Positions 1-64,000 of a stretch of 64,000 nt of DNA are shown one piece after another. The number at the start of each line of letters is the position of its first letter. Positions within the stretch are counted from its first letter, which is position 1. The translations under genes and the position numbers were made by a program. The DNA lies in contig NZ_CP053835.1 of the NCBI RefSeq assembly GCF_013201725.1, forward strand, positions 1,736,001 to 1,800,000, in the 5' to 3' direction. The notes under the pieces are model-generated. The model saw only the letters and a list, made by a program, of their open reading frames with translations. It was not told the origin of the DNA and did no database searches. Source of the DNA: Arcobacter defluvii. Lineage in GTDB: Bacteria > Campylobacterota > Campylobacteria > Campylobacterales > Arcobacteraceae.

Positions 1-1034
1 TCCCCTACACTATGAATAGTATCATTTATAACACCAAATTCAATAGCTTCGATTCCAAATGCTCCAAAATATCTAGCATCACTTGTTCCACCAGCCGTAC
101 TATGTTTTGTTTTAACTCCTAAAATTTCTTCAATTGAGTTTTCCATAGCCTTCACAACTTTTGATTCTTTATTTGTAACAAATGGATATGAACCTTGTGT
201 TGTTCGTAAACTATAATTTAAATGCCCAAAAACTTTTTCTATATAAGCTTCAACATCTTCTTTTTTTGTGTTTGTAGAATTTCTAACATTAAACATCAAA
301 TCAAGTTTATTTGGTGTTACATTTGTTACTTGCATTCCTGCACGTATATCTGTGATTACCAGTTTACTTGGAGCAAAATATTCATCTCCATTATCCAAAT
401 CATAACCGGCTATTTTTTCTAAAAGAGGTGCTATTTGATGAACTGGATTTATTCCTTTTTCTGGATATGCCGCATGTCCTTGTTTTCCTTGGATTGTTAA
501 ATATCCATTGATACTTCCTCTTCGCCCTACTTTTATAGCATCACCAAAAACTACTTCACAAGTTGGCTCTGCTACAACTGCATAGTTTGGAATCATATCT
601 ATCTCTTTTAAATGCTCAAGCATTTTAATAGTTCCATATGTTCCTTCACCCTCTTCATCGCTAGTTAGTAAAATAGATAAAGTTCCATCAAAATTTTTTG
701 CATTTTTACAAGCATATAAAAAAGCAGCATCTCCACTTTTCATATCTTGCGAACCCCTAGCAGTTATAATTCCATCTATCACATCAGCAGCAAAAGGATC
801 AACACTCCAACCTTCTCCTGTTGGAACTACATCTATATGACCTGCAAAACAAAGATGTTGTGGGTTTTCATTGAATTTTTTATAATAAAATCTATTTTTT
901 ACACCTTCCATATCAACTTTAAGACAAGTCCAATCAGCTCCCAAATACTCTTCTATAAAATCAAATGCTCCATCATCATTTGGAGTTAATGATTTAAATC
1001 TTAATAATTTTTGAAATAATTCTATAATAGTCAT
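1..1034 (-). CDS. dapE: Succinyl-diaminopimelate desuccinylase DapE (3' end cut by window edge)
   Basis: Zinc-dependent M20 amidohydrolase that hydrolyses N-succinyl-LL-diaminopimelate in lysine and peptidoglycan precursor synthesis; cytoplasmic. About 344 codons are visible. The metal-binding segments are seen: AGHIDVVPTGEGW (His66, Asp68), GSQDMKSG (Asp97), SDEEGEG near 130, and NDTIHSVG close to the cut end. The family is about 370-380 residues, so only the extreme C-terminus is missing. The ATG is preceded by AAAAGGA at good spacing. It is divergent from the DUF748 gene, with 113 bp between starts. Assignment is strong because the whole M20 pattern, including the dimerisation domain, reads through without interruption. 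Confidence 0.93.
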   Translation of the reverse strand, partial: MTIIELFQKLLRFKSLTPNDDGAFDFIEEYLGADWTCLKVDMEGVKNRFYYKKFNENPQHLCFAGHIDVVPTGEGWSVDPFAADVIDGIITARGSQDMKSGDAAFLYACKNAKNFDGTLSILLTSDEEGEGTYGTIKMLEHLKEIDMIPNYAVVAEPTCEVVFGDAIKVGRRGSINGYLTIQGKQGHAAYPEKGINPVHQIAPLLEKIAGYDLDNGDEYFAPSKLVITDIRAGMQVTNVTPNKLDLMFNVRNSTNTKKEDVEAYIEKVFGHLNYSLRTTQGSYPFVTNKESKVVKAMENSIEEILGVKTKHSTAGGTSDARYFGAFGIEAIEFGVINDTIHSVG

Positions 1035-1085
1035 TTAATATCCTTTTAATTAGGGGGAATTTTAGCTAACTTAACTTTATTTTGT

Positions 1086-1091
1086 TATAAT
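1086..1091 (+). promoter_or_regulatory. Probable -10 box of the DUF748 gene
   Basis: TATAAT preceded by TTTTGT, an extended -10 form common in Campylobacterota where the -35 is poorly conserved. It lies 57 bp before the GTG start at 1148. No good -35 is visible. Confidence 0.45.
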
Positions 1092-1147
1092 AAAAAAGTT
1101 AAAAAAATTTTTAATTTTGTTATTTAATTACAAAAAAGGAACTTCAG

Positions 1148-4147
1148 GTGGGAAAATTAGAAAAATCATTTTATTGGTTATGCTTTATACTTTTAGTATA
1201 TATAACTATAGGATTTAAACTTATTCCAATTATTTTAAAAGACCAATTAATCAAAAATTTAGATGAAAATCTAACTACAAAAACTTCTATTGAGAAAATA
1301 GAATTTAATCCATTTACAATTGCTTTAAAAATTCATAATTTTAAACTTTCAGATGAAAACAATAATTCAGATATTTCTTTTAAAGAATTAGATGTTGATT
1401 TTGCGCTAATGCGTTCTATTGAAAAAAGACATATCAGTTTTCAAACTATTTTTTTAGATGAACTTTATTTAAATATATTAGAAAATAAAGATGGAACATT
1501 AAATCTTACAAAACTTGTAAAACCTACACCTGAAAAAACAGAAGAGAGTTCTAGTTCATTTGATATTAAATTTCTTATTTCAAAAATTGATTTAAATAAT
1601 GCAGATATTAATTTTACAAGCAATATAGATGAAAAACCTTTTACTCTTACTTTAAAAGATATTGATTATACTATATATGATTTAGGTACATATAAAGATG
1701 CTTTATCTTCAAATAATTTAACATTTAGAATAAATGAAGATACAAATGTAGCAATTGGAGGAGCATTTAAACTTGAACCATTTAAAATGTATGGAAAAAT
1801 TGATATATCAAATCTAAAAATAAAAGAATTATTAGACTTTAAAAAAGATTTTTTTAATTTTAATTTAAATGAAGATGCAAATATAAATCTTGTTTTAAAC
1901 TATAATATAGATACTACAAAAGATTTTGATTTAAAATTAAATAGTGAAAAACTAGAAATTAATAATATTGATTTAAAACAAAATAATAAATCAATAGCCT
2001 CATTAAAAAAACTTGATATAAAAAGATTTGATTTTGATTTAATCAATCAAAATATTAAACTTGATGGAATAAATATAGATACTTTAAATGCAAATATGAT
2101 TTCAGATAAAAATGGAATAAATTTTGCTAATTTAATAAAAAGTGAACCTTCAAAAGAAGAAATTAAAACTGAACAAAAAGATGAAAATACACAAAATAAT
2201 ATATCTAAACCTTGGATTTTAAATCTTTCGAATATTCAAGCTACAACAAATTTTGATTTTGATGATAAAACAAATAATAGTTTGATAAATGCAAAAGCTA
2301 CAACTTTAAATCTTAAAAATTTAAAAATAGTTGATTCAAAAATTGATTTAAATTTTCTTGACATAAATAATTCAAATCTAAGTTTTATTGATAATACAAA
2401 TAAATTAAATATAAAATCAAAAAATACGAAAATCAACCTAAATACTTTATCTTTGAATAACTCGATTATAGATATTGATTCTATTAATCTTTCAAAAGAG
2501 AATTTAAATTTTGATGAAAAGAAATCAAATCTAAATATAAACTCAAAAAATCTTAATTTAGCTGTAACTAATCTAAAAATAGATGGGAATAAAATATCTT
2601 TAAAAAACTCTTCTTTAAAAACACCTAACTTAAATTTTGAAGATAAAAACTCAAAAATGAAAGTAGAAAGTACAAATATCAATCTAAATTTAAATGATTT
2701 TTTATTTAATAATGAAAAAATTACAGTTAATGAGATCAAACTTTCTAAACCAAATATAAATTTCAAAGATTCGATAAACAAATTAGATGTTAAAGCAAAA
2801 AACCTAGAGTTAAGCATAAATAAACTATCAAATAAAGGTAGTGACATATCAATAGATTATATAAGATTATTAAATCCAAATCTTGATTTTATAAATTTAG
2901 AAAATAATACTAAAATTGCAGCAAAAAATCTGGACTTAAGAATTAAAAAATTATCAAATCAAAAAAATCTATTTAAAATAGAAAAAACTGATTTAAATAA
3001 TCCACATATTTCAATAATTCTGCCAAAAAACATATCAACTACTACAGAAGAAAGTATTGCACAAACAACAAAAAATACAAAAGTAGATAATAATAAAGCA
3101 TCAACAAGTAAAACTAAACTAAACATTGGACCTGTTAATATCAATAATGCAATCTTTGATTTTGAAGATAAAAATTTACCAATTTCATTTAAAACAACTG
3201 TTTCTAAACTAAATGGAAAAATTTCTGAAATAAAAAATACAAAATCAAGTAAAACAAACCTTGAGTTAAATGGTGTTGTTGATAAATATGGAGTTGCAAA
3301 AATCACAGGAATTGTAAATCCAAATAATATAAAATTTTTAACAGATATAAATATGAAATTCCAAAATATAGCCATGGAAAACTTCACACCTTATACGGGG
3401 AAATTTATTGGTCGTGAACTAAAAAGTGGGAAACTTGATTTAGATTTAAAATATAATATTGATAAGTCTAATCTTGATGCAAAAAATAATATTGTTATTA
3501 CAAAATTAGAGTTAGGAGATGAAGTACAAAGTCCTGATGCAGTATCTTTACCATTAGGAATTGCAATATCTTTACTTGAAGATTCAGATGGTGTTATAGA
3601 TATAAATCTTCCTATTTCTGGTAATGTAGATGATCCACAATTTTCTATTGGAGCAATTTTATGGAAAGCTTTTGTAAATCTAATTACCAAAGCTGTTACA
3701 GCTCCTTTTTCATTACTTGGAGCTATATTTAATTTTAATGAAGATGAAATAAAAAGTGTAAAATTCGACTCTTTAGAGAGTGAAATTACTCCTATTCAAA
3801 AAGAAACTTTAGACAAAATAGCTCAAATTTTAACTGCAAAACAAGATATTGCTATAAAACTTCAAGCTTCTTATGATAAAGATAAAGAAACACAAGCTTT
3901 GAAAGAAAAAAAATATCTTGCAAGAAAAGATGATGATAGAAATCTAAAAAAAGAGCAAATTGATGCTTTAATCTCAAAAGAAACTATCAAAATTTCTGAA
4001 CTTGAAAAGGTTGCAAAAGATAGAATTTTAAATATCAAAGAGTATTTAGTAAAAGAGAAATCTATCAATAAAAAACAAATTATTTTAATAGATGAAATAT
4101 TAACTTCAAATTCTTCAATAGATTTAAAAATCGAACAACTTAAATAA
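1148..4147 (+). CDS. DUF748 family AsmA-like envelope protein, 999 aa
   Basis: Large inner-membrane-anchored periplasmic protein. Residues 8-30 form one N-terminal membrane helix; almost everything after is predicted beta-rich periplasmic repeat. The middle (about 400-650) contains a series of roughly 40-residue degenerate units of the form NLNFxxKxxKLxIxxKNLxL. Near residues 810-870 is the family hallmark, with GVIDINLPISGNVDDPQFS followed by a hydrophobic amphipathic stretch. The C-terminus is a lysine-rich helical tail. AsmA-like proteins are implicated in lipid transport between membranes and outer-membrane integrity; the exact role of DUF748 proteins is not established. The GTG start is chosen because AAAGGA lies 7 nt upstream and it gives the membrane anchor. 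Base composition is extremely A-rich (Asn, Lys, Ile, Asp). Confidence 0.85.
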   Translation: MGKLEKSFYWLCFILLVYITIGFKLIPIILKDQLIKNLDENLTTKTSIEKIEFNPFTIALKIHNFKLSDENNNSDISFKELDVDFALMRSIEKRHISFQTIFLDELYLNILENKDGTLNLTKLVKPTPEKTEESSSSFDIKFLISKIDLNNADINFTSNIDEKPFTLTLKDIDYTIYDLGTYKDALSSNNLTFRINEDTNVAIGGAFKLEPFKMYGKIDISNLKIKELLDFKKDFFNFNLNEDANINLVLNYNIDTTKDFDLKLNSEKLEINNIDLKQNNKSIASLKKLDIKRFDFDLINQNIKLDGINIDTLNANMISDKNGINFANLIKSEPSKEEIKTEQKDENTQNNISKPWILNLSNIQATTNFDFDDKTNNSLINAKATTLNLKNLKIVDSKIDLNFLDINNSNLSFIDNTNKLNIKSKNTKINLNTLSLNNSIIDIDSINLSKENLNFDEKKSNLNINSKNLNLAVTNLKIDGNKISLKNSSLKTPNLNFEDKNSKMKVESTNINLNLNDFLFNNEKITVNEIKLSKPNINFKDSINKLDVKAKNLELSINKLSNKGSDISIDYIRLLNPNLDFINLENNTKIAAKNLDLRIKKLSNQKNLFKIEKTDLNNPHISIILPKNISTTTEESIAQTTKNTKVDNNKASTSKTKLNIGPVNINNAIFDFEDKNLPISFKTTVSKLNGKISEIKNTKSSKTNLELNGVVDKYGVAKITGIVNPNNIKFLTDINMKFQNIAMENFTPYTGKFIGRELKSGKLDLDLKYNIDKSNLDAKNNIVITKLELGDEVQSPDAVSLPLGIAISLLEDSDGVIDINLPISGNVDDPQFSIGAILWKAFVNLITKAVTAPFSLLGAIFNFNEDEIKSVKFDSLESEITPIQKETLDKIAQILTAKQDIAIKLQASYDKDKETQALKEKKYLARKDDDRNLKKEQIDALISKETIKISELEKVAKDRILNIKEYLVKEKSINKKQIILIDEILTSNSSIDLKIEQLK

Positions 4148-4182
4148 GAATTATTAAATTTACTTATAAATAAAGAATAATA

Positions 4183-4211
4183 TTGACTTATTATTCTTTA
4201 TTTGTTATTAT
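4183..4211 (+). promoter_or_regulatory. Sigma-70 type promoter of the 4237 gene
   Basis: TTGACT at 4183-4188 and TATTAT at 4206-4211 are separated by exactly 17 bp, a near-consensus promoter and unusually well defined for this genome. Transcription would start near 4218, leaving about 19 nt before the ATG at 4237, with AAAGGGAT as ribosome binding site in the leader. Confidence 0.6.
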
Positions 4212-4236
4212 CCTCCAAATTAATAAAAGGGATAAA

Positions 4237-4785
4237 ATGTTTAATAAAATAATACCCATAATTGTGATATGTTTATTTAGTTTGATTTTTTATGCTGTTT
4301 TCACAAAAGCTTCTCATAGTGCAAAAAGTAAAAGAGTAGAATGTCAAACAAAAACTACAACTTTTGAAAAAATATTTGTAGAAGAACCTATAAAAGAAGC
4401 AATTCAATCCTTCAAAGCAGGAAATTATGAAATAAATTCTTCAATTGAATACTCAAAATATATGAAAAGCCATTTAATTGATATTCTAACTAAAGAACAA
4501 AGTGACAAAATTTTACAAAATATTATAAATAAATATTTAATTCAAAGTGAACAACAAATACAGGATAAAAAACTTTTTATAAACTACTATATTTATGAAA
4601 ATGATAAAGCAGATAGTGGGAAAAAAAATAGTGAAGCAAAAAAATATGCAGGTTATTTGATGTTTGATTTTAAATATGACAAAAAATTAGTTTATAAAAT
4701 CCAAATAGATTATATGGATTTAGATGCAAAAGATTTGGAAGATAGAATGAATTGTGCTATAAATTCATTTTTATTGATTGACTAA
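4237..4785 (+). CDS. Hypothetical membrane-anchored or exported protein, 182 aa
   Basis: Not recognised. The N-terminus MFNKIIPIIVICLFSLIFYA is a membrane helix or uncleaved signal sequence; the remaining ~155 residues are hydrophilic and presumably periplasmic. The ATG at 4237 is preferred over an in-frame TTG 54 bp upstream because it follows a strong AAAGGGAT site and because the TTG is part of a -35 promoter element. Two cysteines (in VECQTK near the N-terminus and MNCAINS near the end) could form a disulfide. It is followed after 20 bp by the 4806 gene on the same strand, so the two are probably cotranscribed. Confidence 0.7.
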   Translation: MFNKIIPIIVICLFSLIFYAVFTKASHSAKSKRVECQTKTTTFEKIFVEEPIKEAIQSFKAGNYEINSSIEYSKYMKSHLIDILTKEQSDKILQNIINKYLIQSEQQIQDKKLFINYYIYENDKADSGKKNSEAKKYAGYLMFDFKYDKKLVYKIQIDYMDLDAKDLEDRMNCAINSFLLID

Positions 4786-4805
4786 AATTTAATTAAAGGA
4801 AAAAA

Positions 4806-5204
4806 ATGAAACAAAAAATTTTTAAAGATAAATATCATATTTTTGAAATAGAATATAAAAAAAGTGAACTAACTTATAAAAGTGTAGATGAGATTATCTC
4901 TGCTTTACAAATAAGAATTGATGCTCACCCTGTTATTGCTTTTATAGCAATTTTTGATCAATACAAACATACAAGTTCATTGAAAGATGGAGAAATTAAT
5001 CCAAAAATAAAAGCTGCAAAAAATATAATTTTTTGTTTTGGAAAAGAGTTACCAACTCCAGAAGTAATGGCAGTTCGTCCTAGAAGTATCGGTGTTTGTG
5101 AAACAGAAGATTCATTTATATTAAACTTTTTAGAAGCACCAAATGAAAATGCAAATAAAACAATGGAAGAGTTTGTAAAATCTCTAAAAACTTATATTTA
5201 TTAA
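4806..5204 (+). CDS. DUF6858-like conserved protein, 132 aa
   Basis: Small soluble protein without signal peptide or membrane segment. It resembles a conserved family (DUF6858, recalled from memory) found in Campylobacterota and related bacteria. Conserved-looking blocks are AHPVIAFIAIFDQYKHT, AAKNIIFCFGKELP, MAVRPRSIGVCE and FLEAP. Function is unknown. The start codon follows AAAGGA at a 5-nt spacing. It lies 20 bp behind the 4237 gene and is convergent with mutS2, the stops being 12 bp apart. Confidence 0.65.
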   Translation: MKQKIFKDKYHIFEIEYKKSELTYKSVDEIISALQIRIDAHPVIAFIAIFDQYKHTSSLKDGEINPKIKAAKNIIFCFGKELPTPEVMAVRPRSIGVCETEDSFILNFLEAPNENANKTMEEFVKSLKTYIY

Positions 5205-5216
5205 AAAATTTGGAAA

Positions 5217-5236
5217 CTAAAGTTTTATAACTTTAG
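5217..5236 (-). terminator. Hairpin at the end of mutS2
   Basis: Perfect 8-bp stem CTAAAGTT / AACTTTAG with a TTAT loop, containing the mutS2 stop codon. On the minus strand it is followed by TTTCCAAATTTTTT, so it could terminate mutS2. It is not U-rich on the plus side. Confidence 0.45.
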
Positions 5237-7421
5237 CTCCAAATCCTCCACTGCTTGGATGAGCATCTTCAAAACCTTTTACTTTTGGATGTTTTTTCAA
5301 AAACTCTTTTACTGCAAATGCCAATTTTCCAGTTCCAATTCCGTGATAAACTAAAACTTCTTCAAATCCAGCAAGTAAAGCATCACTTAAAAACTTATCT
5401 AAATTTTCAATTGCTTCATCTGCTCTTTGTCCATGAAGGTCAAGTTTTATACTTCCAGTTTCTGGTCGTTGAATAGTTACAGTTGCTTTTTTAGAAGGAA
5501 TTTTTGGAGGTGGTGGATTTCCACTTCTACTTAAGTCACTTAACATTACTTGAACTTTCATTCCCATGTCATTTTCAATGTAAGCTTTATTTCCTTTTAT
5601 TGAAACAATTGTTCCTTTTGTATTTCTATATTTAACTCTATCTCCAACAACTAACTCAACAACTTCTTGAACCTTTTCAACTTTAATCTCTTTTGCTTTT
5701 TGATGAGCAATATTTAGATGTTGATGAGATTCACTTACAAGTTTTGCTTTTATAGCTTTTTTTGCTTCATCTCTTGCATCACTATATTCTTTGTGAAGTT
5801 TTGATTTTTCACTATAAATATGTTCATCAAGTTTTTCTTTTTGCTCTTTTAAATTAGAAGTAATTCTTTGCATATTTGCAATTTCTTCATCAAGTTTTGT
5901 AATTTTTTGTTTATATTCTCTCTCCAATGAACTACTTCTTTCTATTAGTTCATTTAACTTATCTTTATCTTCACCATAAACTTCTTTTGCTCTTTTTACA
6001 ACACTAAGTGGAATACCATATCTAGAAGCAGTTTCAAAAGCATAAGACCTTCCAATTGTTCCTTGTAAGAACTCATAAGTTGGTCTTTGATTCTCTTCAT
6101 CATAAAGAGCAGCAACTAATTCTACATTATCATTTGAAGCCATAAGTGCTGCTAATCTTTTATGGTGAGTTGTAATAATAACTTTTATATCTCTTTGAAT
6201 TAAATCTTCTATTATTACTTTAAACAGACTTGCAGCTTCATCTGAATCAGTTCCAAGTTCAATCTCATCTACTCCAACAATTGCATTTTTTGCACTAAAA
6301 AGTTTTGAAAACTCAACCATACGACCTGCAAATGTTGAAATATCATTTTTTACACTTTGAGGGTCATCTAAAACTGCATTAATAAATTTAAAATTACTAA
6401 CAACTGTATCATGATGAGCTTTATATGGAAGTAAATATTTTGAAAGAAAAACAGCTGATAAAATTGATTTTAACATCATTGTTTTTCCTCCCGCATTTAC
6501 TCCTGTAATCATTACAACGGATTTTGTAAAATCAATTGTAATTGGTTTTGGATTATGTAAGGCTGGATGACAAAAATCAACAAGTCTATTAACATCATTT
6601 TTTGAAGGAAGAATAAAATTTTTATCTCCCATTTTTGCAAAAAACAGTCTTGCTTGATAATGATCAAACCTATCAAACTCTTTATTTAAAAACTTTAAAA
6701 ATAGAAGATTTTTTTCAAATAAAGATGAAATCTCTTTACAAATTTTATATAAAATCTCTTCTTGTTTATTTTTTAAATCACTTTGTTTTTGTTTTAACTC
6801 AGAAATACTATGAGGAACAACATAAAAAAATCCAGAATTTGATCTATCAATTACACTTCCACTAAGAACATGATTAAATCCACCACGAACAAGTAAAGCC
6901 TCTTCACCATTTATATAATGAACTTGAGAATCAACTAAATAAGTTCTAACTTTTGAAGAATTTATAATCTTATAAAGGCTTTGTTTTATTGCTTCTTTAT
7001 TTTTTGAAATTGCATATTTGATATTGTCAAAATCTTCATCTATTCCATCTTTTAGATTTGCCTTATCATCAAAATACTCAGATATTTTTATAACATCTGT
7101 TGGAATGATAATTTTATCTAGCCATTCAAGCATCTTCCCATCAAAATTAAATCTTTTTAAATATCTAAAATAGTTTATTATTTTTATAAATTCAAAAATC
7201 TCATAAATTTTTAAAATACCTTGTTTTTGTATATGCATCAGTGCACTATCAAGATTTTCTACTTTGTTAGGTGCTTTAAAATCAAATTTTGATAATTCAT
7301 TTATAAGTTTAAAATGAAGGTTAATATCACCTTCTAAAATAATAGATTTTTCTCTTGCTAATAGCTTTGAAAAACTATCAATATAATCGATTAAGTCTAG
7401 TTTTTTTAGTATTTTTTCCAT
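5217..7421 (-). CDS. mutS2: Endonuclease/ATPase MutS2 with Smr domain, 734 aa
   Basis: MutS-family ATPase of the MutS2 branch, which acts in suppression of recombination and, in some bacteria, in rescue of collided ribosomes rather than in mismatch repair. Residues 1-260 are the MutS core/clamp without a mismatch-recognition domain. The ATPase has Walker A GVNAGGKT (307-314) and Walker B IVGVDEIE (381-388), followed by TTHHKRL. Residues about 490-590 form a charged coiled coil. The C-terminal Smr nuclease domain (about 660-734) carries LDLHGQ and YHGIGTGKL. Length is slightly short of the usual 750-790. No Shine-Dalgarno precedes the ATG; a TATAAT sits 8 nt upstream (see the promoter entry). 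Confidence 0.95.
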   Translation of the reverse strand: MEKILKKLDLIDYIDSFSKLLAREKSIILEGDINLHFKLINELSKFDFKAPNKVENLDSALMHIQKQGILKIYEIFEFIKIINYFRYLKRFNFDGKMLEWLDKIIIPTDVIKISEYFDDKANLKDGIDEDFDNIKYAISKNKEAIKQSLYKIINSSKVRTYLVDSQVHYINGEEALLVRGGFNHVLSGSVIDRSNSGFFYVVPHSISELKQKQSDLKNKQEEILYKICKEISSLFEKNLLFLKFLNKEFDRFDHYQARLFFAKMGDKNFILPSKNDVNRLVDFCHPALHNPKPITIDFTKSVVMITGVNAGGKTMMLKSILSAVFLSKYLLPYKAHHDTVVSNFKFINAVLDDPQSVKNDISTFAGRMVEFSKLFSAKNAIVGVDEIELGTDSDEAASLFKVIIEDLIQRDIKVIITTHHKRLAALMASNDNVELVAALYDEENQRPTYEFLQGTIGRSYAFETASRYGIPLSVVKRAKEVYGEDKDKLNELIERSSSLEREYKQKITKLDEEIANMQRITSNLKEQKEKLDEHIYSEKSKLHKEYSDARDEAKKAIKAKLVSESHQHLNIAHQKAKEIKVEKVQEVVELVVGDRVKYRNTKGTIVSIKGNKAYIENDMGMKVQVMLSDLSRSGNPPPPKIPSKKATVTIQRPETGSIKLDLHGQRADEAIENLDKFLSDALLAGFEEVLVYHGIGTGKLAFAVKEFLKKHPKVKGFEDAHPSSGGFGAKVIKL

Positions 7422-7428
7422 GGCGGGA

Positions 7429-7434
7429 ATTATA
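7429..7434 (-). promoter_or_regulatory. -10 box directly at the mutS2 start
   Basis: TATAAT on the minus strand ends only 7 nt before the mutS2 ATG (sequence between: TCCCGCC). If used, the transcript would begin at or next to the start codon, consistent with the absence of a ribosome binding site. A second candidate, TATTATAG, lies further upstream (about 7447-7454). Confidence 0.35.
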
Positions 7435-7541
7435 TCTAAAAGGCTATAATATTTTTATGAATATATCTACAAGAAAAATATCCTTTCACATTAGTTCACA
7501 ATTTAATGTTAAAATAATAGTATATTAAAAAAGGAGTAGAT

Positions 7542-8012
7542 ATGTCGGGGAGAAAAATTGTTATTTCACTTGTTACACTAAGTCTGTTATCATCTTCATT
7601 ATATGCAAAAAAAGATGAAAATATTATACAAGAACCTTTAAAAGGAAAATATAAAGACTATAAAGAATTAAATGTAAAAGAACACAAAAATAATATCAAA
7701 GAAAAAAGTAAAAAAGAATATAAAAATTATAAAGATTATGAAGAAGAAAAATATCATAAAGGACTTACTGAAAAAGAAAAATTTTTACCAAAAGGTTTAG
7801 AAAAGAAAGTTCAAAAAGATGGAACATTACCTTCTGGTTGGCAAAAAAAACTTGCAAAAGGTCAAATTGCTGATGATAGAATCTTAAGAAGTGGAACAAT
7901 GATAAATTCTAAAAATTATCCATTTGTAAAAAATAGTGATATTTATAGAGTTGAAGATAAAGTTTTCAGAGTTGCCCAAGGTACAAATATGATTATGGAA
8001 ATTTTCAAATAA
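7542..8012 (+). CDS. Exported CigR/RcnB-like basic protein, 156 aa
   Basis: The signal peptide, about residues 1-22, ends SLYAKKDE. A highly charged Lys/Glu/Tyr-rich central segment (30-75) follows, then a conserved C-terminal block: LPKGLEKKVQKDGTLPSGW, QKKLAKGQ, and the tail RVEDKVFRVAQGTNMIMEIF. The pattern LPxGLxKKxxxxxxLPxGWxKKL is the one I associate with RcnB/CigR-type periplasmic proteins; CigR was described as an anti-virulence factor in Salmonella. Function here is unknown. AAGGAG lies 6 nt before the ATG. It is a single-gene unit ending in a perfect hairpin terminator. Confidence 0.7.
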   Translation: MSGRKIVISLVTLSLLSSSLYAKKDENIIQEPLKGKYKDYKELNVKEHKNNIKEKSKKEYKNYKDYEEEKYHKGLTEKEKFLPKGLEKKVQKDGTLPSGWQKKLAKGQIADDRILRSGTMINSKNYPFVKNSDIYRVEDKVFRVAQGTNMIMEIFK

Positions 8013-8037
8013 TCCTAGCTTTTATAAAGCTAGGATT
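8011..8037. terminator. Bidirectional hairpin terminator
   Basis: Perfect 12-bp stem AATCCTAGCTTT / AAAGCTAGGATT with a TAT loop, lying between two convergent genes: the exported protein at 7542 and the SLC13 transporter at 8048. T-rich sequence follows on the plus strand. Confidence 0.8.
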
Positions 8038-8047
8038 TTAAAATCTA

Positions 8048-9382
8048 CTAGATGAAATACTGCCAATAAATTAATGCTATAAAAGTAACCATTAAAATAG
8101 CTAAAATATTAATAAAAAATCCAAATTTTGCCATTTCTTTCACTTTTACAGCTCCACTACTCATAGCAATAGCATTTGGTGGAGTTGCAATTGGAAGCAT
8201 AAAAGCATAACTTGCACAAATAGTAGCAACCATTAAAATAAGAGTCATATCTATATTAGTAACTTCACCTAAAGAATAAATAATAGGAAAAGCTATTGAA
8301 ATAAGTGCAGTATTTGAAGTAATTTCAGTTGTAAATGTTATTAATGCTGCAACCATTAAAATAAGTATAATTACAGGTAAATTTGTCAATGATAACATAT
8401 AATTTGCAACTTCATTTGCTAATCCTGTTTTTGAAAAAGCTGTAGCAATAGTAAATCCTGCACCAAATAAAAAGATAATTTCATAAGGAATTTTTTTTGC
8501 ATCTTCCCACTCAATAAATCCAATTTTTGGTACAAACATCAATAAACCAAAACCTAATAAAATTGCTGTTTCATTAAGTCCTAAACCTGAATAATAAGGT
8601 TCAATTTTTGAATTTACAAGTAATAATACAATTAAACCCAATAAGATATATAACAATCTTTTTTGATCTTTTTGTAAAATTTCTGTATGTTCAACTGTAT
8701 TATCAAGTTTTACATCATTTAAACCTAAAGATAGTAAAAATGGTATTATTATTAACATAATTAAAGCTAAAGGCGCTGTTAATAAAATCCATTGGATAAA
8801 TGCAATTGGTTCAAGTGAGTGTTGTTGCATAAATCCTAAAAGAATCAAATTTGGCGGTGTCCCAATAGGAGTAATAATTCCACCTATACTACATCCATAA
8901 GCGATTGATAAAGCAAGTCTAGCTTTAAACTTGATATTTTCAGTTAAAAATATTGCAATTGGTATAAGTAAAAGTGCTGTTGTAGAATTTGATAAAACTG
9001 AACTTAAAAGTGCTGATGTAAAAGCCAAAGAGAATATCATTCCTCTTGGAGTTTTAGGAAAAATTGTCAAAAGTTTATTTGAAATATATTTATGTAAATC
9101 TATTTTTTGTGTTGCAATTGCTATCATAAATCCACCCATAAACAAAAATATAGTTGGATTAGAATAGTTTGTTGTGGCTGTTTTTACATCAATCAAACCA
9201 AAAGCTGGAAATAAAATAATTGGAAGTAAAGATACTACACCTATTGGTAAAGCTTCATTTGTCCATAAAATTACAAGTAATGCAATTAAAGCAATTAATG
9301 TAGCGTGTTGAGTTGTAAAAAATGAACTTGCAACTAGAAAAAATCCTATAGATACAAGAATTGATATAAATATATTTTTCAA
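8048..9382 (-). CDS. DASS/SLC13 family anion (dicarboxylate) symporter, 444 aa
   Basis: Inner-membrane secondary transporter with about 11-12 hydrophobic segments. Both SNT-type substrate/Na+ binding motifs are seen: LSNSTTALLLIP near 130 and TSNTALISIAFP near 360. So are the GTPPN segments (GIITPIGTPPNLILL and LPIATPPNAIAMSSG). Family members import succinate, malate, fumarate, citrate or sulfate with sodium; the exact substrate cannot be read from sequence. It is the last gene of the aroB-to-SLC13 run, 9 bp after mogA. The ATG is preceded by AAGGAAAA within the intergenic sequence. Confidence 0.88.
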   Translation of the reverse strand: MKNIFISILVSIGFFLVASSFFTTQHATLIALIALLVILWTNEALPIGVVSLLPIILFPAFGLIDVKTATTNYSNPTIFLFMGGFMIAIATQKIDLHKYISNKLLTIFPKTPRGMIFSLAFTSALLSSVLSNSTTALLLIPIAIFLTENIKFKARLALSIAYGCSIGGIITPIGTPPNLILLGFMQQHSLEPIAFIQWILLTAPLALIMLIIIPFLLSLGLNDVKLDNTVEHTEILQKDQKRLLYILLGLIVLLLVNSKIEPYYSGLGLNETAILLGFGLLMFVPKIGFIEWEDAKKIPYEIIFLFGAGFTIATAFSKTGLANEVANYMLSLTNLPVIILILMVAALITFTTEITSNTALISIAFPIIYSLGEVTNIDMTLILMVATICASYAFMLPIATPPNAIAMSSGAVKVKEMAKFGFFINILAILMVTFIALIYWQYFI

Positions 9383-9391
9383 ATTTTTCCT

Positions 9392-9928
9392 TTATTTCTT
9401 AGGTCTAAAAGCTTTTATAACTTCTTCATTACACTCTAAATATGGACCTTCCATCAAATCAATACAATAAGGAATTGCAGGAAAAACAGCATCTAAACAC
9501 TCTTTTATTGATTTTGGTTTTCCTGGAAGATTTACTATTAAAGAACTTCCTCTTAAACCTGCTGTTTGACGTGAAAGTATTGCAGTTGGTACAAATTTTA
9601 AAGATTCTGCCCTCATTAATTCTCCAAATCCTGGCATCATTCTATCACAAACAGCTTCTGTCGCTTCTGGAGTAACATCTCTTTTGGCAGGTCCTGTTCC
9701 ACCAGTTGTTACAACTAAGCAACATTTTTCGTTATCTACTAAATCTTTTATTGTATCTTCAATTGTTTTTTGGTCATCTGCAATACATCTATAAACTCTT
9801 TCCCAAGAAGATATTAAATAACTATTTAATGTATCAATTATAGCTTTTCCTGATAAATCTTCATAAATACCAGCACTTGCTCTATCACTTGCAGTTATTA
9901 TTCCAATTTTTGCTATTTCTTTATTCAT
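9392..9928 (-). CDS. mogA: Molybdopterin adenylyltransferase MogA
   Basis: Catalyses adenylylation of molybdopterin before molybdenum insertion; cytoplasmic. 178 residues, the usual length for single-domain MogA. Residues 6-20 (AKIGIITASDRASAG) and the signature VVTTGGTGPAKRDVTPEAT are visible, followed by LPGKPKSIKECLDAVFPAIPYCIDL, typical of the MogA C-terminus (written here only as a description of the 155-178 region). It overlaps the upstream bioV stop by 4 nt (ATGA), so translation is probably coupled. The organism likely uses molybdoenzymes such as nitrate or formate enzymes, which is inference. Confidence 0.93.
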   Translation of the reverse strand: MNKEIAKIGIITASDRASAGIYEDLSGKAIIDTLNSYLISSWERVYRCIADDQKTIEDTIKDLVDNEKCCLVVTTGGTGPAKRDVTPEATEAVCDRMMPGFGELMRAESLKFVPTAILSRQTAGLRGSSLIVNLPGKPKSIKECLDAVFPAIPYCIDLMEGPYLECNEEVIKAFRPKK

Positions 9929-10440
9929 AATAAATGTCCTTTCTCTTTTATATAATATATTGTTGCAAATTTTTGAAAAAACTCTTTTACTTTTAAAGAA
10001 TCAATTATTTTATCATCCGCTCCTAAATAAACTTCAATTTTTACACCTTTATCTACTAATTTTTGAAGTTTTTCTTCATTCCAAACATATGTTAAAAGTT
10101 CTTCTAGTTCTTGAGCTGTTCCCAATTTAAAATATTTTGAAATATCTTTATTTGAAGGATAAATTACATTATTTAAAAAAGTTTGGACATAAGTATTTTC
10201 ATCTTTTTTGAAATACATAAGTTGAGTTCTTTTAAATTTTTCATCGAAATTTTGAAAAAATGCAGGTGAAAAGAGTTGAAGTTTATCAACTCTATCTTGT
10301 GTGTTTAAAGCTTCTTCAAAAGCCTTTATAGCTCCATAAGAAAAACCAGAAATTGTAAAATCATTTCTTATAATATATTCATCAAAAAGTTCTGATTCAT
10401 TAAAAAAACAAAAACCAGAAAAAAAACTTTTAGAAATCAT
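9925..10440 (-). CDS. bioV: Pimelyl-[ACP] methyl ester esterase, BioV type
   Basis: Small alpha/beta hydrolase (171 aa) without signal peptide. In Helicobacter, BioV removes the methyl group from pimeloyl-ACP methyl ester to finish the biotin pimelate arm, replacing BioH. The alignment I recall with the Helicobacter protein is good: FFSGFCFFNESELF at the N-terminus, the nucleophile motif GFSYGA (Ser about 33), LQLFSPAFF, VKIEVYLGADDKI (acid Asp region), and the terminal GHLL with the catalytic His. The ATG at 10440 is preferred to the TTG one codon earlier. It overlaps the 3' end of the ftsH-like gene and the start of mogA. Confidence 0.82.
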   Translation of the reverse strand: MISKSFFSGFCFFNESELFDEYIIRNDFTISGFSYGAIKAFEEALNTQDRVDKLQLFSPAFFQNFDEKFKRTQLMYFKKDENTYVQTFLNNVIYPSNKDISKYFKLGTAQELEELLTYVWNEEKLQKLVDKGVKIEVYLGADDKIIDSLKVKEFFQKFATIYYIKEKGHLL

Positions 10441-11908
10441 CAAGAGTAATTACCTCATTTTTCAACATAATATCTTTTAATCTAATTATCTCATCGCTAT
10501 TTTGCGATAATTCAGTTCTTAAATCGTTTTTTACATTTATTAAAAGTTCATCTATTGAATTTGCCATTTTATATTTTTTTACTATTTCATTTGCTGTTTT
10601 TTCAGCAGATTCTAAATCCTCATGATTTATTGCATATTTCTCTTTTTTAATAACTTCAACACCTATAAATCCAGATAAATCTCTTCTGATATTTTCACAT
10701 AATTCATGATAAGATGGATAAGTTGGAGCTAACTTTTGTACACTTTCATCAAATAAAGCAACTTTTGTTTTTGAAATAAATGCTTTACTTGCTTGATAAA
10801 TTGAAAGAATTTCTTTTTGCTTATCATCAAGTATTTTTAACTGTTTTTTACCAAATTCAAGCTTGTTTTTTGCAACTTCAATATCATCATTATCTAGTAT
10901 TTTTTTATTAGATTTAATCATATTTAATAAAGCTTCATTTATAAGTGTTGCTAAACTTGCTGAACTAAAACCTGCTGTTTCGTTTACTAATTTATCTATA
11001 TTTATTTCGTAATTTTTACCATTTAAATATAACTCTAAGATTTTTTTTCTATCTTCAATATTTGGTAAGCCTACATGAACACGTCTATCAAATCTTCCTG
11101 CACGTAATAATGCATCATCTAAAACTTCTATTTTATTTGTTGCTGCAATTACGATAACACCGCTATCTCCATCAAATCCATCCATTTGAGTTAACAGTTC
11201 ATTTAATGTTGATTCTCTTTCATCATTTGATTTACCACTTCTTGCTTTTCCAACAGCATCAATCTCATCTATAAAAATAATTGCTGGGGCACTTTGTTTA
11301 GCTTTTGCAAAAAGTTCACGCACTTTTTTAGCACCCATACCCACATAAATATGCACAAAACTTGCACCACTTTGATAGAAAAATGGTACATCAGCTTCAC
11401 CAGCGACTGCACGTGCTATCAATGTTTTTCCAACACCAGGAGGTCCAACTAAAAGTACACCTTTTGGGAGTTTAACTCCAAATTCAAGATATTTTTTTGG
11501 ATTATTTAAAAAATCAACTATCTCTTCAAGCTCTTCTTTTATCTCTTTTATTCCAGCTACATCTTTAAAAGTTACATTTGAAGTTACAGCTTGAATATTT
11601 GAATTTAAATCATCTGTAGAAACTTTTGCTTTGCTTTTTGTAAGCTCATTTTCAAAAGTTGTTGATTCTTTTTTATTTCTATTTAAAAAAGCTCTTACTT
11701 TATCTTGTTTTAATTTTAAGAATAAAGCAAAAAAAAGAAGTAAAAATAAAAAAATAATTCCTATATAATAAGATGTTCCTTCAATATGAGAACTACTTTT
11801 ATATATTGTATACAAAAATAAAATCAACAGTACAACTGCTGACATAGCCATCAATTTAAAATTTTTATCTATATTTTTGTTATTTGAATCTTGCAACATT
11901 TTTTTCAA
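10430..11908 (-). CDS. FtsH-like membrane AAA+ ATPase lacking the protease active site
   Basis: 492 residues. Two membrane helices (about 18-37 and 46-66) enclose a very short periplasmic loop, not the ~70-residue domain of FtsH. The AAA+ module is intact: Walker A GPPGVGKT (155-162), pore loop YVGMG, Walker B IIFIDEID (210-217) and second-region arginines in LLRAGRFDRR. The following domain aligns with the M41 peptidase, but the HEAGH zinc site is replaced by QASKA (YQASKAF at 371-377), and no equivalent downstream Asp site is clear. It is therefore probably an unfoldase/chaperone without proteolysis, perhaps partnered with the true FtsH elsewhere. It overlaps mtaB by 29 nt and bioV by about 11 nt. 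Confidence 0.85.
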   Translation of the reverse strand: MKKMLQDSNNKNIDKNFKLMAMSAVVLLILFLYTIYKSSSHIEGTSYYIGIIFLFLLLFFALFLKLKQDKVRAFLNRNKKESTTFENELTKSKAKVSTDDLNSNIQAVTSNVTFKDVAGIKEIKEELEEIVDFLNNPKKYLEFGVKLPKGVLLVGPPGVGKTLIARAVAGEADVPFFYQSGASFVHIYVGMGAKKVRELFAKAKQSAPAIIFIDEIDAVGKARSGKSNDERESTLNELLTQMDGFDGDSGVIVIAATNKIEVLDDALLRAGRFDRRVHVGLPNIEDRKKILELYLNGKNYEINIDKLVNETAGFSSASLATLINEALLNMIKSNKKILDNDDIEVAKNKLEFGKKQLKILDDKQKEILSIYQASKAFISKTKVALFDESVQKLAPTYPSYHELCENIRRDLSGFIGVEVIKKEKYAINHEDLESAEKTANEIVKKYKMANSIDELLINVKNDLRTELSQNSDEIIRLKDIMLKNEVITLDDF

Positions 11909-13148
11909 GCCTCACTTCATAATCGTCTAAAAAGACCCAATCTCCAACTAAATCAACAGGAGAATCGATTTCAATTTGATTAAAGAATTGATCTAAACCT
12001 ATATATTTTCCATTTTTTTCTTGCTCAACTAAAACTTCTAAAGTTTTTGTATTAGCTTTTCTAAATTCATAATTTTTTTGTTCTATTATGCTAGTTAGTT
12101 CATTATATCTGATTTTTGCAATATCACCTTTTATCTCTGGTTTCATTGTTGCGCTTGGTGTTCCATCTCTTTTTGAATAAGTAAAAGCATGAACATGAGT
12201 TAGAGGAAATTTATGTAGATTTTCCATTGCTTCTTTCCAAATTTTTTCAGTCTCCCCTGGATGTCCAACGATAAAATCAGTTCCTAAAGCATAACCATTA
12301 TCTCTTAAAAATTCAAAAAGTTCTAAATCAGATAAAACTTTATTTCTTCTATTCATAATTTGTAACATCTCTTTTGAAGTATGTTGAAGGGCAATGTGAA
12401 GATGTTTTGCCATAAATGGCTCATTTATCAACTCTTTAAATTCATCATCAATTTGAATAGGTTCAATGCTTCCCATTCTTATACGTCTAACACCTTTAAT
12501 TAGTGCCATTTTTTTAAGAAGTTTTGCAAGACTTGTATGTTGTTTTTTTCCATAACTTCCAACATTTGTTCCAGTTAAAATAAATTCACCAAAACCATTT
12601 GCAGCCAATGTTGTAACTTGCTCTAAAATTTTATCTTCACTATAACTTCTTGCATCTCCCCTTACATAAGGAATAATACAATATGAACATCTAAAATCAC
12701 ATCCTTCTTGGATTTTGATAAATGCTCTACTTTTACCAACAAACTCTTCAACGATTGTTTCATCAATATGAGTTAAATCACCAGCTTGAAAAAATCTCTC
12801 TTCTTGCAGTAATAATTCATTGATTTTTTCTTTTTCTGAATGTCCAAATAAAGAATCAACTTTATCTTCTTTAAAAAGTGTCTCTCCCTTTGTCCAAACT
12901 CCACATCCAGTAAAAACAACTCTTGGAGTTTTTGGAAGTTTTTTTAAAGAGTTTATATAACCACGTGCTGTGCTATCTGCACTATTTGTAACTGTACAAG
13001 AGTTTATTACAACTACATCAGCATCTTTTTCTTCTTGTGTTACTTCAAAATCTTTTAAATTACTCATCATAACTTGAGTATCAAATACATTTGTTCTACA
13101 ACCAAAAGTTTTAAAATATACTTTTGGTTTAGTTTGTGAAAAATTCAT
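11880..13148 (-). CDS. mtaB: tRNA t6A37 methylthiotransferase MtaB
   Basis: Radical-SAM methylthiotransferase that converts t6A37 to ms2t6A in ANN-decoding tRNAs. 422 residues. The N-terminal domain has the three cluster cysteines (Cys17 in FGCRTN, Cys51 in NSCTVTN, Cys82 in FTGCGVW). The radical-SAM motif is GCDFRCSYC (Cys150, Cys154, Cys157), followed by GTNVGSYG and an MiaB-type central domain. The TFGCRTN start and CSYCIIP form fit MtaB better than MiaB or RimO. The ATG lies 17 bp after the MscS gene, with TAGGA before it. Confidence 0.88.
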   Translation of the reverse strand: MNFSQTKPKVYFKTFGCRTNVFDTQVMMSNLKDFEVTQEEKDADVVVINSCTVTNSADSTARGYINSLKKLPKTPRVVFTGCGVWTKGETLFKEDKVDSLFGHSEKEKINELLLQEERFFQAGDLTHIDETIVEEFVGKSRAFIKIQEGCDFRCSYCIIPYVRGDARSYSEDKILEQVTTLAANGFGEFILTGTNVGSYGKKQHTSLAKLLKKMALIKGVRRIRMGSIEPIQIDDEFKELINEPFMAKHLHIALQHTSKEMLQIMNRRNKVLSDLELFEFLRDNGYALGTDFIVGHPGETEKIWKEAMENLHKFPLTHVHAFTYSKRDGTPSATMKPEIKGDIAKIRYNELTSIIEQKNYEFRKANTKTLEVLVEQEKNGKYIGLDQFFNQIEIDSPVDLVGDWVFLDDYEVRLEKNVARFK

Positions 13149-13165
13149 AAATCTTTATTTCCTAA

Positions 13166-14911
13166 TTATCTTCTTATTATTTCGTCTTCCAAATCTTTTG
13201 GAACTCTTTTACTTTTCATTGCTGGACCATACGCATTATCTGTTCTATTAATATTAATTTGTTGAGTTGGATATGCAATATGAATATCATCTTCTTTCAT
13301 AAATGCATCAAGTATTTCTGGACTTATCGTACTTCTTAATACAAGTGCTGCATAAGAATTTGTTAAATACCAAGAAGATATTACTATTCCATGAGGTTCA
13401 ACAAATGTAAATACTCTTGGTTCAACTCCAGTTGCGCGCAATTGATATTTATTTCTCATTTTTGAAAGTTGTTTTCTTGTTATATCTGTATAACCTTTTG
13501 AATAATGTTTTAAAATCTCTCTTGCTATTTTTTGTGCTTTTTTATGATTTGAATCAAAAGTAATTGCTATATCAATTCCATCCCAAACTGTTCTTAAACC
13601 TGAATGGGTATAGTTTGCTATTAATTCAGAAAAAATATAGTTATTTGGAATAAAGAAAATTCTTCCTGTTCTTCTATTTGTTGTATATGAAGTTAAAGTA
13701 ATATCTTCCCTAATTGTGATTTTAAATAAAGAGATATCTAAAACATCTCCAACAGTTTCAACATTTCCTTTACTAACTTTTATTCTATCTCCAACTTGAA
13801 TAGATCCAGATGTTACAATAACCATCCAACCAAAAATAGACATAAACCAATCTTTTAAAGCAATAGCAATCCCAGCAGATGCAAATCCAAGGATAGTTAC
13901 AAGATATGAAACATTATCTATATATGAAAATAAAATTACCATCACAATCAAAAATACCAAAGTAAAATTGATTATCTTGTTTATCATATAATAGTTTTCA
14001 TTTTGAGAAAAATATTTTTTAAGTGCAAGTTTTACTAAAAAAGCGAATATTGATAAAACAACTATTATTATAAAAATGATTAATAACTTTTGTCCTTGTT
14101 GAGAAACTTGATTTTTTATTTCTAAAATAACTTGCTCAATTTTTCTTGTATATACTTCTTCTGTAGTAGATACAATATCCAAAACCATTGAGAAGTCTTT
14201 TTTTTGTTTATCTAAAAAAGTAATTTTATCTTTGTATTCTGGCTTAGAATCAAGATTAAATAATTCTAAATAAATAACTAACTCTTCTTCTAATTTTGTC
14301 ACTAAATTATCTATTTCATAATCTAAGTTTTTAAACATTTTTTTATTATTTTCAAGTTTCTTAATATGAGATAAAGCATTTATTATTCCAAAAGGATTTG
14401 TGATATTTTCATATTTCTCAATTTCAGGAGGATTTATTAAAGCTCCAATTGGTGAACCTTTATACTCATCAATCAACTCTAATTCATTCTCTTTTACACG
14501 AATTTTATTATGTAATTGATATACTTGTTCATCTGTTGTATTTGATTTTCTTTTTAAACTATCTTTTAAACTTTCAAGTTCAGCTGAAATTTTACTATAA
14601 GATAAATAGTTAGAATATCTTTTTAATAAAATATTATCTTTTAATTCAAAATCTATTCTTGCAATTTTTTCAAGCAAAATATTTATTTGAGCGATATTTT
14701 GCATATTTTGCTCTTTAGTTTTTTGCTCTTCTATTTCTTGAAGTTTTTTTTCTTCTTCCAATTTTTGAGCTTCTTGCTGTTTCTCTTGCATTATATTTTG
14801 TTCAATTTTTTTAACTTCTGCTTTGTCTTTTTTACCAACAGTATTGTTTGTATCTTCAACTGCAAATGCAAAACAAATAAATAATAATAAAATTCCTAAT
14901 TTTTTAATCAA
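13166..14911 (-). CDS. Large MscS-family mechanosensitive channel with periplasmic coiled coil
   Basis: 581 residues. A signal peptide (about 1-17, ending FAFAVE) is followed by a Glu/Gln/Lys-rich coiled coil (about 25-270) and then several membrane helices (about 275-300, 315-335, 340-380). The MscS core follows: ITILGFASAGIAIALKDW is the pore helix and its Gly/Ala pattern, then IQVGDRIKV and FFIPNNYIF of the beta domain, then an alpha/beta cytoplasmic domain to the end. Such large paralogues resemble MscK/MscM-type channels that release solutes at hypo-osmotic shock. It starts 1 nt after the aroB stop and is probably translationally coupled. Confidence 0.88.
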   Translation of the reverse strand: MIKKLGILLLFICFAFAVEDTNNTVGKKDKAEVKKIEQNIMQEKQQEAQKLEEEKKLQEIEEQKTKEQNMQNIAQINILLEKIARIDFELKDNILLKRYSNYLSYSKISAELESLKDSLKRKSNTTDEQVYQLHNKIRVKENELELIDEYKGSPIGALINPPEIEKYENITNPFGIINALSHIKKLENNKKMFKNLDYEIDNLVTKLEEELVIYLELFNLDSKPEYKDKITFLDKQKKDFSMVLDIVSTTEEVYTRKIEQVILEIKNQVSQQGQKLLIIFIIIVVLSIFAFLVKLALKKYFSQNENYYMINKIINFTLVFLIVMVILFSYIDNVSYLVTILGFASAGIAIALKDWFMSIFGWMVIVTSGSIQVGDRIKVSKGNVETVGDVLDISLFKITIREDITLTSYTTNRRTGRIFFIPNNYIFSELIANYTHSGLRTVWDGIDIAITFDSNHKKAQKIAREILKHYSKGYTDITRKQLSKMRNKYQLRATGVEPRVFTFVEPHGIVISSWYLTNSYAALVLRSTISPEILDAFMKEDDIHIAYPTQQININRTDNAYGPAMKSKRVPKDLEDEIIRR

Positions 14912-14912
14912 T

Positions 14913-15947
14913 TTAAAAACCTTTTAAAATCTCAATAACATCATCTTTTGTAATTTCATTAGTAATTTTACAATCACCAATACCAATAGGTAAAATAAAC
15001 TTGATTTTATTATCTAAAGATTTTTTATCTAAAAAGAAATGTTCATAAAAATCTTCAACATTTTTAATTTTATAAGTTGTAGGGATATCATATTTTTCAA
15101 GTAATTTATTTACTCTTAGTTCTTCATCTTTGCTCATAAATCCAAGTTTTACTGCAAGTGCATTTGCCATACACATACCAATACTAACTGCTTCACCATG
15201 TAAATATGTATTATAATTTGTTTCATTTTCTATTACATGACCAAAAGTATGTCCATAATTTAAAGCAGCTCTTATTCCAAGTTCTTTTTCATCTTGTGAA
15301 ACTACATTTGCTTTTGTTTCAACTGATTTTGCAATTGCTATTTGAATATTTTTTTCATCATTTAAATCATGAGATTCAAGCCACTCAAAAAAATCTTTAT
15401 TAAAAGTTACTGCCATTTTTACTATTTCAGCAACACCTGCTCCAAATTCTCTTTTTGGTAAAGTTTTAAGCATAGATGGATCGATATAAACAGCAATTGG
15501 TTGATGAAAAGTTCCAACTAAATTTTTTCCAAATTTATTGTTTATTCCTGTTTTTCCGCCAACACTCGCATCAACTTGAGAAAGTAATGTTGTTGGAATT
15601 TGAACAAAATCAATTCCTCTTTGATAAATTGAAGATGCAAATCCAGTCATATCTCCAATTACACCACCACCAAATGCAATAAGTAAAGATTTTCTATCAA
15701 GTCTATTTGTAAAACAGTGAGCCAATATAGACTCTATTGTTTCCATATTTTTATACTCTTCACCATCTGGAATAGTACAAATACTTAACTCTCGAGCCTT
15801 TAATTTTGATTTTAAATATTCTAAATGAAAACCACTAACTGTTGGATTTGTAACAATCACAACTTTTCTATCAAAATATAAATCTTTCAGTTCATCTATA
15901 AAAATATCATATGAATTATCATGGGGTAAAGTTATATTAACAGTCAT
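14913..15947 (-). CDS. aroB: 3-dehydroquinate synthase
   Basis: Second step of the shikimate pathway: converts DAHP to 3-dehydroquinate using NAD+ and a divalent metal. 344 residues, normal length. Visible signatures: IPDGEEYKNMETIE, AFGGGVIGDMTGFASS, QIPTTLLSQVDASVGGKTG, GRNLVG-like KFGKNLVGTFHQP, the metal-binding Glu in GAGVAEIVKM and the histidines in NYGHTFGHVIE and YLHGEAVSIGM. First gene of a seven-gene minus-strand run ending at 8048. Its ATG lies 81 bp downstream of the end of the adhesin operon, which is separated by a U-rich terminator. Confidence 0.95.
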   Translation of the reverse strand: MTVNITLPHDNSYDIFIDELKDLYFDRKVVIVTNPTVSGFHLEYLKSKLKARELSICTIPDGEEYKNMETIESILAHCFTNRLDRKSLLIAFGGGVIGDMTGFASSIYQRGIDFVQIPTTLLSQVDASVGGKTGINNKFGKNLVGTFHQPIAVYIDPSMLKTLPKREFGAGVAEIVKMAVTFNKDFFEWLESHDLNDEKNIQIAIAKSVETKANVVSQDEKELGIRAALNYGHTFGHVIENETNYNTYLHGEAVSIGMCMANALAVKLGFMSKDEELRVNKLLEKYDIPTTYKIKNVEDFYEHFFLDKKSLDNKIKFILPIGIGDCKITNEITKDDVIEILKGF

Positions 15948-16005
15948 TTTTTATTTATCCAAATTATTTATTTAATAAGGATTTTATAATAGCTAAAAAA
16001 AAACT

Positions 16006-16030
16006 AAAAAGAGGTTAAAACTCTCTTTTT
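16006..16030 (-). terminator. Rho-independent terminator of the adhesin operon
   Basis: Read on the minus strand, an AAAAAGAG / CTCTTTTT stem with a 9-nt loop is followed by AGTTTTTTTTT, immediately after the lapD-like stop at 16029. It separates the adhesin operon from aroB, which is transcribed in the same direction. Confidence 0.75.
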
Positions 16031-17921
16031 ATTTTTCTTCACTTAAATTTTGCATTATAGGACCACAAATAGCATTTATTCCTATTTTAGACAAAATATC
16101 TATATCTGAAATATCATTTACAGAAGTTGCAATAAGTTTTATATCTAAAGATTGTGTTAAGATTTTTAAAACATTTAAACTTTGTCTTGATTCTAATAAA
16201 AAATATTTAGAAGCTTTAATATATGAAGGTTTTAACTCTTTTAAATATGAGTAATCATCACTATTTGCTATGAAATTAAATATTGCAAATTTAAAGTCAA
16301 ATTCTTTAAATAAATTTATATAAATAACACTATTATGAAGATTCTTATTAAATGCTTCTTCTTCTATTTCAAATATTATATTTTTATTATTTGATATTTT
16401 GGTAAATAACTCTTTAAGTTTTGGATAATTATTTAAATCTTCTATAAATACTGTTGGTAGTTGAATAGATATATCTTCATCTTTATTTTGATTATTTTTT
16501 AAAACTTTTTCTATAATATGTAAATAAACATCATTTAATCTACCTAGTTCTAAAATAGGAGCAATAAATCCTCTATATGAAAAACTATCTTCATCATAAT
16601 TTAGTTCAAAACTTATAGTTTTATGTAAAATATCTTTTAAATTAATATCTACAACATTTCTATAAAGTAATTTGAAATAATCCTCTTCAAGTGAAATATT
16701 TATTATTTTTATCCATTCTTCTTTTGTCATACATTTATCAATATCTTTTATAAAATAAAACTCTTTTTCAGTATAAACTTTTGCTTGAGAAATCACATAA
16801 TCCATTTTAGTTAAAAGTGTACTAACACTTTGTTCAGCTTCATATTTGAATAATCCAATAAACATTTTTTCTTTTATAATTTCTAAAATAGAATAAGCTT
16901 TTTTAGTAAACTCTAAAATATCTGCTTTTACTTTTTCTTCATTTATATTTGGAAGTAATAAAACAAATTCTGAACCATTTATTCTTACTACTAAATTTGA
17001 ATCTTTTTGAAACTCTTCTTTCATTAAATTTGAAAGTTTTAACAAAATATTATTTGTTCTTTCATAACCAAACATTTTATTCAAAATATCAACTTTTAGA
17101 GATACAATGGCAACAAATCCCTTATTATTTGGATTATATTTATCTAAATATTCATTTGCTTTCAAAATAAAATATTTTCTATTATTAAGTTTTGTTACTT
17201 CATCAAAATATAAAAGTTCTTTATTAAGTTTTAAAACACTATTCGTATTTTCAAACATTTTTTCAATTTTATCTATCATACTATTTATACTTAAAGTTAC
17301 AGATTTAAACTCTGAAGTAAAAGGTAAATCATTTTGGATAATAAACTCATTTTTCATTACAGCATCAGCTTGTTTTTTTATGACAATAAGTGGTTTTAAC
17401 ATATATTTAAATAGATAAAATAGAATAAATAGTAAAAGAGTAAAACTCAATAACAAAGAAAAAATAAGATTATTAAAAATAGAATATATTTGATTATAAA
17501 AAATTGTTCTGTCATTATATATTTCTATATTTCCTAAAACATTCCAACCATTTGAAATTGTAGATTTTGCAGATATTTCACCGATATTTATCAGTTTTAT
17601 AAACCAAGATGGAATATTTTTTTCATCTAAAACTATCTCTTTTTTTACTTCATAAATGATATTTTCATCTACATCTTTGAAAACGATTTTTTCATAATTT
17701 CCATTATCAAAGGTTGCATTTATAACTGTTTTGATAGAACTTATATCAGTTCCGGCATTTGTAATTGATAAACTTATACTTGATACACTATTTTGAACAT
17801 TTTCATATAAAGATTTTTCTGTTGAATCTTTTATTATTTTAAATGAAACTACTGTTATTAGTATAAATAATATTGCAAAAATAAATGACAATACAAGTGA
17901 AACTTGTTTAAATAAACTCAT
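16029..17921 (-). CDS. lapD: LapD-like inner-membrane c-di-GMP receptor (degenerate GGDEF-EAL)
   Basis: 630 residues. TM1 (about 10-32), a LapD/MoxY-type periplasmic domain (33-150), TM2 (about 150-172), HAMP-like linker (175-225), GGDEF domain (238-395) and EAL domain (405-630). Both catalytic motifs are degenerate: the GGDEF position reads NGSEF and the EAL position reads FEL. This matches a receptor, not an enzyme. In Pseudomonas, LapD binds c-di-GMP in its EAL domain and sequesters the protease LapG, so that the adhesin stays on the cell surface. The start overlaps the lapG-like stop by 4 nt (ATGA). Position directly after the protease and adhesin makes the assignment strong. Confidence 0.88.
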   Translation of the reverse strand: MSLFKQVSLVLSFIFAILFILITVVSFKIIKDSTEKSLYENVQNSVSSISLSITNAGTDISSIKTVINATFDNGNYEKIVFKDVDENIIYEVKKEIVLDEKNIPSWFIKLINIGEISAKSTISNGWNVLGNIEIYNDRTIFYNQIYSIFNNLIFSLLLSFTLLLFILFYLFKYMLKPLIVIKKQADAVMKNEFIIQNDLPFTSEFKSVTLSINSMIDKIEKMFENTNSVLKLNKELLYFDEVTKLNNRKYFILKANEYLDKYNPNNKGFVAIVSLKVDILNKMFGYERTNNILLKLSNLMKEEFQKDSNLVVRINGSEFVLLLPNINEEKVKADILEFTKKAYSILEIIKEKMFIGLFKYEAEQSVSTLLTKMDYVISQAKVYTEKEFYFIKDIDKCMTKEEWIKIINISLEEDYFKLLYRNVVDINLKDILHKTISFELNYDEDSFSYRGFIAPILELGRLNDVYLHIIEKVLKNNQNKDEDISIQLPTVFIEDLNNYPKLKELFTKISNNKNIIFEIEEEAFNKNLHNSVIYINLFKEFDFKFAIFNFIANSDDYSYLKELKPSYIKASKYFLLESRQSLNVLKILTQSLDIKLIATSVNDISDIDILSKIGINAICGPIMQNLSEEK

Positions 17922-18520
17922 ATTTTGTTCTCCCTAAAATTTTTTAATACAACATCCCATTTTTTATGAGCTGCTGTTTTACCACCTTTATCCAAAATAT
18001 TTGGATTAAAATTATAAATTGGTTTTAAATCACTTCTTTTTGATGCAGGAAAAATTATTTTTCTTATACTATCTAAGATTAAGGGTTCTGATGTTGGTGT
18101 TTCAAAATATGTAAGAACCATATGAGCATCTTTTGCTCCTTCAAGTCTAACATAACTTAAAAACATTTTAGATGTAGGAATTCCTAAATGTTTTAATGCA
18201 AAATATTTTGCAATAACATAATCTTCACAATCTCCTTTATCTTTTGCTAAAAATTCATAAGGAGAAGCCCAATAATCACTAACTCCATAAATATCTTTAT
18301 CATCGCCATATTTTACAGCATTAAAAAAATCATTTACTTTTTCAAGTTTTGTTTTTGTATCACTATTTTCTAATTTCTTCAATAACTTATTTAATGCTAA
18401 AAATCTGTTTTTTGCAAATTTATTATATATTTTTTCCACTTTCTGAATCAGTGAATCATTTGCAAAATCTGCTGAATAACTTGTAAAGATTAATAATAAA
18501 ATGATTATAAAAATTTTCAT
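17918..18520 (-). CDS. lapG: LapG-like periplasmic transglutaminase-type cysteine protease
   Basis: 200 residues with signal peptide (about 1-17, ending SYSADF). The bacterial transglutaminase-like cysteine protease (BTLCP) core is seen: catalytic Cys98 in KGDCEDYVIAK, His133 in AHMVLTYF and Asp150 in LILDS. The acidic residues around the cysteine (DCED) fit the calcium site described for LapG. LapG cleaves the N-terminal retention module of LapA-type adhesins, releasing cells from biofilm. It follows the adhesin by 56 bp holding a hairpin, and overlaps the lapD-like gene. No clear Shine-Dalgarno is seen before the ATG. Confidence 0.9.
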   Translation of the reverse strand: MKIFIIILLLIFTSYSADFANDSLIQKVEKIYNKFAKNRFLALNKLLKKLENSDTKTKLEKVNDFFNAVKYGDDKDIYGVSDYWASPYEFLAKDKGDCEDYVIAKYFALKHLGIPTSKMFLSYVRLEGAKDAHMVLTYFETPTSEPLILDSIRKIIFPASKRSDLKPIYNFNPNILDKGGKTAAHKKWDVVLKNFRENKI

Positions 18521-18542
18521 AAAAACATTGTATCAAAATATA

Positions 18543-18570
18543 TAAAGAGATAAAAGAATTTATCTCTTTA
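18543..18570 (-). terminator. Hairpin between adhesin and lapG genes (attenuator or weak terminator)
   Basis: Perfect 12-bp stem TAAAGAGATAAA / TTTATCTCTTTA with a four-base loop. On the minus strand it is followed by TATATATTTTG, only partly U-rich. It probably reduces, but does not abolish, readthrough from the 10.4-kb adhesin gene into lapG-lapD. Confidence 0.55.
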
Positions 18571-18576
18571 ATATTT

Positions 18577-21500
18577 TTAAATTATTTGATCTTGAATGTT
18601 TTGTTCAACTTTAACTTGAACAGAATTGTCATTAGTATTTGTATAAATATCAAATCCACTATCAGTTCCTGAACCAGCTGTTTTTGACCATCCTGAATCA
18701 GAAAATGAAACTTTATCTTCATTTGTACCAGTAATTTTTAAAGTATTGCTACTATCAGTCATATTAAGTACATCTTGTAAAGTTATATTTTCAAGTTTAT
18801 TTTCTCCACTTTGACTTAAATCAATAGTATTAATATTTTTTAAAGTACTATTTGATGATAAATCAGCAATTTTGTCAAAATCTAAGCTAACTCCTGAATC
18901 AAGAGTGAAATTACCTGAAACATCTGAAAGTTTTAAATCAAATGTTTTAGCTAAACTACTATCACTTTCATCTGTATTTGTTCCATCTGTATCAACTGTT
19001 TTAGCAGTTACTGATACACCATTTACAGATTTATCATGTAATAATTCAATATTATTTATTTGATCAAATGCTATTCCTTCTATAGTCCATTTACTTCCAC
19101 TTTCATCCCAACTAACATCAATAGCTGTACCATTAGCTGTACCATTATATCTAAATTGAGCAGATTCATCTAATCCAGTTAATTCAAGACTCATAGTTTC
19201 ACTTCCATCTGTATCTTTCATATTTGCATTTAAGTTTAAACTCACCCATGAATAAGCATCACCAAATGTCATAGTTGGATCAATAGTTACACCATCAGCA
19301 ACAGCATTTATATGTCCTGTCACATTTACTGCAACAGGAGTTGATGTTGATAAATTCTCTTCACTAATTGTAAATTTAGTTATAAAATCAAAATCACCTG
19401 ACCAATTTGATGGAGCATTAATATAAACTTCTGGCATACTTCCATCAGAAGAAGCTGGAATTAACCATTTGTTTCTTGTAACATTTGTATCTGTATCAAT
19501 ATTTGGAGTTAAATCAAATGTACCATTTGTTACACCAATATTTGTTGCCATTACTAACTCTGAACCAACTTTATACCAAACTGTAAATCCATTTGGTACT
19601 TCATCTAAAATAATATTCCCAACTTTTTCAGAACCATCTGTAAATGTACCTGCTGTTATTTCAAGTTTAACTGGATTTGCTAAAGTTGTACTTCCAACTG
19701 TAACTGCTACATCTTCAACTCCTGTTGCAGTTACAACAGAAGCATTCAATTCTACATCAATTATAGGTGTCACAGATATTGTTGTACTACCTTTTGAATC
19801 TAATGTTACACTACTTCCTGTTTCTTTATTTTGAACACTTACTTCAAAAGTTACATTTCCATCTCTATTTGTTGCAGGAGTATAAACTAATCCTTCAATT
19901 GGAGTATCAACAGTAAATGCAGCAACTCCTGATTTTGGAGTAATTGTAAATGTACCATCTCCATTATCAGTAATATTATATTTTCCTGAACTATCTGTTA
20001 ATGTTCCTTTTGTTCCTTCTCCATTAGCATTAGAATCTAACCAATTTTCAGTTACTTTTATAGTAATACTATTTCCTATAAGTTCTGTTTTAGTTCTATC
20101 ATTAGGATTTGATAAAGTTATAGAAAGATTACTTGTACCATCTTCATTTATATTATCAGCATTTACACTAATAGTCATCTCATCTGTTAAAGGTAATATA
20201 GTCTGTGTTGATGATACTGTATTTCCTTTATCAAATGCTCCATTATAATATGTTGCAATATTAGCTGTAAATGTAAAGTCACCTTGTAAACTACCTTCTT
20301 GAAAAGAGTTCATATCTTTTGGAGTTGTTATTTTTACATTTGATAATTGAGTATTCATATCAGCTGCATTTCCACTTCCAACTACTACATAGTAAGTTTT
20401 TCCACCCTCTTCATAAGAGTAATCATAGCCCGTGATTGTTGAACCATCTGGAATATCTGAAATAGTAATAACTGCTCCACCATTTCCATCAGTACCACCA
20501 ACTACTAATGCCTCTGCTAAATTAAACTCTGTATCTTCTGTAATATTAGCTGCTTGAACTGCTAATTCTAAATCAGCTGGTGTTCCAGGTTGAGTTCCAG
20601 GAGTATAAGTTTTTTCAATATGGATAGTTTGAGAGGCACTTTTAATTTCTGCATTAACATCTTGTGTATAAGTTGTTATTGTTATATCTCTACTATCAAA
20701 ATCTGCACCTTGATTTACTTTAAATGTAATATCTTGTAATGCACCATCTGTATCTAAAGTATTATCAGCTGGATTTGAGATAACCCAAATACCATTATGT
20801 TCACTTCCTGAATATCCATAATATGTAGCTCCTATAACTTCTACACCCATAGGAACACCTGTTATAACTATTTTTTGTACTGTTTCACTTCCATCTGTAT
20901 CAGAACTTGTAGTTGTAACTGGAACTTTAAATTCTGAATTTTCAGTTGTAACAGACACATTTGTATCAGTTATTGTTACATTCCCTGATTCTTTTGTAAT
21001 TGTTCCAACAATTAAACTTGGAGCATCTGTAACTGCTTGAACATTTACTGTATGAGTATGAGTAAAGTCAGCTGTAACATCTGCTGTTCCAGTTGCAGTA
21101 TCTTTTACAGTATAAACAACTGTTAAATCAAAGTTATCTGTACTATCAGCATCATTTACAGTTGTATTTTTTGCATAAATACTATCTGCTTGTTCTGGTG
21201 TTAATATATAATATCCTCCACTTAATGTTGAAGTTATAGATTGAGTCATAGCTGAATCTAAATATAACTCATATCCAGAAGGAACATCTGAAGCTAAGAT
21301 TTTAACTGTTGTTATAGTTTCACTTCCATCTGTATCAGTTAATGATGGAGCTATATTTATCTTATTTGCACTTCCATCTGCATCTTCATAAATAGTAGAA
21401 GAATTTGTAACTGACACATCATCTACAACTGGATTAACAAAAATATTTATAGTTTGAGTATCCCAAGTTTTGCTATCATTTTCTCCTGCTTTTTCAGTAG

Positions 21501-24500
21501 TTACATAAGTTAAATCAAAACTTGCACTTCCACTAAAATTTTCTGGAACAATTATTTTGATTTTTCCAGCTATTATATCACTTGCTTTTACAACATACAT
21601 TCCATCTTCTATATAATATGGACTACCTGTATCTACTGTAAATCCAGTTGGTAGAGCTATTTTAACTGTTAATTCTTCGCTAGCATCAGAAGAAGCAAGA
21701 TTAGCTGGTGTTGTATATATGTCTTTTAGATTAAGCTGATTATCTTCATTTACATTTATATTTGTATTTAAATTTATTCCAACTGGAGCATCTGCAATAT
21801 TTTTTACAATAACATCTATATTTTTTGTAGCCGTCCAAGCACTTGTAACTTCTGTTGTTCCATTATTATCAACTGTTTGAGAAGATACTTTTAATGTATA
21901 ATCTGTATCATCATTGTGTGCTGGAATAAATTTTGATAATTTATCATTTTGATAATCATTTATTTCAATTGTATATTTTCCACTATTTTGAGTCACTGTT
22001 ATATTTCCCGAAGATACAAAATCTTTATCTACTAATACCCAATCACCTGTTCCACTGTTCAAACTTTTATCAAATACATATAATACCGAACCATCAGGGA
22101 TATCTTCTATTTTTACATTAAATGTTTCAGAACCATCTTTATCATCTGAACTCACTTTAATATTTAAAGCTATTCCAGCTGATGGATTATTGATACTATC
22201 ATTAGGATTTGAACTATTTCCGTTATCTCTTCCCGCATCTTCATATCCAACTGATTGTGCTACTTGAATAGTTGCTAATTGAGCTACAGGTTCAACAGTA
22301 ACTTCAAAGTTAACACTATCACTTTCTTCTATTCCTGCAGTATCAGTACTATCAACACCTTTATCTTGCGATGTTAAAGTAATAGTTCCAGTTACTTTTC
22401 CACTCCAATAATCAGGGAATTTCATACTAAAATCAGGATCTGCTGTTTTATTTGCATTATCATCAAAGTCTATTGTATATTCATCATTTACATCTTTATA
22501 AACTTTAACATCTGTTTTATCACCAATTGTTATATAAATATATTCAGGTAATTCAGTATTTGTACCTGCTGTAAGTTTTATAGTATAACTTCGTTTTTCA
22601 GAACCATCTAAATCTAAACTTGTATCCGTACCACCTACCGATGATGTTCCACTTGTATTAGTTAAAAGTGCTTTTAAATCTATTGATGTATCAATAACTG
22701 AACCACTTTGTGGATTTGGATTGTACTCTTGAATATTATTGAATACAATAGTTTTTGTTCCTGTATCTACTGATTGTACTTGAGAATTTATAGTACCATC
22801 CCAATTTAAAGTAAAACCATCTGTTACTGGATTTATTTTTACAGTCATATTTGCTGTTGTTTCATTTTCTACTTGACTTCCATAAGTAGCTGTGTCTAGT
22901 GGTATACCACTATCATCTACTTCATAAGAAGTTACATCAATTTTGATTTTTATATCTGTATCATTGTCTTCAGCATGTTGGATTTGTAATGATTCATACT
23001 CTGCTTTTGTAAGATATAAAGTATTAGATGCTCCTAATTGTACATCTTTATGATGATAACTATAATCTACGCCTGATTTATCATCTGTTAAAATCACAAT
23101 CTTTAAGGTTTGATTTGCAGAATCTATTGTTGCAATTTCATCTGTACCACTAAAGATTTTTGCACCATCAACATTATTTCCATTTGTAAATGTAAGTGTT
23201 ATTTCTCCATTTCTTTCAGGATTATCTCCTGTACCACTATTTTTATCAGTTTGATCTTTTGATAAAGTAGGAGTAATTAATCCTAAAGGTATTTTATTTT
23301 CTCCTTCTGCTTGATTACCAGTATTTGTATCATTATAAGTTGAAGCATCTTCATAAGAAGTTACATCATTTACTGTAATTGTTGGAGCATCTGCAACTGG
23401 TTTAACCTCAATATTAACTCTTCCTGCTGCTGTATCACCATCAAAGTCACTAACAGCATATTCAAACCAAGGTTTAGCATTGTAATTACTATAATCTTCA
23501 ACTGGTGTAAAAGTTACAGTCCCATCACCATTATTTGTAAGTGTTCCTATTTCTTTTGTACTATCATTTGGATCTGTAACTATTTTAGTTTGACCATCAC
23601 TTAATGTTGTATAAGTTGTACCATCACCATTTACTCTAATTTGAATCTCACCATCTTTAAAGCTTTCAGGAGAGATTACAATATTTAAAGAATTATCTTC
23701 ATTAACTTCAACATCTCTATCTACATTTATTGGTAAAGAGTCATTTACTTTTACTTTAAATGTTACAGTATTACTTGTTTGTCCTTGGTCTGTTATTTTA
23801 AATCCAAATTCAAAAGTTAAATCGTCATCGTTTGTAGCATCTGCTGAATCTCCTGCTATTGGATGGTCAATGTTTTTGTATTGAGTATAAGTATAACTAT
23901 CTTTTGTAGTTGTACCACTAGCAATATCACTATCTTTATTTAAAACTATTTCAAATACTTTGTTTGAATTAGCTACTGCCCCATTACCCACATCAGCACC
24001 TATATATCCAATAATTTTATTACCTATAGTTTGATAATTAATTGTTTGCCCACCAGCTTTTAAGTTTCCTAATCCATAATCTGTTGTACTAGCAAAATCT
24101 CCTTGATAAATCTTTGTTGCAGTATCATCAAAAGATAAACTATAGTTGTTATCAGGATTATTTGGTTTTTGAATACCTAAAGATTGAGTATCTGTTATTG
24201 TTGAATTAGCATTTGTCACATCAAAATCATCTTCATCAACAGAAGCATTTACAGGAGTTCCTAAAGTAATCCCATCTTTGATAGTTCCTGTTGTAGTTTT
24301 ATCTGCATGAATCGCAACATTTTCAAAAGCTCCTGATTGAGTAACACTAGAAATAGTTACATTATAAATTTCATTCCCTTCTAAAGTAAAATCATCTTTA
24401 GTTACATTTGTAAAATCACTATGATTTGTTCCACCATTAATTACCACTTGTTTTACTATTGTAGATAAATCACTTTCAGTAAAATCTCCACTATTTACAG

Positions 24501-27500
24501 TATAAGTTAAATTTACGGTTACAGATTGTCCAGCTGGAACAGTTACAGGATTTCCATCTTTATCAACTAAAGTTATTGTATGTACTAAATTTCCACCCTC
24601 TATTGTAGAAGGTGTTTGTGTTATTTTTACATAAACCGTATCATCTTGTCCATAGTTTCCATTTGTCGGATCATCATTTCCTGTTCCAGTATCTGGTTGT
24701 TCAACATTTGCTGGATTATCTTTTATAGTTGAAATCACTATATCATTTGAAGTATCAATAGATGGTGATTCATATGGTGAATTTATTAAATCTGTAATTT
24801 TAACAGTAAAGTTTTCATCACCTTCTGCATAATAATCGTCTTTTGCATTCACACTAAATACTGTTCCTACTGTTGTCGATACAACTGTCGTATTATCATA
24901 ATCTGTTCCAGCTGTTGCATCTTTATCACTACCATCAGTTATTGTTCCATAATTTACAGTTACTGTTCCTCCTTGAGTTGCAAGAGGTTTTCCATCATTA
25001 TCTACTGCAACTGCCATATAGTAAAGATTTCCACCTTCAGGAGTTTCATTTGTATTATCTATATTTAAAGTTCCATCAGGATTTGTAATATCTGCTATTG
25101 TAGTTGTAAGTAAATTTACAGCAACTAAAACAATTTTTACAGGATCTACATCTGATTCTGTAGTCTGATTAGATGAATTATCATGAATAGTTGTAGTTAC
25201 ATCTTTATAATCACCATTTTTATCACCAATTTTTACATTTTCAAACTCACCTGTATTCTCTATATCTGTTATTGTAAGCTTAAATTTTTCTCCATCATCT
25301 TTATATGGATCATCAATTGTGTCAACAGTAAAAGTATTTGAAGAATTATTAGCTGGAATTGTAACTTCTATTGTATTACCATTATTATATTCTGTATCAC
25401 CATCTTGTGTAGTAGTATTATTGTATGTTACTGTTATTTTCGTATCTTTTGTAACCTTTACTTCATTTCCATCTTTATCTACAAGTTTTATAGTATAACT
25501 TGAAGTTGTATTCCCTTCATTTACATCTGCAGGTCCAGTTATAATTGCATAAACAGTATCTTCTTCTCCATAATTCCCATTTGTCGGTTCATCTGTTCCA
25601 GTTGATGTATCTGGTTGATCAATTTTTGCTGGATTATCTTTAATTGTTCCAATAGTTGTTATTTTATCACTTGATGCACCATTTGCTACTGTATGAGATG
25701 CTATATTTTCAAATGCATTACCTGAATTATCTATATGATTTATAGTAATTTTTAAGCCTTCATCACCTTCTGCATAATAATCATCTTTAGTTGTTACTTC
25801 AAATTCAGTATAGCTAGTCCCACCAATAATAGTTATACTTGTCTTAGGTGTATAATCTTCATTTACAGTAGCTTCTTTTGATGTATTTCCCTCATAAGAT
25901 AAATCTACTGTTAAAGTTTTTCCTGCTGGTACTTTTACCTCTTCTCCATCTTTATTTACTATTACAACTTTATATTTTAAATTACCACCTTCATTTGTAG
26001 TATCTGTAATTGCTTCAATTTTCACAAATAATTTTTCATCATGTATTGTAGTAGTTACAGGAGTTGTGTCAATATTTACACTTTCATAATTTCCACTATA
26101 AGAGTTATTATCTATTACAACTTTATATTTTTCTGTTGATTCTGAAGATAAATCTTTGAAAACTTCTGTACTAAAACTTTGTCCTATCGATACTGATGTT
26201 TTTGGTGTATTATTAAAATCTTGTGTTCCATCTGTTAGAGTTTTAGTTGGAGCACCTGTTGCTGTATCATTTTGGAAACTTATATCTATTGTACCTGTTT
26301 GTACAGAAAGTTTTGTAGAATCATTAAAAGTTGTAGTTCCATTTTCAAATGCATATGCTATATAGTTTGCATTTGTTCCCTCTTCTGCTTCGTTTGCTAA
26401 AAGATAATTACCATTTCCATCTTTTATAACATTTCCATTTTCATCTGCTGCAAAAAGTTTAATAAGTACTATTTCTTTGTCACTTTCTTGATTGTGATTT
26501 GTAGGATCATTTGGATTATGGGGAGTAGTGTTATCAACGGGATTACTATTATCTTTTATTGTTGTAGTAACTGCTTCATTATTTATAGTCACATTTTCAT
26601 ATATAGGTGTTGTTGGATGAGTATATGAACCACTATTTATTGATACTGTATATATCTCATTATTATCAGAAATATAGTCATCTACAGTTACTACTTCAAA
26701 AGCAACTCCTATATTTACAACTTTATCTTTAACTAAAATAAAATCTTCTGAACCATCTTCTTTTGTTTGTGTTGTTACACCCACTGCTGTTCCATTTGCT
26801 GTATCAACTGTTACTGTTCCACCTTGTAGTGATAACTTTGTTTCTGTTGTAAATGTTGTACTATTTGGTTCAAATGCTAATGCCATATATTTTGCATTAT
26901 CACCTTCATTTACTTCATTTACTATTTTATATGTTTTTCCATCTGCTTCAAGTATTGGATTTCCAGAAGCATCACAAGCTACAAGTTTAATTATTACAGA
27001 TTCGTGATTTGCTTCAACACCATCATTTGGATTATTTGGAGTATTATCTGTATCATCTAAAATAGTAGTAGTAACATCTTTATTATTTCCATTTTTATCA
27101 CCTATTACTACATTCTCAAACTCATTTGTATCTACTTTTGTAATTGCTACATTATATTTTTCACCATTATCTGCAAAATAATCATCTATACTTTCTACTG
27201 TAAATGTATTTGATGAACCATTTGCTGGAATTGTTACGTTTATTGTATTATTGTTATTATATTCCGTATCACCATCTTGTGTAGTAACATTTGTATATTT
27301 TACTGTTACTGTTGTTGGATTTGTAACTACAACTGCATTTCCATCTTTATCTACAAGTTTTACTGTATATGTTGTTGTATTACCTTCATTTACTGTTGTT
27401 GCACCTGTTATAATTGCATATACTGTATCCTCTTGTCCATAATTTATTCCATCATCTGGATTATTTGGATTTGAAGGATCTGTTGGTATTGTTGGTTGTT

Positions 27501-29001
27501 CTGTTGTTGATGGATTGTCTAAAATAGTAGTAGTAACATTTTTATTATTTCCATTTTTATCACCTATTACTACATTCTCAAACTCATTTGTATCTACTTT
27601 TGTAATTGCTACATTATATTTTTCACCATTATCTGCAAAATAATCATCTATACTTTCTACTGTAAATGTATTTGATGAACCATTTGCTGGAATTGTTACG
27701 TTTATTGTATTATTGTTATTATATTCCGTATCACCATCTTGTGTAGTAACATTTGTATATTTTACTGTTACTGTTGTTGGATTTGTAACTACAACTGCAT
27801 TTCCATCTTTATCTACAAGTTTTACTGTATATGTTGTTGTATTACCTTCATTTACTGTTGTTGCACCTGTTATAATTGCATATACTGTATCCTCTTGTCC
27901 ATATCCACCTGGTTCAGTTGGTGTTCCAGGTGTTCCATTTGATGGATTATTCACTGGATTATCTAAAATTGTTCCTATACCTTGTGGTTTAGAAATATTT
28001 GCATTTCCAACAACATTAGAAATATTAATTTTCATTGTTTCACCATTATCTGATACATAATCATCAGTAATTGGAACTTTTATAGTAACAGTTCTACTTC
28101 CTGCTGGTATTGTTATTGTTCCTCTGACATCAGTATAATCAATACCATTATTTGTAGCTGTAATTGGTGAAGTTACATAATCAAAAGTTACAGGAGAAGC
28201 AACACTTCTATCTAAAGAAACTGTAAATACTAAAAATCCTTCACTTTCATAAGAACTAACATCATTCACACTTAAATTTCCAATAATTACTGTTGGTGTT
28301 TCTATCACAGGAGGTGTTACAACTGGTTGTGGAGTCGGAGTTGGAGGAGTTGGAGTCGGTACAGGAGGATTTGTATATTCAGGTCTATCTATATTTCCAG
28401 GAGATGTTAATCTATCTTTTGATTCATTTTCAAAAAAAGATTTATCTTCAAATACTTGAGTTCTTGCTTTAAATTGAGCATTTCTTAAATCACTTACTAT
28501 ATCAGTTGCATTTCCATCTCTTGCTTGAAATTCACCAGTTGGGGCTGTTTCATCTTCTGCTTCTTCTTGACCTTCTGCTGTTTCTTCTTTTGTAACATCA
28601 CTGTTATTTGCATCAGTAAAAGCACCTTCATCATTGGCATCTTTTTGTTCATTTGTAAATTCAGCATCTCGTAAATCACTTACAACATCAGCATTTGAAT
28701 TATGTTCATCAGCTTTTAAATCTAAACCTTCTCTTGTAAAAAACAACTCTTCTGTTCCAAAAGCTGTTTCAATTAAAGAAGAATCTATTAATTGTTTTTG
28801 ACCTTCACTTAAAACAATAACATCATTTCCAGAAAGAAGAATTTCTATTTTTGATGATGAAGAATTTCCATTGTCACCATAAACCGTATCATTCTCATAG
28901 ATTGTATCACCTTCTTGTAAAACTCTAATATTACCATTTTCATCTTTTGCATGAAAAATTCCACTTGATAAGCTTTTTACACTTCCTGCAATTGTTGCCA
29001 T
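18577..29001 (-). CDS. Giant LapA-type type I secreted adhesin, 3474 aa
   Basis: Cell-surface biofilm adhesin. Residues 1-90 form a retention module (starts MATIAGSVKSLSSGIFHAKD) that would plug the outer-membrane channel. An acidic segment follows (100-195) with two copies of a VSDLRxAxF motif, then a Pro-Thr linker (210-235). Residues about 240-1580 are Calx-beta-type modules, each ending with DDxxxxxGExxxVxI and TTIxDN. Residues 1580-3380 are T1SS/cadherin-like modules with repeated DTDGSET calcium-type motifs. The end (about 3380-3474, LENITLQDVLNMTDSSNTL onward) resembles the type I secretion target of VCA0849-type adhesins. No RTX nonapeptides (GGxGxDxL) were found. AAGGA precedes the ATG. 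No cysteines were noticed. Confidence 0.92.
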   Translation of the reverse strand: MATIAGSVKSLSSGIFHAKDENGNIRVLQEGDTIYENDTVYGDNGNSSSSKIEILLSGNDVIVLSEGQKQLIDSSLIETAFGTEELFFTREGLDLKADEHNSNADVVSDLRDAEFTNEQKDANDEGAFTDANNSDVTKEETAEGQEEAEDETAPTGEFQARDGNATDIVSDLRNAQFKARTQVFEDKSFFENESKDRLTSPGNIDRPEYTNPPVPTPTPPTPTPQPVVTPPVIETPTVIIGNLSVNDVSSYESEGFLVFTVSLDRSVASPVTFDYVTSPITATNNGIDYTDVRGTITIPAGSRTVTIKVPITDDYVSDNGETMKINISNVVGNANISKPQGIGTILDNPVNNPSNGTPGTPTEPGGYGQEDTVYAIITGATTVNEGNTTTYTVKLVDKDGNAVVVTNPTTVTVKYTNVTTQDGDTEYNNNNTINVTIPANGSSNTFTVESIDDYFADNGEKYNVAITKVDTNEFENVVIGDKNGNNKNVTTTILDNPSTTEQPTIPTDPSNPNNPDDGINYGQEDTVYAIITGATTVNEGNTTTYTVKLVDKDGNAVVVTNPTTVTVKYTNVTTQDGDTEYNNNNTINVTIPANGSSNTFTVESIDDYFADNGEKYNVAITKVDTNEFENVVIGDKNGNNKDVTTTILDDTDNTPNNPNDGVEANHESVIIKLVACDASGNPILEADGKTYKIVNEVNEGDNAKYMALAFEPNSTTFTTETKLSLQGGTVTVDTANGTAVGVTTQTKEDGSEDFILVKDKVVNIGVAFEVVTVDDYISDNNEIYTVSINSGSYTHPTTPIYENVTINNEAVTTTIKDNSNPVDNTTPHNPNDPTNHNQESDKEIVLIKLFAADENGNVIKDGNGNYLLANEAEEGTNANYIAYAFENGTTTFNDSTKLSVQTGTIDISFQNDTATGAPTKTLTDGTQDFNNTPKTSVSIGQSFSTEVFKDLSSESTEKYKVVIDNNSYSGNYESVNIDTTPVTTTIHDEKLFVKIEAITDTTNEGGNLKYKVVIVNKDGEEVKVPAGKTLTVDLSYEGNTSKEATVNEDYTPKTSITIIGGTSYTEFEVTTKDDYYAEGDEGLKITINHIDNSGNAFENIASHTVANGASSDKITTIGTIKDNPAKIDQPDTSTGTDEPTNGNYGEEDTVYAIITGPADVNEGNTTSSYTIKLVDKDGNEVKVTKDTKITVTYNNTTTQDGDTEYNNGNTIEVTIPANNSSNTFTVDTIDDPYKDDGEKFKLTITDIENTGEFENVKIGDKNGDYKDVTTTIHDNSSNQTTESDVDPVKIVLVAVNLLTTTIADITNPDGTLNIDNTNETPEGGNLYYMAVAVDNDGKPLATQGGTVTVNYGTITDGSDKDATAGTDYDNTTVVSTTVGTVFSVNAKDDYYAEGDENFTVKITDLINSPYESPSIDTSNDIVISTIKDNPANVEQPDTGTGNDDPTNGNYGQDDTVYVKITQTPSTIEGGNLVHTITLVDKDGNPVTVPAGQSVTVNLTYTVNSGDFTESDLSTIVKQVVINGGTNHSDFTNVTKDDFTLEGNEIYNVTISSVTQSGAFENVAIHADKTTTGTIKDGITLGTPVNASVDEDDFDVTNANSTITDTQSLGIQKPNNPDNNYSLSFDDTATKIYQGDFASTTDYGLGNLKAGGQTINYQTIGNKIIGYIGADVGNGAVANSNKVFEIVLNKDSDIASGTTTKDSYTYTQYKNIDHPIAGDSADATNDDDLTFEFGFKITDQGQTSNTVTFKVKVNDSLPINVDRDVEVNEDNSLNIVISPESFKDGEIQIRVNGDGTTYTTLSDGQTKIVTDPNDSTKEIGTLTNNGDGTVTFTPVEDYSNYNAKPWFEYAVSDFDGDTAAGRVNIEVKPVADAPTITVNDVTSYEDASTYNDTNTGNQAEGENKIPLGLITPTLSKDQTDKNSGTGDNPERNGEITLTFTNGNNVDGAKIFSGTDEIATIDSANQTLKIVILTDDKSGVDYSYHHKDVQLGASNTLYLTKAEYESLQIQHAEDNDTDIKIKIDVTSYEVDDSGIPLDTATYGSQVENETTANMTVKINPVTDGFTLNWDGTINSQVQSVDTGTKTIVFNNIQEYNPNPQSGSVIDTSIDLKALLTNTSGTSSVGGTDTSLDLDGSEKRSYTIKLTAGTNTELPEYIYITIGDKTDVKVYKDVNDEYTIDFDDNANKTADPDFSMKFPDYWSGKVTGTITLTSQDKGVDSTDTAGIEESDSVNFEVTVEPVAQLATIQVAQSVGYEDAGRDNGNSSNPNDSINNPSAGIALNIKVSSDDKDGSETFNVKIEDIPDGSVLYVFDKSLNSGTGDWVLVDKDFVSSGNITVTQNSGKYTIEINDYQNDKLSKFIPAHNDDTDYTLKVSSQTVDNNGTTEVTSAWTATKNIDVIVKNIADAPVGINLNTNINVNEDNQLNLKDIYTTPANLASSDASEELTVKIALPTGFTVDTGSPYYIEDGMYVVKASDIIAGKIKIIVPENFSGSASFDLTYVTTEKAGENDSKTWDTQTINIFVNPVVDDVSVTNSSTIYEDADGSANKINIAPSLTDTDGSETITTVKILASDVPSGYELYLDSAMTQSITSTLSGGYYILTPEQADSIYAKNTTVNDADSTDNFDLTVVYTVKDTATGTADVTADFTHTHTVNVQAVTDAPSLIVGTITKESGNVTITDTNVSVTTENSEFKVPVTTTSSDTDGSETVQKIVITGVPMGVEVIGATYYGYSGSEHNGIWVISNPADNTLDTDGALQDITFKVNQGADFDSRDITITTYTQDVNAEIKSASQTIHIEKTYTPGTQPGTPADLELAVQAANITEDTEFNLAEALVVGGTDGNGGAVITISDIPDGSTITGYDYSYEEGGKTYYVVVGSGNAADMNTQLSNVKITTPKDMNSFQEGSLQGDFTFTANIATYYNGAFDKGNTVSSTQTILPLTDEMTISVNADNINEDGTSNLSITLSNPNDRTKTELIGNSITIKVTENWLDSNANGEGTKGTLTDSSGKYNITDNGDGTFTITPKSGVAAFTVDTPIEGLVYTPATNRDGNVTFEVSVQNKETGSSVTLDSKGSTTISVTPIIDVELNASVVTATGVEDVAVTVGSTTLANPVKLEITAGTFTDGSEKVGNIILDEVPNGFTVWYKVGSELVMATNIGVTNGTFDLTPNIDTDTNVTRNKWLIPASSDGSMPEVYINAPSNWSGDFDFITKFTISEENLSTSTPVAVNVTGHINAVADGVTIDPTMTFGDAYSWVSLNLNANMKDTDGSETMSLELTGLDESAQFRYNGTANGTAIDVSWDESGSKWTIEGIAFDQINNIELLHDKSVNGVSVTAKTVDTDGTNTDESDSSLAKTFDLKLSDVSGNFTLDSGVSLDFDKIADLSSNSTLKNINTIDLSQSGENKLENITLQDVLNMTDSSNTLKITGTNEDKVSFSDSGWSKTAGSGTDSGFDIYTNTNDNSVQVKVEQNIQDQII
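27056..27441 (-). repeat. Adhesin tandem repeat, copy nearer the C-terminus
   Basis: 386 bp nearly identical to 27518-27903, 462 bp away. The one difference I noticed by eye is C versus T in the codon that makes Asp here and Asn in the other copy (GNNKDV / GNNKNV). It encodes one Calx-beta-like module, residues about 520-649. Confidence 0.9.
27518..27903 (-). repeat. Adhesin tandem repeat, copy nearer the N-terminus
   Basis: Partner of the repeat at 27056-27441; encodes residues about 366-495. Both copies begin in protein sequence with QEDTVYAIITGATTVNEG. Spacer sequences between copies differ, so the repeat unit is the module plus a variable linker. Confidence 0.9.
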
Positions 29002-29027
29002 AGTTTTTCCTTTTTTGATTTTTTTCT

Positions 29028-29033
29028 ATTATA
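29028..29033 (-). promoter_or_regulatory. Possible -10 box for the adhesin gene
   Basis: TATAAT on the minus strand, 27 bp before the adhesin ATG, with AAGGA between. There is no convincing -35, so this would be an extra promoter within the operon if used. Confidence 0.35.
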
Positions 29034-29066
29034 TTTGGATTTTAGTCTATATTTTTTTATTTGTAT

Positions 29067-29084
29067 ATCACCCAAAAGGGTGAT
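29067..29084. other. Hairpin in the regulator-adhesin gap
   Basis: Perfect 7-bp stem ATCACCC / GGGTGAT with an AAAA loop, the only GC-rich element in the 104-bp gap. The minus-strand flank is A-rich, not U-rich, so it does not look like a terminator for the upstream genes. It may mark an mRNA processing or stability site, or a protein-binding site. Confidence 0.5.
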
Positions 29085-29105
29085 TTTAAGAAGATTTTTG
29101 GATTT

Positions 29106-29705
29106 TTATTTAGAAAATAATCCTGCAAAAGATAATCTATCTTTTACATTTAATTTTTCATAAATATGCTTTATATGTGTTTTTACAGTATTTATTGATA
29201 TATCTAATTCTTGACTAATATTAAGATTTGTATATCCATTTTTTAGTAACTTTGCTATTTTTTTCTCAGTTTTTGTTAAAATTTCAAAAAGTTTTTCATC
29301 ATCATTTTTATTATCTTTGTTTTCGACCATACTTTTTAACAATTGTGTTGTAATTTGTGGCATTAACCAAATATAATTATTAGAAATAGCTTCAACGGCT
29401 GAATTTAAATATGAAGAAGTCATCAAACAATTTCCATAACCTTGCACACCTTTTTCAAGCCATTTTCTTGCATTTTCAAATTCAGGAACTCTTTTTAAAA
29501 CTAAAATCTTATTTAAATTTTTCAATAAAAGTGATATTATAAAATCACTATTTTCTAAATTTACACAATCACTTAAAATCAATATTGAATTTTTTAGATT
29601 AGATAAATCTTCATAATCTTCTATAATATTTGTTTCATATTTGTTTAAAATATTTTCCCATCTAGAAATAAGTGCAATATCATTGCTATAAAGTGCTATT
29701 TTCAT
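29106..29705 (-). CDS. CsgD/LuxR-type transcription regulator in the adhesin operon
   Basis: 199 residues. Residues 1-120 resemble a receiver fold but lack the acidic pocket and phospho-acceptor pattern (MKIALYSNDIALISRW; ILSDCVNL), as in CsgD-like regulators. The C-terminal LuxR helix-turn-helix (about 135-199) is clear: TKTEKKIAKLLKNGYTN, ISQELDISINTVKTHI, IYEKLNVKDR. It probably controls the adhesin gene just downstream or its own operon; the ligand or signal is not visible. Its ATG overlaps the HlyD stop (TAATG), so it is translationally coupled to the secretion genes. Confidence 0.85.
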   Translation of the reverse strand: MKIALYSNDIALISRWENILNKYETNIIEDYEDLSNLKNSILILSDCVNLENSDFIISLLLKNLNKILVLKRVPEFENARKWLEKGVQGYGNCLMTSSYLNSAVEAISNNYIWLMPQITTQLLKSMVENKDNKNDDEKLFEILTKTEKKIAKLLKNGYTNLNISQELDISINTVKTHIKHIYEKLNVKDRLSFAGLFSK

Positions 29706-31084
29706 TATCTTTCCGTAAATGTATATTGTTTTGTTTTTAATATTGGTTTTAAAATATAATCCAATATTGTTTTTTTACCAGTAATAATATCAACATCAGC
29801 AACCATACCAGGGATAATCTTCATAGATTTATCTTTCTCACCAATATAATTTTTTTCTGTTTCTATCCTTACCAAATAATATGTTTTATCATCTTTTTCA
29901 GTTATGGTATCTGGACTTATATTTATAACATTTCCATCTAAACCACCATAAATAGAGAAATCATATGCAGAAAATTTTACAATTGCTTTTTGTCCATGAT
30001 AAATAAATGCAATATCTTTAGGTAAAATTTTTACTTCAACAATCAATTTATAATCTGTTGGAACAATTTCTATTAAATCTTGTGCAGGTTTAATTGCACC
30101 TCCAATCGTATTTATATGAAGTTTTTGAACTATTCCATTTGAAGGAGATTTTACAATTGTTCTTAAAACTTGATCTGTTGATGCAACTGAATTTGCTTCC
30201 ACATCTTTTAATGAAGTAATCGTTTCATTTAATTTTTTTCTTGTTTCTGAATCATTTATTTGATATGTTTCATCAATTTTTTTGTTTATTTCTAAAATCT
30301 CTGATTCAATTTTTGTTACAGATAAAATCACACTTTGAAGTTTTTGTCGAGCATCACTTTGTTCTCTTTGAAGTTTTAGAAAATCAACTTGTGAACGAAT
30401 TCCTCTATCAACCATTGGTTTAGTCATTTCAACTTCTTTTGAAATAGCATCAACAGAAAATCTCATATGAGCAATAGTTTGTCTAGCATCTTTTAGTTCA
30501 TTTTCTTTTTGTTTAATTTGCTCTTTTAAAATCAATATTTTTGATTCTAGTTGCTTTACATTTGTTTGAAATAACTCATTTTCATTATTTAAAAAATCAT
30601 TTAGTTGTTGATTATCTGTTAATTCATAAGTAAAAGTTTCTCTTTTTAATTCAGCTTCTAATCTTTTTATCTGAGCTTGTAAATACAATGATTTTAGTTC
30701 ATTTGAAGCTGCAGTAGAGTTTGATTTTTCATTACTAATTTTTATTAAAATCTGATCTTTTTCTACAAAATCACCCTCTTTTACTAAAATCTCAGAAACT
30801 ATTCCACCTTCTAAATTTTGAACTATTTGATTTTGACCATTGGGAACTACTTTCCCTGTTCCTCTTGCTATCTCATCTATTTTTGCTACTGATGCCCATA
30901 TCAAAAATATAGTAATAGTTATTAAAAAAGATATAAGAATCCAATGTAATTTTTTAGGTCTTGTATGAATTACGGCTGCACTTAAACTATTCATATATTC
31001 ATAATCATTCAAATTTAATGCTTTTTTAGGTAATTTAGGAGTTTTTTGAAAAAAAGCAGAAAATATCTCTTTATAATTAGCCAT
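29705..31084 (-). CDS. HlyD-family periplasmic adaptor of type I secretion system
   Basis: 459 residues. A cytoplasmic N-terminus (1-44), one membrane helix (about 45-68, LISFLITITIFLIWASVA) and then the lipoyl half-motif RGTGKVVPNGQNQIVQNLEGG. A long coiled-coil hairpin (about 140-290) follows, then the second lipoyl half and beta-barrel (VKSPSNGIVQKLHINTIGG; GLDGNVINISPDT). It links the inner-membrane exporter to the TolC-like channel. Equivalent to LapC of the Lap system. It overlaps the upstream exporter gene by 8 nt. Confidence 0.92.
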   Translation of the reverse strand: MANYKEIFSAFFQKTPKLPKKALNLNDYEYMNSLSAAVIHTRPKKLHWILISFLITITIFLIWASVAKIDEIARGTGKVVPNGQNQIVQNLEGGIVSEILVKEGDFVEKDQILIKISNEKSNSTAASNELKSLYLQAQIKRLEAELKRETFTYELTDNQQLNDFLNNENELFQTNVKQLESKILILKEQIKQKENELKDARQTIAHMRFSVDAISKEVEMTKPMVDRGIRSQVDFLKLQREQSDARQKLQSVILSVTKIESEILEINKKIDETYQINDSETRKKLNETITSLKDVEANSVASTDQVLRTIVKSPSNGIVQKLHINTIGGAIKPAQDLIEIVPTDYKLIVEVKILPKDIAFIYHGQKAIVKFSAYDFSIYGGLDGNVINISPDTITEKDDKTYYLVRIETEKNYIGEKDKSMKIIPGMVADVDIITGKKTILDYILKPILKTKQYTFTER

Positions 31085-33236
31085 TATTTGCTCCTAATTT
31101 TCTTATTACTTCTATTTTTTCATCATCTAAAATTTTTTCACCATTATTCATAACTATTATTCTTGTAACTAAATCTAGCATATTCATTTTTTGAGTAACT
31201 AAAAGTAGTGTTCTATTTTCTATGTTTTCTTTTAAATTAGTTAATATATGATTTTCACTTGTTTGATCCATAGCATTTGTAGGTTCATCAAATAACCAAA
31301 TATTAGAATCATTTATTAAAGCTCGTGCAATTCCAACACTTTGTCTTTGACCTCCTGAAAGTCCAGCACCTCTTTCACCTATTGGCATATCATAACCCAT
31401 TGGATGAAGTTTAACAAGCTCATCTGTTCCACTTATTTTTGAACATTCAAGCATCCATTCATCATCAACAAATTTATAGTTTCCTAAAATATTGTTTTTT
31501 ATGCTATTTCTGAAAAGATGAATATCTTGAGGAACATAACTTATTTTTTTTCTTAAATCAGCAGGATCTATTTGAGAAATATCAATTCCATCAATTAAAA
31601 TTGAACCACTTTCTGGCTCATAAAGTTTCAATATCAATTTTGCAATAGTTGATTTTCCAGAACCAATTCTTCCAATAAAAGCAACTTTTTCACCCTCTTT
31701 TATAGAAAAACTAACATTTTTCAAAGCATAAACTTCACTATCTGGATATTTAAAAGAAACATTTTTAAACTCAATATTTCCTCTTAAAGATGGTCTTTTT
31801 ACAAACTCTCTTGCAATTGGTCTTTCAAGAGGTTTATTCACAATTTCATCAAGCATTTTAAATGAAGTTTTTGCATCTTCATAATTTGTAATTAATCCAA
31901 CTATTTGTCCCATTGGAGAGATTGCCCGACCTGATAAAATCATTGTTGCAATTAAACCTCCCATTGTAAGTTCAAAATTTTGAATTTGATAAACACCAAA
32001 AACAATAATTAAAACTGTATTTATTCCAACTAATAATCCTGTAATTGTAGGTATTGAAGAAGATATTATTCTTGATTTTAAACTTTTATTTGCAATTTCA
32101 CCAGTTGATTCTTCCCAATTAAATTGAATATTTCCTGACATTCCTTGGGCTTTTATAGTTTCAATATTTTGTAAGGCTTCTATTAGTATTCCATTCTTTT
32201 TTGCACTTGCTTCATAAGTACTTTCAATACTACTTTGTAGAGGTTTTTTAATCATTAAAGCATAAATTATAATAATCAAAATAATAAATATTGGAACTAA
32301 AACCAAAATTCCTGAAATATAAAATATTACACATAAAAAAAGTATTGCAAATGGAAAATCAATCAAAACACTCAAAGTTGCATTTGTCAAAAAACTTCTG
32401 ATACTATCAAAGCTTTTTAAATTATTTGCAAATGATCCAACAGATTTAGGATGAGCTTGCATTTGTAAATCTAAAACTTTTTCAAAAATTATAGAAGACA
32501 TAATTATGTCACTTTTTTTACCAGCCATTTCTAAAAAATATGTTCTTAGAAATTTTAAACTCGCATCAAGTAGAAAAACTACAACTATTCCAATTGTAAA
32601 AACAAGAAGTGTTTCTTGGGCATTATTTGGAATAACTCTATCATAAACATTCATTGTAAAAAGAGGTGTAGCAAGAACAAATAAATTTATTAAGATTGAA
32701 GCAAGAATACAATCTAAATAAATTTTTTTGGAAAAGCCTAAAGTGCTCCAAAACCAATGTTTTTGATTTGATATATCTAATGTTTTTTTGCCATTTTCAT
32801 GTTCATATTCGTATGCTTTTTTTAACATAAAAGCAAAACCCAAATATTCATTTTCTAATTTATCTATCTCAATCCACTCTTCTAAAGGTTCATCAATACC
32901 TGCAAAAATAATTTTTACTTTAGTTCTATCATCATTAAAACTATCTAAAATACAGCTATTTTCATTTGATAAAAGTAAAATTACAGGTAACTGTAAATTT
33001 AAAAAATCTTTTATTGGTTTTTCAATTATTGTAGTTTTTAATCCTGCTCTTGAAGCAGCTCTTGAAAATAAGGATTTTGAATTAGTTTTAGAAAAAAGCA
33101 TTTGATCTGTCAGGTTAGAGCCAATTGGCAAACCTGACAGTAAAGATTCACTAGAAAAAGGTTTATGAAATAATCTTGTATATAAAACTAAAGATTCCAA
33201 TAAGGTATCTTTAGTTTTTAAAATTTTATTACTCAC
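31077..33236 (-). CDS. lapB: LapB-type type I secretion ABC exporter
   Basis: 719 residues. The N-terminal domain (1-135) is C39-peptidase-like but lacks the catalytic Cys, as in exporters that do not cleave a leader. The membrane domain (about 165-450) has six hydrophobic segments. The nucleotide-binding domain (480-719) shows FKYPDSEVYALKNVSF, Walker A GRIGSGKST, Q-loop YVPQDIHLFR, signature LSGGQRQSVGIARAL and Walker B IWLFDEPTNAMD. It powers secretion of the giant adhesin. The start is GTG, with AAAGGTGAAGA just upstream. It lies 24 bp after the TolC-OmpA fusion gene. Confidence 0.93.
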   Translation of the reverse strand: MSNKILKTKDTLLESLVLYTRLFHKPFSSESLLSGLPIGSNLTDQMLFSKTNSKSLFSRAASRAGLKTTIIEKPIKDFLNLQLPVILLLSNENSCILDSFNDDRTKVKIIFAGIDEPLEEWIEIDKLENEYLGFAFMLKKAYEYEHENGKKTLDISNQKHWFWSTLGFSKKIYLDCILASILINLFVLATPLFTMNVYDRVIPNNAQETLLVFTIGIVVVFLLDASLKFLRTYFLEMAGKKSDIIMSSIIFEKVLDLQMQAHPKSVGSFANNLKSFDSIRSFLTNATLSVLIDFPFAILFLCVIFYISGILVLVPIFIILIIIIYALMIKKPLQSSIESTYEASAKKNGILIEALQNIETIKAQGMSGNIQFNWEESTGEIANKSLKSRIISSSIPTITGLLVGINTVLIIVFGVYQIQNFELTMGGLIATMILSGRAISPMGQIVGLITNYEDAKTSFKMLDEIVNKPLERPIAREFVKRPSLRGNIEFKNVSFKYPDSEVYALKNVSFSIKEGEKVAFIGRIGSGKSTIAKLILKLYEPESGSILIDGIDISQIDPADLRKKISYVPQDIHLFRNSIKNNILGNYKFVDDEWMLECSKISGTDELVKLHPMGYDMPIGERGAGLSGGQRQSVGIARALINDSNIWLFDEPTNAMDQTSENHILTNLKENIENRTLLLVTQKMNMLDLVTRIIVMNNGEKILDDEKIEVIRKLGANNG

Positions 33237-33260
33237 TCTTCACCTTTTTTATATTCTGCA

Positions 33261-35825
33261 TTATTTTTTAATTCTTATAAGTTCAGCTTCAATTCTTCTA
33301 TTTAAAGCTTGTCCTTCTGGTGTATCATTGCTTGCAATTGGTTCAGCAAAACCTTTTCCAATTGTTTGAATTCTTGAAACTTCAACTCCATTTGCAACTA
33401 ATAAATCTTTTATTGCATTTGCTCTTTTTTCAGATAATTTTTGATTGTAAGAAGCTGAACTTTTATCTTTACTTGCATGTCCTGTAATTACTGTATTAAA
33501 CTCTTTATTATCATTTAAATATTTTGCAAAAGCTAATACTTTCTCTTTTGTATCTTCTTTTAGAACAGCCGAATTGTTTTCAAATAAAACTTCTAAATTT
33601 ATTTTATTTGTACAACCATTTTCATCAACTGTATAACCAGCTGGTGTATTAGGACATTTATCTAATTCATTAATAACACCATCATTGTCATCATCTAAAA
33701 TAACTTTTTCAGCTTTTTTAGGTACATAAAGGGCAATTGCAACTACATTATTAAGAGTTTTATCTCCTCTATTTGTTTCTAAAAATGCTTTATCATAATC
33801 AACTCTTGATTCTTCAATAATTACATCCTTATTAACACCATTCTTTACTAATTCATCTTTTATATTTTTTGCATAATTTGCAGCTTTGTTGTAACTCTCT
33901 TCTTTATCTTCCATAGCTTGTGTATGTCCAATAACTGTAACTTTAATATCTTCATCTTTGTATTTATTAATTACTTTTGCAACTTCAGATATATTGTTAT
34001 CATTTGAATCAAAATTATCCATATTTACAAAATCAAATCTTTTTATTAGTGCAAAATTATCATACATTAAATGATTATCTAAAGGTGTCGATTTTATATT
34101 TTTGTTTGCTGCCACATTAAATTCATAATCATATAAACCTAATTTTTCAGATTTTTTTGGACTTTGTTCAGAATAAGCAATTACACTATTTAAATAATCT
34201 TCTTTATTTACAGTAAATCTATTTACTGAATTCTCAACTTCACAACCATTTGCATCTACAGTTGCACCAAATACTGTTTCTGGACATTTATCTTTAGAGT
34301 TTGGAACACCATCTAAATCAGAATCTTCTTCTTTTTGAGAACATCCATAAGGAGTAATATCATCATTATTTTTAGAATTATCACAAATATCTAAAGAATC
34401 AACTATTCCATCATTATCAACATCAAGTTTTACAGGTAATTCATCTTTTATTACCTCAAAAGGTTTAAGTGTTGGAGAAGCTATTTTGTCATAAGCTTGT
34501 TCATCTTCAACAACTGCATTTACAAGTAATCCCATCGCATCTAATATTCTATATTGTGCAAAAAGCTTATCCATTTGTGCATTTATAATTTGACTTTTAG
34601 AATTTACTAAATCATTTTGTGCAGATAATAAATCAAGTAAAGTTCTTCTTCCCATCTCATATTCACTTTGATAACTATCTAAAGTTTCTTGTGAATATTC
34701 ATAATATTTGTATAACTCTTCAAGTTGTTGTCCTAACATTTCATAAGCTGACCAAGATAACTCTAATCCTTCGATTGTTTGTCTTTTTAAATCTCTTTGT
34801 AATTCAACTTCTTTATTTATCGTACTTTTACTTTTTTGAACGTCAGCTGTATGAGCTCCACCTTTGTATAAATTCCAACTAAGAACAACATATGCTTTTA
34901 ATCTATCATCTGGCATATCAAAATTATTTCTTCTATTAACATCATTAAATACTTGTTCTACTTCTAAATCTACTGTTGGATAAAATTTACTTTTTTTCTC
35001 TTTATATAAAGCCTGTGCACCTTTGATATTAAAATTACTTACTAATATTGAAGGATTATTTTGAATCGCATACATTGTTGCTCTTTCTTTACTTTCAGGC
35101 ATTGCATAGTTTAATGCAGGAAGCGTAAAAGAAGAAATATCTGCATCTCTACCTAACAATCTTTTAAATCTAAACTCTTTATCTATTGTATTATTTTTTT
35201 GAACAACTAAATTTGATTTTGCAAGTGATAAAGAAGCATAAATTTTTGTCATTTCAGATTTAGTTGTTAATCCTTGATCATATAAAGATTGAACATCTTT
35301 ATAAATTTTTTCATTTATAACTACATTATCTTTTGCATTTTGTAATAATTGATAACTTCTAACAACATCTAAATATGCTCCTACCATTTGAAATGCAATA
35401 TCATTTGCATTTTCTAAATAATGATGAGCTGCACCTAAAATTCTTGCTTTTTGATAATCAATTTTATGAGTAGTACTAAATCCATTAAAAATATTTTGTG
35501 TAAGTTTTAATGACTGTGTGTAGTGATTGTATCCTTCATCTATAACATTATGATTATAACTACTTTCATTTGTTTCATCTTTTAAATTACCAGCTTCATT
35601 TCTCCCAAAAGTTGCTCTATAATCAAGAGATGGAAGCCATTCTGATTTTGTAATTTCTAAATCTTGTTGTGTTTCATTAAAGTTTTTAAGTCTTTCTTGT
35701 ACTATTGGATTTGTATCCAATGCTTCTAAAACACTCTCTTTTAATGTCAAAGCTTGTAAATTTATACTAAATAAACAAACACTTGCGACTACACTTATTA
35801 GTCTCTTCTTAACTTTTAATTCCAT
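33261..35825 (-). CDS. TolC-type outer-membrane channel fused to TSP3 repeats and OmpA domains
   Basis: 854 residues, about twice a TolC. The signal peptide is about 1-25 (ends INLQALTL). Residues about 27-430 are a TolC/LapE efflux channel with two repeats (starting SVLEALDTNPIVQERL and with SWNLYKGGAHTADVQKSK). Calcium-type thrombospondin-3 repeats follow at about 466-492 and 498-525 (DVDNDGIVDSLDICD; DSDLDGVPNSKDKCP), with a third at 712-741. A degenerate OmpA-like domain lies at about 578-700. A canonical OmpA peptidoglycan-binding domain is at 745-854 (NLEVLFENNSAVLK; ITGHAS; NQKLSEKRANAIKDLLV; NRRIEAEL). Probably an adhesin exit channel anchored to the wall. First gene of the adhesin operon. 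Confidence 0.92.
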   Translation of the reverse strand: MELKVKKRLISVVASVCLFSINLQALTLKESVLEALDTNPIVQERLKNFNETQQDLEITKSEWLPSLDYRATFGRNEAGNLKDETNESSYNHNVIDEGYNHYTQSLKLTQNIFNGFSTTHKIDYQKARILGAAHHYLENANDIAFQMVGAYLDVVRSYQLLQNAKDNVVINEKIYKDVQSLYDQGLTTKSEMTKIYASLSLAKSNLVVQKNNTIDKEFRFKRLLGRDADISSFTLPALNYAMPESKERATMYAIQNNPSILVSNFNIKGAQALYKEKKSKFYPTVDLEVEQVFNDVNRRNNFDMPDDRLKAYVVLSWNLYKGGAHTADVQKSKSTINKEVELQRDLKRQTIEGLELSWSAYEMLGQQLEELYKYYEYSQETLDSYQSEYEMGRRTLLDLLSAQNDLVNSKSQIINAQMDKLFAQYRILDAMGLLVNAVVEDEQAYDKIASPTLKPFEVIKDELPVKLDVDNDGIVDSLDICDNSKNNDDITPYGCSQKEEDSDLDGVPNSKDKCPETVFGATVDANGCEVENSVNRFTVNKEDYLNSVIAYSEQSPKKSEKLGLYDYEFNVAANKNIKSTPLDNHLMYDNFALIKRFDFVNMDNFDSNDNNISEVAKVINKYKDEDIKVTVIGHTQAMEDKEESYNKAANYAKNIKDELVKNGVNKDVIIEESRVDYDKAFLETNRGDKTLNNVVAIALYVPKKAEKVILDDDNDGVINELDKCPNTPAGYTVDENGCTNKINLEVLFENNSAVLKEDTKEKVLAFAKYLNDNKEFNTVITGHASKDKSSASYNQKLSEKRANAIKDLLVANGVEVSRIQTIGKGFAEPIASNDTPEGQALNRRIEAELIRIKK

Positions 35826-35898
35826 TTAAATCCCTTTGATTAAAATATAATTTTATAAATTACTAAAAAATAATTTATAGAATGATTACTTACATTGA

Positions 35899-35931
35899 AT
35901 TATATATATTAGAAGTATCACAAAAGTATCA
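35899..35931 (-). promoter_or_regulatory. Adhesin-operon promoter with 11-bp direct repeats
   Basis: Two identical AAGTATCA boxes (plus strand 35913-35920 and 35924-35931) repeat with an 11-bp period, the typical arrangement for OmpR/PhoB-type regulators. On the minus strand, TATAAT at 35904-35899 lies just downstream, so the repeats cover the -35 region of a promoter reading into the TolC-OmpA gene, with a leader of about 65 nt. Binding by the neighbouring regulator is inference. Confidence 0.5.
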
Positions 35932-35988
35932 GTGACAATAATTTAAGACAGTTTTTTACTTATTTAATTAAAATTAATTTTCTTTTGA

Positions 35989-35994
35989 TAGAAT
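35989..35994 (+). promoter_or_regulatory. Possible -10 box for the 36062 membrane protein gene
   Basis: TAGAAT preceded by TTTTGA, 67 bp before the TTG start, flanked by a short inverted repeat (TTTGAT / ATCAAA). The rest of the 236-bp gap is AT-rich and holds no gene. Confidence 0.35.
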
Positions 35995-36061
35995 CCTTCA
36001 TCAAATTGGCTTTTCTAGGGGAAAATGAGTTAATTTTACATTATAAAAATAGGATATTTTA

Positions 36062-36703
36062 TTGCTAAATATTAAAATAATTTTTCTAATTAATACTTTT
36101 TTATTATTCATTTTTTCTGTTTTTTTTATTATTTATTTTTTGAAAAATCCGCATAATAAAATTATTAAATTTATTACATATTTTGTTTCATCATATTTTT
36201 TGGGATTTGTTTTATTTATTTTTAGAAATCAAATTTCTGATTTTTTTTCAATAGTTATTGCAAATACATTATTTGCAACTGGATCATTAAATTTATATTT
36301 AGCAACTAGAGCCATAGTCAATTTAAAATCTAAATGGGAGTTTAGATATTGCTTACCTGTCTTTATTATCTTTATGGGACATTATATTTTCACATATATT
36401 GATTTTAATATACATATGAGAGTAATAATTTTTAATCTTTTTGCTATGGTTTATACTTTTTTCTCATTTTTGTTCTTTTGGAAAAATTCTTCAATAAAAT
36501 ACAGAATTTTTGACAAAATATCATCAATAATATTTTTAATTGGTTCTATTATGTTTTTTATTTTATCTTTATACTCTTATTCAATCAATATATCAGCATA
36601 CTATTTTAGTAATACAGATTTTTTTCTTATCTTACCTAATTTATACATACTTGCATTAAATTTATGGATTATTAGTTTAATAGCATATAGAATCAAAAAT
36701 TGA
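36062..36703 (+). CDS. Standalone multi-helix membrane sensor-like protein, 213 aa (paralogue A)
   Basis: About seven predicted membrane helices and no soluble domain. It is homologous along its full length to the protein at 40361-40999: MLNIKI / MLDIKI at the start, FRNQISDFFSIVIANTLF / LRNVIPDLLSIIIGNIVL, MRVIIFNLF / MRIVIFSIF and FFWKN / LFWKN. The same helical pattern is familiar as the N-terminal sensor region of some membrane diguanylate cyclases, but here no output domain follows. The start is TTG, preceded by ATAGGA; the paralogue also starts with TTG at the same alignment position. Its 3' end overlaps the convergent response-regulator gene by 11 nt. Confidence 0.7.
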   Translation: MLNIKIIFLINTFLLFIFSVFFIIYFLKNPHNKIIKFITYFVSSYFLGFVLFIFRNQISDFFSIVIANTLFATGSLNLYLATRAIVNLKSKWEFRYCLPVFIIFMGHYIFTYIDFNIHMRVIIFNLFAMVYTFFSFLFFWKNSSIKYRIFDKISSIIFLIGSIMFFILSLYSYSINISAYYFSNTDFFLILPNLYILALNLWIISLIAYRIKN

Positions 36704-37379
36704 TTTTATATCCTTCATTAAAAATATTTAAAATTGTATTTTCAGGTAGTTTTTTTCTTAATCTTTTAACCATATTTTTAAGTCCATTTATTGTAATTGA
36801 TTCATCATATCCCCAAACATGTTCAAAAATTTCTTCATAAGTGAATACTCTATTTTTATGTGAAAAAAGTAATCCTAAAAAATTTCTTTCTTTATTTGTA
36901 AGCTCAATTACATTATTGTGATGCTTCAACTCTTTTAACTGAACATTCCAACTATATTCTAAAGACAAATTAATTTTTTGTATAGGAGAAACATCATATT
37001 TTAATAATTCACTTATTGTCAATTCTAAAGCTTCATTTATCTCTTTTCTACTAATTGGCTTAACTAAATATTTTGTAAGTTTTAATGTTACAGCCTTTAA
37101 TAAAAATGATTTATCAGAATGTGCTGTTAACATAATTGCTTTAGTAGAATAATCATTTTCTCTTATTTTCTCAAGTAATTCTAAGCCATTCATTTTTGGA
37201 ATATTTATATCAACTATCATAATATCTGGTTTTTTTGATTTATAAAGTTCATAAGCTTTTTCTCCATCTTCTGCTTCAAAAACTTCACTAAAAAACATTT
37301 TTAAATATGTAACATAATTTTCTCTAATTGCTTTTTCATCTTCAACAAATAATATTTTATATGGATAAATATTTTCCAT
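36693..37379 (-). CDS. OmpR-family response regulator
   Basis: 228 residues. The receiver domain (1-118) has the acidic pair in FVEDEK, the phospho-acceptor Asp in IMIVDINIPKMNG, the Thr in IMLTAHSD and the Lys in KYLVKPI. A winged-helix DNA-binding domain follows (about 140-228: VIELTNKERNFLGLLF, EEIFEHVWGY, VKRLRKKLPEN). The ATG at 37379 is chosen because it overlaps the kinase stop (TAATG) and follows GGAAAA; an upstream extension would run inside the kinase gene. Partner of the kinase at 37379-40336. It is the closest OmpR-type regulator to the direct-repeat promoter of the adhesin operon. Confidence 0.92.
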   Translation of the reverse strand: MENIYPYKILFVEDEKAIRENYVTYLKMFFSEVFEAEDGEKAYELYKSKKPDIMIVDINIPKMNGLELLEKIRENDYSTKAIMLTAHSDKSFLLKAVTLKLTKYLVKPISRKEINEALELTISELLKYDVSPIQKINLSLEYSWNVQLKELKHHNNVIELTNKERNFLGLLFSHKNRVFTYEEIFEHVWGYDESITINGLKNMVKRLRKKLPENTILNIFNEGYKINF

Positions 37380-40336
37380 TATTTTTTTCCTTTTGGTATT
37401 TTTATTGTAAAACACGCACCATTTAATTTATTTTCGACACTTAAAGTCCCCAATAAACCATTTTCGATAATCATTTTAGCCATATAAAGACCTAATCCTG
37501 TTCCTTGTAATTTACGCTTTGTAGTAAAATAAGGTTCAAAAATCTTATCTAAAAGATCAACATCAACTCCTAAAGCATTATCTTCTATATCTATTACTAT
37601 ATTGTCATCTTGATTAAAGGCATTTATATTAATTTTAGGTGAAGATATTTTCATTATAAGTAAAGCATCTATAGAATTATTTAAGATTGTAAGAATAACT
37701 TGTTGTAATTCTTCTAAATGACTATTAATTTCTAAATCTTCTTCTATATCTACAATTACTTGAATATGATGTAAATGTATTAATCCTTTTACAATATCAA
37801 TTGCTTTTTGAACAGCTGTTTCAATCTTAAAAATACTTGTTTGTTTATTTGGACTAAAAAAATTTTTAAAATCATCAATAGTTTTAGACATATATGCAGT
37901 TAAAGATTCAATTTCTGTTAACTTATTTTCAACAATTTGATTTTTAAATTTATTTTTATTCAATACTACATCTATTAAAAGAACCGAAGAGTTAATTTGA
38001 GCCAAAGGTTGTCTCCATTGATGTGCAATATTTTCAATCATTTCTCCCATTTGTGCTAATTTACTTTGATGCATTAGCATTATTTGTTGTTTTGTATTTT
38101 TTTGAATTTCATTTTCAATTCTTTTTTCTAAAGAACTATTTAATTCTTCTAATTGTTGTTTTGCTTCTTGAAGTGATAATTCATTATTTCTTTGTTGAGT
38201 TATATCATAACCTATATGAAGTAATTCATTATTTGGAAGTCTAATATTTGCCCATTTTGTAATAATTTGTCTTCCATCTTTAGTCATTGGCATCCACTCT
38301 TGATAAATATTTTCACTATTATCATTAAAAGCATCAAAAATTCTTTTTTGAATCAAAGGATCAGGATAAAATAAATCTAAAGGATTTTTTTCTTCTTTTA
38401 TTTCTTTAAAACTCCAACCAAAAACTTTTTCACACTCTTTATTCCATAAAACAACTTTTCCATCTTTATCAAAAGCATCTAAAAGAACAGGAGCTATATC
38501 AAAAAGTGTTCTAAACTTCTCTTCACTTATTTTTAACTGCTTTTGAATTAGTTCTTTATTTTTTATCTCTTCTGTTAATTTTAAATTCCAATATATAAAA
38601 ATACAAATTAACACTATTCCAAAAAATAGTGTTTGAGATAATAATTGATAATCACTTTTTACTTGATACTTGATATTATTCCATTTTTGCATAAAATAAG
38701 TTCTATCATTACTATCAATAGATAAAAGAGCTTTTTCTAATATCTCATTTAATATATGCTCATCATTCCTTGAAGCTATACTTAAATAAAATATTTCAGA
38801 AAATTGTCCCGTTATATTTATATTTGACATATTATTTTTTTGTATTTCATGATTTATAACCATAGAATTATCTAAAAAACCAAAAATCTTTTCTTGTTCA
38901 ACAAAGGCTAATCCCTCTTGAATTGAATCAACTTCTATTAAATTTATATTAGGATACTTATTTTTTAATAATTCTACAATTGAATAATTTTTTACAACAC
39001 CTAATGTCTTATCTTTTATACTTTCTAAATTACTAATAAATGGCAAACCTCCTTTTGTTGCAACTACTAAAGGTGTTTTAATATAAGGAGATGTAAAATC
39101 AAGATATTTTTTTCTTGATAATGTTTGTTCTGCAAGAGATAAAATATCACAATCTCTTCTTTTTATTTTTTCTAAAGATTGAGACCAACTATGAGTTTCA
39201 ATAAGATGAATTGGTAATGCAATTTTTTGGGATATTGCTTGTATAAATTCAGCAGCAATACCTATATGTTCTCCATTTTCAATTTTTTCCAAAGGTAACC
39301 AGTTTGGATCAACACACATTTTTAATTCTTTTTTATTTGCTAAATATTCTTTTTGTTTAGGTGTTAAATCAAGAGTATTTAAATCATTTTTATATATAAA
39401 TTCCTCTAATTTTTCTTTTGATTCTTTAGGCAAAAGTAATGAGTTAGCAAAACTATCTGAAATTAACTGAACTCTTTCAAAATCAATACTTCCTATAGGA
39501 TAAATGTTAGTTAACATTAGATACTCAATTTGATTTGCTTCAAAAAGTAAAGCTTCTTTAGATTTATTTTGAGTATTATATTTTTTTATTATTATATCTG
39601 CTAACTCTTCTTTATGTTTTAAAGCATATTCCCAACCTTTTATAGAAGCTTTTTTAAATTTTTCAACTCGTGTTGGGTTATTTATTAGTTCACTTTTAGT
39701 TGTAAAAAGATTTAAATCATAAAACTTCGTTCCAAAAGCAGCTGGATCTAAAATATTATATTTTACACCTAATTTATCTAAAGTATAAATTTCGTTTGTA
39801 GTAAAAACACTTAAGGCATCAACTTTTTTAGTAATAAAACTCTCTATTCCAAATTCTCTAGGAACATTCCTAAAATCATTTTTTGTAACATTAAACTTAT
39901 CTAACATTGTTAAAAAAATTTGTTTGTGGCTACTATCTAATAATCCCATAATTTTTTTATTTTTTAAATCAAGAGGAGTAAATATATCTTTTTGAGTTAC
40001 CAATACTAAAGGGGATTGTTTAAAAAAGTTAGCTACAAAGATAAGAGGTTTTCCATTCATATAATCTGCAATTAATGCTGAATAAGTTAATCCATAATCA
40101 GCATTTTTATTTATTACTTCATCAACTATATTTTTTTTAGGATCAAACTCTATAAACTCAACATCAAGTCCCTCATCTTTATAAAAACCTTTTTCTTTTG
40201 CCGCATAGAATCCTGCAAATTCAAACTGATGTTCCCATTGTAATTGCAATTTTATTTTTTCTAGATTTGAAAAATCACTATTATTTGCATAAAGATTAGA
40301 AAGTAACAAATAAAAAAACAGTAATATATATCTCAA
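37379..40336 (-). CDS. Sensor histidine kinase with two tandem periplasmic binding-protein domains
   Basis: 985 residues. The signal peptide is about 1-17. Residues about 25-315 are an NMT1/THI5/SsuA-like solute-binding domain (KLQLQWEHQFEFAGFYAAKE). Residues about 330-560 are a second, SBP_bac_3-type domain (LKMCVDPNWLPLEKIENGEH). One membrane helix follows (about 575-595), then a PAS domain (605-720), coiled coil, HisKA-like box IAHQWRQPLAQINSS, N box LNNSIDAL and G box GTGLGLYMAKM. It probably senses a small molecule in the periplasm, directly or as a binding-protein fusion; the ligand is not known. The start is TTG with GAGGAAG upstream. It lies 24 bp after membrane protein B. Confidence 0.9.
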   Translation of the reverse strand: MRYILLFFYLLLSNLYANNSDFSNLEKIKLQLQWEHQFEFAGFYAAKEKGFYKDEGLDVEFIEFDPKKNIVDEVINKNADYGLTYSALIADYMNGKPLIFVANFFKQSPLVLVTQKDIFTPLDLKNKKIMGLLDSSHKQIFLTMLDKFNVTKNDFRNVPREFGIESFITKKVDALSVFTTNEIYTLDKLGVKYNILDPAAFGTKFYDLNLFTTKSELINNPTRVEKFKKASIKGWEYALKHKEELADIIIKKYNTQNKSKEALLFEANQIEYLMLTNIYPIGSIDFERVQLISDSFANSLLLPKESKEKLEEFIYKNDLNTLDLTPKQKEYLANKKELKMCVDPNWLPLEKIENGEHIGIAAEFIQAISQKIALPIHLIETHSWSQSLEKIKRRDCDILSLAEQTLSRKKYLDFTSPYIKTPLVVATKGGLPFISNLESIKDKTLGVVKNYSIVELLKNKYPNINLIEVDSIQEGLAFVEQEKIFGFLDNSMVINHEIQKNNMSNINITGQFSEIFYLSIASRNDEHILNEILEKALLSIDSNDRTYFMQKWNNIKYQVKSDYQLLSQTLFFGIVLICIFIYWNLKLTEEIKNKELIQKQLKISEEKFRTLFDIAPVLLDAFDKDGKVVLWNKECEKVFGWSFKEIKEEKNPLDLFYPDPLIQKRIFDAFNDNSENIYQEWMPMTKDGRQIITKWANIRLPNNELLHIGYDITQQRNNELSLQEAKQQLEELNSSLEKRIENEIQKNTKQQIMLMHQSKLAQMGEMIENIAHQWRQPLAQINSSVLLIDVVLNKNKFKNQIVENKLTEIESLTAYMSKTIDDFKNFFSPNKQTSIFKIETAVQKAIDIVKGLIHLHHIQVIVDIEEDLEINSHLEELQQVILTILNNSIDALLIMKISSPKININAFNQDDNIVIDIEDNALGVDVDLLDKIFEPYFTTKRKLQGTGLGLYMAKMIIENGLLGTLSVENKLNGACFTIKIPKGKK

Positions 40337-40360
40337 TTCTTCCTCTTTATATAAAATTAT

Positions 40361-40999
40361 CTATTTTGAAGATTTTATCAACAAAATACTCAACCATATT
40401 GTTATAAAAAACAGATATAAATATACTAAAGTAATCATTAAATCTGTCGTAGCAAGATAATTTATGGGAAATTTAATATTTGAAGCTTTAAAAGTTCGAA
40501 CAGTAAACATAATAACTCCAATAAAAAATAATAATGAAGATATTAAATCAAAAATTTCAAATTCTTTTCTTCTATTTTTCCAAAATAATAAAGTTATAAT
40601 AAAACCATAAATAATACAAAAAATTGAAAATATAACTATTCTCATCGCAACATCGTAATAAACATATGTAAACAAAATTAAACCAAATAAAATAACTCCA
40701 ATAGGAATAAAATAACGATCATGCCATTTTGCATTTAAATTCAATAAATCACGAATTCCAATATATAAAAATATGTATCCTAAAATCAATACTATATTTC
40801 CAATTATTATAGATAATAAATCAGGAATAACATTTCTTAAAGTAGTTAATACTTGACCTATAAAAAAAAGCACTGAAAAAAGTGCAAAATATTTAGGATA
40901 TTTTCTATGAGGTAATTTAAAGTAAAAAATTAAACTTGTTATCATTAAAAAAATCAAACTAAAAAAAGAAATTAAAATTAATATTTTTATATCTAACAA
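40361..40999 (-). CDS. Standalone multi-helix membrane sensor-like protein, 212 aa (paralogue B)
   Basis: About seven membrane helices, no output domain; paralogue of the 36062-36703 protein (see there for aligned blocks). First gene of a three-gene minus-strand unit with the dual-sensor kinase and the OmpR regulator, so it may act as an accessory membrane sensor or transport-like subunit for that kinase. The start is TTG, preceded by AGGAATAATTT. Family membership beyond resemblance to cyclase-associated membrane regions is not recognised. Confidence 0.7.
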   Translation of the reverse strand: MLDIKILILISFFSLIFLMITSLIFYFKLPHRKYPKYFALFSVLFFIGQVLTTLRNVIPDLLSIIIGNIVLILGYIFLYIGIRDLLNLNAKWHDRYFIPIGVILFGLILFTYVYYDVAMRIVIFSIFCIIYGFIITLLFWKNRRKEFEIFDLISSLLFFIGVIMFTVRTFKASNIKFPINYLATTDLMITLVYLYLFFITIWLSILLIKSSK

Positions 41000-41139
41000 A
41001 AATTATTCCTAAATAATAATATTGAAATATTATTTTATTCAATTAATACAAAAGATTTAATAAATTTTTAATAAACAAAAAAATTATACATTTAATATTC
41101 AAAATTTTAAGTAAAATTTAAAACTAATATCTTTTTAGA

Positions 41140-41145
41140 TATAAT
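41140..41145 (+). promoter_or_regulatory. -10 box of the DEAD-box helicase gene
   Basis: TATAAT preceded by TTTTTAGA. Transcription would start near 41152, leaving about 25 nt of leader that contains AAAAGGA (41164-41170). This limits the coding start to downstream of 41152. Confidence 0.5.
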
Positions 41146-41176
41146 CGCTAAAAAATTAAGATTAAAAGGAAAAATT

Positions 41177-42484
41177 ATTAAAACTTTTACATCACTAAAC
41201 TTAGATGAAAAAATTATTAATGCATTAAAAGATTTAGAATATGAAGAAGCAACTGAAATACAAAAAAAAGCAATTCCAGTAGCCTTAAAAAGAAGAGATA
41301 TTTTAGCTGCAGCTCAAAGTGGTACAGGAAAAACAGCAGCTTTTTTATTACCTATTTTAGAAGAATTAATTGAAAAAAAGCAAACAAATAGTTTACCTAT
41401 TTTAAGAGCTTTAATATTAGTTCCAACAAGGGAACTTGCAACTCAAATAGCAAAAGCTGTTGATGATTATGCAAAATATTTACAAATAGAAAGACTTGCT
41501 GTTTTTGGTGGAGTTTCTTCAAAAGAACAAGAAAGAAAACTTGCTAAAGGTGTTGATATCTTAGTTGCAACATCAGGAAGATTGATGGAACACTTAAAAA
41601 ATAAAACAGTAGATTTATCAAGTGTTACAACAGTTGTAATTGATGAAGTTGATACTATGCTTGACATGGGATTTTTAGAAGATATTGAAAAAATTCTTCC
41701 AAATGTTGGACCTCATAGACAAATTATGATGTTTAGTGCAACAATGAATCAAAATGTAAAAAAACTTGCAAAAGAATTTTTAACAGACCCTGTTGTAATA
41801 GAAGTTGCAAGTCAACGTTCAAGTGTAAAAATAATAGAACAACAAATAGTTTTAGTTGATGCGCATAAAAAAGCTGAACTATTATCATACTTAATTGGAT
41901 CAAGAAACTATTCTCAAGTTTTAGTTTTTGTAAATATGAAAAAAGAAGCAGATGATTTAGTAGCACATTTAGAACTTGATGGACTTCCTGCTGAGTGTAT
42001 TCATGGAGATGTTAGACAATCTGCAAGAGCAAAAGCTCTAAGAAAATTCAAATCAGGTGATATTAGAGTTTTAGTTGCAACAGATATTGCAGCACGTGGG
42101 ATTGATATAGAACTTTTACCTGTTGTTGTAAACTTTGCATTACCAGAAACAATAGCTGATTACACACATAGGATTGGAAGAACTGGACGTGCAGGAAATG
42201 CTGGAACGGCTATTACTCTTTTAAGTGTAAAAGATTATAAATTTATGATTGAAATTGAAAAAGAATTAATCATAAATATTCCAAGAATTGAGATTGAAGG
42301 TTTTGAAACAACAGAAAAAAAACCAAGACTTTTTAAAGCAAGACCTAAACAACTTAGCGTTAAAAAAGCAGAAGCTAAAAAAACTGCTCAAAAAACAGGA
42401 TATACAAAAACAAATACTCCAAAAAAAGTAGCAAAAAAGAAAAAAACTACAAAAAGAGATGTAAATAGAAGTTTCCGAAAATAA
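41177..42484 (+). CDS. DEAD-box RNA helicase (RhlE-like) with apparent AUU start
   Basis: 435 residues if started at ATT 41177. No ATG, GTG or TTG occurs in frame between the upstream stop at 41108 and ATG 41582, yet the frame encodes the whole helicase N-terminus: FTSLNLDEKIINAL, Q motif, AQSGTGKT (46-53), PTRELATQ and FGGVSS. ATT at 41177 sits 6 nt after AAAAGGA, in a context matching where homologues begin. Later motifs: ATSGR, motif II as DEVD (155-158) rather than DEAD, FSATM, VLVATDIAARGID and HRIGRTGRAG. The C-terminal tail is Lys-rich for RNA binding. It probably acts in ribosome assembly or RNA decay. Gene identity is sure; the start codon is inference. Confidence 0.87.
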   Translation: MKTFTSLNLDEKIINALKDLEYEEATEIQKKAIPVALKRRDILAAAQSGTGKTAAFLLPILEELIEKKQTNSLPILRALILVPTRELATQIAKAVDDYAKYLQIERLAVFGGVSSKEQERKLAKGVDILVATSGRLMEHLKNKTVDLSSVTTVVIDEVDTMLDMGFLEDIEKILPNVGPHRQIMMFSATMNQNVKKLAKEFLTDPVVIEVASQRSSVKIIEQQIVLVDAHKKAELLSYLIGSRNYSQVLVFVNMKKEADDLVAHLELDGLPAECIHGDVRQSARAKALRKFKSGDIRVLVATDIAARGIDIELLPVVVNFALPETIADYTHRIGRTGRAGNAGTAITLLSVKDYKFMIEIEKELIINIPRIEIEGFETTEKKPRLFKARPKQLSVKKAEAKKTAQKTGYTKTNTPKKVAKKKKTTKRDVNRSFRK

Positions 42485-42505
42485 AATATCTTAAGATATT
42501 TTATT
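42480..42505. terminator. Bidirectional terminator palindrome
   Basis: Perfect 26-bp palindrome (11-bp stem AATAAAATATC / GATATTTTATT, TTAA loop) followed by TTT. It contains the stop codons of both convergent genes, the helicase and the XRE regulator. Confidence 0.7.
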
Positions 42506-42805
42506 TTTGATATATTCAACTTTAATTAGATGATATATATATTCCTTTTCTTCTTTAGTCGAATTATTTAGCATTTTCAAAATTTCTTTTTCATAGTTTA
42601 TCTTTATTTCACTATTTCCAGTAAGTAAATAAATTTCATCTTCATAGCAAAATTCTGCTATTTTATTAACAATACTTACTGTTGGTTCATTTTTATTAGA
42701 TTCATAATTCTGAAGAGTTCTTTTTGAAATATTTATTTTCTTTGCTAACTCTTCTAAGGTTAAACCTGCTTTTTCTCTAGCTTCTTTCAATCTCAAATGC
42801 AACAT
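42491..42805 (-). CDS. XRE-family helix-turn-helix regulator, 104 aa
   Basis: The N-terminal Cro/CI-type HTH (about 5-62) is clear: LKEAREKAGLTLEELAKKI, NISKRTLQNYESNKNEPTVS. The C-terminal 40 residues (KINYEKEILKMLNNSTKEEK onward) are helical and may mediate dimerisation. There is no phage or toxin partner nearby. Its promoter lies within 45 bp of the start, and inverted repeats overlap the -35, consistent with autoregulation. The ribosome binding site is weak (AAAG), in line with a very short mRNA leader. Confidence 0.85.
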   Translation of the reverse strand: MLHLRLKEAREKAGLTLEELAKKINISKRTLQNYESNKNEPTVSIVNKIAEFCYEDEIYLLTGNSEIKINYEKEILKMLNNSTKEEKEYIYHLIKVEYIKNKIS

Positions 42806-42816
42806 TTTATTTCTTT

Positions 42817-42876
42817 ATAGTAAAATTTTTCCATTTTTACTGACAACGGAGTAATAATTTGCTACTATTTCAGTAG
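42817..42876 (-). promoter_or_regulatory. XRE promoter with two inverted-repeat operator candidates
   Basis: On the minus strand, TTGTCA (42846-42841) and TACTAT (42822-42817) are spaced 18 bp. The inverted repeat TTACT-N8-AGTAA (42837-42854) covers the -35. A second repeat, CTACT-N5-AGTAG (42862-42876), lies upstream. Both share ACT/AGT half-sites. Transcription would start about 5 nt before the ATG. Confidence 0.45.
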
Positions 42877-43021
42877 TAATAAAATTATTAAGGGAATTAT
42901 TTTAATACTTAAATAGCCAATTAACCGGCTATTCTACCAAAATTTTTATTTTATGTAAAATAAGGTATCAATACAATCAAAATTTTTATGATTATTGTAA
43001 AAAATAAAAAAGGTCTAATAG

Positions 43022-43888
43022 TTGGCAATACATATTTATACAAAAAAAGAGATTGAAGACGTTATTTCTAAAAGTAATAAATTTATCTTTAAATGTTCTT
43101 TTATTTATAATAATACAATAAGAGAAATAATTTGTAAAAAAACAATAAAAAAAGAAATTATAAAAAAATATACTAATCATTCTTTTAAAGAATTTATTCA
43201 ATTTATCTCAAAAATAGATTCTCAAAAAAACTATTATGAACTATTAAGAACTCATAAAAAATTTCATTTTTTGATCAATAATATATTATTAAATCATTTA
43301 GAAAATAAAATAATAACAGAAGAATTATTTGATAATTTACATTTTAACTATCAGAAATTAACAACTTCACTTAATGAAATTATATTAAGATTTGATTTTA
43401 CTAGAAATCAATTGGATAAATTAACTGGAGCATGGAATAGAGAAATATTTCTTGAATTTTTAGAAAAAGAACATTCTGAAATGAAAAGAGGAGAAAAAGC
43501 TTTTTCTCTTGTTTATTTTGATATTGATTTTTTTAAATTTATAAATGATACTTATTCTCATAGTTCAGGGGATTTCATATTAAAAGAATTAATAAAACTA
43601 ATAAAAGATAATTTGAGAGAATATGATTCTATTTCTCGATGGGGAGATGATGAGTTTTTAATCTTATTACCAAATACTTCTATAAATGAAGCTCTATTTA
43701 TTATAAACAGGATAAAAGAAATAATAAATCAAAAGATTTTTTCAACAAACTCTTTTGAAATAAAAATAACTTGTTCTTTTGGTATTGTAGAAGCAACTTT
43801 AGAAAAATCAATCAATGAAGTAATACATAAAGCTGATGAATTATTATATACTTCAAAACGATTAGGTAGAGATAAAATTGAGTGTTGA
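43022..43888 (+). CDS. Cytoplasmic diguanylate cyclase (GDDEF variant)
   Basis: 288 residues, no membrane helix. Residues 1-120 form an unrecognised helical N-terminus containing RTHKKFHFLINNILLNHLE, which recalls zinc-binding (CZB-like) input domains but is not proven. The GGDEF domain (about 125-288) contains DKLTGAWNREIF, VYFDIDFFKFINDTYSHSSGD and the active-site loop RWGDDEF, in which the second Gly is Asp. An RxxD inhibitory site (REYD) sits five residues before it, so product feedback seems retained. The start is TTG with AAAAAGG at 8 nt. It probably makes c-di-GMP, the ligand expected for the LapD-like receptor. It abuts hemH tail to tail. Confidence 0.82.
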   Translation: MAIHIYTKKEIEDVISKSNKFIFKCSFIYNNTIREIICKKTIKKEIIKKYTNHSFKEFIQFISKIDSQKNYYELLRTHKKFHFLINNILLNHLENKIITEELFDNLHFNYQKLTTSLNEIILRFDFTRNQLDKLTGAWNREIFLEFLEKEHSEMKRGEKAFSLVYFDIDFFKFINDTYSHSSGDFILKELIKLIKDNLREYDSISRWGDDEFLILLPNTSINEALFIINRIKEIINQKIFSTNSFEIKITCSFGIVEATLEKSINEVIHKADELLYTSKRLGRDKIEC

Positions 43889-44824
43889 TTAATATTTTTT
43901 CATTTCCTCATAAATTTCTTTTAAAGCTTCTAAAAAATAGAGATGATGATTTGGTGCCTTTGCTACCCTATAATCTTTTATTCCTAATTCATGTGCTAAT
44001 TCGCCATACTCAAGAACCAATTCTCCTAAAGTTTCTGAATTATCAACAGTAAAAGATATAGGATAAACAATCACCTTTGAGCTAATTTCTTTAAGTTTAT
44101 CTTCCATATATGGACGTAACCACTCCATTGGACCAAGTCTTGATTGATAAGCCATATGAATTTTTTTAAATCTTATATTTTGTTTTTCAAGCTCTTTTTT
44201 TGCATATTCAACATTTGCTAAAATATGTTTTTGATATAAATCACCTTTATTTATAGTTCTTTGTGTTAATCCATGAGCTGAAAAAATAAGCTCAAAATCG
44301 TTTGAATCATCATCTTTTAAAGCCTCTTTTATTCTCTCAACTATAGCTTTGTTATAAAAATCATTGTCATAATAACTATCTATTGTTTTTATTTTATTTT
44401 CTATTTTTAGATTTTTAGCAACTTTGATTAAATCTTCCCAAGATGATTTTGTTGTTGTAGTTGAATAGTGTGGATACATAGGAATTGCATAAATTTCTTC
44501 ATAATCTTTTACTTTTTCTAAAATATCTTTTGCAAAAGGATATGTATATCTCATCTCATAAAAAACATCAGCATCAACTATTTTTGATAAACGTCTAACT
44601 AATCTTTTTGTGTGACCAACTATTGGAGAAATTCCACCTAATTTTCTATAATTTTCTTTTGCTATTTCTAATCTTTTTGAAACAATAATTGCACCAATTA
44701 ATGCTCTTATTGGTTGAGGAGCACCTATAATATATTTATCATTAAACATATTTTTTAGAAAAACTTTTACTTCATCTAAATTATTTGGTCCACCCATATT
44801 CATCAATATTATTGCTTTTTTCAA
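43889..44824 (-). CDS. hemH: Ferrochelatase
   Basis: Inserts Fe2+ into protoporphyrin IX, the last step of protoheme synthesis. 311 residues, typical of bacterial enzymes. It starts AIILMNMGGPNNLDEVKVFL. The catalytic His region is FSAHGLTQRTINKGD, with YQSRLGPMEWLRPYMED and SFTVDNSETLGEL (acidic metal-binding Glu) further on. It is the second gene of a two-gene unit, 1 nt after the SRPBCC gene. Its stop abuts that of the diguanylate cyclase with no room for a separate terminator. Confidence 0.95.
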   Translation of the reverse strand: MKKAIILMNMGGPNNLDEVKVFLKNMFNDKYIIGAPQPIRALIGAIIVSKRLEIAKENYRKLGGISPIVGHTKRLVRRLSKIVDADVFYEMRYTYPFAKDILEKVKDYEEIYAIPMYPHYSTTTTKSSWEDLIKVAKNLKIENKIKTIDSYYDNDFYNKAIVERIKEALKDDDSNDFELIFSAHGLTQRTINKGDLYQKHILANVEYAKKELEKQNIRFKKIHMAYQSRLGPMEWLRPYMEDKLKEISSKVIVYPISFTVDNSETLGELVLEYGELAHELGIKDYRVAKAPNHHLYFLEALKEIYEEMKKY

Positions 44825-44825
44825 G

Positions 44826-45275
44826 TTATTTCCTATTTTCTAAAATTTCTTTTGTAATTTTATGTCTATAATCAAACATTTTTTGCAAATCATTTCTAAC
44901 AAACCATTCAAATAATTTTCCAAAAATTCCAAATGGCATATTAAATGTAATTACATCTTTTAATTCACTCATATTTCCATGTTTTATAAATATATGTTTG
45001 TGTTCCCAAAAAGCAAAAGGTGATTTTAAAGCCACATCAACCAACAAACTTGGTTCATCAATTTTTTCTATTTTAACTTCCCAAAGCATAGGAATAAAAT
45101 ATTTTGTACTTTTGATTTTTAATATTTTTGAAATTTGTGGTTTAAAATCTTTTGTTAGTAATTCTACTTTTGTATCAGTTGGAGTTATTTTTTTTATATT
45201 ATTTGTATCAATATGAAAATCAAATAAAGATTTAATATCACAGTTTATATATGAACTTTTTATAAATGTTTGCAT
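44826..45275 (-). CDS. SRPBCC (START-like) ligand-binding family protein
   Basis: 149 residues, no signal peptide. The N-terminus FIKSSYINCDIKSLFDFHID, the central VALKSPFAFWEHKHIF and the C-terminal amphipathic helix NDLQKMFDYRHKITKEIL fit the SRPBCC fold, in a subgroup often annotated as cell-division-inhibitor-like or polyketide-cyclase-like. It binds a hydrophobic ligand by family; a porphyrin-related role is suggested only by coupling to hemH. The strong AAGGAG ribosome binding site is inside a 12-bp hairpin stem (see 45283-45309). Confidence 0.78.
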   Translation of the reverse strand: MQTFIKSSYINCDIKSLFDFHIDTNNIKKITPTDTKVELLTKDFKPQISKILKIKSTKYFIPMLWEVKIEKIDEPSLLVDVALKSPFAFWEHKHIFIKHGNMSELKDVITFNMPFGIFGKLFEWFVRNDLQKMFDYRHKITKEILENRK

Positions 45276-45282
45276 TTTTTGC

Positions 45283-45309
45283 TCCTTGTATAAATCTTTT
45301 ATACAAGGA
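45283..45309 (-). promoter_or_regulatory. Hairpin sequestering the SRPBCC-hemH ribosome binding site
   Basis: Minus strand: stem TCCTTGTATAAA / TTTATACAAGGA, perfect 12 bp, loop AGA. The 3' arm contains AAGGA of the AAGGAG site just before GCAAAAAATG, so folding would block ribosome access. There is no U-tract, so it is not a terminator. Alternative: the TATAAA in the 5' arm is a -10 box, in which case the mRNA would lack this arm. Confidence 0.5.
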
Positions 45310-45336
45310 TAATTTACAAAAATAAAAGCAAGTTTA

Positions 45337-45355
45337 GTAGGTCATTTTTGTAGGT
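45337..45355 (-). promoter_or_regulatory. GTAGGT direct repeat upstream of SRPBCC-hemH
   Basis: GTAGGT at 45337-45342 and 45350-45355 (13-bp period), lying between the LytTR regulator stop and the SRPBCC gene. A similar pair precedes the operon that encodes the LytTR regulator (51535-51552), so both may be its binding sites. Inference only. Confidence 0.35.
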
Positions 45356-46066
45356 TTATAAGCTTCTTCTTTCTATATACTCTCTAAATTCTTTAGCACC
45401 CTCTTTTGAACTTGTTATTATTTCACCAATTCCATCAAAAGATATTTCAAGTTTTGATTGTTCTACACTTCTCATAGATTTTATTTTATCAACATTTACG
45501 ATGTAAGACCTATGAATTCTAAAGAAATTTTTTCCATTTAAAAGTGTCTCTAAATCCCCTATTTTTCTTCTTACATAAGCATCTGCTTCTTTTATTCTTA
45601 TTATTACTTCATCAAGGTCAGCTTTTATATAATAAATCTCATTTATATCTATCAAATAGAGTTTATCTCCTCTTTTCCCTAATATCTTTTTTGATTCATC
45701 TACATTTGAACTTTTAAATAATCTTATTTTTTCTAAAATATTTTTTATATCATTTGATTCAATTGGTTTAACTAAATAACCCATTCCTCCACTTTGAAAA
45801 GCTTTTAAAGCAAACTCTTCATAAGCTGTTTGAAAAACTATAAAAGTTTTTGGCTCGATATTTATAATCGAATCAGCAAGTTCAAAACCACTAATATTTG
45901 GCATAGAAATATCTAAAAAAACGACATCAAATTTTGTTTTAGTTATCTCTTTTAGTGCAACAACTGGATTATTAAACTCTGTAATATCTTCAATTCCATT
46001 TTCATTTAATAATCTTTTTAATCTATCAAGAGCTAATTTTTCATCATCAACAATCATTACTTTCAA
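45356..46066 (-). CDS. LytTR-family response regulator
   Basis: 236 residues. The receiver (1-115) has IVDDEK, phospho-acceptor Asp in FDVVFLDISMPNISG and Lys in YLVKPIES. The LytTR DNA-binding domain (about 135-236) shows DINEIYYIKADLDEVIIR, FFRIHRSYIVNVDKI and LEISFDGIGEIITSS. LytTR proteins bind direct repeats spaced about one and a half turns. The TTG start is favoured over the ATG three codons later because AAGGA lies 6-7 nt upstream of it. It overlaps the kinase stop by 4 nt (TTGA). Confidence 0.9.
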   Translation of the reverse strand: MKVMIVDDEKLALDRLKRLLNENGIEDITEFNNPVVALKEITKTKFDVVFLDISMPNISGFELADSIINIEPKTFIVFQTAYEEFALKAFQSGGMGYLVKPIESNDIKNILEKIRLFKSSNVDESKKILGKRGDKLYLIDINEIYYIKADLDEVIIRIKEADAYVRRKIGDLETLLNGKNFFRIHRSYIVNVDKIKSMRSVEQSKLEISFDGIGEIITSSKEGAKEFREYIERRSL

Positions 46067-47058
46067 AATTTATCCTTTATTTTTATTATAAACTTCATTT
46101 TTTCATTTTCTATCTCAAACTCTAAATTTCCAATTTTTTGTAACTCTAATCTTTTTTGAAGATTTGATAATCCTGTACCAAATTTTGGATTTGTAGTTAT
46201 TTTTCCATCATTTATTACAATAATACTATTTTTATCAAACTTTATATTTATATTTATAATAGCACCTATAAATCCGTGTTTTATCGCATTTTCTACTAAA
46301 AGTTGAATTGAAAATTTTGGAACTTTTATATCTTTAAACTCTTCAAAATCATCAATTTTTAAAACAATTTTTTCATCAAATCTTACATTTTCAATATTTA
46401 CATAAGTTTTTACCATAGAAAGTTCTGTTTCTAAAGTTATTAAACTCTCTTTATTTATAGCATTTCTTAAAAATTTCGAGATTTGAATAACTGCATTTTC
46501 AGCTTTTTTTTGGTCTTGATAAATTAATTCTGATACAGAATTTAAAGCATTAAATAAAAAATGAGGATTTAGTTCATTTTCTAAAGCTTTCAATTTTGTC
46601 TCTAAAATTTGATTTTTTATCTCTTCATTTTTGTATTTCATAGAAATAAACTGATGTAAAATCAATCCAACTAAAAAAGTCAAAAATCCAATGGTGATTG
46701 ATATATAAATCCAAAAAGGTGAAATAATATTTAAAATCTTTAAATCAGCAAAAGAAAAAAGTAAAAATGAAAAACTAAAACCAACAAATCCAGATAAAAA
46801 AGAGAAAATAAAACTAATCAAATACCAAAACTTTTTTTTCACTTTTGGAAGAATAAATTTATTTGAAATCGTTATCAAAAAAAATGCAAATAAAGAAATA
46901 AAGATAGCTGTACTTGTACTAAAAATAATAGTTGAAATATTTTGTAAATCATAACTTAAAAAATAGAAACATAAAGAGATAAAAAATCCAAAAAATGCAC
47001 CAATTATGATTATATAAAGCCAATCTTTTGGTGATATTTTTAATTCAACTATATTCAT
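46063..47058 (-). CDS. LytS-type sensor histidine kinase
   Basis: 331 residues. Four membrane helices (about 13-36, 40-65, 75-105, 110-140) are followed by a His_kinase domain: LNPHFLFNALNSVSELI is the phosphorylation site and LVENAIKHGF the N box, and GTGLSNLQKRLELQ closes the ATPase. No extracytoplasmic domain of any size, so sensing is probably within the membrane. Partner of the overlapping LytTR regulator. It begins immediately after the sirtuin stop. Confidence 0.9.
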   Translation of the reverse strand: MNIVELKISPKDWLYIIIIGAFFGFFISLCFYFLSYDLQNISTIIFSTSTAIFISLFAFFLITISNKFILPKVKKKFWYLISFIFSFLSGFVGFSFSFLLFSFADLKILNIISPFWIYISITIGFLTFLVGLILHQFISMKYKNEEIKNQILETKLKALENELNPHFLFNALNSVSELIYQDQKKAENAVIQISKFLRNAINKESLITLETELSMVKTYVNIENVRFDEKIVLKIDDFEEFKDIKVPKFSIQLLVENAIKHGFIGAIININIKFDKNSIIVINDGKITTNPKFGTGLSNLQKRLELQKIGNLEFEIENEKMKFIIKIKDKF

Positions 47059-47766
47059 TTATTTTCCATTTCTTAAAAATTCTTCAATATCAAAAGCTAT
47101 TTCATCAATAGCTTTTGTAGCCTCTTTATGTAATACTTTTGTATATAACTCTTCCATCAAATAATCACTTGGCTCTATATTATTTAAAATAGAAAGTTTA
47201 ATATCCGGATTTAAAAACATATCAGTATTTATAACAGCTCCACTTGTTCCAATTACTACTAAAACTTCGCAATCATTAAACTCCATAAACATATCTTGAT
47301 ATTTAGGTGCCATTTCACCAAAGAATACAATATTAGGACGTAAAAAATTATCACATTTTGGACAAACTTTAAAATTATCTAATTGTTTTTCATAAGAGAT
47401 ATCAACTATATTTTCACAACTTTCACATTTTACTTCTTTCAAAAAACCATGTAAATGTAAAACATCAACACATCCAGCTTTTTCAAACATATCATCAACA
47501 TTTTGAGTGATAACTGCTATTTTATCTTTATATTTTTCTTTTAAATTAGCTATTACTTTATGGGCATGATTTGGTTCTTTATCTTTTAATTCAACTCTTC
47601 TTGAATCATAAAAATTCAAAGTTGCAACTCTATTTTTTTCTAAACAACCTAACATACAAACATCTTCTATTTTATGATTTTCCCATAATCCACCACTATC
47701 TCTAAAAGTCGAGATTCCAGATTCTGCACTAATTCCTGCACCACTTAAAATAATTACTTTCGCCAT
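47059..47766 (-). CDS. cobB: NAD-dependent protein deacylase (sirtuin, CobB type)
   Basis: 235 residues. Sirtuin motifs: SGAGISAESGISTFR (8-22), TQNVDDMFEKAG (87-98), catalytic His106 in LHLHG, the zinc cysteines Cys114, Cys117, Cys135 and Cys138, and IGTSGAVIN. Tyr53 and Arg56 form the YxxR pair that recognises acidic acyl groups in class III sirtuins, so it may remove succinyl or malonyl groups as well as acetyl. It removes acyl groups from lysines using NAD+, making O-acyl-ADP-ribose. It has its own likely promoter at 47794-47799, inside the end of the preceding gene. Confidence 0.92.
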   Translation of the reverse strand: MAKVIILSGAGISAESGISTFRDSGGLWENHKIEDVCMLGCLEKNRVATLNFYDSRRVELKDKEPNHAHKVIANLKEKYKDKIAVITQNVDDMFEKAGCVDVLHLHGFLKEVKCESCENIVDISYEKQLDNFKVCPKCDNFLRPNIVFFGEMAPKYQDMFMEFNDCEVLVVIGTSGAVINTDMFLNPDIKLSILNNIEPSDYLMEELYTKVLHKEATKAIDEIAFDIEEFLRNGK

Positions 47767-47793
47767 ATTTATCCCTAAAAATATATATTTTTC

Positions 47794-47799
47794 ATTATA
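47794..47799 (-). promoter_or_regulatory. Internal promoter for the sirtuin-LytS-LytTR genes
   Basis: TATAAT with extended TG (ATGTTATAAT) on the minus strand, 28 bp before the sirtuin ATG and overlapping the stop of the CrtI-like gene. Confidence 0.45.
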
Positions 47800-49204
47800 A
47801 CATTTTATTCAAAATATCAGCCCCAATAGCAACCCCTGGCCAACCTTGTCCTGCAAAAATAGTGTCACCAACATTATATAAATTTTTAAAAGGAGTATTA
47901 CAACTAGGAAGTTCTAAAATATTTTTTAAAGTAATTGCTTTACCACCACAATTTGTTCTATTTATATATCTATTAAAAGTTTTAGAAGTTGCAGCAAAAG
48001 ATATAGAAATCTCCTCTTTTTTTACAAAATCAAAATTTTTTAAAAACTCATTTATAATAAAATCTTTTGTCTCTTCTTTTTTATTTTCATACTCTTCTTT
48101 AGTCAAACTTTCCCAAAAAATAGCTTTTGAGTGTGTTGATATAGTTATAGAATAACCATTTGTTGAGAGTTTTTCATCATTTTTATCAGAAAACGAAACA
48201 AAAAAAGAGTTTGATATACAATTTGGAATATTCTCTTTTAAAATTATTTGATAGTGATGTAAAAAGTTCTCTTTTGAGTTTAGTTTTAAATAAACAACAA
48301 AAGCACTTTGGTCATTGAATGAAAACTTTTCATAATATCTTTTTATATCTTCATCTAAAAAAAGTTTTGAACTCTCAAATATTGTAGAATTTAATATAAC
48401 TTTTGAAGCTAAATATTCATCTTTTGTCGAAATTATTTTATATTTATCTTCAAATCTTTCTATAGAAATTATCTCTTCTTTATTTGATACATTTACCTCT
48501 TTTAATAAATCTTCAACTATTTTTCCCATTCCACCATTTGAGTAATAAACTTTGTGAAAAGGATAAGATAATCCTAAACTCAAAGCAAGAAGTGACAAAT
48601 CTTTAGAAGTTGTTTGTAAAGTTATCAAAAGTTGTGAATCTATAAAAGCTTTATACTCTTTTGAAATATTTGGTAAAACTTCATTTATATATCCATCTGC
48701 TGTTTTGAACAATAAAAATCCGAACTCTTTGAAAAGTTCAACTATAAAAAGTGCTGTTTTAGCGTATGCTTTAAAACTATATTTTGAAAAATAAATATTT
48801 TTTAATTTCCAAAATTTTTCATCTATTTCTTTTATGGTTTTCCAAAAAATTCTATTGTTTTCATGATAATAAACACTATTTAAATTTGATAAAAACTCTT
48901 CAAAATTTTCAACTCTATCAACTATTTTTTTATTTTGAATAGTTCTAATTGCCACATGACTCTCAATTAGCTCAGGCTTTAATCCAACTTCATCAAATAT
49001 TTTTTTTATTACATGATTTTCTTCATATCCTACAAAAGTTGTGGCTCCCGCGTTAAAAAATTCTCCAAATCGTTTAAATGTAGAAGCACAACCACCTAAG
49101 TTTTTATCTTTTTCAAAAAGTATTAAATCTTTTTTTTGATTTAATGAAGCAATCATTGCTCCACCAATTCCACTGCCAATTACTGCAATTTCAACTTTTT
49201 TCAT
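47795..49204 (-). CDS. CrtI-like FAD/NAD(P)-dependent oxidoreductase
   Basis: 469 residues. N-terminal dinucleotide-binding motif IAVIGSGIGGAMIAS, then LFEKDKNLGGCASTF. The C-terminal GDTIFAGQGWPGVAIGADIL is the FAD-binding motif of the phytoene desaturase / carotenoid isomerase / retinol saturase group. Substrate unknown; there are no other carotenoid genes in the window. ATG 49204 is chosen because the GxGxxG motif follows directly and AAGAG lies upstream; the gene overlaps the photolyase 3' end by 14 nt. Confidence 0.82.
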   Translation of the reverse strand: MKKVEIAVIGSGIGGAMIASLNQKKDLILFEKDKNLGGCASTFKRFGEFFNAGATTFVGYEENHVIKKIFDEVGLKPELIESHVAIRTIQNKKIVDRVENFEEFLSNLNSVYYHENNRIFWKTIKEIDEKFWKLKNIYFSKYSFKAYAKTALFIVELFKEFGFLLFKTADGYINEVLPNISKEYKAFIDSQLLITLQTTSKDLSLLALSLGLSYPFHKVYYSNGGMGKIVEDLLKEVNVSNKEEIISIERFEDKYKIISTKDEYLASKVILNSTIFESSKLFLDEDIKRYYEKFSFNDQSAFVVYLKLNSKENFLHHYQIILKENIPNCISNSFFVSFSDKNDEKLSTNGYSITISTHSKAIFWESLTKEEYENKKEETKDFIINEFLKNFDFVKKEEISISFAATSKTFNRYINRTNCGGKAITLKNILELPSCNTPFKNLYNVGDTIFAGQGWPGVAIGADILNKML

Positions 49205-50543
49205 TGTTTGCTCTTTTAAACTCTTCAATTGCCCTATTTCTTGAAAATTCAATACTTACTATTTGAGCTGGATAATTTAAAAATAGATTTGATTGAACAC
49301 CATTTTCAGTATGGATTAGTTTAGGATTTACCTCTTTTAATTCTAAGATTACTGATTTTATAAAAATTGCATCTTTATCAAATTTTGCACTTTGTAAATA
49401 TGGATTAAAAATCCTAAAATATGGCACAGCATCAGCACCAGTACTAGCAGCCCATTGCCAAGAACCAATATTTGAGCTTGCTTCATAATCAAGTAGTTTT
49501 GAAGCAAAATACTCTTCACCTTTTTTCCAATCTATAAGCAAATTTTTTGTTAGATATGAAGAAACAATCATTCTTAAACGATTGTGCATAGTTCCAGTTA
49601 AATTGAAATATCTCATAGCTGCATCAATTAGAGGAACTCCAGTATTTCCATCACACCATTTTTGAAAATTTTCTTCATTTAAAGACCAATTTACTTTAAT
49701 TTCATTTAGATTTTCAAACTCACTTTTTGGGAAATGAAACAAAATATAGTTATAAAACTCTCTCCAAAAAAGCTCTCGTATATAAAAATCTTTTTGACTT
49801 TGAATTGCTCTTACTTTTTTTATTTTATTAAAAAGTTCCCTTGGACTTATAAGACCAAATCGTAAATGAACAGCTAGATTTGAAGTTGCATTTTTATAAA
49901 AAAAATCTCTATCTTCTTGATAATTTGAAATTTTTAAAGAAAATTCATCTATAAGTTCATCTGCATTTTTTTCTAAAAATTCTGGTAGTTTTTGTTTTAT
50001 AAATCCTAAATCCTGTAAACCTAGAATAACATCATAATCAAACTCTATTTTCTTTAGATTTTTATTTCTTTCAAATAAAACTAAACTCTCACTTTCCCAA
50101 ATAAAACTAAGTGATTTATAAAAAGGAGTAAAAACTTTATATGGAGTTTTATCAGATTTTAAAGCATCTTTTGGATGAATTATAAATGAATCTGTAAAAG
50201 TTTCCATTGCAATGATTTTAGATATCTCTTCATCTCTTTTTTTTGCATAATTATCAAAATCAACTGAACATAAAATAGTATCAAAACCCTTGTTTTTTAG
50301 ACTTTCAAAAACTTCTTTAGGAGTTCCATAAAATATTGCTAAATCAAGCCCAATACTTTTTAAATCTTCTTTTAATTTTAAAACATTTTTATAGATAAAT
50401 GTTACTCTTTTATCATCTTTAGAAAGTTTATCTAAGATATTTTTATCAAATATAAAAATAGGCAACACTTCATCTTTAGCATTAGCTAATATTGCACTAT
50501 CAGTTACTCTTAAATCTCTTCTAAACCACAAAATTTGTTTCAT
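49191..50543 (-). CDS. phrB: Deoxyribodipyrimidine photolyase
   Basis: Light-driven repair of cyclobutane pyrimidine dimers using FADH-. 450 residues. The N-terminal antenna-binding domain (MKQILWFRRDLRVTDSAIL) is followed by the C-terminal catalytic domain with LFWREFYNYILFHFP, GNTGVPLIDAAMRYF, MHNRLRMIVSSYLTKNLL and SNIGSWQWAASTGADA. The pattern is class I CPD photolyase. Its ATG overlaps the DUF523/DUF1722 stop (TAATG); this pairing is also known in E. coli (ybgA-phr). Confidence 0.94.
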   Translation of the reverse strand: MKQILWFRRDLRVTDSAILANAKDEVLPIFIFDKNILDKLSKDDKRVTFIYKNVLKLKEDLKSIGLDLAIFYGTPKEVFESLKNKGFDTILCSVDFDNYAKKRDEEISKIIAMETFTDSFIIHPKDALKSDKTPYKVFTPFYKSLSFIWESESLVLFERNKNLKKIEFDYDVILGLQDLGFIKQKLPEFLEKNADELIDEFSLKISNYQEDRDFFYKNATSNLAVHLRFGLISPRELFNKIKKVRAIQSQKDFYIRELFWREFYNYILFHFPKSEFENLNEIKVNWSLNEENFQKWCDGNTGVPLIDAAMRYFNLTGTMHNRLRMIVSSYLTKNLLIDWKKGEEYFASKLLDYEASSNIGSWQWAASTGADAVPYFRIFNPYLQSAKFDKDAIFIKSVILELKEVNPKLIHTENGVQSNLFLNYPAQIVSIEFSRNRAIEEFKRANNEKS

Positions 50544-51499
50544 TATTTATAAGCCTTAATATCACTTCGTAAAGCTAATTCACTTGGATATGGATTTAAA
50601 AATTTTTGGATTTTTAAATACTGTACATCAAATCTTTTTACATATAAATTTATAAGTTTCATAACTGCAATCAAAGGAATAATTTTTTCTTTATACTCAG
50701 ATAAAGCTTGTAAAATCTCTTCTTTTTCTTCTTTTGTGATTAGCTTTTTGAAATATCCAAAAATATGAAGAAGTACGTTGTAAGTTTTATTTACACTTCC
50801 TTTTAAACTTATCGCTTTTAAAAACTCTTCTTTGTACTCTGCTAAAATTTCATTTAATTGTTTTTTATCTTTATTTGCAACAATTCTTCCTAAAGTTGTA
50901 TAAGCTTTTTGAGATTTTAAATAGATTAAATATTTATAAGAAGTATGAAAAATCACCAAATCATTTAAAGTTGGATTTGATTTTAAAAATTCAAATAGAT
51001 GTTGATATGCAAAAATCTGCATCAAAAAATTTTCCCTAAGCCAAGGGTCAATCAATCTTCCCTCTTCTTCAACTGGTAAATATGGATATTTTTCTTTTAT
51101 TTTTTTTGCAAATACTCCAACACCATTTTTCACGCTAGGTGCATTAAAAGGTTTGTAAACTTTTACCCTTTCCATTCCACAAGTAGGAGATGCTGATTTT
51201 AAAATAAAACCACATAAATCATCATTTTCAATTCTATTTGCACATTCAGTTGAGATATTTTCAAGTTCAGTTGTTACATCTTTTGGATTTTTTGTTGAAG
51301 TTACAATTTTTAGTTGCCCATTTTCATCTAAAGTTTGTCGAATAGCTTCTCGTGGACTTCCCCAAATTATAGTTTCTGGACAATAAGATGATGTTTCAAA
51401 ATATTTTTGTAAAACATCAACTATAAACTTATCAGTTGCTCCTACACCATCATATCGACATTTTGTTCCAATCAAACAAGCAGAAACTCCTAATTTCAT
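50543..51499 (-). CDS. DUF523-DUF1722 (YbgA-like) protein
   Basis: 318 residues. The N-terminal DUF523 domain (about 1-145) has cysteines in GVSACLIGTKCRYDG, SSYCPE and SASPTCGMERV, a possible metal site. The C-terminal DUF1722 domain (about 190-310) is helical (HTSYKYLIYLKSQKAY, LGRIVANKD). Frequently encoded beside photolyases, so a role in light-related repair or DNA-damage response is suggested, but the biochemical function is unknown. First gene of the photolyase-sirtuin-LytTR run; AAAGGA precedes the ATG. Confidence 0.88.
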   Translation of the reverse strand: MKLGVSACLIGTKCRYDGVGATDKFIVDVLQKYFETSSYCPETIIWGSPREAIRQTLDENGQLKIVTSTKNPKDVTTELENISTECANRIENDDLCGFILKSASPTCGMERVKVYKPFNAPSVKNGVGVFAKKIKEKYPYLPVEEEGRLIDPWLRENFLMQIFAYQHLFEFLKSNPTLNDLVIFHTSYKYLIYLKSQKAYTTLGRIVANKDKKQLNEILAEYKEEFLKAISLKGSVNKTYNVLLHIFGYFKKLITKEEKEEILQALSEYKEKIIPLIAVMKLINLYVKRFDVQYLKIQKFLNPYPSELALRSDIKAYK

Positions 51500-51522
51500 G
51501 AGAAATCCTTTTTTTATTTTAT

Positions 51523-51552
51523 TTTATAACAAAAAAAGGTCTATTTGTAGGT
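51523..51552 (-). promoter_or_regulatory. Promoter of the photolyase operon with AGGT direct repeat
   Basis: Minus strand -10 TATAAA at 51528-51523. A direct repeat AAAGGT (51535-51540) and GTAGGT (51547-51552, plus-strand reading) lies over the expected -35. Related to the repeat at 45337-45355. Confidence 0.4.
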
Positions 51553-51565
51553 AAATTTATTCAGT

Positions 51566-52081
51566 TTATAGATTCAAATTCATTCTTTTTAAAATCTCAT
51601 AAGTCTTTGTCACATCATAAGTTGCACTATGATATTTTTCTCCATCAAACTCTATTCCATAATATAAACAAGTTTCATCAAGTTTTGGATTTTTTACTCT
51701 TCCATTTTTTCCAAAAACATTTACTATTTTTTTATTTTCATTCATTGTACAAATATGATTTTCAAATTTAACTCGATTGTTTATATGTCTTAATTCAAAC
51801 TTTATATTATGAGCAATTAAAGTTTGAGTTCCAAAACAAAACTCTTCAAAATCTTCATCTTCAGTGAAATATGAACTATAATTTTTATCTTTTCTATAAT
51901 CAAGAATTAAATCAGGAGTTAATCTATGAACTGCATAAGAGTAAAAATTCACTGGAAATCGTGATAAATAATATCTATGAAATTTATCCAAGATATTAAA
52001 ATCTTTGTCTATTTTAACAGCTGCTATTTCTATTACATCACCAATATTTGAACTATTTGTTTCAAAATCTAAAATTATCAT
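51566..52081 (-). CDS. DnaQ-like 3'-5' exonuclease domain protein
   Basis: 171 residues. DEDDh-exonuclease motifs: ExoI ILDFETNSS, ExoII LIAHNIKFELRHI, ExoIII HSATYDVTKTYEIL. In ExoII the usual Asp after Phe is Glu, a conservative change that might alter activity. Small standalone proteins of this type act in DNA proofreading or as oligoribonuclease-like nucleases; the substrate is not predictable. Its ATG overlaps the DUF309 stop (ATGA). Confidence 0.82.
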   Translation of the reverse strand: MIILDFETNSSNIGDVIEIAAVKIDKDFNILDKFHRYYLSRFPVNFYSYAVHRLTPDLILDYRKDKNYSSYFTEDEDFEEFCFGTQTLIAHNIKFELRHINNRVKFENHICTMNENKKIVNVFGKNGRVKNPKLDETCLYYGIEFDGEKYHSATYDVTKTYEILKRMNLNL

Positions 52082-52404
52082 TTTATATATTTTTCTCTTT
52101 TTTTATAAACTATTTCTTTTATCTTTTTATAATTTTTTGAATTCGTAGTATATAGTTTTTCTATTAAATCTTCATATTTTTTATAGGTATTCCAAACGTT
52201 TGATGCATGTTCAAATCTTTGCATTTTTAAAAGTTCAAAACTTACACTTGCATTTACAAAAGCTTTTAAAATAAATGATTCCTCTCTTGTTTTTTCATCA
52301 TTTTTATATTTTTTCCAAAGTTCTTCTAATTTATTATGTGCTTCAATAAAATTTTCTATTTCTAATAGAAAAATAATGTCATTTAATTCTTCATTTAATT
52401 GCAT
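52078..52404 (-). CDS. DUF309-like helical protein, 108 aa
   Basis: All-helical small protein. Residues 15-35 (ENFIEAHNKLEELWKKYK) carry the EAHxxLEELW pattern of DUF309, and the middle matches LKAFVNASVSFELLKMQRF. Family function is unknown. First of a two-gene unit with the exonuclease, divergent from the flagellin gene. Confidence 0.72.
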   Translation of the reverse strand: MQLNEELNDIIFLLEIENFIEAHNKLEELWKKYKNDEKTREESFILKAFVNASVSFELLKMQRFEHASNVWNTYKKYEDLIEKLYTTNSKNYKKIKEIVYKKREKYIK

Positions 52405-52531
52405 TTTTTAGCCTATTTTAGTTTCTATATTGTATCAAAAGTTAATAATAATTTTAATTGGTTAATAATATTTTAAAACAATAAATACTATGATTAAATA
52501 GTAAGATGAATTAATTTTAAAGGAGTTTATC

Positions 52532-53359
52532 ATGCAAATAAATTCAAACTCTGTCTTAAATCAAAATGTTTATTTAAATGCAAATCAAGCACTTACAAGA
52601 ATAGCAACTGGTGTTGAACTAAATCAATCAAGTGATAATGCTTCTAGTTTGTCAATTGCAAACAGTTTATTAACACAATCAAATGGTTATGCGCAGGCTA
52701 TTGAAAATACAAATTCAGCAATTGCAGCAACTCAAATAGCTTCAGGTGCAACAAATGAACAATCAAATATTTTAAATAATGTAAAAGAAAAACTTCTCCA
52801 AGCTTCAACTGATACAACAAGCCAAGAAGGTAGAGATGCAATATTAAAAGATATACAAAAACAACTAGAACAATTTGATAAAATTGCAAGTAATACAAAC
52901 TATAATGGAACAACATTACTTCAAAATAGTCAAACAGATACATCTTCTTCTCAAACTTTGCAGTATCAAACTGGATTAGTTGGTCAAGATATTATTGAAT
53001 CAGGTGGAGTACAATCGAACACACAAGGATTAGGACTTACAAATTTAGTAAATCAAAGTCCAACTACTTTTGACTCAAATACAGCAAAAAGTTTTTTAGA
53101 AACTGTAGATAATGCAATAAGTAATTTAAATGATATTAGAGGAAATATAGGTTCTGTTCAAAATCAATTAGAAAGTTCAAATAGAAATCTTCTAACTCAA
53201 CAAACAAGCACTTTGAGTGCTGCTTCACTTTTTGATACAAATTATGCAAAAGAATCTTCAAACTTTTCAAAACAAAATATATTAGCTCAAATTGGTGCTT
53301 TTGGACAAGCCCAATCAAATAATATAAATCAGCAAACTGTTTTAAGACTTCTTTCATAA
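52532..53359 (+). CDS. Short flagellin
   Basis: 275 residues. Both flagellin ends are clear: N-terminal D0/D1 with LNANQALTRIATGVELNQSSD and ASSLSIANSLLTQSNGYAQA, and C-terminal D1/D0 with VDNAISNLNDIRGNIGSVQN, FDTNYAKESSNFSKQNILAQ and QTVLRLLS. The variable middle is only about 50 residues and Gln/Ser/Thr-rich, so outer D2/D3 domains are nearly absent, as in other Arcobacter flagellins. No signal peptide, as expected for export by the flagellar system. AAGGAG precedes the ATG. No clear sigma-28 or sigma-54 promoter was found in the 127-bp upstream gap. Single gene with its own terminator. Confidence 0.88.
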   Translation: MQINSNSVLNQNVYLNANQALTRIATGVELNQSSDNASSLSIANSLLTQSNGYAQAIENTNSAIAATQIASGATNEQSNILNNVKEKLLQASTDTTSQEGRDAILKDIQKQLEQFDKIASNTNYNGTTLLQNSQTDTSSSQTLQYQTGLVGQDIIESGGVQSNTQGLGLTNLVNQSPTTFDSNTAKSFLETVDNAISNLNDIRGNIGSVQNQLESSNRNLLTQQTSTLSAASLFDTNYAKESSNFSKQNILAQIGAFGQAQSNNINQQTVLRLLS

Positions 53360-53360
53360 A

Positions 53361-53388
53361 AAAAGCTCAAGTTAAAACTTGAGCTTTT
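53361..53388. terminator. Bidirectional terminator after flagellin
   Basis: Perfect 13-bp stem AAAAGCTCAAGTT / AACTTGAGCTTTT right after the flagellin stop, ending in T-rich sequence. It also covers the stop of the convergent glycine-zipper gene. Confidence 0.85.
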
Positions 53389-53812
53389 ATCTTCTATATC
53401 CATGATGAAAATCATGGAAATTTCTATGATGGTGTCTAGGAGGATAAAATCCAGGATAGTAATAAGGTCTTGGGAAACTATCATAAATTACAACTACTTC
53501 TGTAGGTGGTCTTCTATCATAATAGTCATCGTAATAATCATCCCTTATATATGTTGTAGTTCGTTCATAGCCATTATTATAAGGCGTATTATTATAATTT
53601 GAATAATTTCTTGAATCTCGTGAATTATTTGCAATTGTTGCACCTAATAAACCACCAGCTACTCTTGCAACATCTTTGCCACTACCTTTTCCTATTTGAT
53701 TCCCAATAGCAACACCTAATGTTGCTCCAACTACTGTATCTAAACCAATTGAGTTATTATCTGCAAATACTAAAGAACTTGAAATTAAAAGTATTGATAA
53801 AATTTTTTTCAT
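53387..53812 (-). CDS. Exported glycine-zipper protein, 141 aa
   Basis: The signal peptide is about 1-17 (ends SLVFADNN). Residues about 22-62 are a glycine zipper (TVVGATLGVAIGNQIGKGSG, ARVAGGLLGATIANN), as in outer-membrane-associated 2TM proteins. The C-terminal half is rich in Tyr, Arg, Pro and His (RPYYYPGFYPPRHHHRNF). Likely envelope-associated; function unknown. AAGGA precedes the ATG. Confidence 0.8.
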   Translation of the reverse strand: MKKILSILLISSSLVFADNNSIGLDTVVGATLGVAIGNQIGKGSGKDVARVAGGLLGATIANNSRDSRNYSNYNNTPYNNGYERTTTYIRDDYYDDYYDRRPPTEVVVIYDSFPRPYYYPGFYPPRHHHRNFHDFHHGYRR

Positions 53813-53880
53813 TTAATATCCTTTTATCTTGTTTGGATTAGTATAAGCCTTTATTGTGAATATATTGTGGAAGTAAAAAA

Positions 53881-54228
53881 TTATTTCAACTTACCAAAAA
53901 TCTTATATTTTTCCCAGTAAATATCTAAAGCTTCATTTAATTTTTTATCAGATAATTTTGTTTTTTTCTTTATTCCAAATCTTGTTATAAAAGATTCAGA
54001 CATTATAGTTTTTTCTTTAGTTGGATTTTTCAAAAAAGCAAACATTGCTTTTTTTACTTCTGTTTCACTACTATACTTTAGTAAATATCTATAAAAATAT
54101 TTATCTATAGTTACAGGTATTCTATTATGACATTTAACACAATCTGTTTCATATATATTATTTTTATCATTTTTAGCAGCAAAAAGAGTTAATGAAAATA
54201 AACTTATAAATATAAAAATTCTTACCAT
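53881..54228 (-). CDS. Small periplasmic c-type cytochrome
   Basis: 115 residues with a signal peptide (about 1-18). One haem-binding motif CVKCH (Cys30, Cys33, His34) at the mature N-terminus; the rest is helical. Its ATG lies within the end of the kinase gene (7-nt overlap), so it is cotranscribed with the two-component system at 54222-56034. The sixth haem ligand is not obvious (candidate Met in KTIMSES). It may be a redox sensor partner or a small electron carrier. Confidence 0.78.
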   Translation of the reverse strand: MVRIFIFISLFSLTLFAAKNDKNNIYETDCVKCHNRIPVTIDKYFYRYLLKYSSETEVKKAMFAFLKNPTKEKTIMSESFITRFGIKKKTKLSDKKLNEALDIYWEKYKIFGKLK

Positions 54229-55409
54229 CTAATCTTTACCTTTGTACCAACATCAATTTCTGAAGTAACTTCAATCTTAAAATCATACTCTTTTGCAATC
54301 AAAGAAACAATATTCAAACCAATACCAAAACCACCTACACTTTTATCAAATCTAGAATATCTTTCAAATAATTTGTCAAGATTTTCTTTACTTATTCCTT
54401 TTCCACTATCTTCAATACTTAGGCTATTTTTACTCAATACTACTTTTATAAAACCTGAGATTTTATTATATTTTATTGCATTAGAAAGTAAATTATCTAT
54501 TAATTTTGAAATTTTTTTAATATCACAAAAAATCATAACATCTTCTTTTATGTATATATCAAATCTTATTTTTTTCATTGTTGCGATACTTGAGAAAAAG
54601 TCTATTCTTTGTTTTAGAATATTTGATAAATTAATCTCTTCATTATTAGATATTATTTGATTATTTAAAGTTACAAAAGTTAAATCTTCATAGATATTTG
54701 AAATAGTTTTTGCTCCAATTTCTATTCTATTTATTTTTTTTGCAAGTTTTTCATCTAACAAATCTTTATTTATCATTTCAATATTTGTAATAATTGCAGT
54801 AACAGGAGTATTTAACTCATGAGTTGTATCTTTTATAAATCTATCAAGCAAATGTAAAGCATCTCGCATTGGTTTTAAAAAAAGTTTTGATATAAAGTAT
54901 CCAATAAGTATCATAAATAAAAAAGCCCCTAAAAAGGCTATAATCATCTTATATTTTATATTTTCAAACCAGATATTATCATCAGGAATTTCTATAATTA
55001 CATATTTTGAACCTAGATAGTAAGATTCAGGTTCTTTTATAAAATGAATTTGATGACCGCTTAAATAAATGACATCATCCAAACTTACTTCTTCTGATTT
55101 TAAAGTAGAAAAGATTTTCTTTTTATCACTATCAAAAATTGCCGATTCAAACTTTTCATCTCGTGGATAAATATTATTTTTATCAATATTAATATGTAAA
55201 TCTTTTAATCTAAAGATTAGATTATTTGAATAATTTTGTAAAAGTTGTCTCTTTTCTTGTAACATCAAATCTTTTTGGAATTGATAATATAAAAATGTAA
55301 CAACACTTAAAATTACCAATACAAGAAAAGAGTATAAAAAAGAGAAACCTAGAATAGTTCTAGTTTCACTCTTGGTTAAATCTATACCCGAGTTTTTTAA
55401 GACTAACAA
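54222..55409 (-). CDS. Sensor histidine kinase (HisKA type)
   Basis: 395 residues. TM1 about 20-42, a periplasmic domain of about 100 residues, TM2 about 148-172, then the phosphorylation motif TTHELNTPVTAIITN, N box LIDNLLSNAIKYN, and IEDSGKGISKENLDKLFERY followed by GGFGIGLNIV. Partner of the overlapping OmpR regulator. The start is uncertain: the only suitable codon before TM1 is TTG 55409, overlapping the regulator by 44 nt; the next ATG would remove TM1. Confidence 0.88.
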   Translation of the reverse strand: MLVLKNSGIDLTKSETRTILGFSFLYSFLVLVILSVVTFLYYQFQKDLMLQEKRQLLQNYSNNLIFRLKDLHINIDKNNIYPRDEKFESAIFDSDKKKIFSTLKSEEVSLDDVIYLSGHQIHFIKEPESYYLGSKYVIIEIPDDNIWFENIKYKMIIAFLGAFLFMILIGYFISKLFLKPMRDALHLLDRFIKDTTHELNTPVTAIITNIEMINKDLLDEKLAKKINRIEIGAKTISNIYEDLTFVTLNNQIISNNEEINLSNILKQRIDFFSSIATMKKIRFDIYIKEDVMIFCDIKKISKLIDNLLSNAIKYNKISGFIKVVLSKNSLSIEDSGKGISKENLDKLFERYSRFDKSVGGFGIGLNIVSLIAKEYDFKIEVTSEIDVGTKVKIRW

Positions 55410-56034
55410 TTTTATCTTTTCCTAAAATCTTTCTAAGATTTTTAATATAAGTTCGTAAAGAGTTATCACTATACTCTTCATCATAATCCCAAACATAATC
55501 ATAAATTCTATCATGAACTAAAAGTTCATTTGGATGCTGTAAAAAAAGTTTTAAAAGTTTTAACTCTTTTAAATTTAATTTTACTTCAACTCCATTGTCT
55601 CTTAATTCATTAGATATAGAATTAAATGTGATTTTTTCTGTAATATTTATTAATTCATTTTTATTAGAAAATTCTCTTTTTAATATTGTCTGAACACGAA
55701 TTAAAAGTTCTTTTAACTCGAATGGTTTTCTAATATAATCATCACAACCACAAGAAAATCCTTCTTCTAAAGAATCCATAGAATTTAAAGAAGTAATAAA
55801 AATAGCTGGAGTATTTTTGTTTTGATTTCGAACTTCTTTTAAGACATCAAAACCACTTTTATTTGGAACATTTACATCAAGTAATAATAAATCAAAATTA
55901 TGTTCATAAATAGAAGAAATTGCTTCATCTCCATCATAAACACAAATTACATCAAAACCTTGTTCTTCGAAATAATCTGATACCGTTTCACTCAGATTTA
56001 AATCATCTTCTAATAATAATATTTTACTTTTCAT
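55366..56034 (-). CDS. OmpR-family response regulator
   Basis: 222 residues. The receiver (1-120) has LLLEDD, phospho-acceptor Asp in LLLLDVNVPNKSG, Thr in IFITSLNS and Lys in DYIRKPFEL. The winged helix (130-222) has LNLKELKLLKLFLQHPNELL, DYVWDYDEEYS and LRTYIKNLRKILGK. ATG 56034 is preferred over the TTG two codons upstream. It overlaps the DUF1104-like gene by 11 nt and the kinase by 44 nt. Confidence 0.9.
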   Translation of the reverse strand: MKSKILLLEDDLNLSETVSDYFEEQGFDVICVYDGDEAISSIYEHNFDLLLLDVNVPNKSGFDVLKEVRNQNKNTPAIFITSLNSMDSLEEGFSCGCDDYIRKPFELKELLIRVQTILKREFSNKNELINITEKITFNSISNELRDNGVEVKLNLKELKLLKLFLQHPNELLVHDRIYDYVWDYDEEYSDNSLRTYIKNLRKILGKDKIVSLKKLGYRFNQE

Positions 56035-56266
56035 TTTCAAGTTGCTTTTCTTCTAATGTTTCATTTAATCTTTTTTCATATTGAGTTCTTTCATATTCAC
56101 TCATTTTTGGAATTCTAGAATTTAATTCCTTTAAAAAAGATAGTTTATTCTCATCTTTTACATAACCAATTATTTCAATTAATTCTTGTGTGCTCATTTC
56201 AGAATAATCTTCTTTGGCAATCAAAGAACTAAATAATAAAAAAATTATTAATACAACTTTTTTCAT
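56024..56266 (-). CDS. Small exported DUF1104-like protein, 80 aa
   Basis: Signal peptide MKKVVLIIFLLFSSLIAKED (cleavage near residue 17). The mature part contains YSEMSTQELIEIIGYV and ELNSRIPKMSEYERTQY, the pattern of DUF1104 periplasmic proteins in Campylobacterota. ATG 56266 is chosen because it starts the signal peptide; the in-frame extension upstream has no such feature. It heads a four-gene unit with the regulator, kinase and cytochrome and may be a periplasmic input or target. Confidence 0.72.
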   Translation of the reverse strand: MKKVVLIIFLLFSSLIAKEDYSEMSTQELIEIIGYVKDENKLSFLKELNSRIPKMSEYERTQYEKRLNETLEEKQLENEK

Positions 56267-56357
56267 CTTCTCAACTTTTTTATTTTCATTGTAACATAAC
56301 AAACGTATAATAATTGTTGAATATACAATATATTTATTCAAAAAAAAAGAAAAATAA

Positions 56358-56371
56358 TTATCAATTGATAA
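56358..56371. promoter_or_regulatory. Perfect 14-bp palindrome in the divergent gap
   Basis: TTATCAATTGATAA lies between the divergent DUF1104 operon and the lipoprotein gene, a possible operator for either side. No assignment to a regulator is possible. Confidence 0.3.
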
Positions 56372-56424
56372 ATTTTAGGATTCTCTAAATAATTTTTCAC
56401 TAAAATCAAATAAAAAGAGAGATT

Positions 56425-56715
56425 ATGTTTAAAAATATATTAATTATGAGTTGTTTAATTTTTTTATTAAATGGTTGTTTTGGTGAAAAAAAAGAAGAAA
56501 AATGGACAGCTTTTATATATCCTAAAAAAGAAGATACAAAAAATAAAATAAAAAGTCCTATAACTTTTACTTCTCTTGAAGAGTGCAAAAAAGTCTCTAT
56601 TTTAGAAATTAAAAATCAAAATTTAGAAAATATTGCTTCATTTAATTGTGGACTAAATTGTATTTATCATGATGGTATGAAACTTGATATTTGTGAAAAA
56701 ATGTCAAATGAATAA
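56425..56715 (+). CDS. Small lipoprotein, 96 aa
   Basis: Signal peptide with lipobox LLNGC (Cys18). The mature part is Lys-rich, then has four further cysteines (EECKKVS, FNCGLNCIY, LDICEKM), which could form two disulfides. Function unrecognised. AGAGAG precedes the ATG. Confidence 0.72.
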   Translation: MFKNILIMSCLIFLLNGCFGEKKEEKWTAFIYPKKEDTKNKIKSPITFTSLEECKKVSILEIKNQNLENIASFNCGLNCIYHDGMKLDICEKMSNE

Positions 56716-56745
56716 AAATTTTAATTTTAAATAATAAGGATAGTA

Positions 56746-57393
56746 ATGAAAGAATTAAAATATTTTAACATTTGTTACCATTCAAATATTCTTGATAATA
56801 AATTTAGTGAATATCTATCTTCTTATTCTAACAACTCTTTTAATTATGATAATCATGAAGAATTAATAGATTTAATAAATACTAAGGATATTCATGTAGT
56901 TATTACAAAATATAATTTTGAATTATTAAAACAAGTCAGAGTTTTAGATAAACAAATACAAATAATTGCAATTTTAGACCAATTAAATGATACTCATTTA
57001 TTACAAAGTCTTGAATTAACTCAAATAAAATTTATCCATAATTTAAATTGTATAAATGATTTTATTGATACATTAAAAATTTGTATAAAAAATTTAGATT
57101 CAAAAACTTCAAATATACAAACACTAAAAAATGATTTTGTGTATGATACATATAATAAAATTTTATTTAAAAAGAATGTTTTAATTCCCCTAACAAAAAA
57201 GGAAATTTTATTTTTTGATTTTATTTTTAAAAATAGCAATATAGCTTTAAGTTACGATAAGATAAATAATGAAATTTGGAATGGTTCTATGACTCAGGAT
57301 GCATTAAGATCTTTAATTAAAGAAATAAGAAAAAAAACTTATAAAGAATTAATAAAAAATGTCTCAGGTGTAGGATATAGGATAGATATATAA
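56746..57393 (+). CDS. Orphan winged-helix regulator with degenerate receiver
   Basis: 215 residues. The C-terminal OmpR-type winged helix (about 125-215) is clear: LIPLTKKEILFFDFIF, LRSLIKEIRKKTYKEL, NVSGVGYRIDI. Residues 1-115 have the length and strand/helix rhythm of a receiver, but the acidic pocket is absent and the phospho-acceptor position reads VVITKYN. It therefore probably works without phosphorylation. It lies 12 bp before the ABC exporter gene and may control it. AAGGA precedes the ATG. Confidence 0.75.
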   Translation: MKELKYFNICYHSNILDNKFSEYLSSYSNNSFNYDNHEELIDLINTKDIHVVITKYNFELLKQVRVLDKQIQIIAILDQLNDTHLLQSLELTQIKFIHNLNCINDFIDTLKICIKNLDSKTSNIQTLKNDFVYDTYNKILFKKNVLIPLTKKEILFFDFIFKNSNIALSYDKINNEIWNGSMTQDALRSLIKEIRKKTYKELIKNVSGVGYRIDI

Positions 57394-57405
57394 AGCTTAT
57401 GTTAA

Positions 57406-59178
57406 ATGAATGAAAAAATATCTTTAAAATATATTTTCAAGCTTTTGCTTGAAAATAAAAAATCACTTATTTTTGGGCAAGTAATAACTATAATTGCTAT
57501 ACTAATAAGTGTCCCTATTCCTCTTCTTTTACCACTTTTAGTAGATGAAGTATTACTTAACAAACCTGATTTTTTTGTAACAAATATTGATAAACTTTGG
57601 GGAAATGGCTCAGCTTTTTATTATATTGCAATAGTTACATTTATTGTTTTATTTTTAAGATTAACTTATTTTATTTTTAGTGTAATTATCACTAAAATAT
57701 TTACAAAAATTTCTAAGTTTGTAACATTTAAAATAAGAGAAAAACTCTTAAATCATCTTGAACTGGTGAATATGAATGAATATGAAAGTTTAGGAAGTGG
57801 AAGTATAAGTGCAAACTTAATAACTGATGTTAATACTTTAGATAATTTTATTGTATCTGTTTCAAGTAAATTAATATCTTCTACTTTAACTTTAATTGCA
57901 GTTGCAATAGTTGTGATTAAAATAAATTTCATTTTAGGTTTAATGATTTTGTTTATTCAACCTATAATCATGATATTATCAAAAAGAATTGCAAATAAAA
58001 CAGGTTTATTAAAAAAAGAAGAAAATAAAGCAGTTGAAATTTTTCAAAATAATATAAATGAAACTTTAGATTTATTTGGTCAAATAAAAGCTAGCAATAA
58101 AGAAAAATATTTTTTTGAAGATTCAATAAATAAAGCAAAAAATATTCAAAAAACTTCAAATGAATTTAACTATAAAAGTGTTGCTTATGAGAGATTTTCA
58201 TTTACTATTTTTTTAATTGCATTTGAAATTTTTAGAGCTGTTGGATTGATTTTAGTTGCTTATAGTGATTTATCAATTGGTTTAATGTTTGCAATGTTTG
58301 GATATATTTGGTTTATAATGACTCCAATCCAAGACATTTTAACTATTCAATACTCATATGCAAGTGCAAAAACTGCAATAAATAGAATAAATAAGATTTT
58401 AGAATTAGAAAAAGAAAAAAATGGAACAATTAAACTAAATAAAAATACAAAAAAAATAGATATTTCTATAAGAAATCTATCTTTTTCATATAATAAAAGC
58501 AAACAAACTTTAAAAAATATCTCTTTTGATATAAAAGCAGGAGAAAAAATAGCTATTATTGGAGCAAGTGGAAGTGGAAAAACTACAATTGCTCATATCA
58601 TTTCAGGCTTTTACTCTAAAACCTCGGGAGATATTTTATATAACAATATTAGTATTGACGAAATTGAAAGACAAAGTTTAAGAGAAAATATCTTTTTAGT
58701 TTTACAAATGCCCATTTTATTTAATAATAGTTTACGATTTAATATCACTATGGGAAATGAAGTTATAAGTGATGAAGAAATTTATAGAGCTTTAAAAATT
58801 GCTCAATTAAATGAAAGTATTGAAAATATGCCAAATAAACTTGATACGATTGTAGGAAAACATGGAATAAGACTTAGTGGAGGTCAAAGACAAAGATTAT
58901 CAATAGCAAGAATGATTATAGCAAATCCAGCTATTGTAATTTTTGATGAATCAACTTCTGCACTTGATGTACATACGGAAACAAAACTTTTTAGTGATTT
59001 AGAAGAATTTTTAAAAAACAAAACTGTTATTACTATAGCACATAGATTAAGTACAGTAAAAAATGCTGATATGATTTATGTAATAGATGATGGGAAATTA
59101 GTTCAAAGTGGAAATCATAAGGATTTAGAAGAAAAAGAAGGTCACTATTTAGAATTTGTAAAACAACAGCTTATTTAA
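57406..59178 (+). CDS. ABC exporter half-transporter (MsbA/multidrug type)
   Basis: 590 residues. Membrane domain with about six helices (20-320). Nucleotide-binding domain (about 350-590): IRNLSFSYNKSKQTLKN, Walker A GASGSGKTT, Q-loop LVLQMP, signature LSGGQRQRLSIARMI, Walker B IVIFDESTSALD and H-loop ITIAHRLSTV. It works as a dimer to export lipids, peptides or drugs; the substrate is not predictable. No clear Shine-Dalgarno precedes the ATG. Confidence 0.9.
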   Translation: MNEKISLKYIFKLLLENKKSLIFGQVITIIAILISVPIPLLLPLLVDEVLLNKPDFFVTNIDKLWGNGSAFYYIAIVTFIVLFLRLTYFIFSVIITKIFTKISKFVTFKIREKLLNHLELVNMNEYESLGSGSISANLITDVNTLDNFIVSVSSKLISSTLTLIAVAIVVIKINFILGLMILFIQPIIMILSKRIANKTGLLKKEENKAVEIFQNNINETLDLFGQIKASNKEKYFFEDSINKAKNIQKTSNEFNYKSVAYERFSFTIFLIAFEIFRAVGLILVAYSDLSIGLMFAMFGYIWFIMTPIQDILTIQYSYASAKTAINRINKILELEKEKNGTIKLNKNTKKIDISIRNLSFSYNKSKQTLKNISFDIKAGEKIAIIGASGSGKTTIAHIISGFYSKTSGDILYNNISIDEIERQSLRENIFLVLQMPILFNNSLRFNITMGNEVISDEEIYRALKIAQLNESIENMPNKLDTIVGKHGIRLSGGQRQRLSIARMIIANPAIVIFDESTSALDVHTETKLFSDLEEFLKNKTVITIAHRLSTVKNADMIYVIDDGKLVQSGNHKDLEEKEGHYLEFVKQQLI

Positions 59179-59180
59179 AC

Positions 59181-59186
59181 TATAAT
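59181..59186 (+). promoter_or_regulatory. -10 box for the AI-2E family gene
   Basis: TATAAT, 29 bp before the ATG at 59216 and just after the ABC exporter stop; AAAGGT is in the leader. Confidence 0.45.
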
Positions 59187-59215
59187 AACAAACTAAAAAA
59201 TTTAAAAGGTATTAG

Positions 59216-60262
59216 ATGGATGCAATAAATTTAAAAAACTATTTTTTCTATTTTGCAAGCTTTGTTGTAATTATAGCTGGAATTAAAATGTCAAGTGAAG
59301 TAGTTGTTATACTATTTTTAGCAATTTTTATCTCTTCAATATTTTCATCTTTATTAAAGATACTGCAAAAAAAACATATACCTAAAGTTTTATCATATAT
59401 ATTTATTTTATTTTTAGTAATTTTAGTGAGTCTAATGTTAGCTTATGTAGTAAATATTTCATTAAAAGATTTTATTACAAATCTTCCAGTATATGAAGAA
59501 AAATTTAAAAATTTGATTTTAAATTCAATTCATTTTATACAAGCATATGGTGTTGAAATCGATAAAGCAAAAATCATGGAAAGTCTAAACTTTGGTTCTT
59601 TTTTTGGTTTTACTACAAATATCATTGGAAGTATTAGTACTTTCTTATCAAAATTTCTTTTAGTTGTAATTGGTGTAGCTTTTATTTTAGCAGAATCAAA
59701 ATCTTTCCAAACAAAACTAAGAGTTATTTTTAGAAATAATGCAAGAAAACTTGAACATTTTAATCTTTTTTCATATAACATTCAAAGATACTTTGTTGTT
59801 AAATCATTTACAAGTTTTTTAACAGGTTTTATAATTGCTATTATGTTGTCATATTTCGGAGTTGATTACCCTATTTTATGGGGTGTTATTGCAATGCTTT
59901 TCAACTTTGTTCCTGTTGTTGGTTCTATTATTGCATCATTTCCTGCGATATTATTAGCAATAATGAATCTTGATGTAAATGCAACTATTTGGATTACAAT
60001 TTTCTATGTTGTAATAAATATTTCAATAAGTAATATACTAGAACCAAAACTTATGGGAAAAGAACTTGGTCTTTCTCCTTTAGTTATTTTTTTCTCTTTA
60101 ATTTTTTGGGGTTACATCTTAGGAATAGTAGGAATGTTCTTAGCTGTTCCAATAACAATGACTTTAAAAATTGCTTTTGATTCAAATTTAGGAACGCATT
60201 GGCTTGGAATTTTAATGTCAGATTTATCAAGAAAAAGAGAAAAAAACAATAAAGAAGCATAA
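59216..60262 (+). CDS. AI-2E family (PerM/YdiK-like) membrane permease
   Basis: 348 residues with about eight membrane helices, a soluble segment around 85-130 (LKDFITNLPVYEEKFKNL), and the conserved C-terminal GVIAMLFNFVPVVGSIIAS and LEPKLMGKELGLSPLVIF. The family includes transporters of autoinducer-2, Na+/H+ and other solutes, so the family name does not prove AI-2 export. It ends in a hairpin terminator. Confidence 0.87.
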   Translation: MDAINLKNYFFYFASFVVIIAGIKMSSEVVVILFLAIFISSIFSSLLKILQKKHIPKVLSYIFILFLVILVSLMLAYVVNISLKDFITNLPVYEEKFKNLILNSIHFIQAYGVEIDKAKIMESLNFGSFFGFTTNIIGSISTFLSKFLLVVIGVAFILAESKSFQTKLRVIFRNNARKLEHFNLFSYNIQRYFVVKSFTSFLTGFIIAIMLSYFGVDYPILWGVIAMLFNFVPVVGSIIASFPAILLAIMNLDVNATIWITIFYVVINISISNILEPKLMGKELGLSPLVIFFSLIFWGYILGIVGMFLAVPITMTLKIAFDSNLGTHWLGILMSDLSRKREKNNKEA

Positions 60263-60282
60263 AAAGGAGATAACTCCTTTTT
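60261..60282. terminator. Bidirectional hairpin terminator
   Basis: Perfect 9-bp stem AAAAAGGAG / CTCCTTTTT, loop ATAA, between the convergent AI-2E and nagZ-like genes. Confidence 0.8.
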
Positions 60283-61381
60283 ATAATTTATTTAATAAAC
60301 TATCTATTCTTTTATTTGCAGTTATTATTGTTTCTAAAGATATTTGTTCACTTAAAATTTGAGTATAAACTGTATCAACAATCTCTTTTAATGTTATAGG
60401 TTTTGCTAATTGATTTGCAAATAAAAGCATATTTACTCCTGAATTTATAGCTAAAGTTAACGTTTGTTTTAAATCATAATGTTTTGAAATAGCATACATT
60501 TGTAAGTCATCACTTACTAAAACTCCATCAAAACCTAATTTATATCTTAATAAATTTGTATTTATATTATAAGATAATGTTGCAGGATATTCTTTGTCTA
60601 ATTTTTCATTAAAAACATGAGCCGTCATAATCATATTTGCTTTACCATTATTAATTAAATATTTATATGGCTCTAACTCTTTTTGATTCCATGTATTTGT
60701 TATATCTACAAAACCTAAATGAGAATCACCTAAAGATGAACCATGACCAGGAAAGTGTTTTAATACAGAAATGATATGCTCTTTTTTTAATTCATCAATA
60801 AAAATTGAAGAGTATTTTATAACCTCTTTTGAACTCTCTCCAAAAGAACGTCCTCTTGTTACAATTACTTTATTTTCTTTATTTATAGCCAAATCAACAA
60901 CAGGAGCAAAATCAAGATTTATTCCTGATTCTTTTAAATCAATTGCAAGATTTTTATATGTTTGTTTTGCAAAAGATTCACCTTTTAAAGCAACTTCACT
61001 TGCTTTTGGAGTATTTACAAAACCATCACTACTTTTTAATCGTTGAACTATTCCACCCTCTTGGTCAATTCCAATAAGTAATTTTTGTTTTGATATTGAT
61101 TGAAGTTCTGAAGTTAAAATCTTTAATTGCTCTTTATTTCTTACATTTTTTACTTTTTTCTTATCATTTGGATCTTTATCAAATAAAATAACACCACCTA
61201 AACCTGCTTTAATATTTTGATATATTTCATCTTTTTGGCTTATATTTTCTCCATTAAATCCTAAAATCACCATTTTTGCAATCATTTTTTCTATATCTTC
61301 TTTTGAATAACTCTCATTAGCAAAAAGATTATTAAAACCAAAACAACATATAAAAACTAAAACTAAAAACTTCTTTTGCAT
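60281..61381 (-). CDS. nagZ: Exported glycoside hydrolase family 3, NagZ-like
   Basis: 366 residues. GH3 N-acetyl-beta-glucosaminidase motifs: IGIDQEGGIVQRLKSSDG, FAPVVDLAINKENKVIVTRG, KHFPGHGSSLGDSH (catalytic His-Asp pair) and VLVSDDLQMYAI (nucleophile Asp). NagZ removes GlcNAc from muropeptides in cell-wall recycling. Unlike the cytoplasmic E. coli enzyme, this one begins with a signal peptide (about 1-22, ending NNLFANES), so it should act in the periplasm, or as an anchored enzyme. Confidence 0.88.
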   Translation of the reverse strand: MQKKFLVLVFICCFGFNNLFANESYSKEDIEKMIAKMVILGFNGENISQKDEIYQNIKAGLGGVILFDKDPNDKKKVKNVRNKEQLKILTSELQSISKQKLLIGIDQEGGIVQRLKSSDGFVNTPKASEVALKGESFAKQTYKNLAIDLKESGINLDFAPVVDLAINKENKVIVTRGRSFGESSKEVIKYSSIFIDELKKEHIISVLKHFPGHGSSLGDSHLGFVDITNTWNQKELEPYKYLINNGKANMIMTAHVFNEKLDKEYPATLSYNINTNLLRYKLGFDGVLVSDDLQMYAISKHYDLKQTLTLAINSGVNMLLFANQLAKPITLKEIVDTVYTQILSEQISLETIITANKRIDSLLNKL

Positions 61382-61391
61382 ATAAACTCAC

Positions 61392-61820
61392 TTAATTTAA
61401 AAATTTATCTTCTATTTTTTCTTTTAGAAGATTTCTTTGTGATGTTATTACAGATAAATATCTAATAAGCATCAAAAATAAAATAACTCCTGATAATATC
61501 AAAAGATTATAATTTATTGGACTTGAGAAAATTGCCTCAATTGTATTCAAATCCTCTTTATTAACTTTTACTACATTTACAATAAACTCTCTTAAAGCCA
61601 AAATTATAAAAGCATCAACTAACAAAGTCATAGAAACTCTTTGTTCTCTTACATAATTTACAACTGCTCGTACAATCTCCAAAAAAATCACAAAATAAAG
61701 CATATAAATAATAAAATCCATAAGTTTATCAAGAGCAAGTGCAATCAAAAATAGTACTGATGTAATTGCTAATTCGATATACAACTTATCTGAAAAAAAA
61801 TTTAATATTGTTCTTCTCAT
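61392..61820 (-). CDS. PsiE-family membrane protein
   Basis: 142 residues, four membrane helices. Conserved EIVRAVVNYVREQRVSMTLL and VDAFIILALREFIV match the phosphate-starvation-inducible PsiE family. Function unknown. It lies 10 bp behind the ADP-ribosylglycohydrolase gene and 10 bp ahead of nagZ on the same strand. Confidence 0.82.
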   Translation of the reverse strand: MRRTILNFFSDKLYIELAITSVLFLIALALDKLMDFIIYMLYFVIFLEIVRAVVNYVREQRVSMTLLVDAFIILALREFIVNVVKVNKEDLNTIEAIFSSPINYNLLILSGVILFLMLIRYLSVITSQRNLLKEKIEDKFLN

Positions 61821-61830
61821 AAATGCTCCT

Positions 61831-62685
61831 TTAAATTTTTTTATTTATATTTAACCACTCTTTTGGTAATTCATTTATATTTTTATTTGCCATAAAAATA
61901 GTTGTTGCAATCATTGCTCTTGCACTTGAATCTCCACCAGCTTTTGAGTTATTTATAATCATCTCTTTTAAATTATCATATTTTGCTAAAAGATGAATAA
62001 CTCCACTAAATCCACCATCTATATCACAAGCTGGCCCAAATTCTCGAATTGCTTTAAAGCTATCTTCATCTTTTGAATTTAAACCTTTTTCTATCATAAC
62101 TTGAAATGAATCATCATATTCATTTTTAAGTTTTAAAATAGACTTTGTTATGTCATTTTTTTCTAAAACTAAAAGAAGTAATCTTGCAAAAAAATCTACA
62201 CACTCTTTTGCTTTTTTACTATTGTGGGTTACTTGTACAAAAATTTGTACATTTTTTAAAAATTCTTCTTTATTTTTTGATACTTTTAAAAGAGGAGCAA
62301 TTCTTCCAACAATTGATAAATCAGTTGAATTTGAGCCACTTGGAGTGGTTTTATTCTCAATATTTAAAATAGTATTTCTTGAAGCAGAATCCAAATATCC
62401 TGTATAATTTTTCATTTTTTTATACCAAAAATCTCTATATAAATCCACATCAAAACTATTTTTATCTTTCAAAAATTCATATAACCAAAGAGTTTGATCT
62501 CCATAATGAGTAAAATCTCCTGCTTCTTTTCCTTTATGCCATAAAGCTTTAGGAGCATTTAAAACTTGCCAATTAAAGTTTTTATCTAAAAGTTGTTCTT
62601 CATCATAAACCCAATGCATTCCTAAACAGTAAGAATCTATAACTAACACAGATAAAACTAAATCTTTTATTTTTTCTTCAAACAT
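61831..62685 (-). CDS. ADP-ribosylglycohydrolase family protein
   Basis: 284 residues, helical. Family signatures: SVLVIDSYCLGMHWVYDE at the N-terminus, GDFTHYGDQTLWL (metal-binding residues), and AGGDSSARAMIATTIF near the C-terminus in place of the usual GGDTDT, with Ser replacing metal-binding residues. It may remove ADP-ribose from proteins or small molecules, or have another hydrolase role. First full-length enzyme after the J-domain gene, 10 bp away. Confidence 0.82.
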   Translation of the reverse strand: MFEEKIKDLVLSVLVIDSYCLGMHWVYDEEQLLDKNFNWQVLNAPKALWHKGKEAGDFTHYGDQTLWLYEFLKDKNSFDVDLYRDFWYKKMKNYTGYLDSASRNTILNIENKTTPSGSNSTDLSIVGRIAPLLKVSKNKEEFLKNVQIFVQVTHNSKKAKECVDFFARLLLLVLEKNDITKSILKLKNEYDDSFQVMIEKGLNSKDEDSFKAIREFGPACDIDGGFSGVIHLLAKYDNLKEMIINNSKAGGDSSARAMIATTIFMANKNINELPKEWLNINKKI

Positions 62686-62695
62686 TTGTATCTCC

Positions 62696-62962
62696 TTATT
62701 TCACCCAATTTTTATAGTTCGTAAATGCTGGAAACTGATGTCTAAACTCATCTTTATCAAATGAGTAACAATATGAATCCATATAAGCACAAAGTATTTC
62801 GTAATTCTTTTTTAATTCAATAAACTTTTCATCACTACCTTCTGGCATATCAGGATGGTATTTTTTTGACAATTTTAAATACTTTTTTTTCAAATCTTTT
62901 CTTGAAACTCTTGTTAATATTCCAAACATATCAACAGCTTTTTCAAATTCACTATAATCCAT
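62696..62962 (-). CDS. Small J-domain protein, 88 aa
   Basis: J domain at about 5-65: FGILTRVSRKDLKKKYLKLSK with the HPD tripeptide in YHPDMPEGSDEKF. It stimulates DnaK-type ATPases by family; no zinc or substrate-binding domain follows, so it is a specialised co-chaperone. ATG 62962 is chosen because AAAAGGA lies just upstream and the domain begins directly after it. Confidence 0.82.
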   Translation of the reverse strand: MDYSEFEKAVDMFGILTRVSRKDLKKKYLKLSKKYHPDMPEGSDEKFIELKKNYEILCAYMDSYCYSFDKDEFRHQFPAFTNYKNWVK

Positions 62963-63061
62963 ATAAATCCTTTTAAATTCATACATATTGTACTCAAAAA
63001 GTTTTAATATCAATTTAGGTAATCTAAATAAAAATAATAATTAATTTTTAGAAGGATTTTT

Positions 63062-63685
63062 ATGGTTTATACTCTATATTATGTACATGACCCAATGTGT
63101 TCATGGTGTTATGCATTTAAAGCAACATTAGATGAACTAAAAAAACATTTAGCATCAAATATAAAAATAGTTTATGTGGTTGGAGGTTTAGCAAAACATT
63201 CAGATGAGCCAATGCCAAAAGAAATGCAAGAAAAAATAGAAAATATTTGGTATGAAATAGAAGAAGTAACTGGAACTAAGTTTAATCATGATTTTTGGAA
63301 AAATTGTATTCCAAGACGTTCAACTTATCTTGCATGCCAAGCAACTATACTTGCACGTTATGAAGATAAAGAAGATGAAATGATAAATGCCATTCAAGAA
63401 GCTTATTATCAAAAAGCATTAAATCCAAGTGATGCTTCAACATTAATTAGTTTAGCAAAACAAATAGGAATGGATGAAAAAAAATTTGAAGAGGATTTAA
63501 AATCACAAAAAATAGAAGATGATTTACAAGAAGAACTAAACTTTAGACGTTCGCTTTATGTAAAAGTTTTTCCTTCATTGATTTTAAAATATAAAAAAGA
63601 ACTATATCCAATAAATATAAAATATAATGATTATAAAAGTATGTTAAATCAAATAAATGATTTAGTAGAAAATAGCTATTTTTAA
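63062..63685 (+). CDS. DsbA/FrnE-like thiol oxidoreductase, cytoplasmic
   Basis: 207 residues without signal peptide. Thioredoxin-fold start VYTLYYVHDPMCSWCYAFK with a CxxC site (Cys13, Cys16), then the all-helical DsbA insertion and a cis-Pro-like VFPSLIL. FrnE-type proteins act in polyketide or redox reactions in the cytoplasm. AGAAGGA precedes the ATG. It ends in a hairpin terminator. Confidence 0.83.
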   Translation: MVYTLYYVHDPMCSWCYAFKATLDELKKHLASNIKIVYVVGGLAKHSDEPMPKEMQEKIENIWYEIEEVTGTKFNHDFWKNCIPRRSTYLACQATILARYEDKEDEMINAIQEAYYQKALNPSDASTLISLAKQIGMDEKKFEEDLKSQKIEDDLQEELNFRRSLYVKVFPSLILKYKKELYPINIKYNDYKSMLNQINDLVENSYF

Positions 63686-63713
63686 AAAGAAGAAGTTTTT
63701 ACTTCTTCTTTTT
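63684..63713. terminator. Bidirectional hairpin terminator
   Basis: Perfect 12-bp stem AAAAAGAAGAAG / CTTCTTCTTTTT, loop TTTTTA, between the convergent DsbA-like and lactate permease genes; T-run on the plus side. Confidence 0.8.
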
Positions 63714-63716
63714 TAT

Positions 63717-64000
63717 TTATTTCATAAGTGGATCAGTTAATCCTAAATAATACATTCCAATTAAACCAACAATTCCAACAACTAAACAATAGTAAATTGT
63801 AGGAATAATAGTTTTTCTTAAAGTCTCACCTTCTTGGTCAAGTAATCCAACAGTTGCACTAGCTGCAACAACATTGTGAATTGCTATCATATTTCCAGCT
63901 GCTGCTCCAACTGCTTGAAGAGCAACCATAAATGCTGTAGAAACACCTAACGCATCAGCAACACCAAATTGGAATTGACTTAACATCATATTTGAAACTG
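63717..64000 (-). CDS. lctP: L-lactate permease (LctP/LldP family), C-terminal fragment
   Basis: Only the last ~94 codons are in the window; the frame continues past 64000. Visible are VSNMMLSQFQFGVADAL, VALQAVGAAAGNMIAIHNVV and AASATVGLLDQEGETLRKT, matching the conserved C-terminus of lactate permeases (SNxxFGxLQ and QAxGxAxGNMIxxHNVVAA). Two membrane segments are visible. It imports lactate with protons. Confidence 0.88.
   Translation of the reverse strand, partial: VSNMMLSQFQFGVADALGVSTAFMVALQAVGAAAGNMIAIHNVVAASATVGLLDQEGETLRKTIIPTIYYCLVVGIVGLIGMYYLGLTDPLMK

Follow-up and report, generated by a model that had tools for sequence, protein, structure and literature searches.

A TolC-type channel with two OmpA-fold domains in one chain in a Lap-type adhesin operon of Arcobacter defluvii

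Our analysis of the window, by which we mean the whole stretch of 64,000 nucleotides studied here, showed that a single minus-strand gene at 33261-35825 encodes a chain running from a TolC channel through TSP3-type motifs and a degenerate OmpA-fold domain to a C-terminal OmpA domain. We lean towards the view that this fused gene provides the outer-membrane channel through which a Lap-type system exports its adhesin and that its periplasmic C-terminus serves as a peptidoglycan tether. Binding of the tail to peptidoglycan is something we infer, and load bearing by the tail in adhesion would be plausible. A tether to the wall is favoured because fused modules of wall type, both OmpA and SPOR, recur on TolC proteins elsewhere. 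Such built-in domains offer a direct way to test how a giant adhesin resists pull when an outer-membrane pore is all that holds it: natural relatives exist in fused, split and module-free form, and the test would be removal of the tail. The fused channel also points to a possible role for OmpA-family genes that neighbour such channels.

TolC channels are trimers, so that one channel would carry three flexible tails. The inner, degenerate OmpA-fold module of each tail could act as a spacer or as a protein-contact module, and the outer OmpA domain would still contact the stem peptide through Asn and Arg. The tails would fix the channel to the wall and, with the adhesin held in the channel by its N-terminal module, fixation of the adhesin to the wall would last until LapG cuts it.

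The fused chain and its operon

The fused gene, its parts and the other genes of the operon are located as follows.

33261..35825, minus strand: tolC-ompA fusion gene, 854 aa (Pfam, TIGR01844)
34491..35825, minus strand: leader and TolC-type channel, residues 1-445 (Pfam, TIGR01844)
34530-35072 and 35151-35741, minus strand: the two OEP repeats of the TolC part (Pfam)
34377..34424, minus strand: first TSP3-type motif, residues 468-483
34278..34325, minus strand: second TSP3-type motif, residues 501-516
34143..34277, minus strand: linker, residues 517-561, joining the TolC part to the stretch that matches double-OmpA proteins
33720..34142, minus strand: degenerate OmpA-fold domain, residues 562-702, starting LGLYDY
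33648..33695, minus strand: third TSP3-type motif, residues 711-726
33297..33587, minus strand: C-terminal OmpA domain, residues 747-843, with N794, R801 and S785
31077..33236, minus strand: type I secretion ABC transporter of the LssB/LapB type (TIGR03375, 851.5 bits, cut-off 693.1)
29705..31084, minus strand: HlyD-type periplasmic adaptor (TIGR01843, 392.5 bits, cut-off 208.65)
29106..29705, minus strand: LuxR-type (GerE) regulator, conserved in the operon (Pfam)
18577..29001, minus strand: giant adhesin, 3474 aa
17918..18520, minus strand: LapG-type periplasmic cysteine protease (C93; PF06035, 55.1 bits, cut-off 27)
16029..17921, minus strand: LapD-type c-di-GMP receptor with LapD_MoxY_N, GGDEF and EAL (PF16448, 93 bits, cut-off 25)

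An earlier, sequence-only reading had described a TolC channel, three TSP3 motifs and two OmpA domains in one chain, and this description was borne out by the open reading frame (ATG start, zero internal stops), the Pfam and TIGR01844 matches and the motif count. OEP/PF02321 matches two stretches with 175.2 bits (cut-off 22), OmpA/PF00691 two stretches with 98.1 bits (cut-off 27.2; best at residues 747-843) and TSP_3/PF02412 reaches 32.1 bits (cut-off 25), while residues 24-445 match the type I secretion TolC model TIGR01844 at 245.3 bits, above its cut-off of 225.15. The three TSP3-type motifs (D.D.DG..D..D, starting at residues 468, 501 and 711) compare with 0.003 expected per composition-shuffled protein, and a chance origin was rejected. 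Unfused and SPOR-tailed TolC relatives carry a motif like the first of them. The same reading had proposed that the frame be checked near 34440 (residue 462) for an error that merged two genes; a sequencing or assembly merger is excluded, since each of the 26 other aligned orthologues reads through the joint without a stop.

The genome is a single contig of 3.02 Mb with 24 OEP matches, among which the fused chain is the channel of the Lap-type operon. We assign the operon to the Lap type on the presence of LapG-type, LapD-type and LssB/LapB-type transporter genes, the first two scoring below the cut-offs of their equivalog models (NF045674 for LapG, 170.4 bits against 320; NF045673 for LapD, 229 bits against 1020). 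An Rfam search of the window gave zero matches at the gathering score. The 3474-residue adhesin of the earlier reading is indeed present; its N-terminal module is conserved and reads T-A-E-G at 28570-28581, where four other loci (L051, L052, L126 and L127) have TAAG. In Lap-type systems, the LapG site in the N-terminal retention module is a di-alanine motif. Among near relatives of the window, the presumed site varies between TAEG, TTEG, TSEG and TTAG.

The double fusion is present in 27 of 104 family genomes, the window's included, with a further tail fragment at a contig edge in a 54% complete genome (G025) that is counted among the 77 others; the orthologues are 68-92% identical in the TolC part. 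Public records place it on plasmid pACLO of Arcobacter cloacae, in Poseidonibacter lekithochrous and in Aliarcobacter vitoriensis. The plasmid carries the whole locus, including a 10.3-kb gene at the place of the adhesin and LapG and LapD types, and its record gives the fused gene no name beyond 'TolC family outer membrane protein'. By a simple count method, and with sizeable synonymous divergence in most of the seven pairs compared, dN was lower than dS in every segment, the degenerate domain included: dN/dS was 0.022-0.132 for TolC, 0.109-0.353 for the middle domain and 0.159-0.463 for the last OmpA domain.

The fusion keeps close company with the genes of adhesin retention. Of the 27 fusion genomes, 26 have a close LapG (at least 265 bits, the next value being 160), against none of the 77 other genomes; more distant LapG matches are present in 58 of these 77. 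A match to the first 211 residues of the adhesin was found in 26 of 27 and 7 of 77, respectively. One genome, G125, is the sole fusion carrier that has neither. The genomes are related, so Fisher p values for this co-occurrence overstate independence and are a guide only. Adjacency is looser than co-occurrence: at least seven fusion genomes have the adhesin or LapG/LapD elsewhere in the genome. In five of them (G003, G024, G012, G015 and G027) some 30 to 140 kb separate the channel from the LapG and LapD types, and the adhesin match is at yet another place; G006 has LapG and LapD near the channel but its adhesin matches far away, and G022 has LapG on another contig and a broken adhesin beside the channel. 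The idea that the fusion needs the adhesin next door was rejected on these grounds.

Two adhesin loci deserve a description of their own. In the locus of G022 (contig 49), the adhesin is divided into ORFs of 1505 and 786 aa; both lie inverted between the fused tolC and the gene for the transporter, and a 319-aa ORF and another LuxR-type gene accompany them. In genome G000, two stretches of contig 1 (1248500-1256500 and 1847500-1856500) are 100% identical over at least 8001 bp in opposite orientation; both hold an ORF that is TraG/VirD4-like by eye and a 1198-aa adhesin-like ORF, the first part of which is 99.1% identical (347 bp) to the adhesin start at 28683-29028. This ORF is probably a mobile adhesin with the same retention module as that of the window.

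Fold and ligand residues of the OmpA domains

Structure prediction of the tail with AlphaFold2, which the sequence-only reading had called for, gives the middle domain (about 562-702) an OmpA fold, with best matches of Z 14.3 to 3td5 and 5u1h. Its kinship was detected by fold only, a PDB sequence search with this domain having returned an unrelated enzyme as best match (E 0.065) and the OmpA-type 9v99 at 0.35. pLDDT is below 50 at model residues 100-149, corresponding to residues 540-589 of the chain. The last domain models well and has Z of about 16 to peptidoglycan-binding domains (fold comparison; Foldseek), its matches including TagL of the type VI system, Pal and an OmpA complex.

The last domain had been called canonical, which its family score supports and its ligand residues do not. 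The sections of the PorE paper cited here give Asp576, Asn584 and Arg591 as the side-chain contacts to the stem peptide, which is held by main-chain amide contacts as well (PMC7192894); a second paper also bears on the Asp of peptidoglycan-binding OmpA-type domains (PMC6572160). The counterparts in the last domain are S785, N794 and R801, and these diaminopimelate-contact positions are Ser, Asn and Arg in 27 of 27 fusions, S785 (codon 33471-33473) replacing the Asp of GHTD. We accordingly class the domain as OmpA-like and not as a canonical peptidoglycan-binding OmpA_C member, because the Asp side-chain contact is lost throughout the clade. Since main-chain amides also contact the peptide, weak binding of the stem peptide in the absence of the Asp carboxylate would be possible. 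In the middle domain, Q636 and A652 occupy the ligand Asp and Arg positions and all 27 fusions are without both residues, so that binding of the stem peptide by this domain in the established manner is not expected.

By eye, the Asp is kept in seven of nine other OmpA-family proteins of the same genome, and Ser occurs in two of ten separate-gene relatives, which are the sister pair L140/L141. The loss of the Asp probably predates the fusion, because this pair is split and has Ser too. Elsewhere in the Campylobacterota, the Asp is kept, again by eye, in fusions L167, L170, L172 and L174 and replaced in others, by Ser in L052, L164 and L165 and by Asn in L166, L129 and L130. As a general rule, loss of the Asp through fusion was rejected: the split pair has Ser and other fusions keep Asp.

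These residues bear on an alternative that we consider rather unlikely, namely that the tail binds protein partners and not the wall, with the pair of OmpA folds docking LapG, LapD or the retention module of the adhesin and the TSP3 calcium motifs setting stiffness or state. The loss of ligand residues in domains that both keep dN/dS below 0.5 (seven pairs) would fit such docking, as would the strong co-occurrence of the fusion with LapG, a loop after GHAS that differs in length among fusions and the role in translocating BpfD and BpfG that the Shewanella authors propose for a separate OmpA protein (PMC4523816, in the part cited). It sits less well with the retention of N794 and R801 in 27 of 27, with an Asp kept in nine of ten fusions of the Marinobacter class (tails compared by eye) and with SPOR, another wall-binding type, at the same place on TolC.

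Split relatives and recurrence of fused channels

The nearest clue to the origin of the fusion comes from loci where the same domains are divided between two genes (G110 on contig 1, G097, and G124 on contig 17). There, a TolC of 514-518 aa with the first TSP3-type motif is followed immediately by a gene of 324-359 aa that encodes the degenerate OmpA, TSP3 and the last OmpA. The second proteins begin with a leader-like stretch (leaders being assigned by eye), followed by YDYxY in L140 and L143 and YDDSY in L141. In the fused chain, LGLYDY stands where the presumed mature start of the double-OmpA proteins would align, and there is no such leader. In a tree of the TolC part, the 27 fusions form one clade (100/100) with the split pair L140/L141 (G110 and G097) as its sister (98/93), and the third split locus, L143, is placed elsewhere. 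The fusion thus looks like TolC joined to the mature form of an adjacent double-OmpA protein. We would explain it by gene fusion, in which tolC most likely fused with the gene behind it, whose product was a secreted periplasmic protein bearing two OmpA-fold domains; this second protein would have lost its leader, and a TSP3-bearing linker would join both parts.

A further possibility, unlikely in our estimation, is that the fusion is neutral, the neighbouring genes of an operon having merged by chance with continuation of the two-gene function. The sister state, with the same domains in two adjacent genes, would fit this, as would G110 and G124 (the latter with 6% estimated contamination), in each of which one locus has the fused form and another the split form. 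Against it stand the intact state of the fusion in all 27 clade members found and the number of state changes described below, with different linkers and different wall modules.

The search for similar fusions that had been suggested for this gene was run and found them in other Campylobacterota and in the Marinobacter class (which, if it is the GTDB class, takes in the beta group). The fusion is therefore not unique to the window's clade: TolC-OmpA chains occur in the Marinobacter class and SPOR-tailed TolCs in Campylobacterota. TolC-TSP3-OmpA chains are found in other Campylobacterota, in some cases followed by a separate double-OmpA gene, as is one chain of different order, TolC-OmpA-TSP3-OmpA (L170). 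Five Campylobacterota TolC proteins end in SPOR-type domains (E 2.7e-6 to 4.8e-4); two of the five narrowly miss the Pfam cut-off (20.9 against 21). Extensions of another kind are the Sel1-type repeats of L175 (Pfam) and L179 (by likeness), and one genome (G002) encodes TolC twice in almost identical form, once with a long tail resembling that of SPOR-tailed relatives and once with a short tail that lacks it.

The 369 genomes of the Marinobacter class gave 13 TolC matches with an ORF of at least 600 codons, ten of which end in one or two OmpA domains; the others have a SPOR tail (L289, E 4.1e-10), an OmpA before TolC (L283) and another long C-terminal extension (L286). LapG- and LapD-like genes lie in the fetched stretch of all ten fusions, or nine of nine without the centre genome G470, which was picked because it is fused. 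LapG is near only seven of 20 shorter, unfused TolC loci, or six of the 13 that have an LssB-like transporter in reach, in a sample that took 13 of 13 long-ORF loci and 20 of 32 shorter rows, where the 20 include loci that are not of type I and one (L302) that is only 6.7 kb long. A scan of the 15-kb stretches of the seven unfused LapG-bearing loci revealed no OmpA module, and a wall module would thus not be needed for every such system.

The 68-row TolC tree of the Campylobacterota, built from TolC matches with more than 380 aligned residues and without three loci that overlap others (L181-L183), requires at least nine changes of the fused state, and a joint tree of 103 rows, a quick one with long branches, at least 13, gains and losses being indistinguishable on both. 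A single origin of all 40 fused rows in the 68-row tree, three of which (L065, L176 and L177) match OmpA only in divergent or degenerate form, was rejected (p-AU 3e-6). Loci were chosen partly for long ORFs, and the share of fused rows is therefore not a frequency. In the joint tree, five of the ten Marinobacter-class fusions form one group (L278-L282), and the four of these tested have an Ig/cadherin-like linker (Pfam) where the window's chain has TSP3.

The recurrence of fusions in distant bacteria suggests that such pores are tied to the wall, and the presence of wall-binding module types, in different forms and several lineages, on adhesin-type channels is the best argument for such a tie; the lost Asp and the Lap loci with no visible wall module speak against a strict need for a tether. 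It is possible, though we put this more tentatively than the tether itself, that channels of retained adhesins are often moored to the wall, TolC having repeatedly gained OmpA, doubled OmpA or SPOR on different linkers and become a load-bearing anchor in Campylobacterota and the Marinobacter class. The tail could also bind the wall for assembly or placement of the channel, holding the exporter in an opening of the mesh, and not for resisting pull on the adhesin, a reading that we regard as possible but doubtful. A precedent would be the type IX secretion machine, for which the OmpA-type domain of PorE has been proposed as the tie to the wall (PMC7192894, in the part cited), and the fusion is kept where adhesin genes are far off. 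The fusion nevertheless tracks LapG and the adhesin module, within its own family and, for LapG, in the Marinobacter class, which is why a tether serving retained adhesins fits better than one serving export in general.

Relation to known adhesin and export systems

A published description of such a TolC-OmpA fusion was not found in the open-licence literature searched. The operon resembles the Lap-type system (LapA/LapEBC/LapG/LapD) and the BpfA-AggABC-SO4321-BpfG-BpfD cluster of Shewanella in its channel, LssB/LapB-type ABC transporter and HlyD adaptor, as well as in the giant adhesin, the LapG- and LapD-type genes and, as far as the Shewanella paper is cited here, an OmpA-family gene in the cluster; the presumed LapG site is TAEG in the window against TAAG in the Lap-type system. 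The sequence-only reading held that OmpA is a separate gene in other Lap systems. This is true of Shewanella oneidensis, where the part of the paper cited places a separate OmpA-family gene in the adhesin cluster (PMC4523816), but not of ten Marinobacter-class loci, in which it is fused near LapG and LapD. The separate arrangement is also seen in Vibrio plasmids, where an OmpA gene follows TolC. In the same part of their paper, the Shewanella authors state that the role of the OmpA protein is not known and guess that it helps to translocate BpfD and BpfG (PMC4523816). The window differs from Shewanella in having two OmpA-fold domains inside the channel chain itself.

The two-gene loci of Campylobacterota (G110, G097 and G124) share with the window the order of TolC, first TSP3-type motif, degenerate OmpA, TSP3 and OmpA, but are unfused, with a leader of its own on the second gene product. 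The fusions of the Marinobacter class (e.g. L276 of Marinobacter halophilus) are alike in having TolC with C-terminal OmpA near LapG/LapD-like genes and differ in having one OmpA domain in nine cases and two in one (L282), with the Asp kept in nine of ten. Further afield, the AtaA-TpgA pair of Acinetobacter is similar in that the adhesin has a partner with an OmpA_C-like domain, thought to link it to peptidoglycan, whereas AtaA is a trimeric autotransporter and its partner a separate lipoprotein (PMC5861075, in the part cited). Similarly, the OmpA_C-like domain of PorE has been proposed to anchor the type IX export machine to the wall, but PorE is a separate lipoprotein and keeps all three ligand residues, Asp576, Asn584 and Arg591 (PMC7192894, in the part cited).
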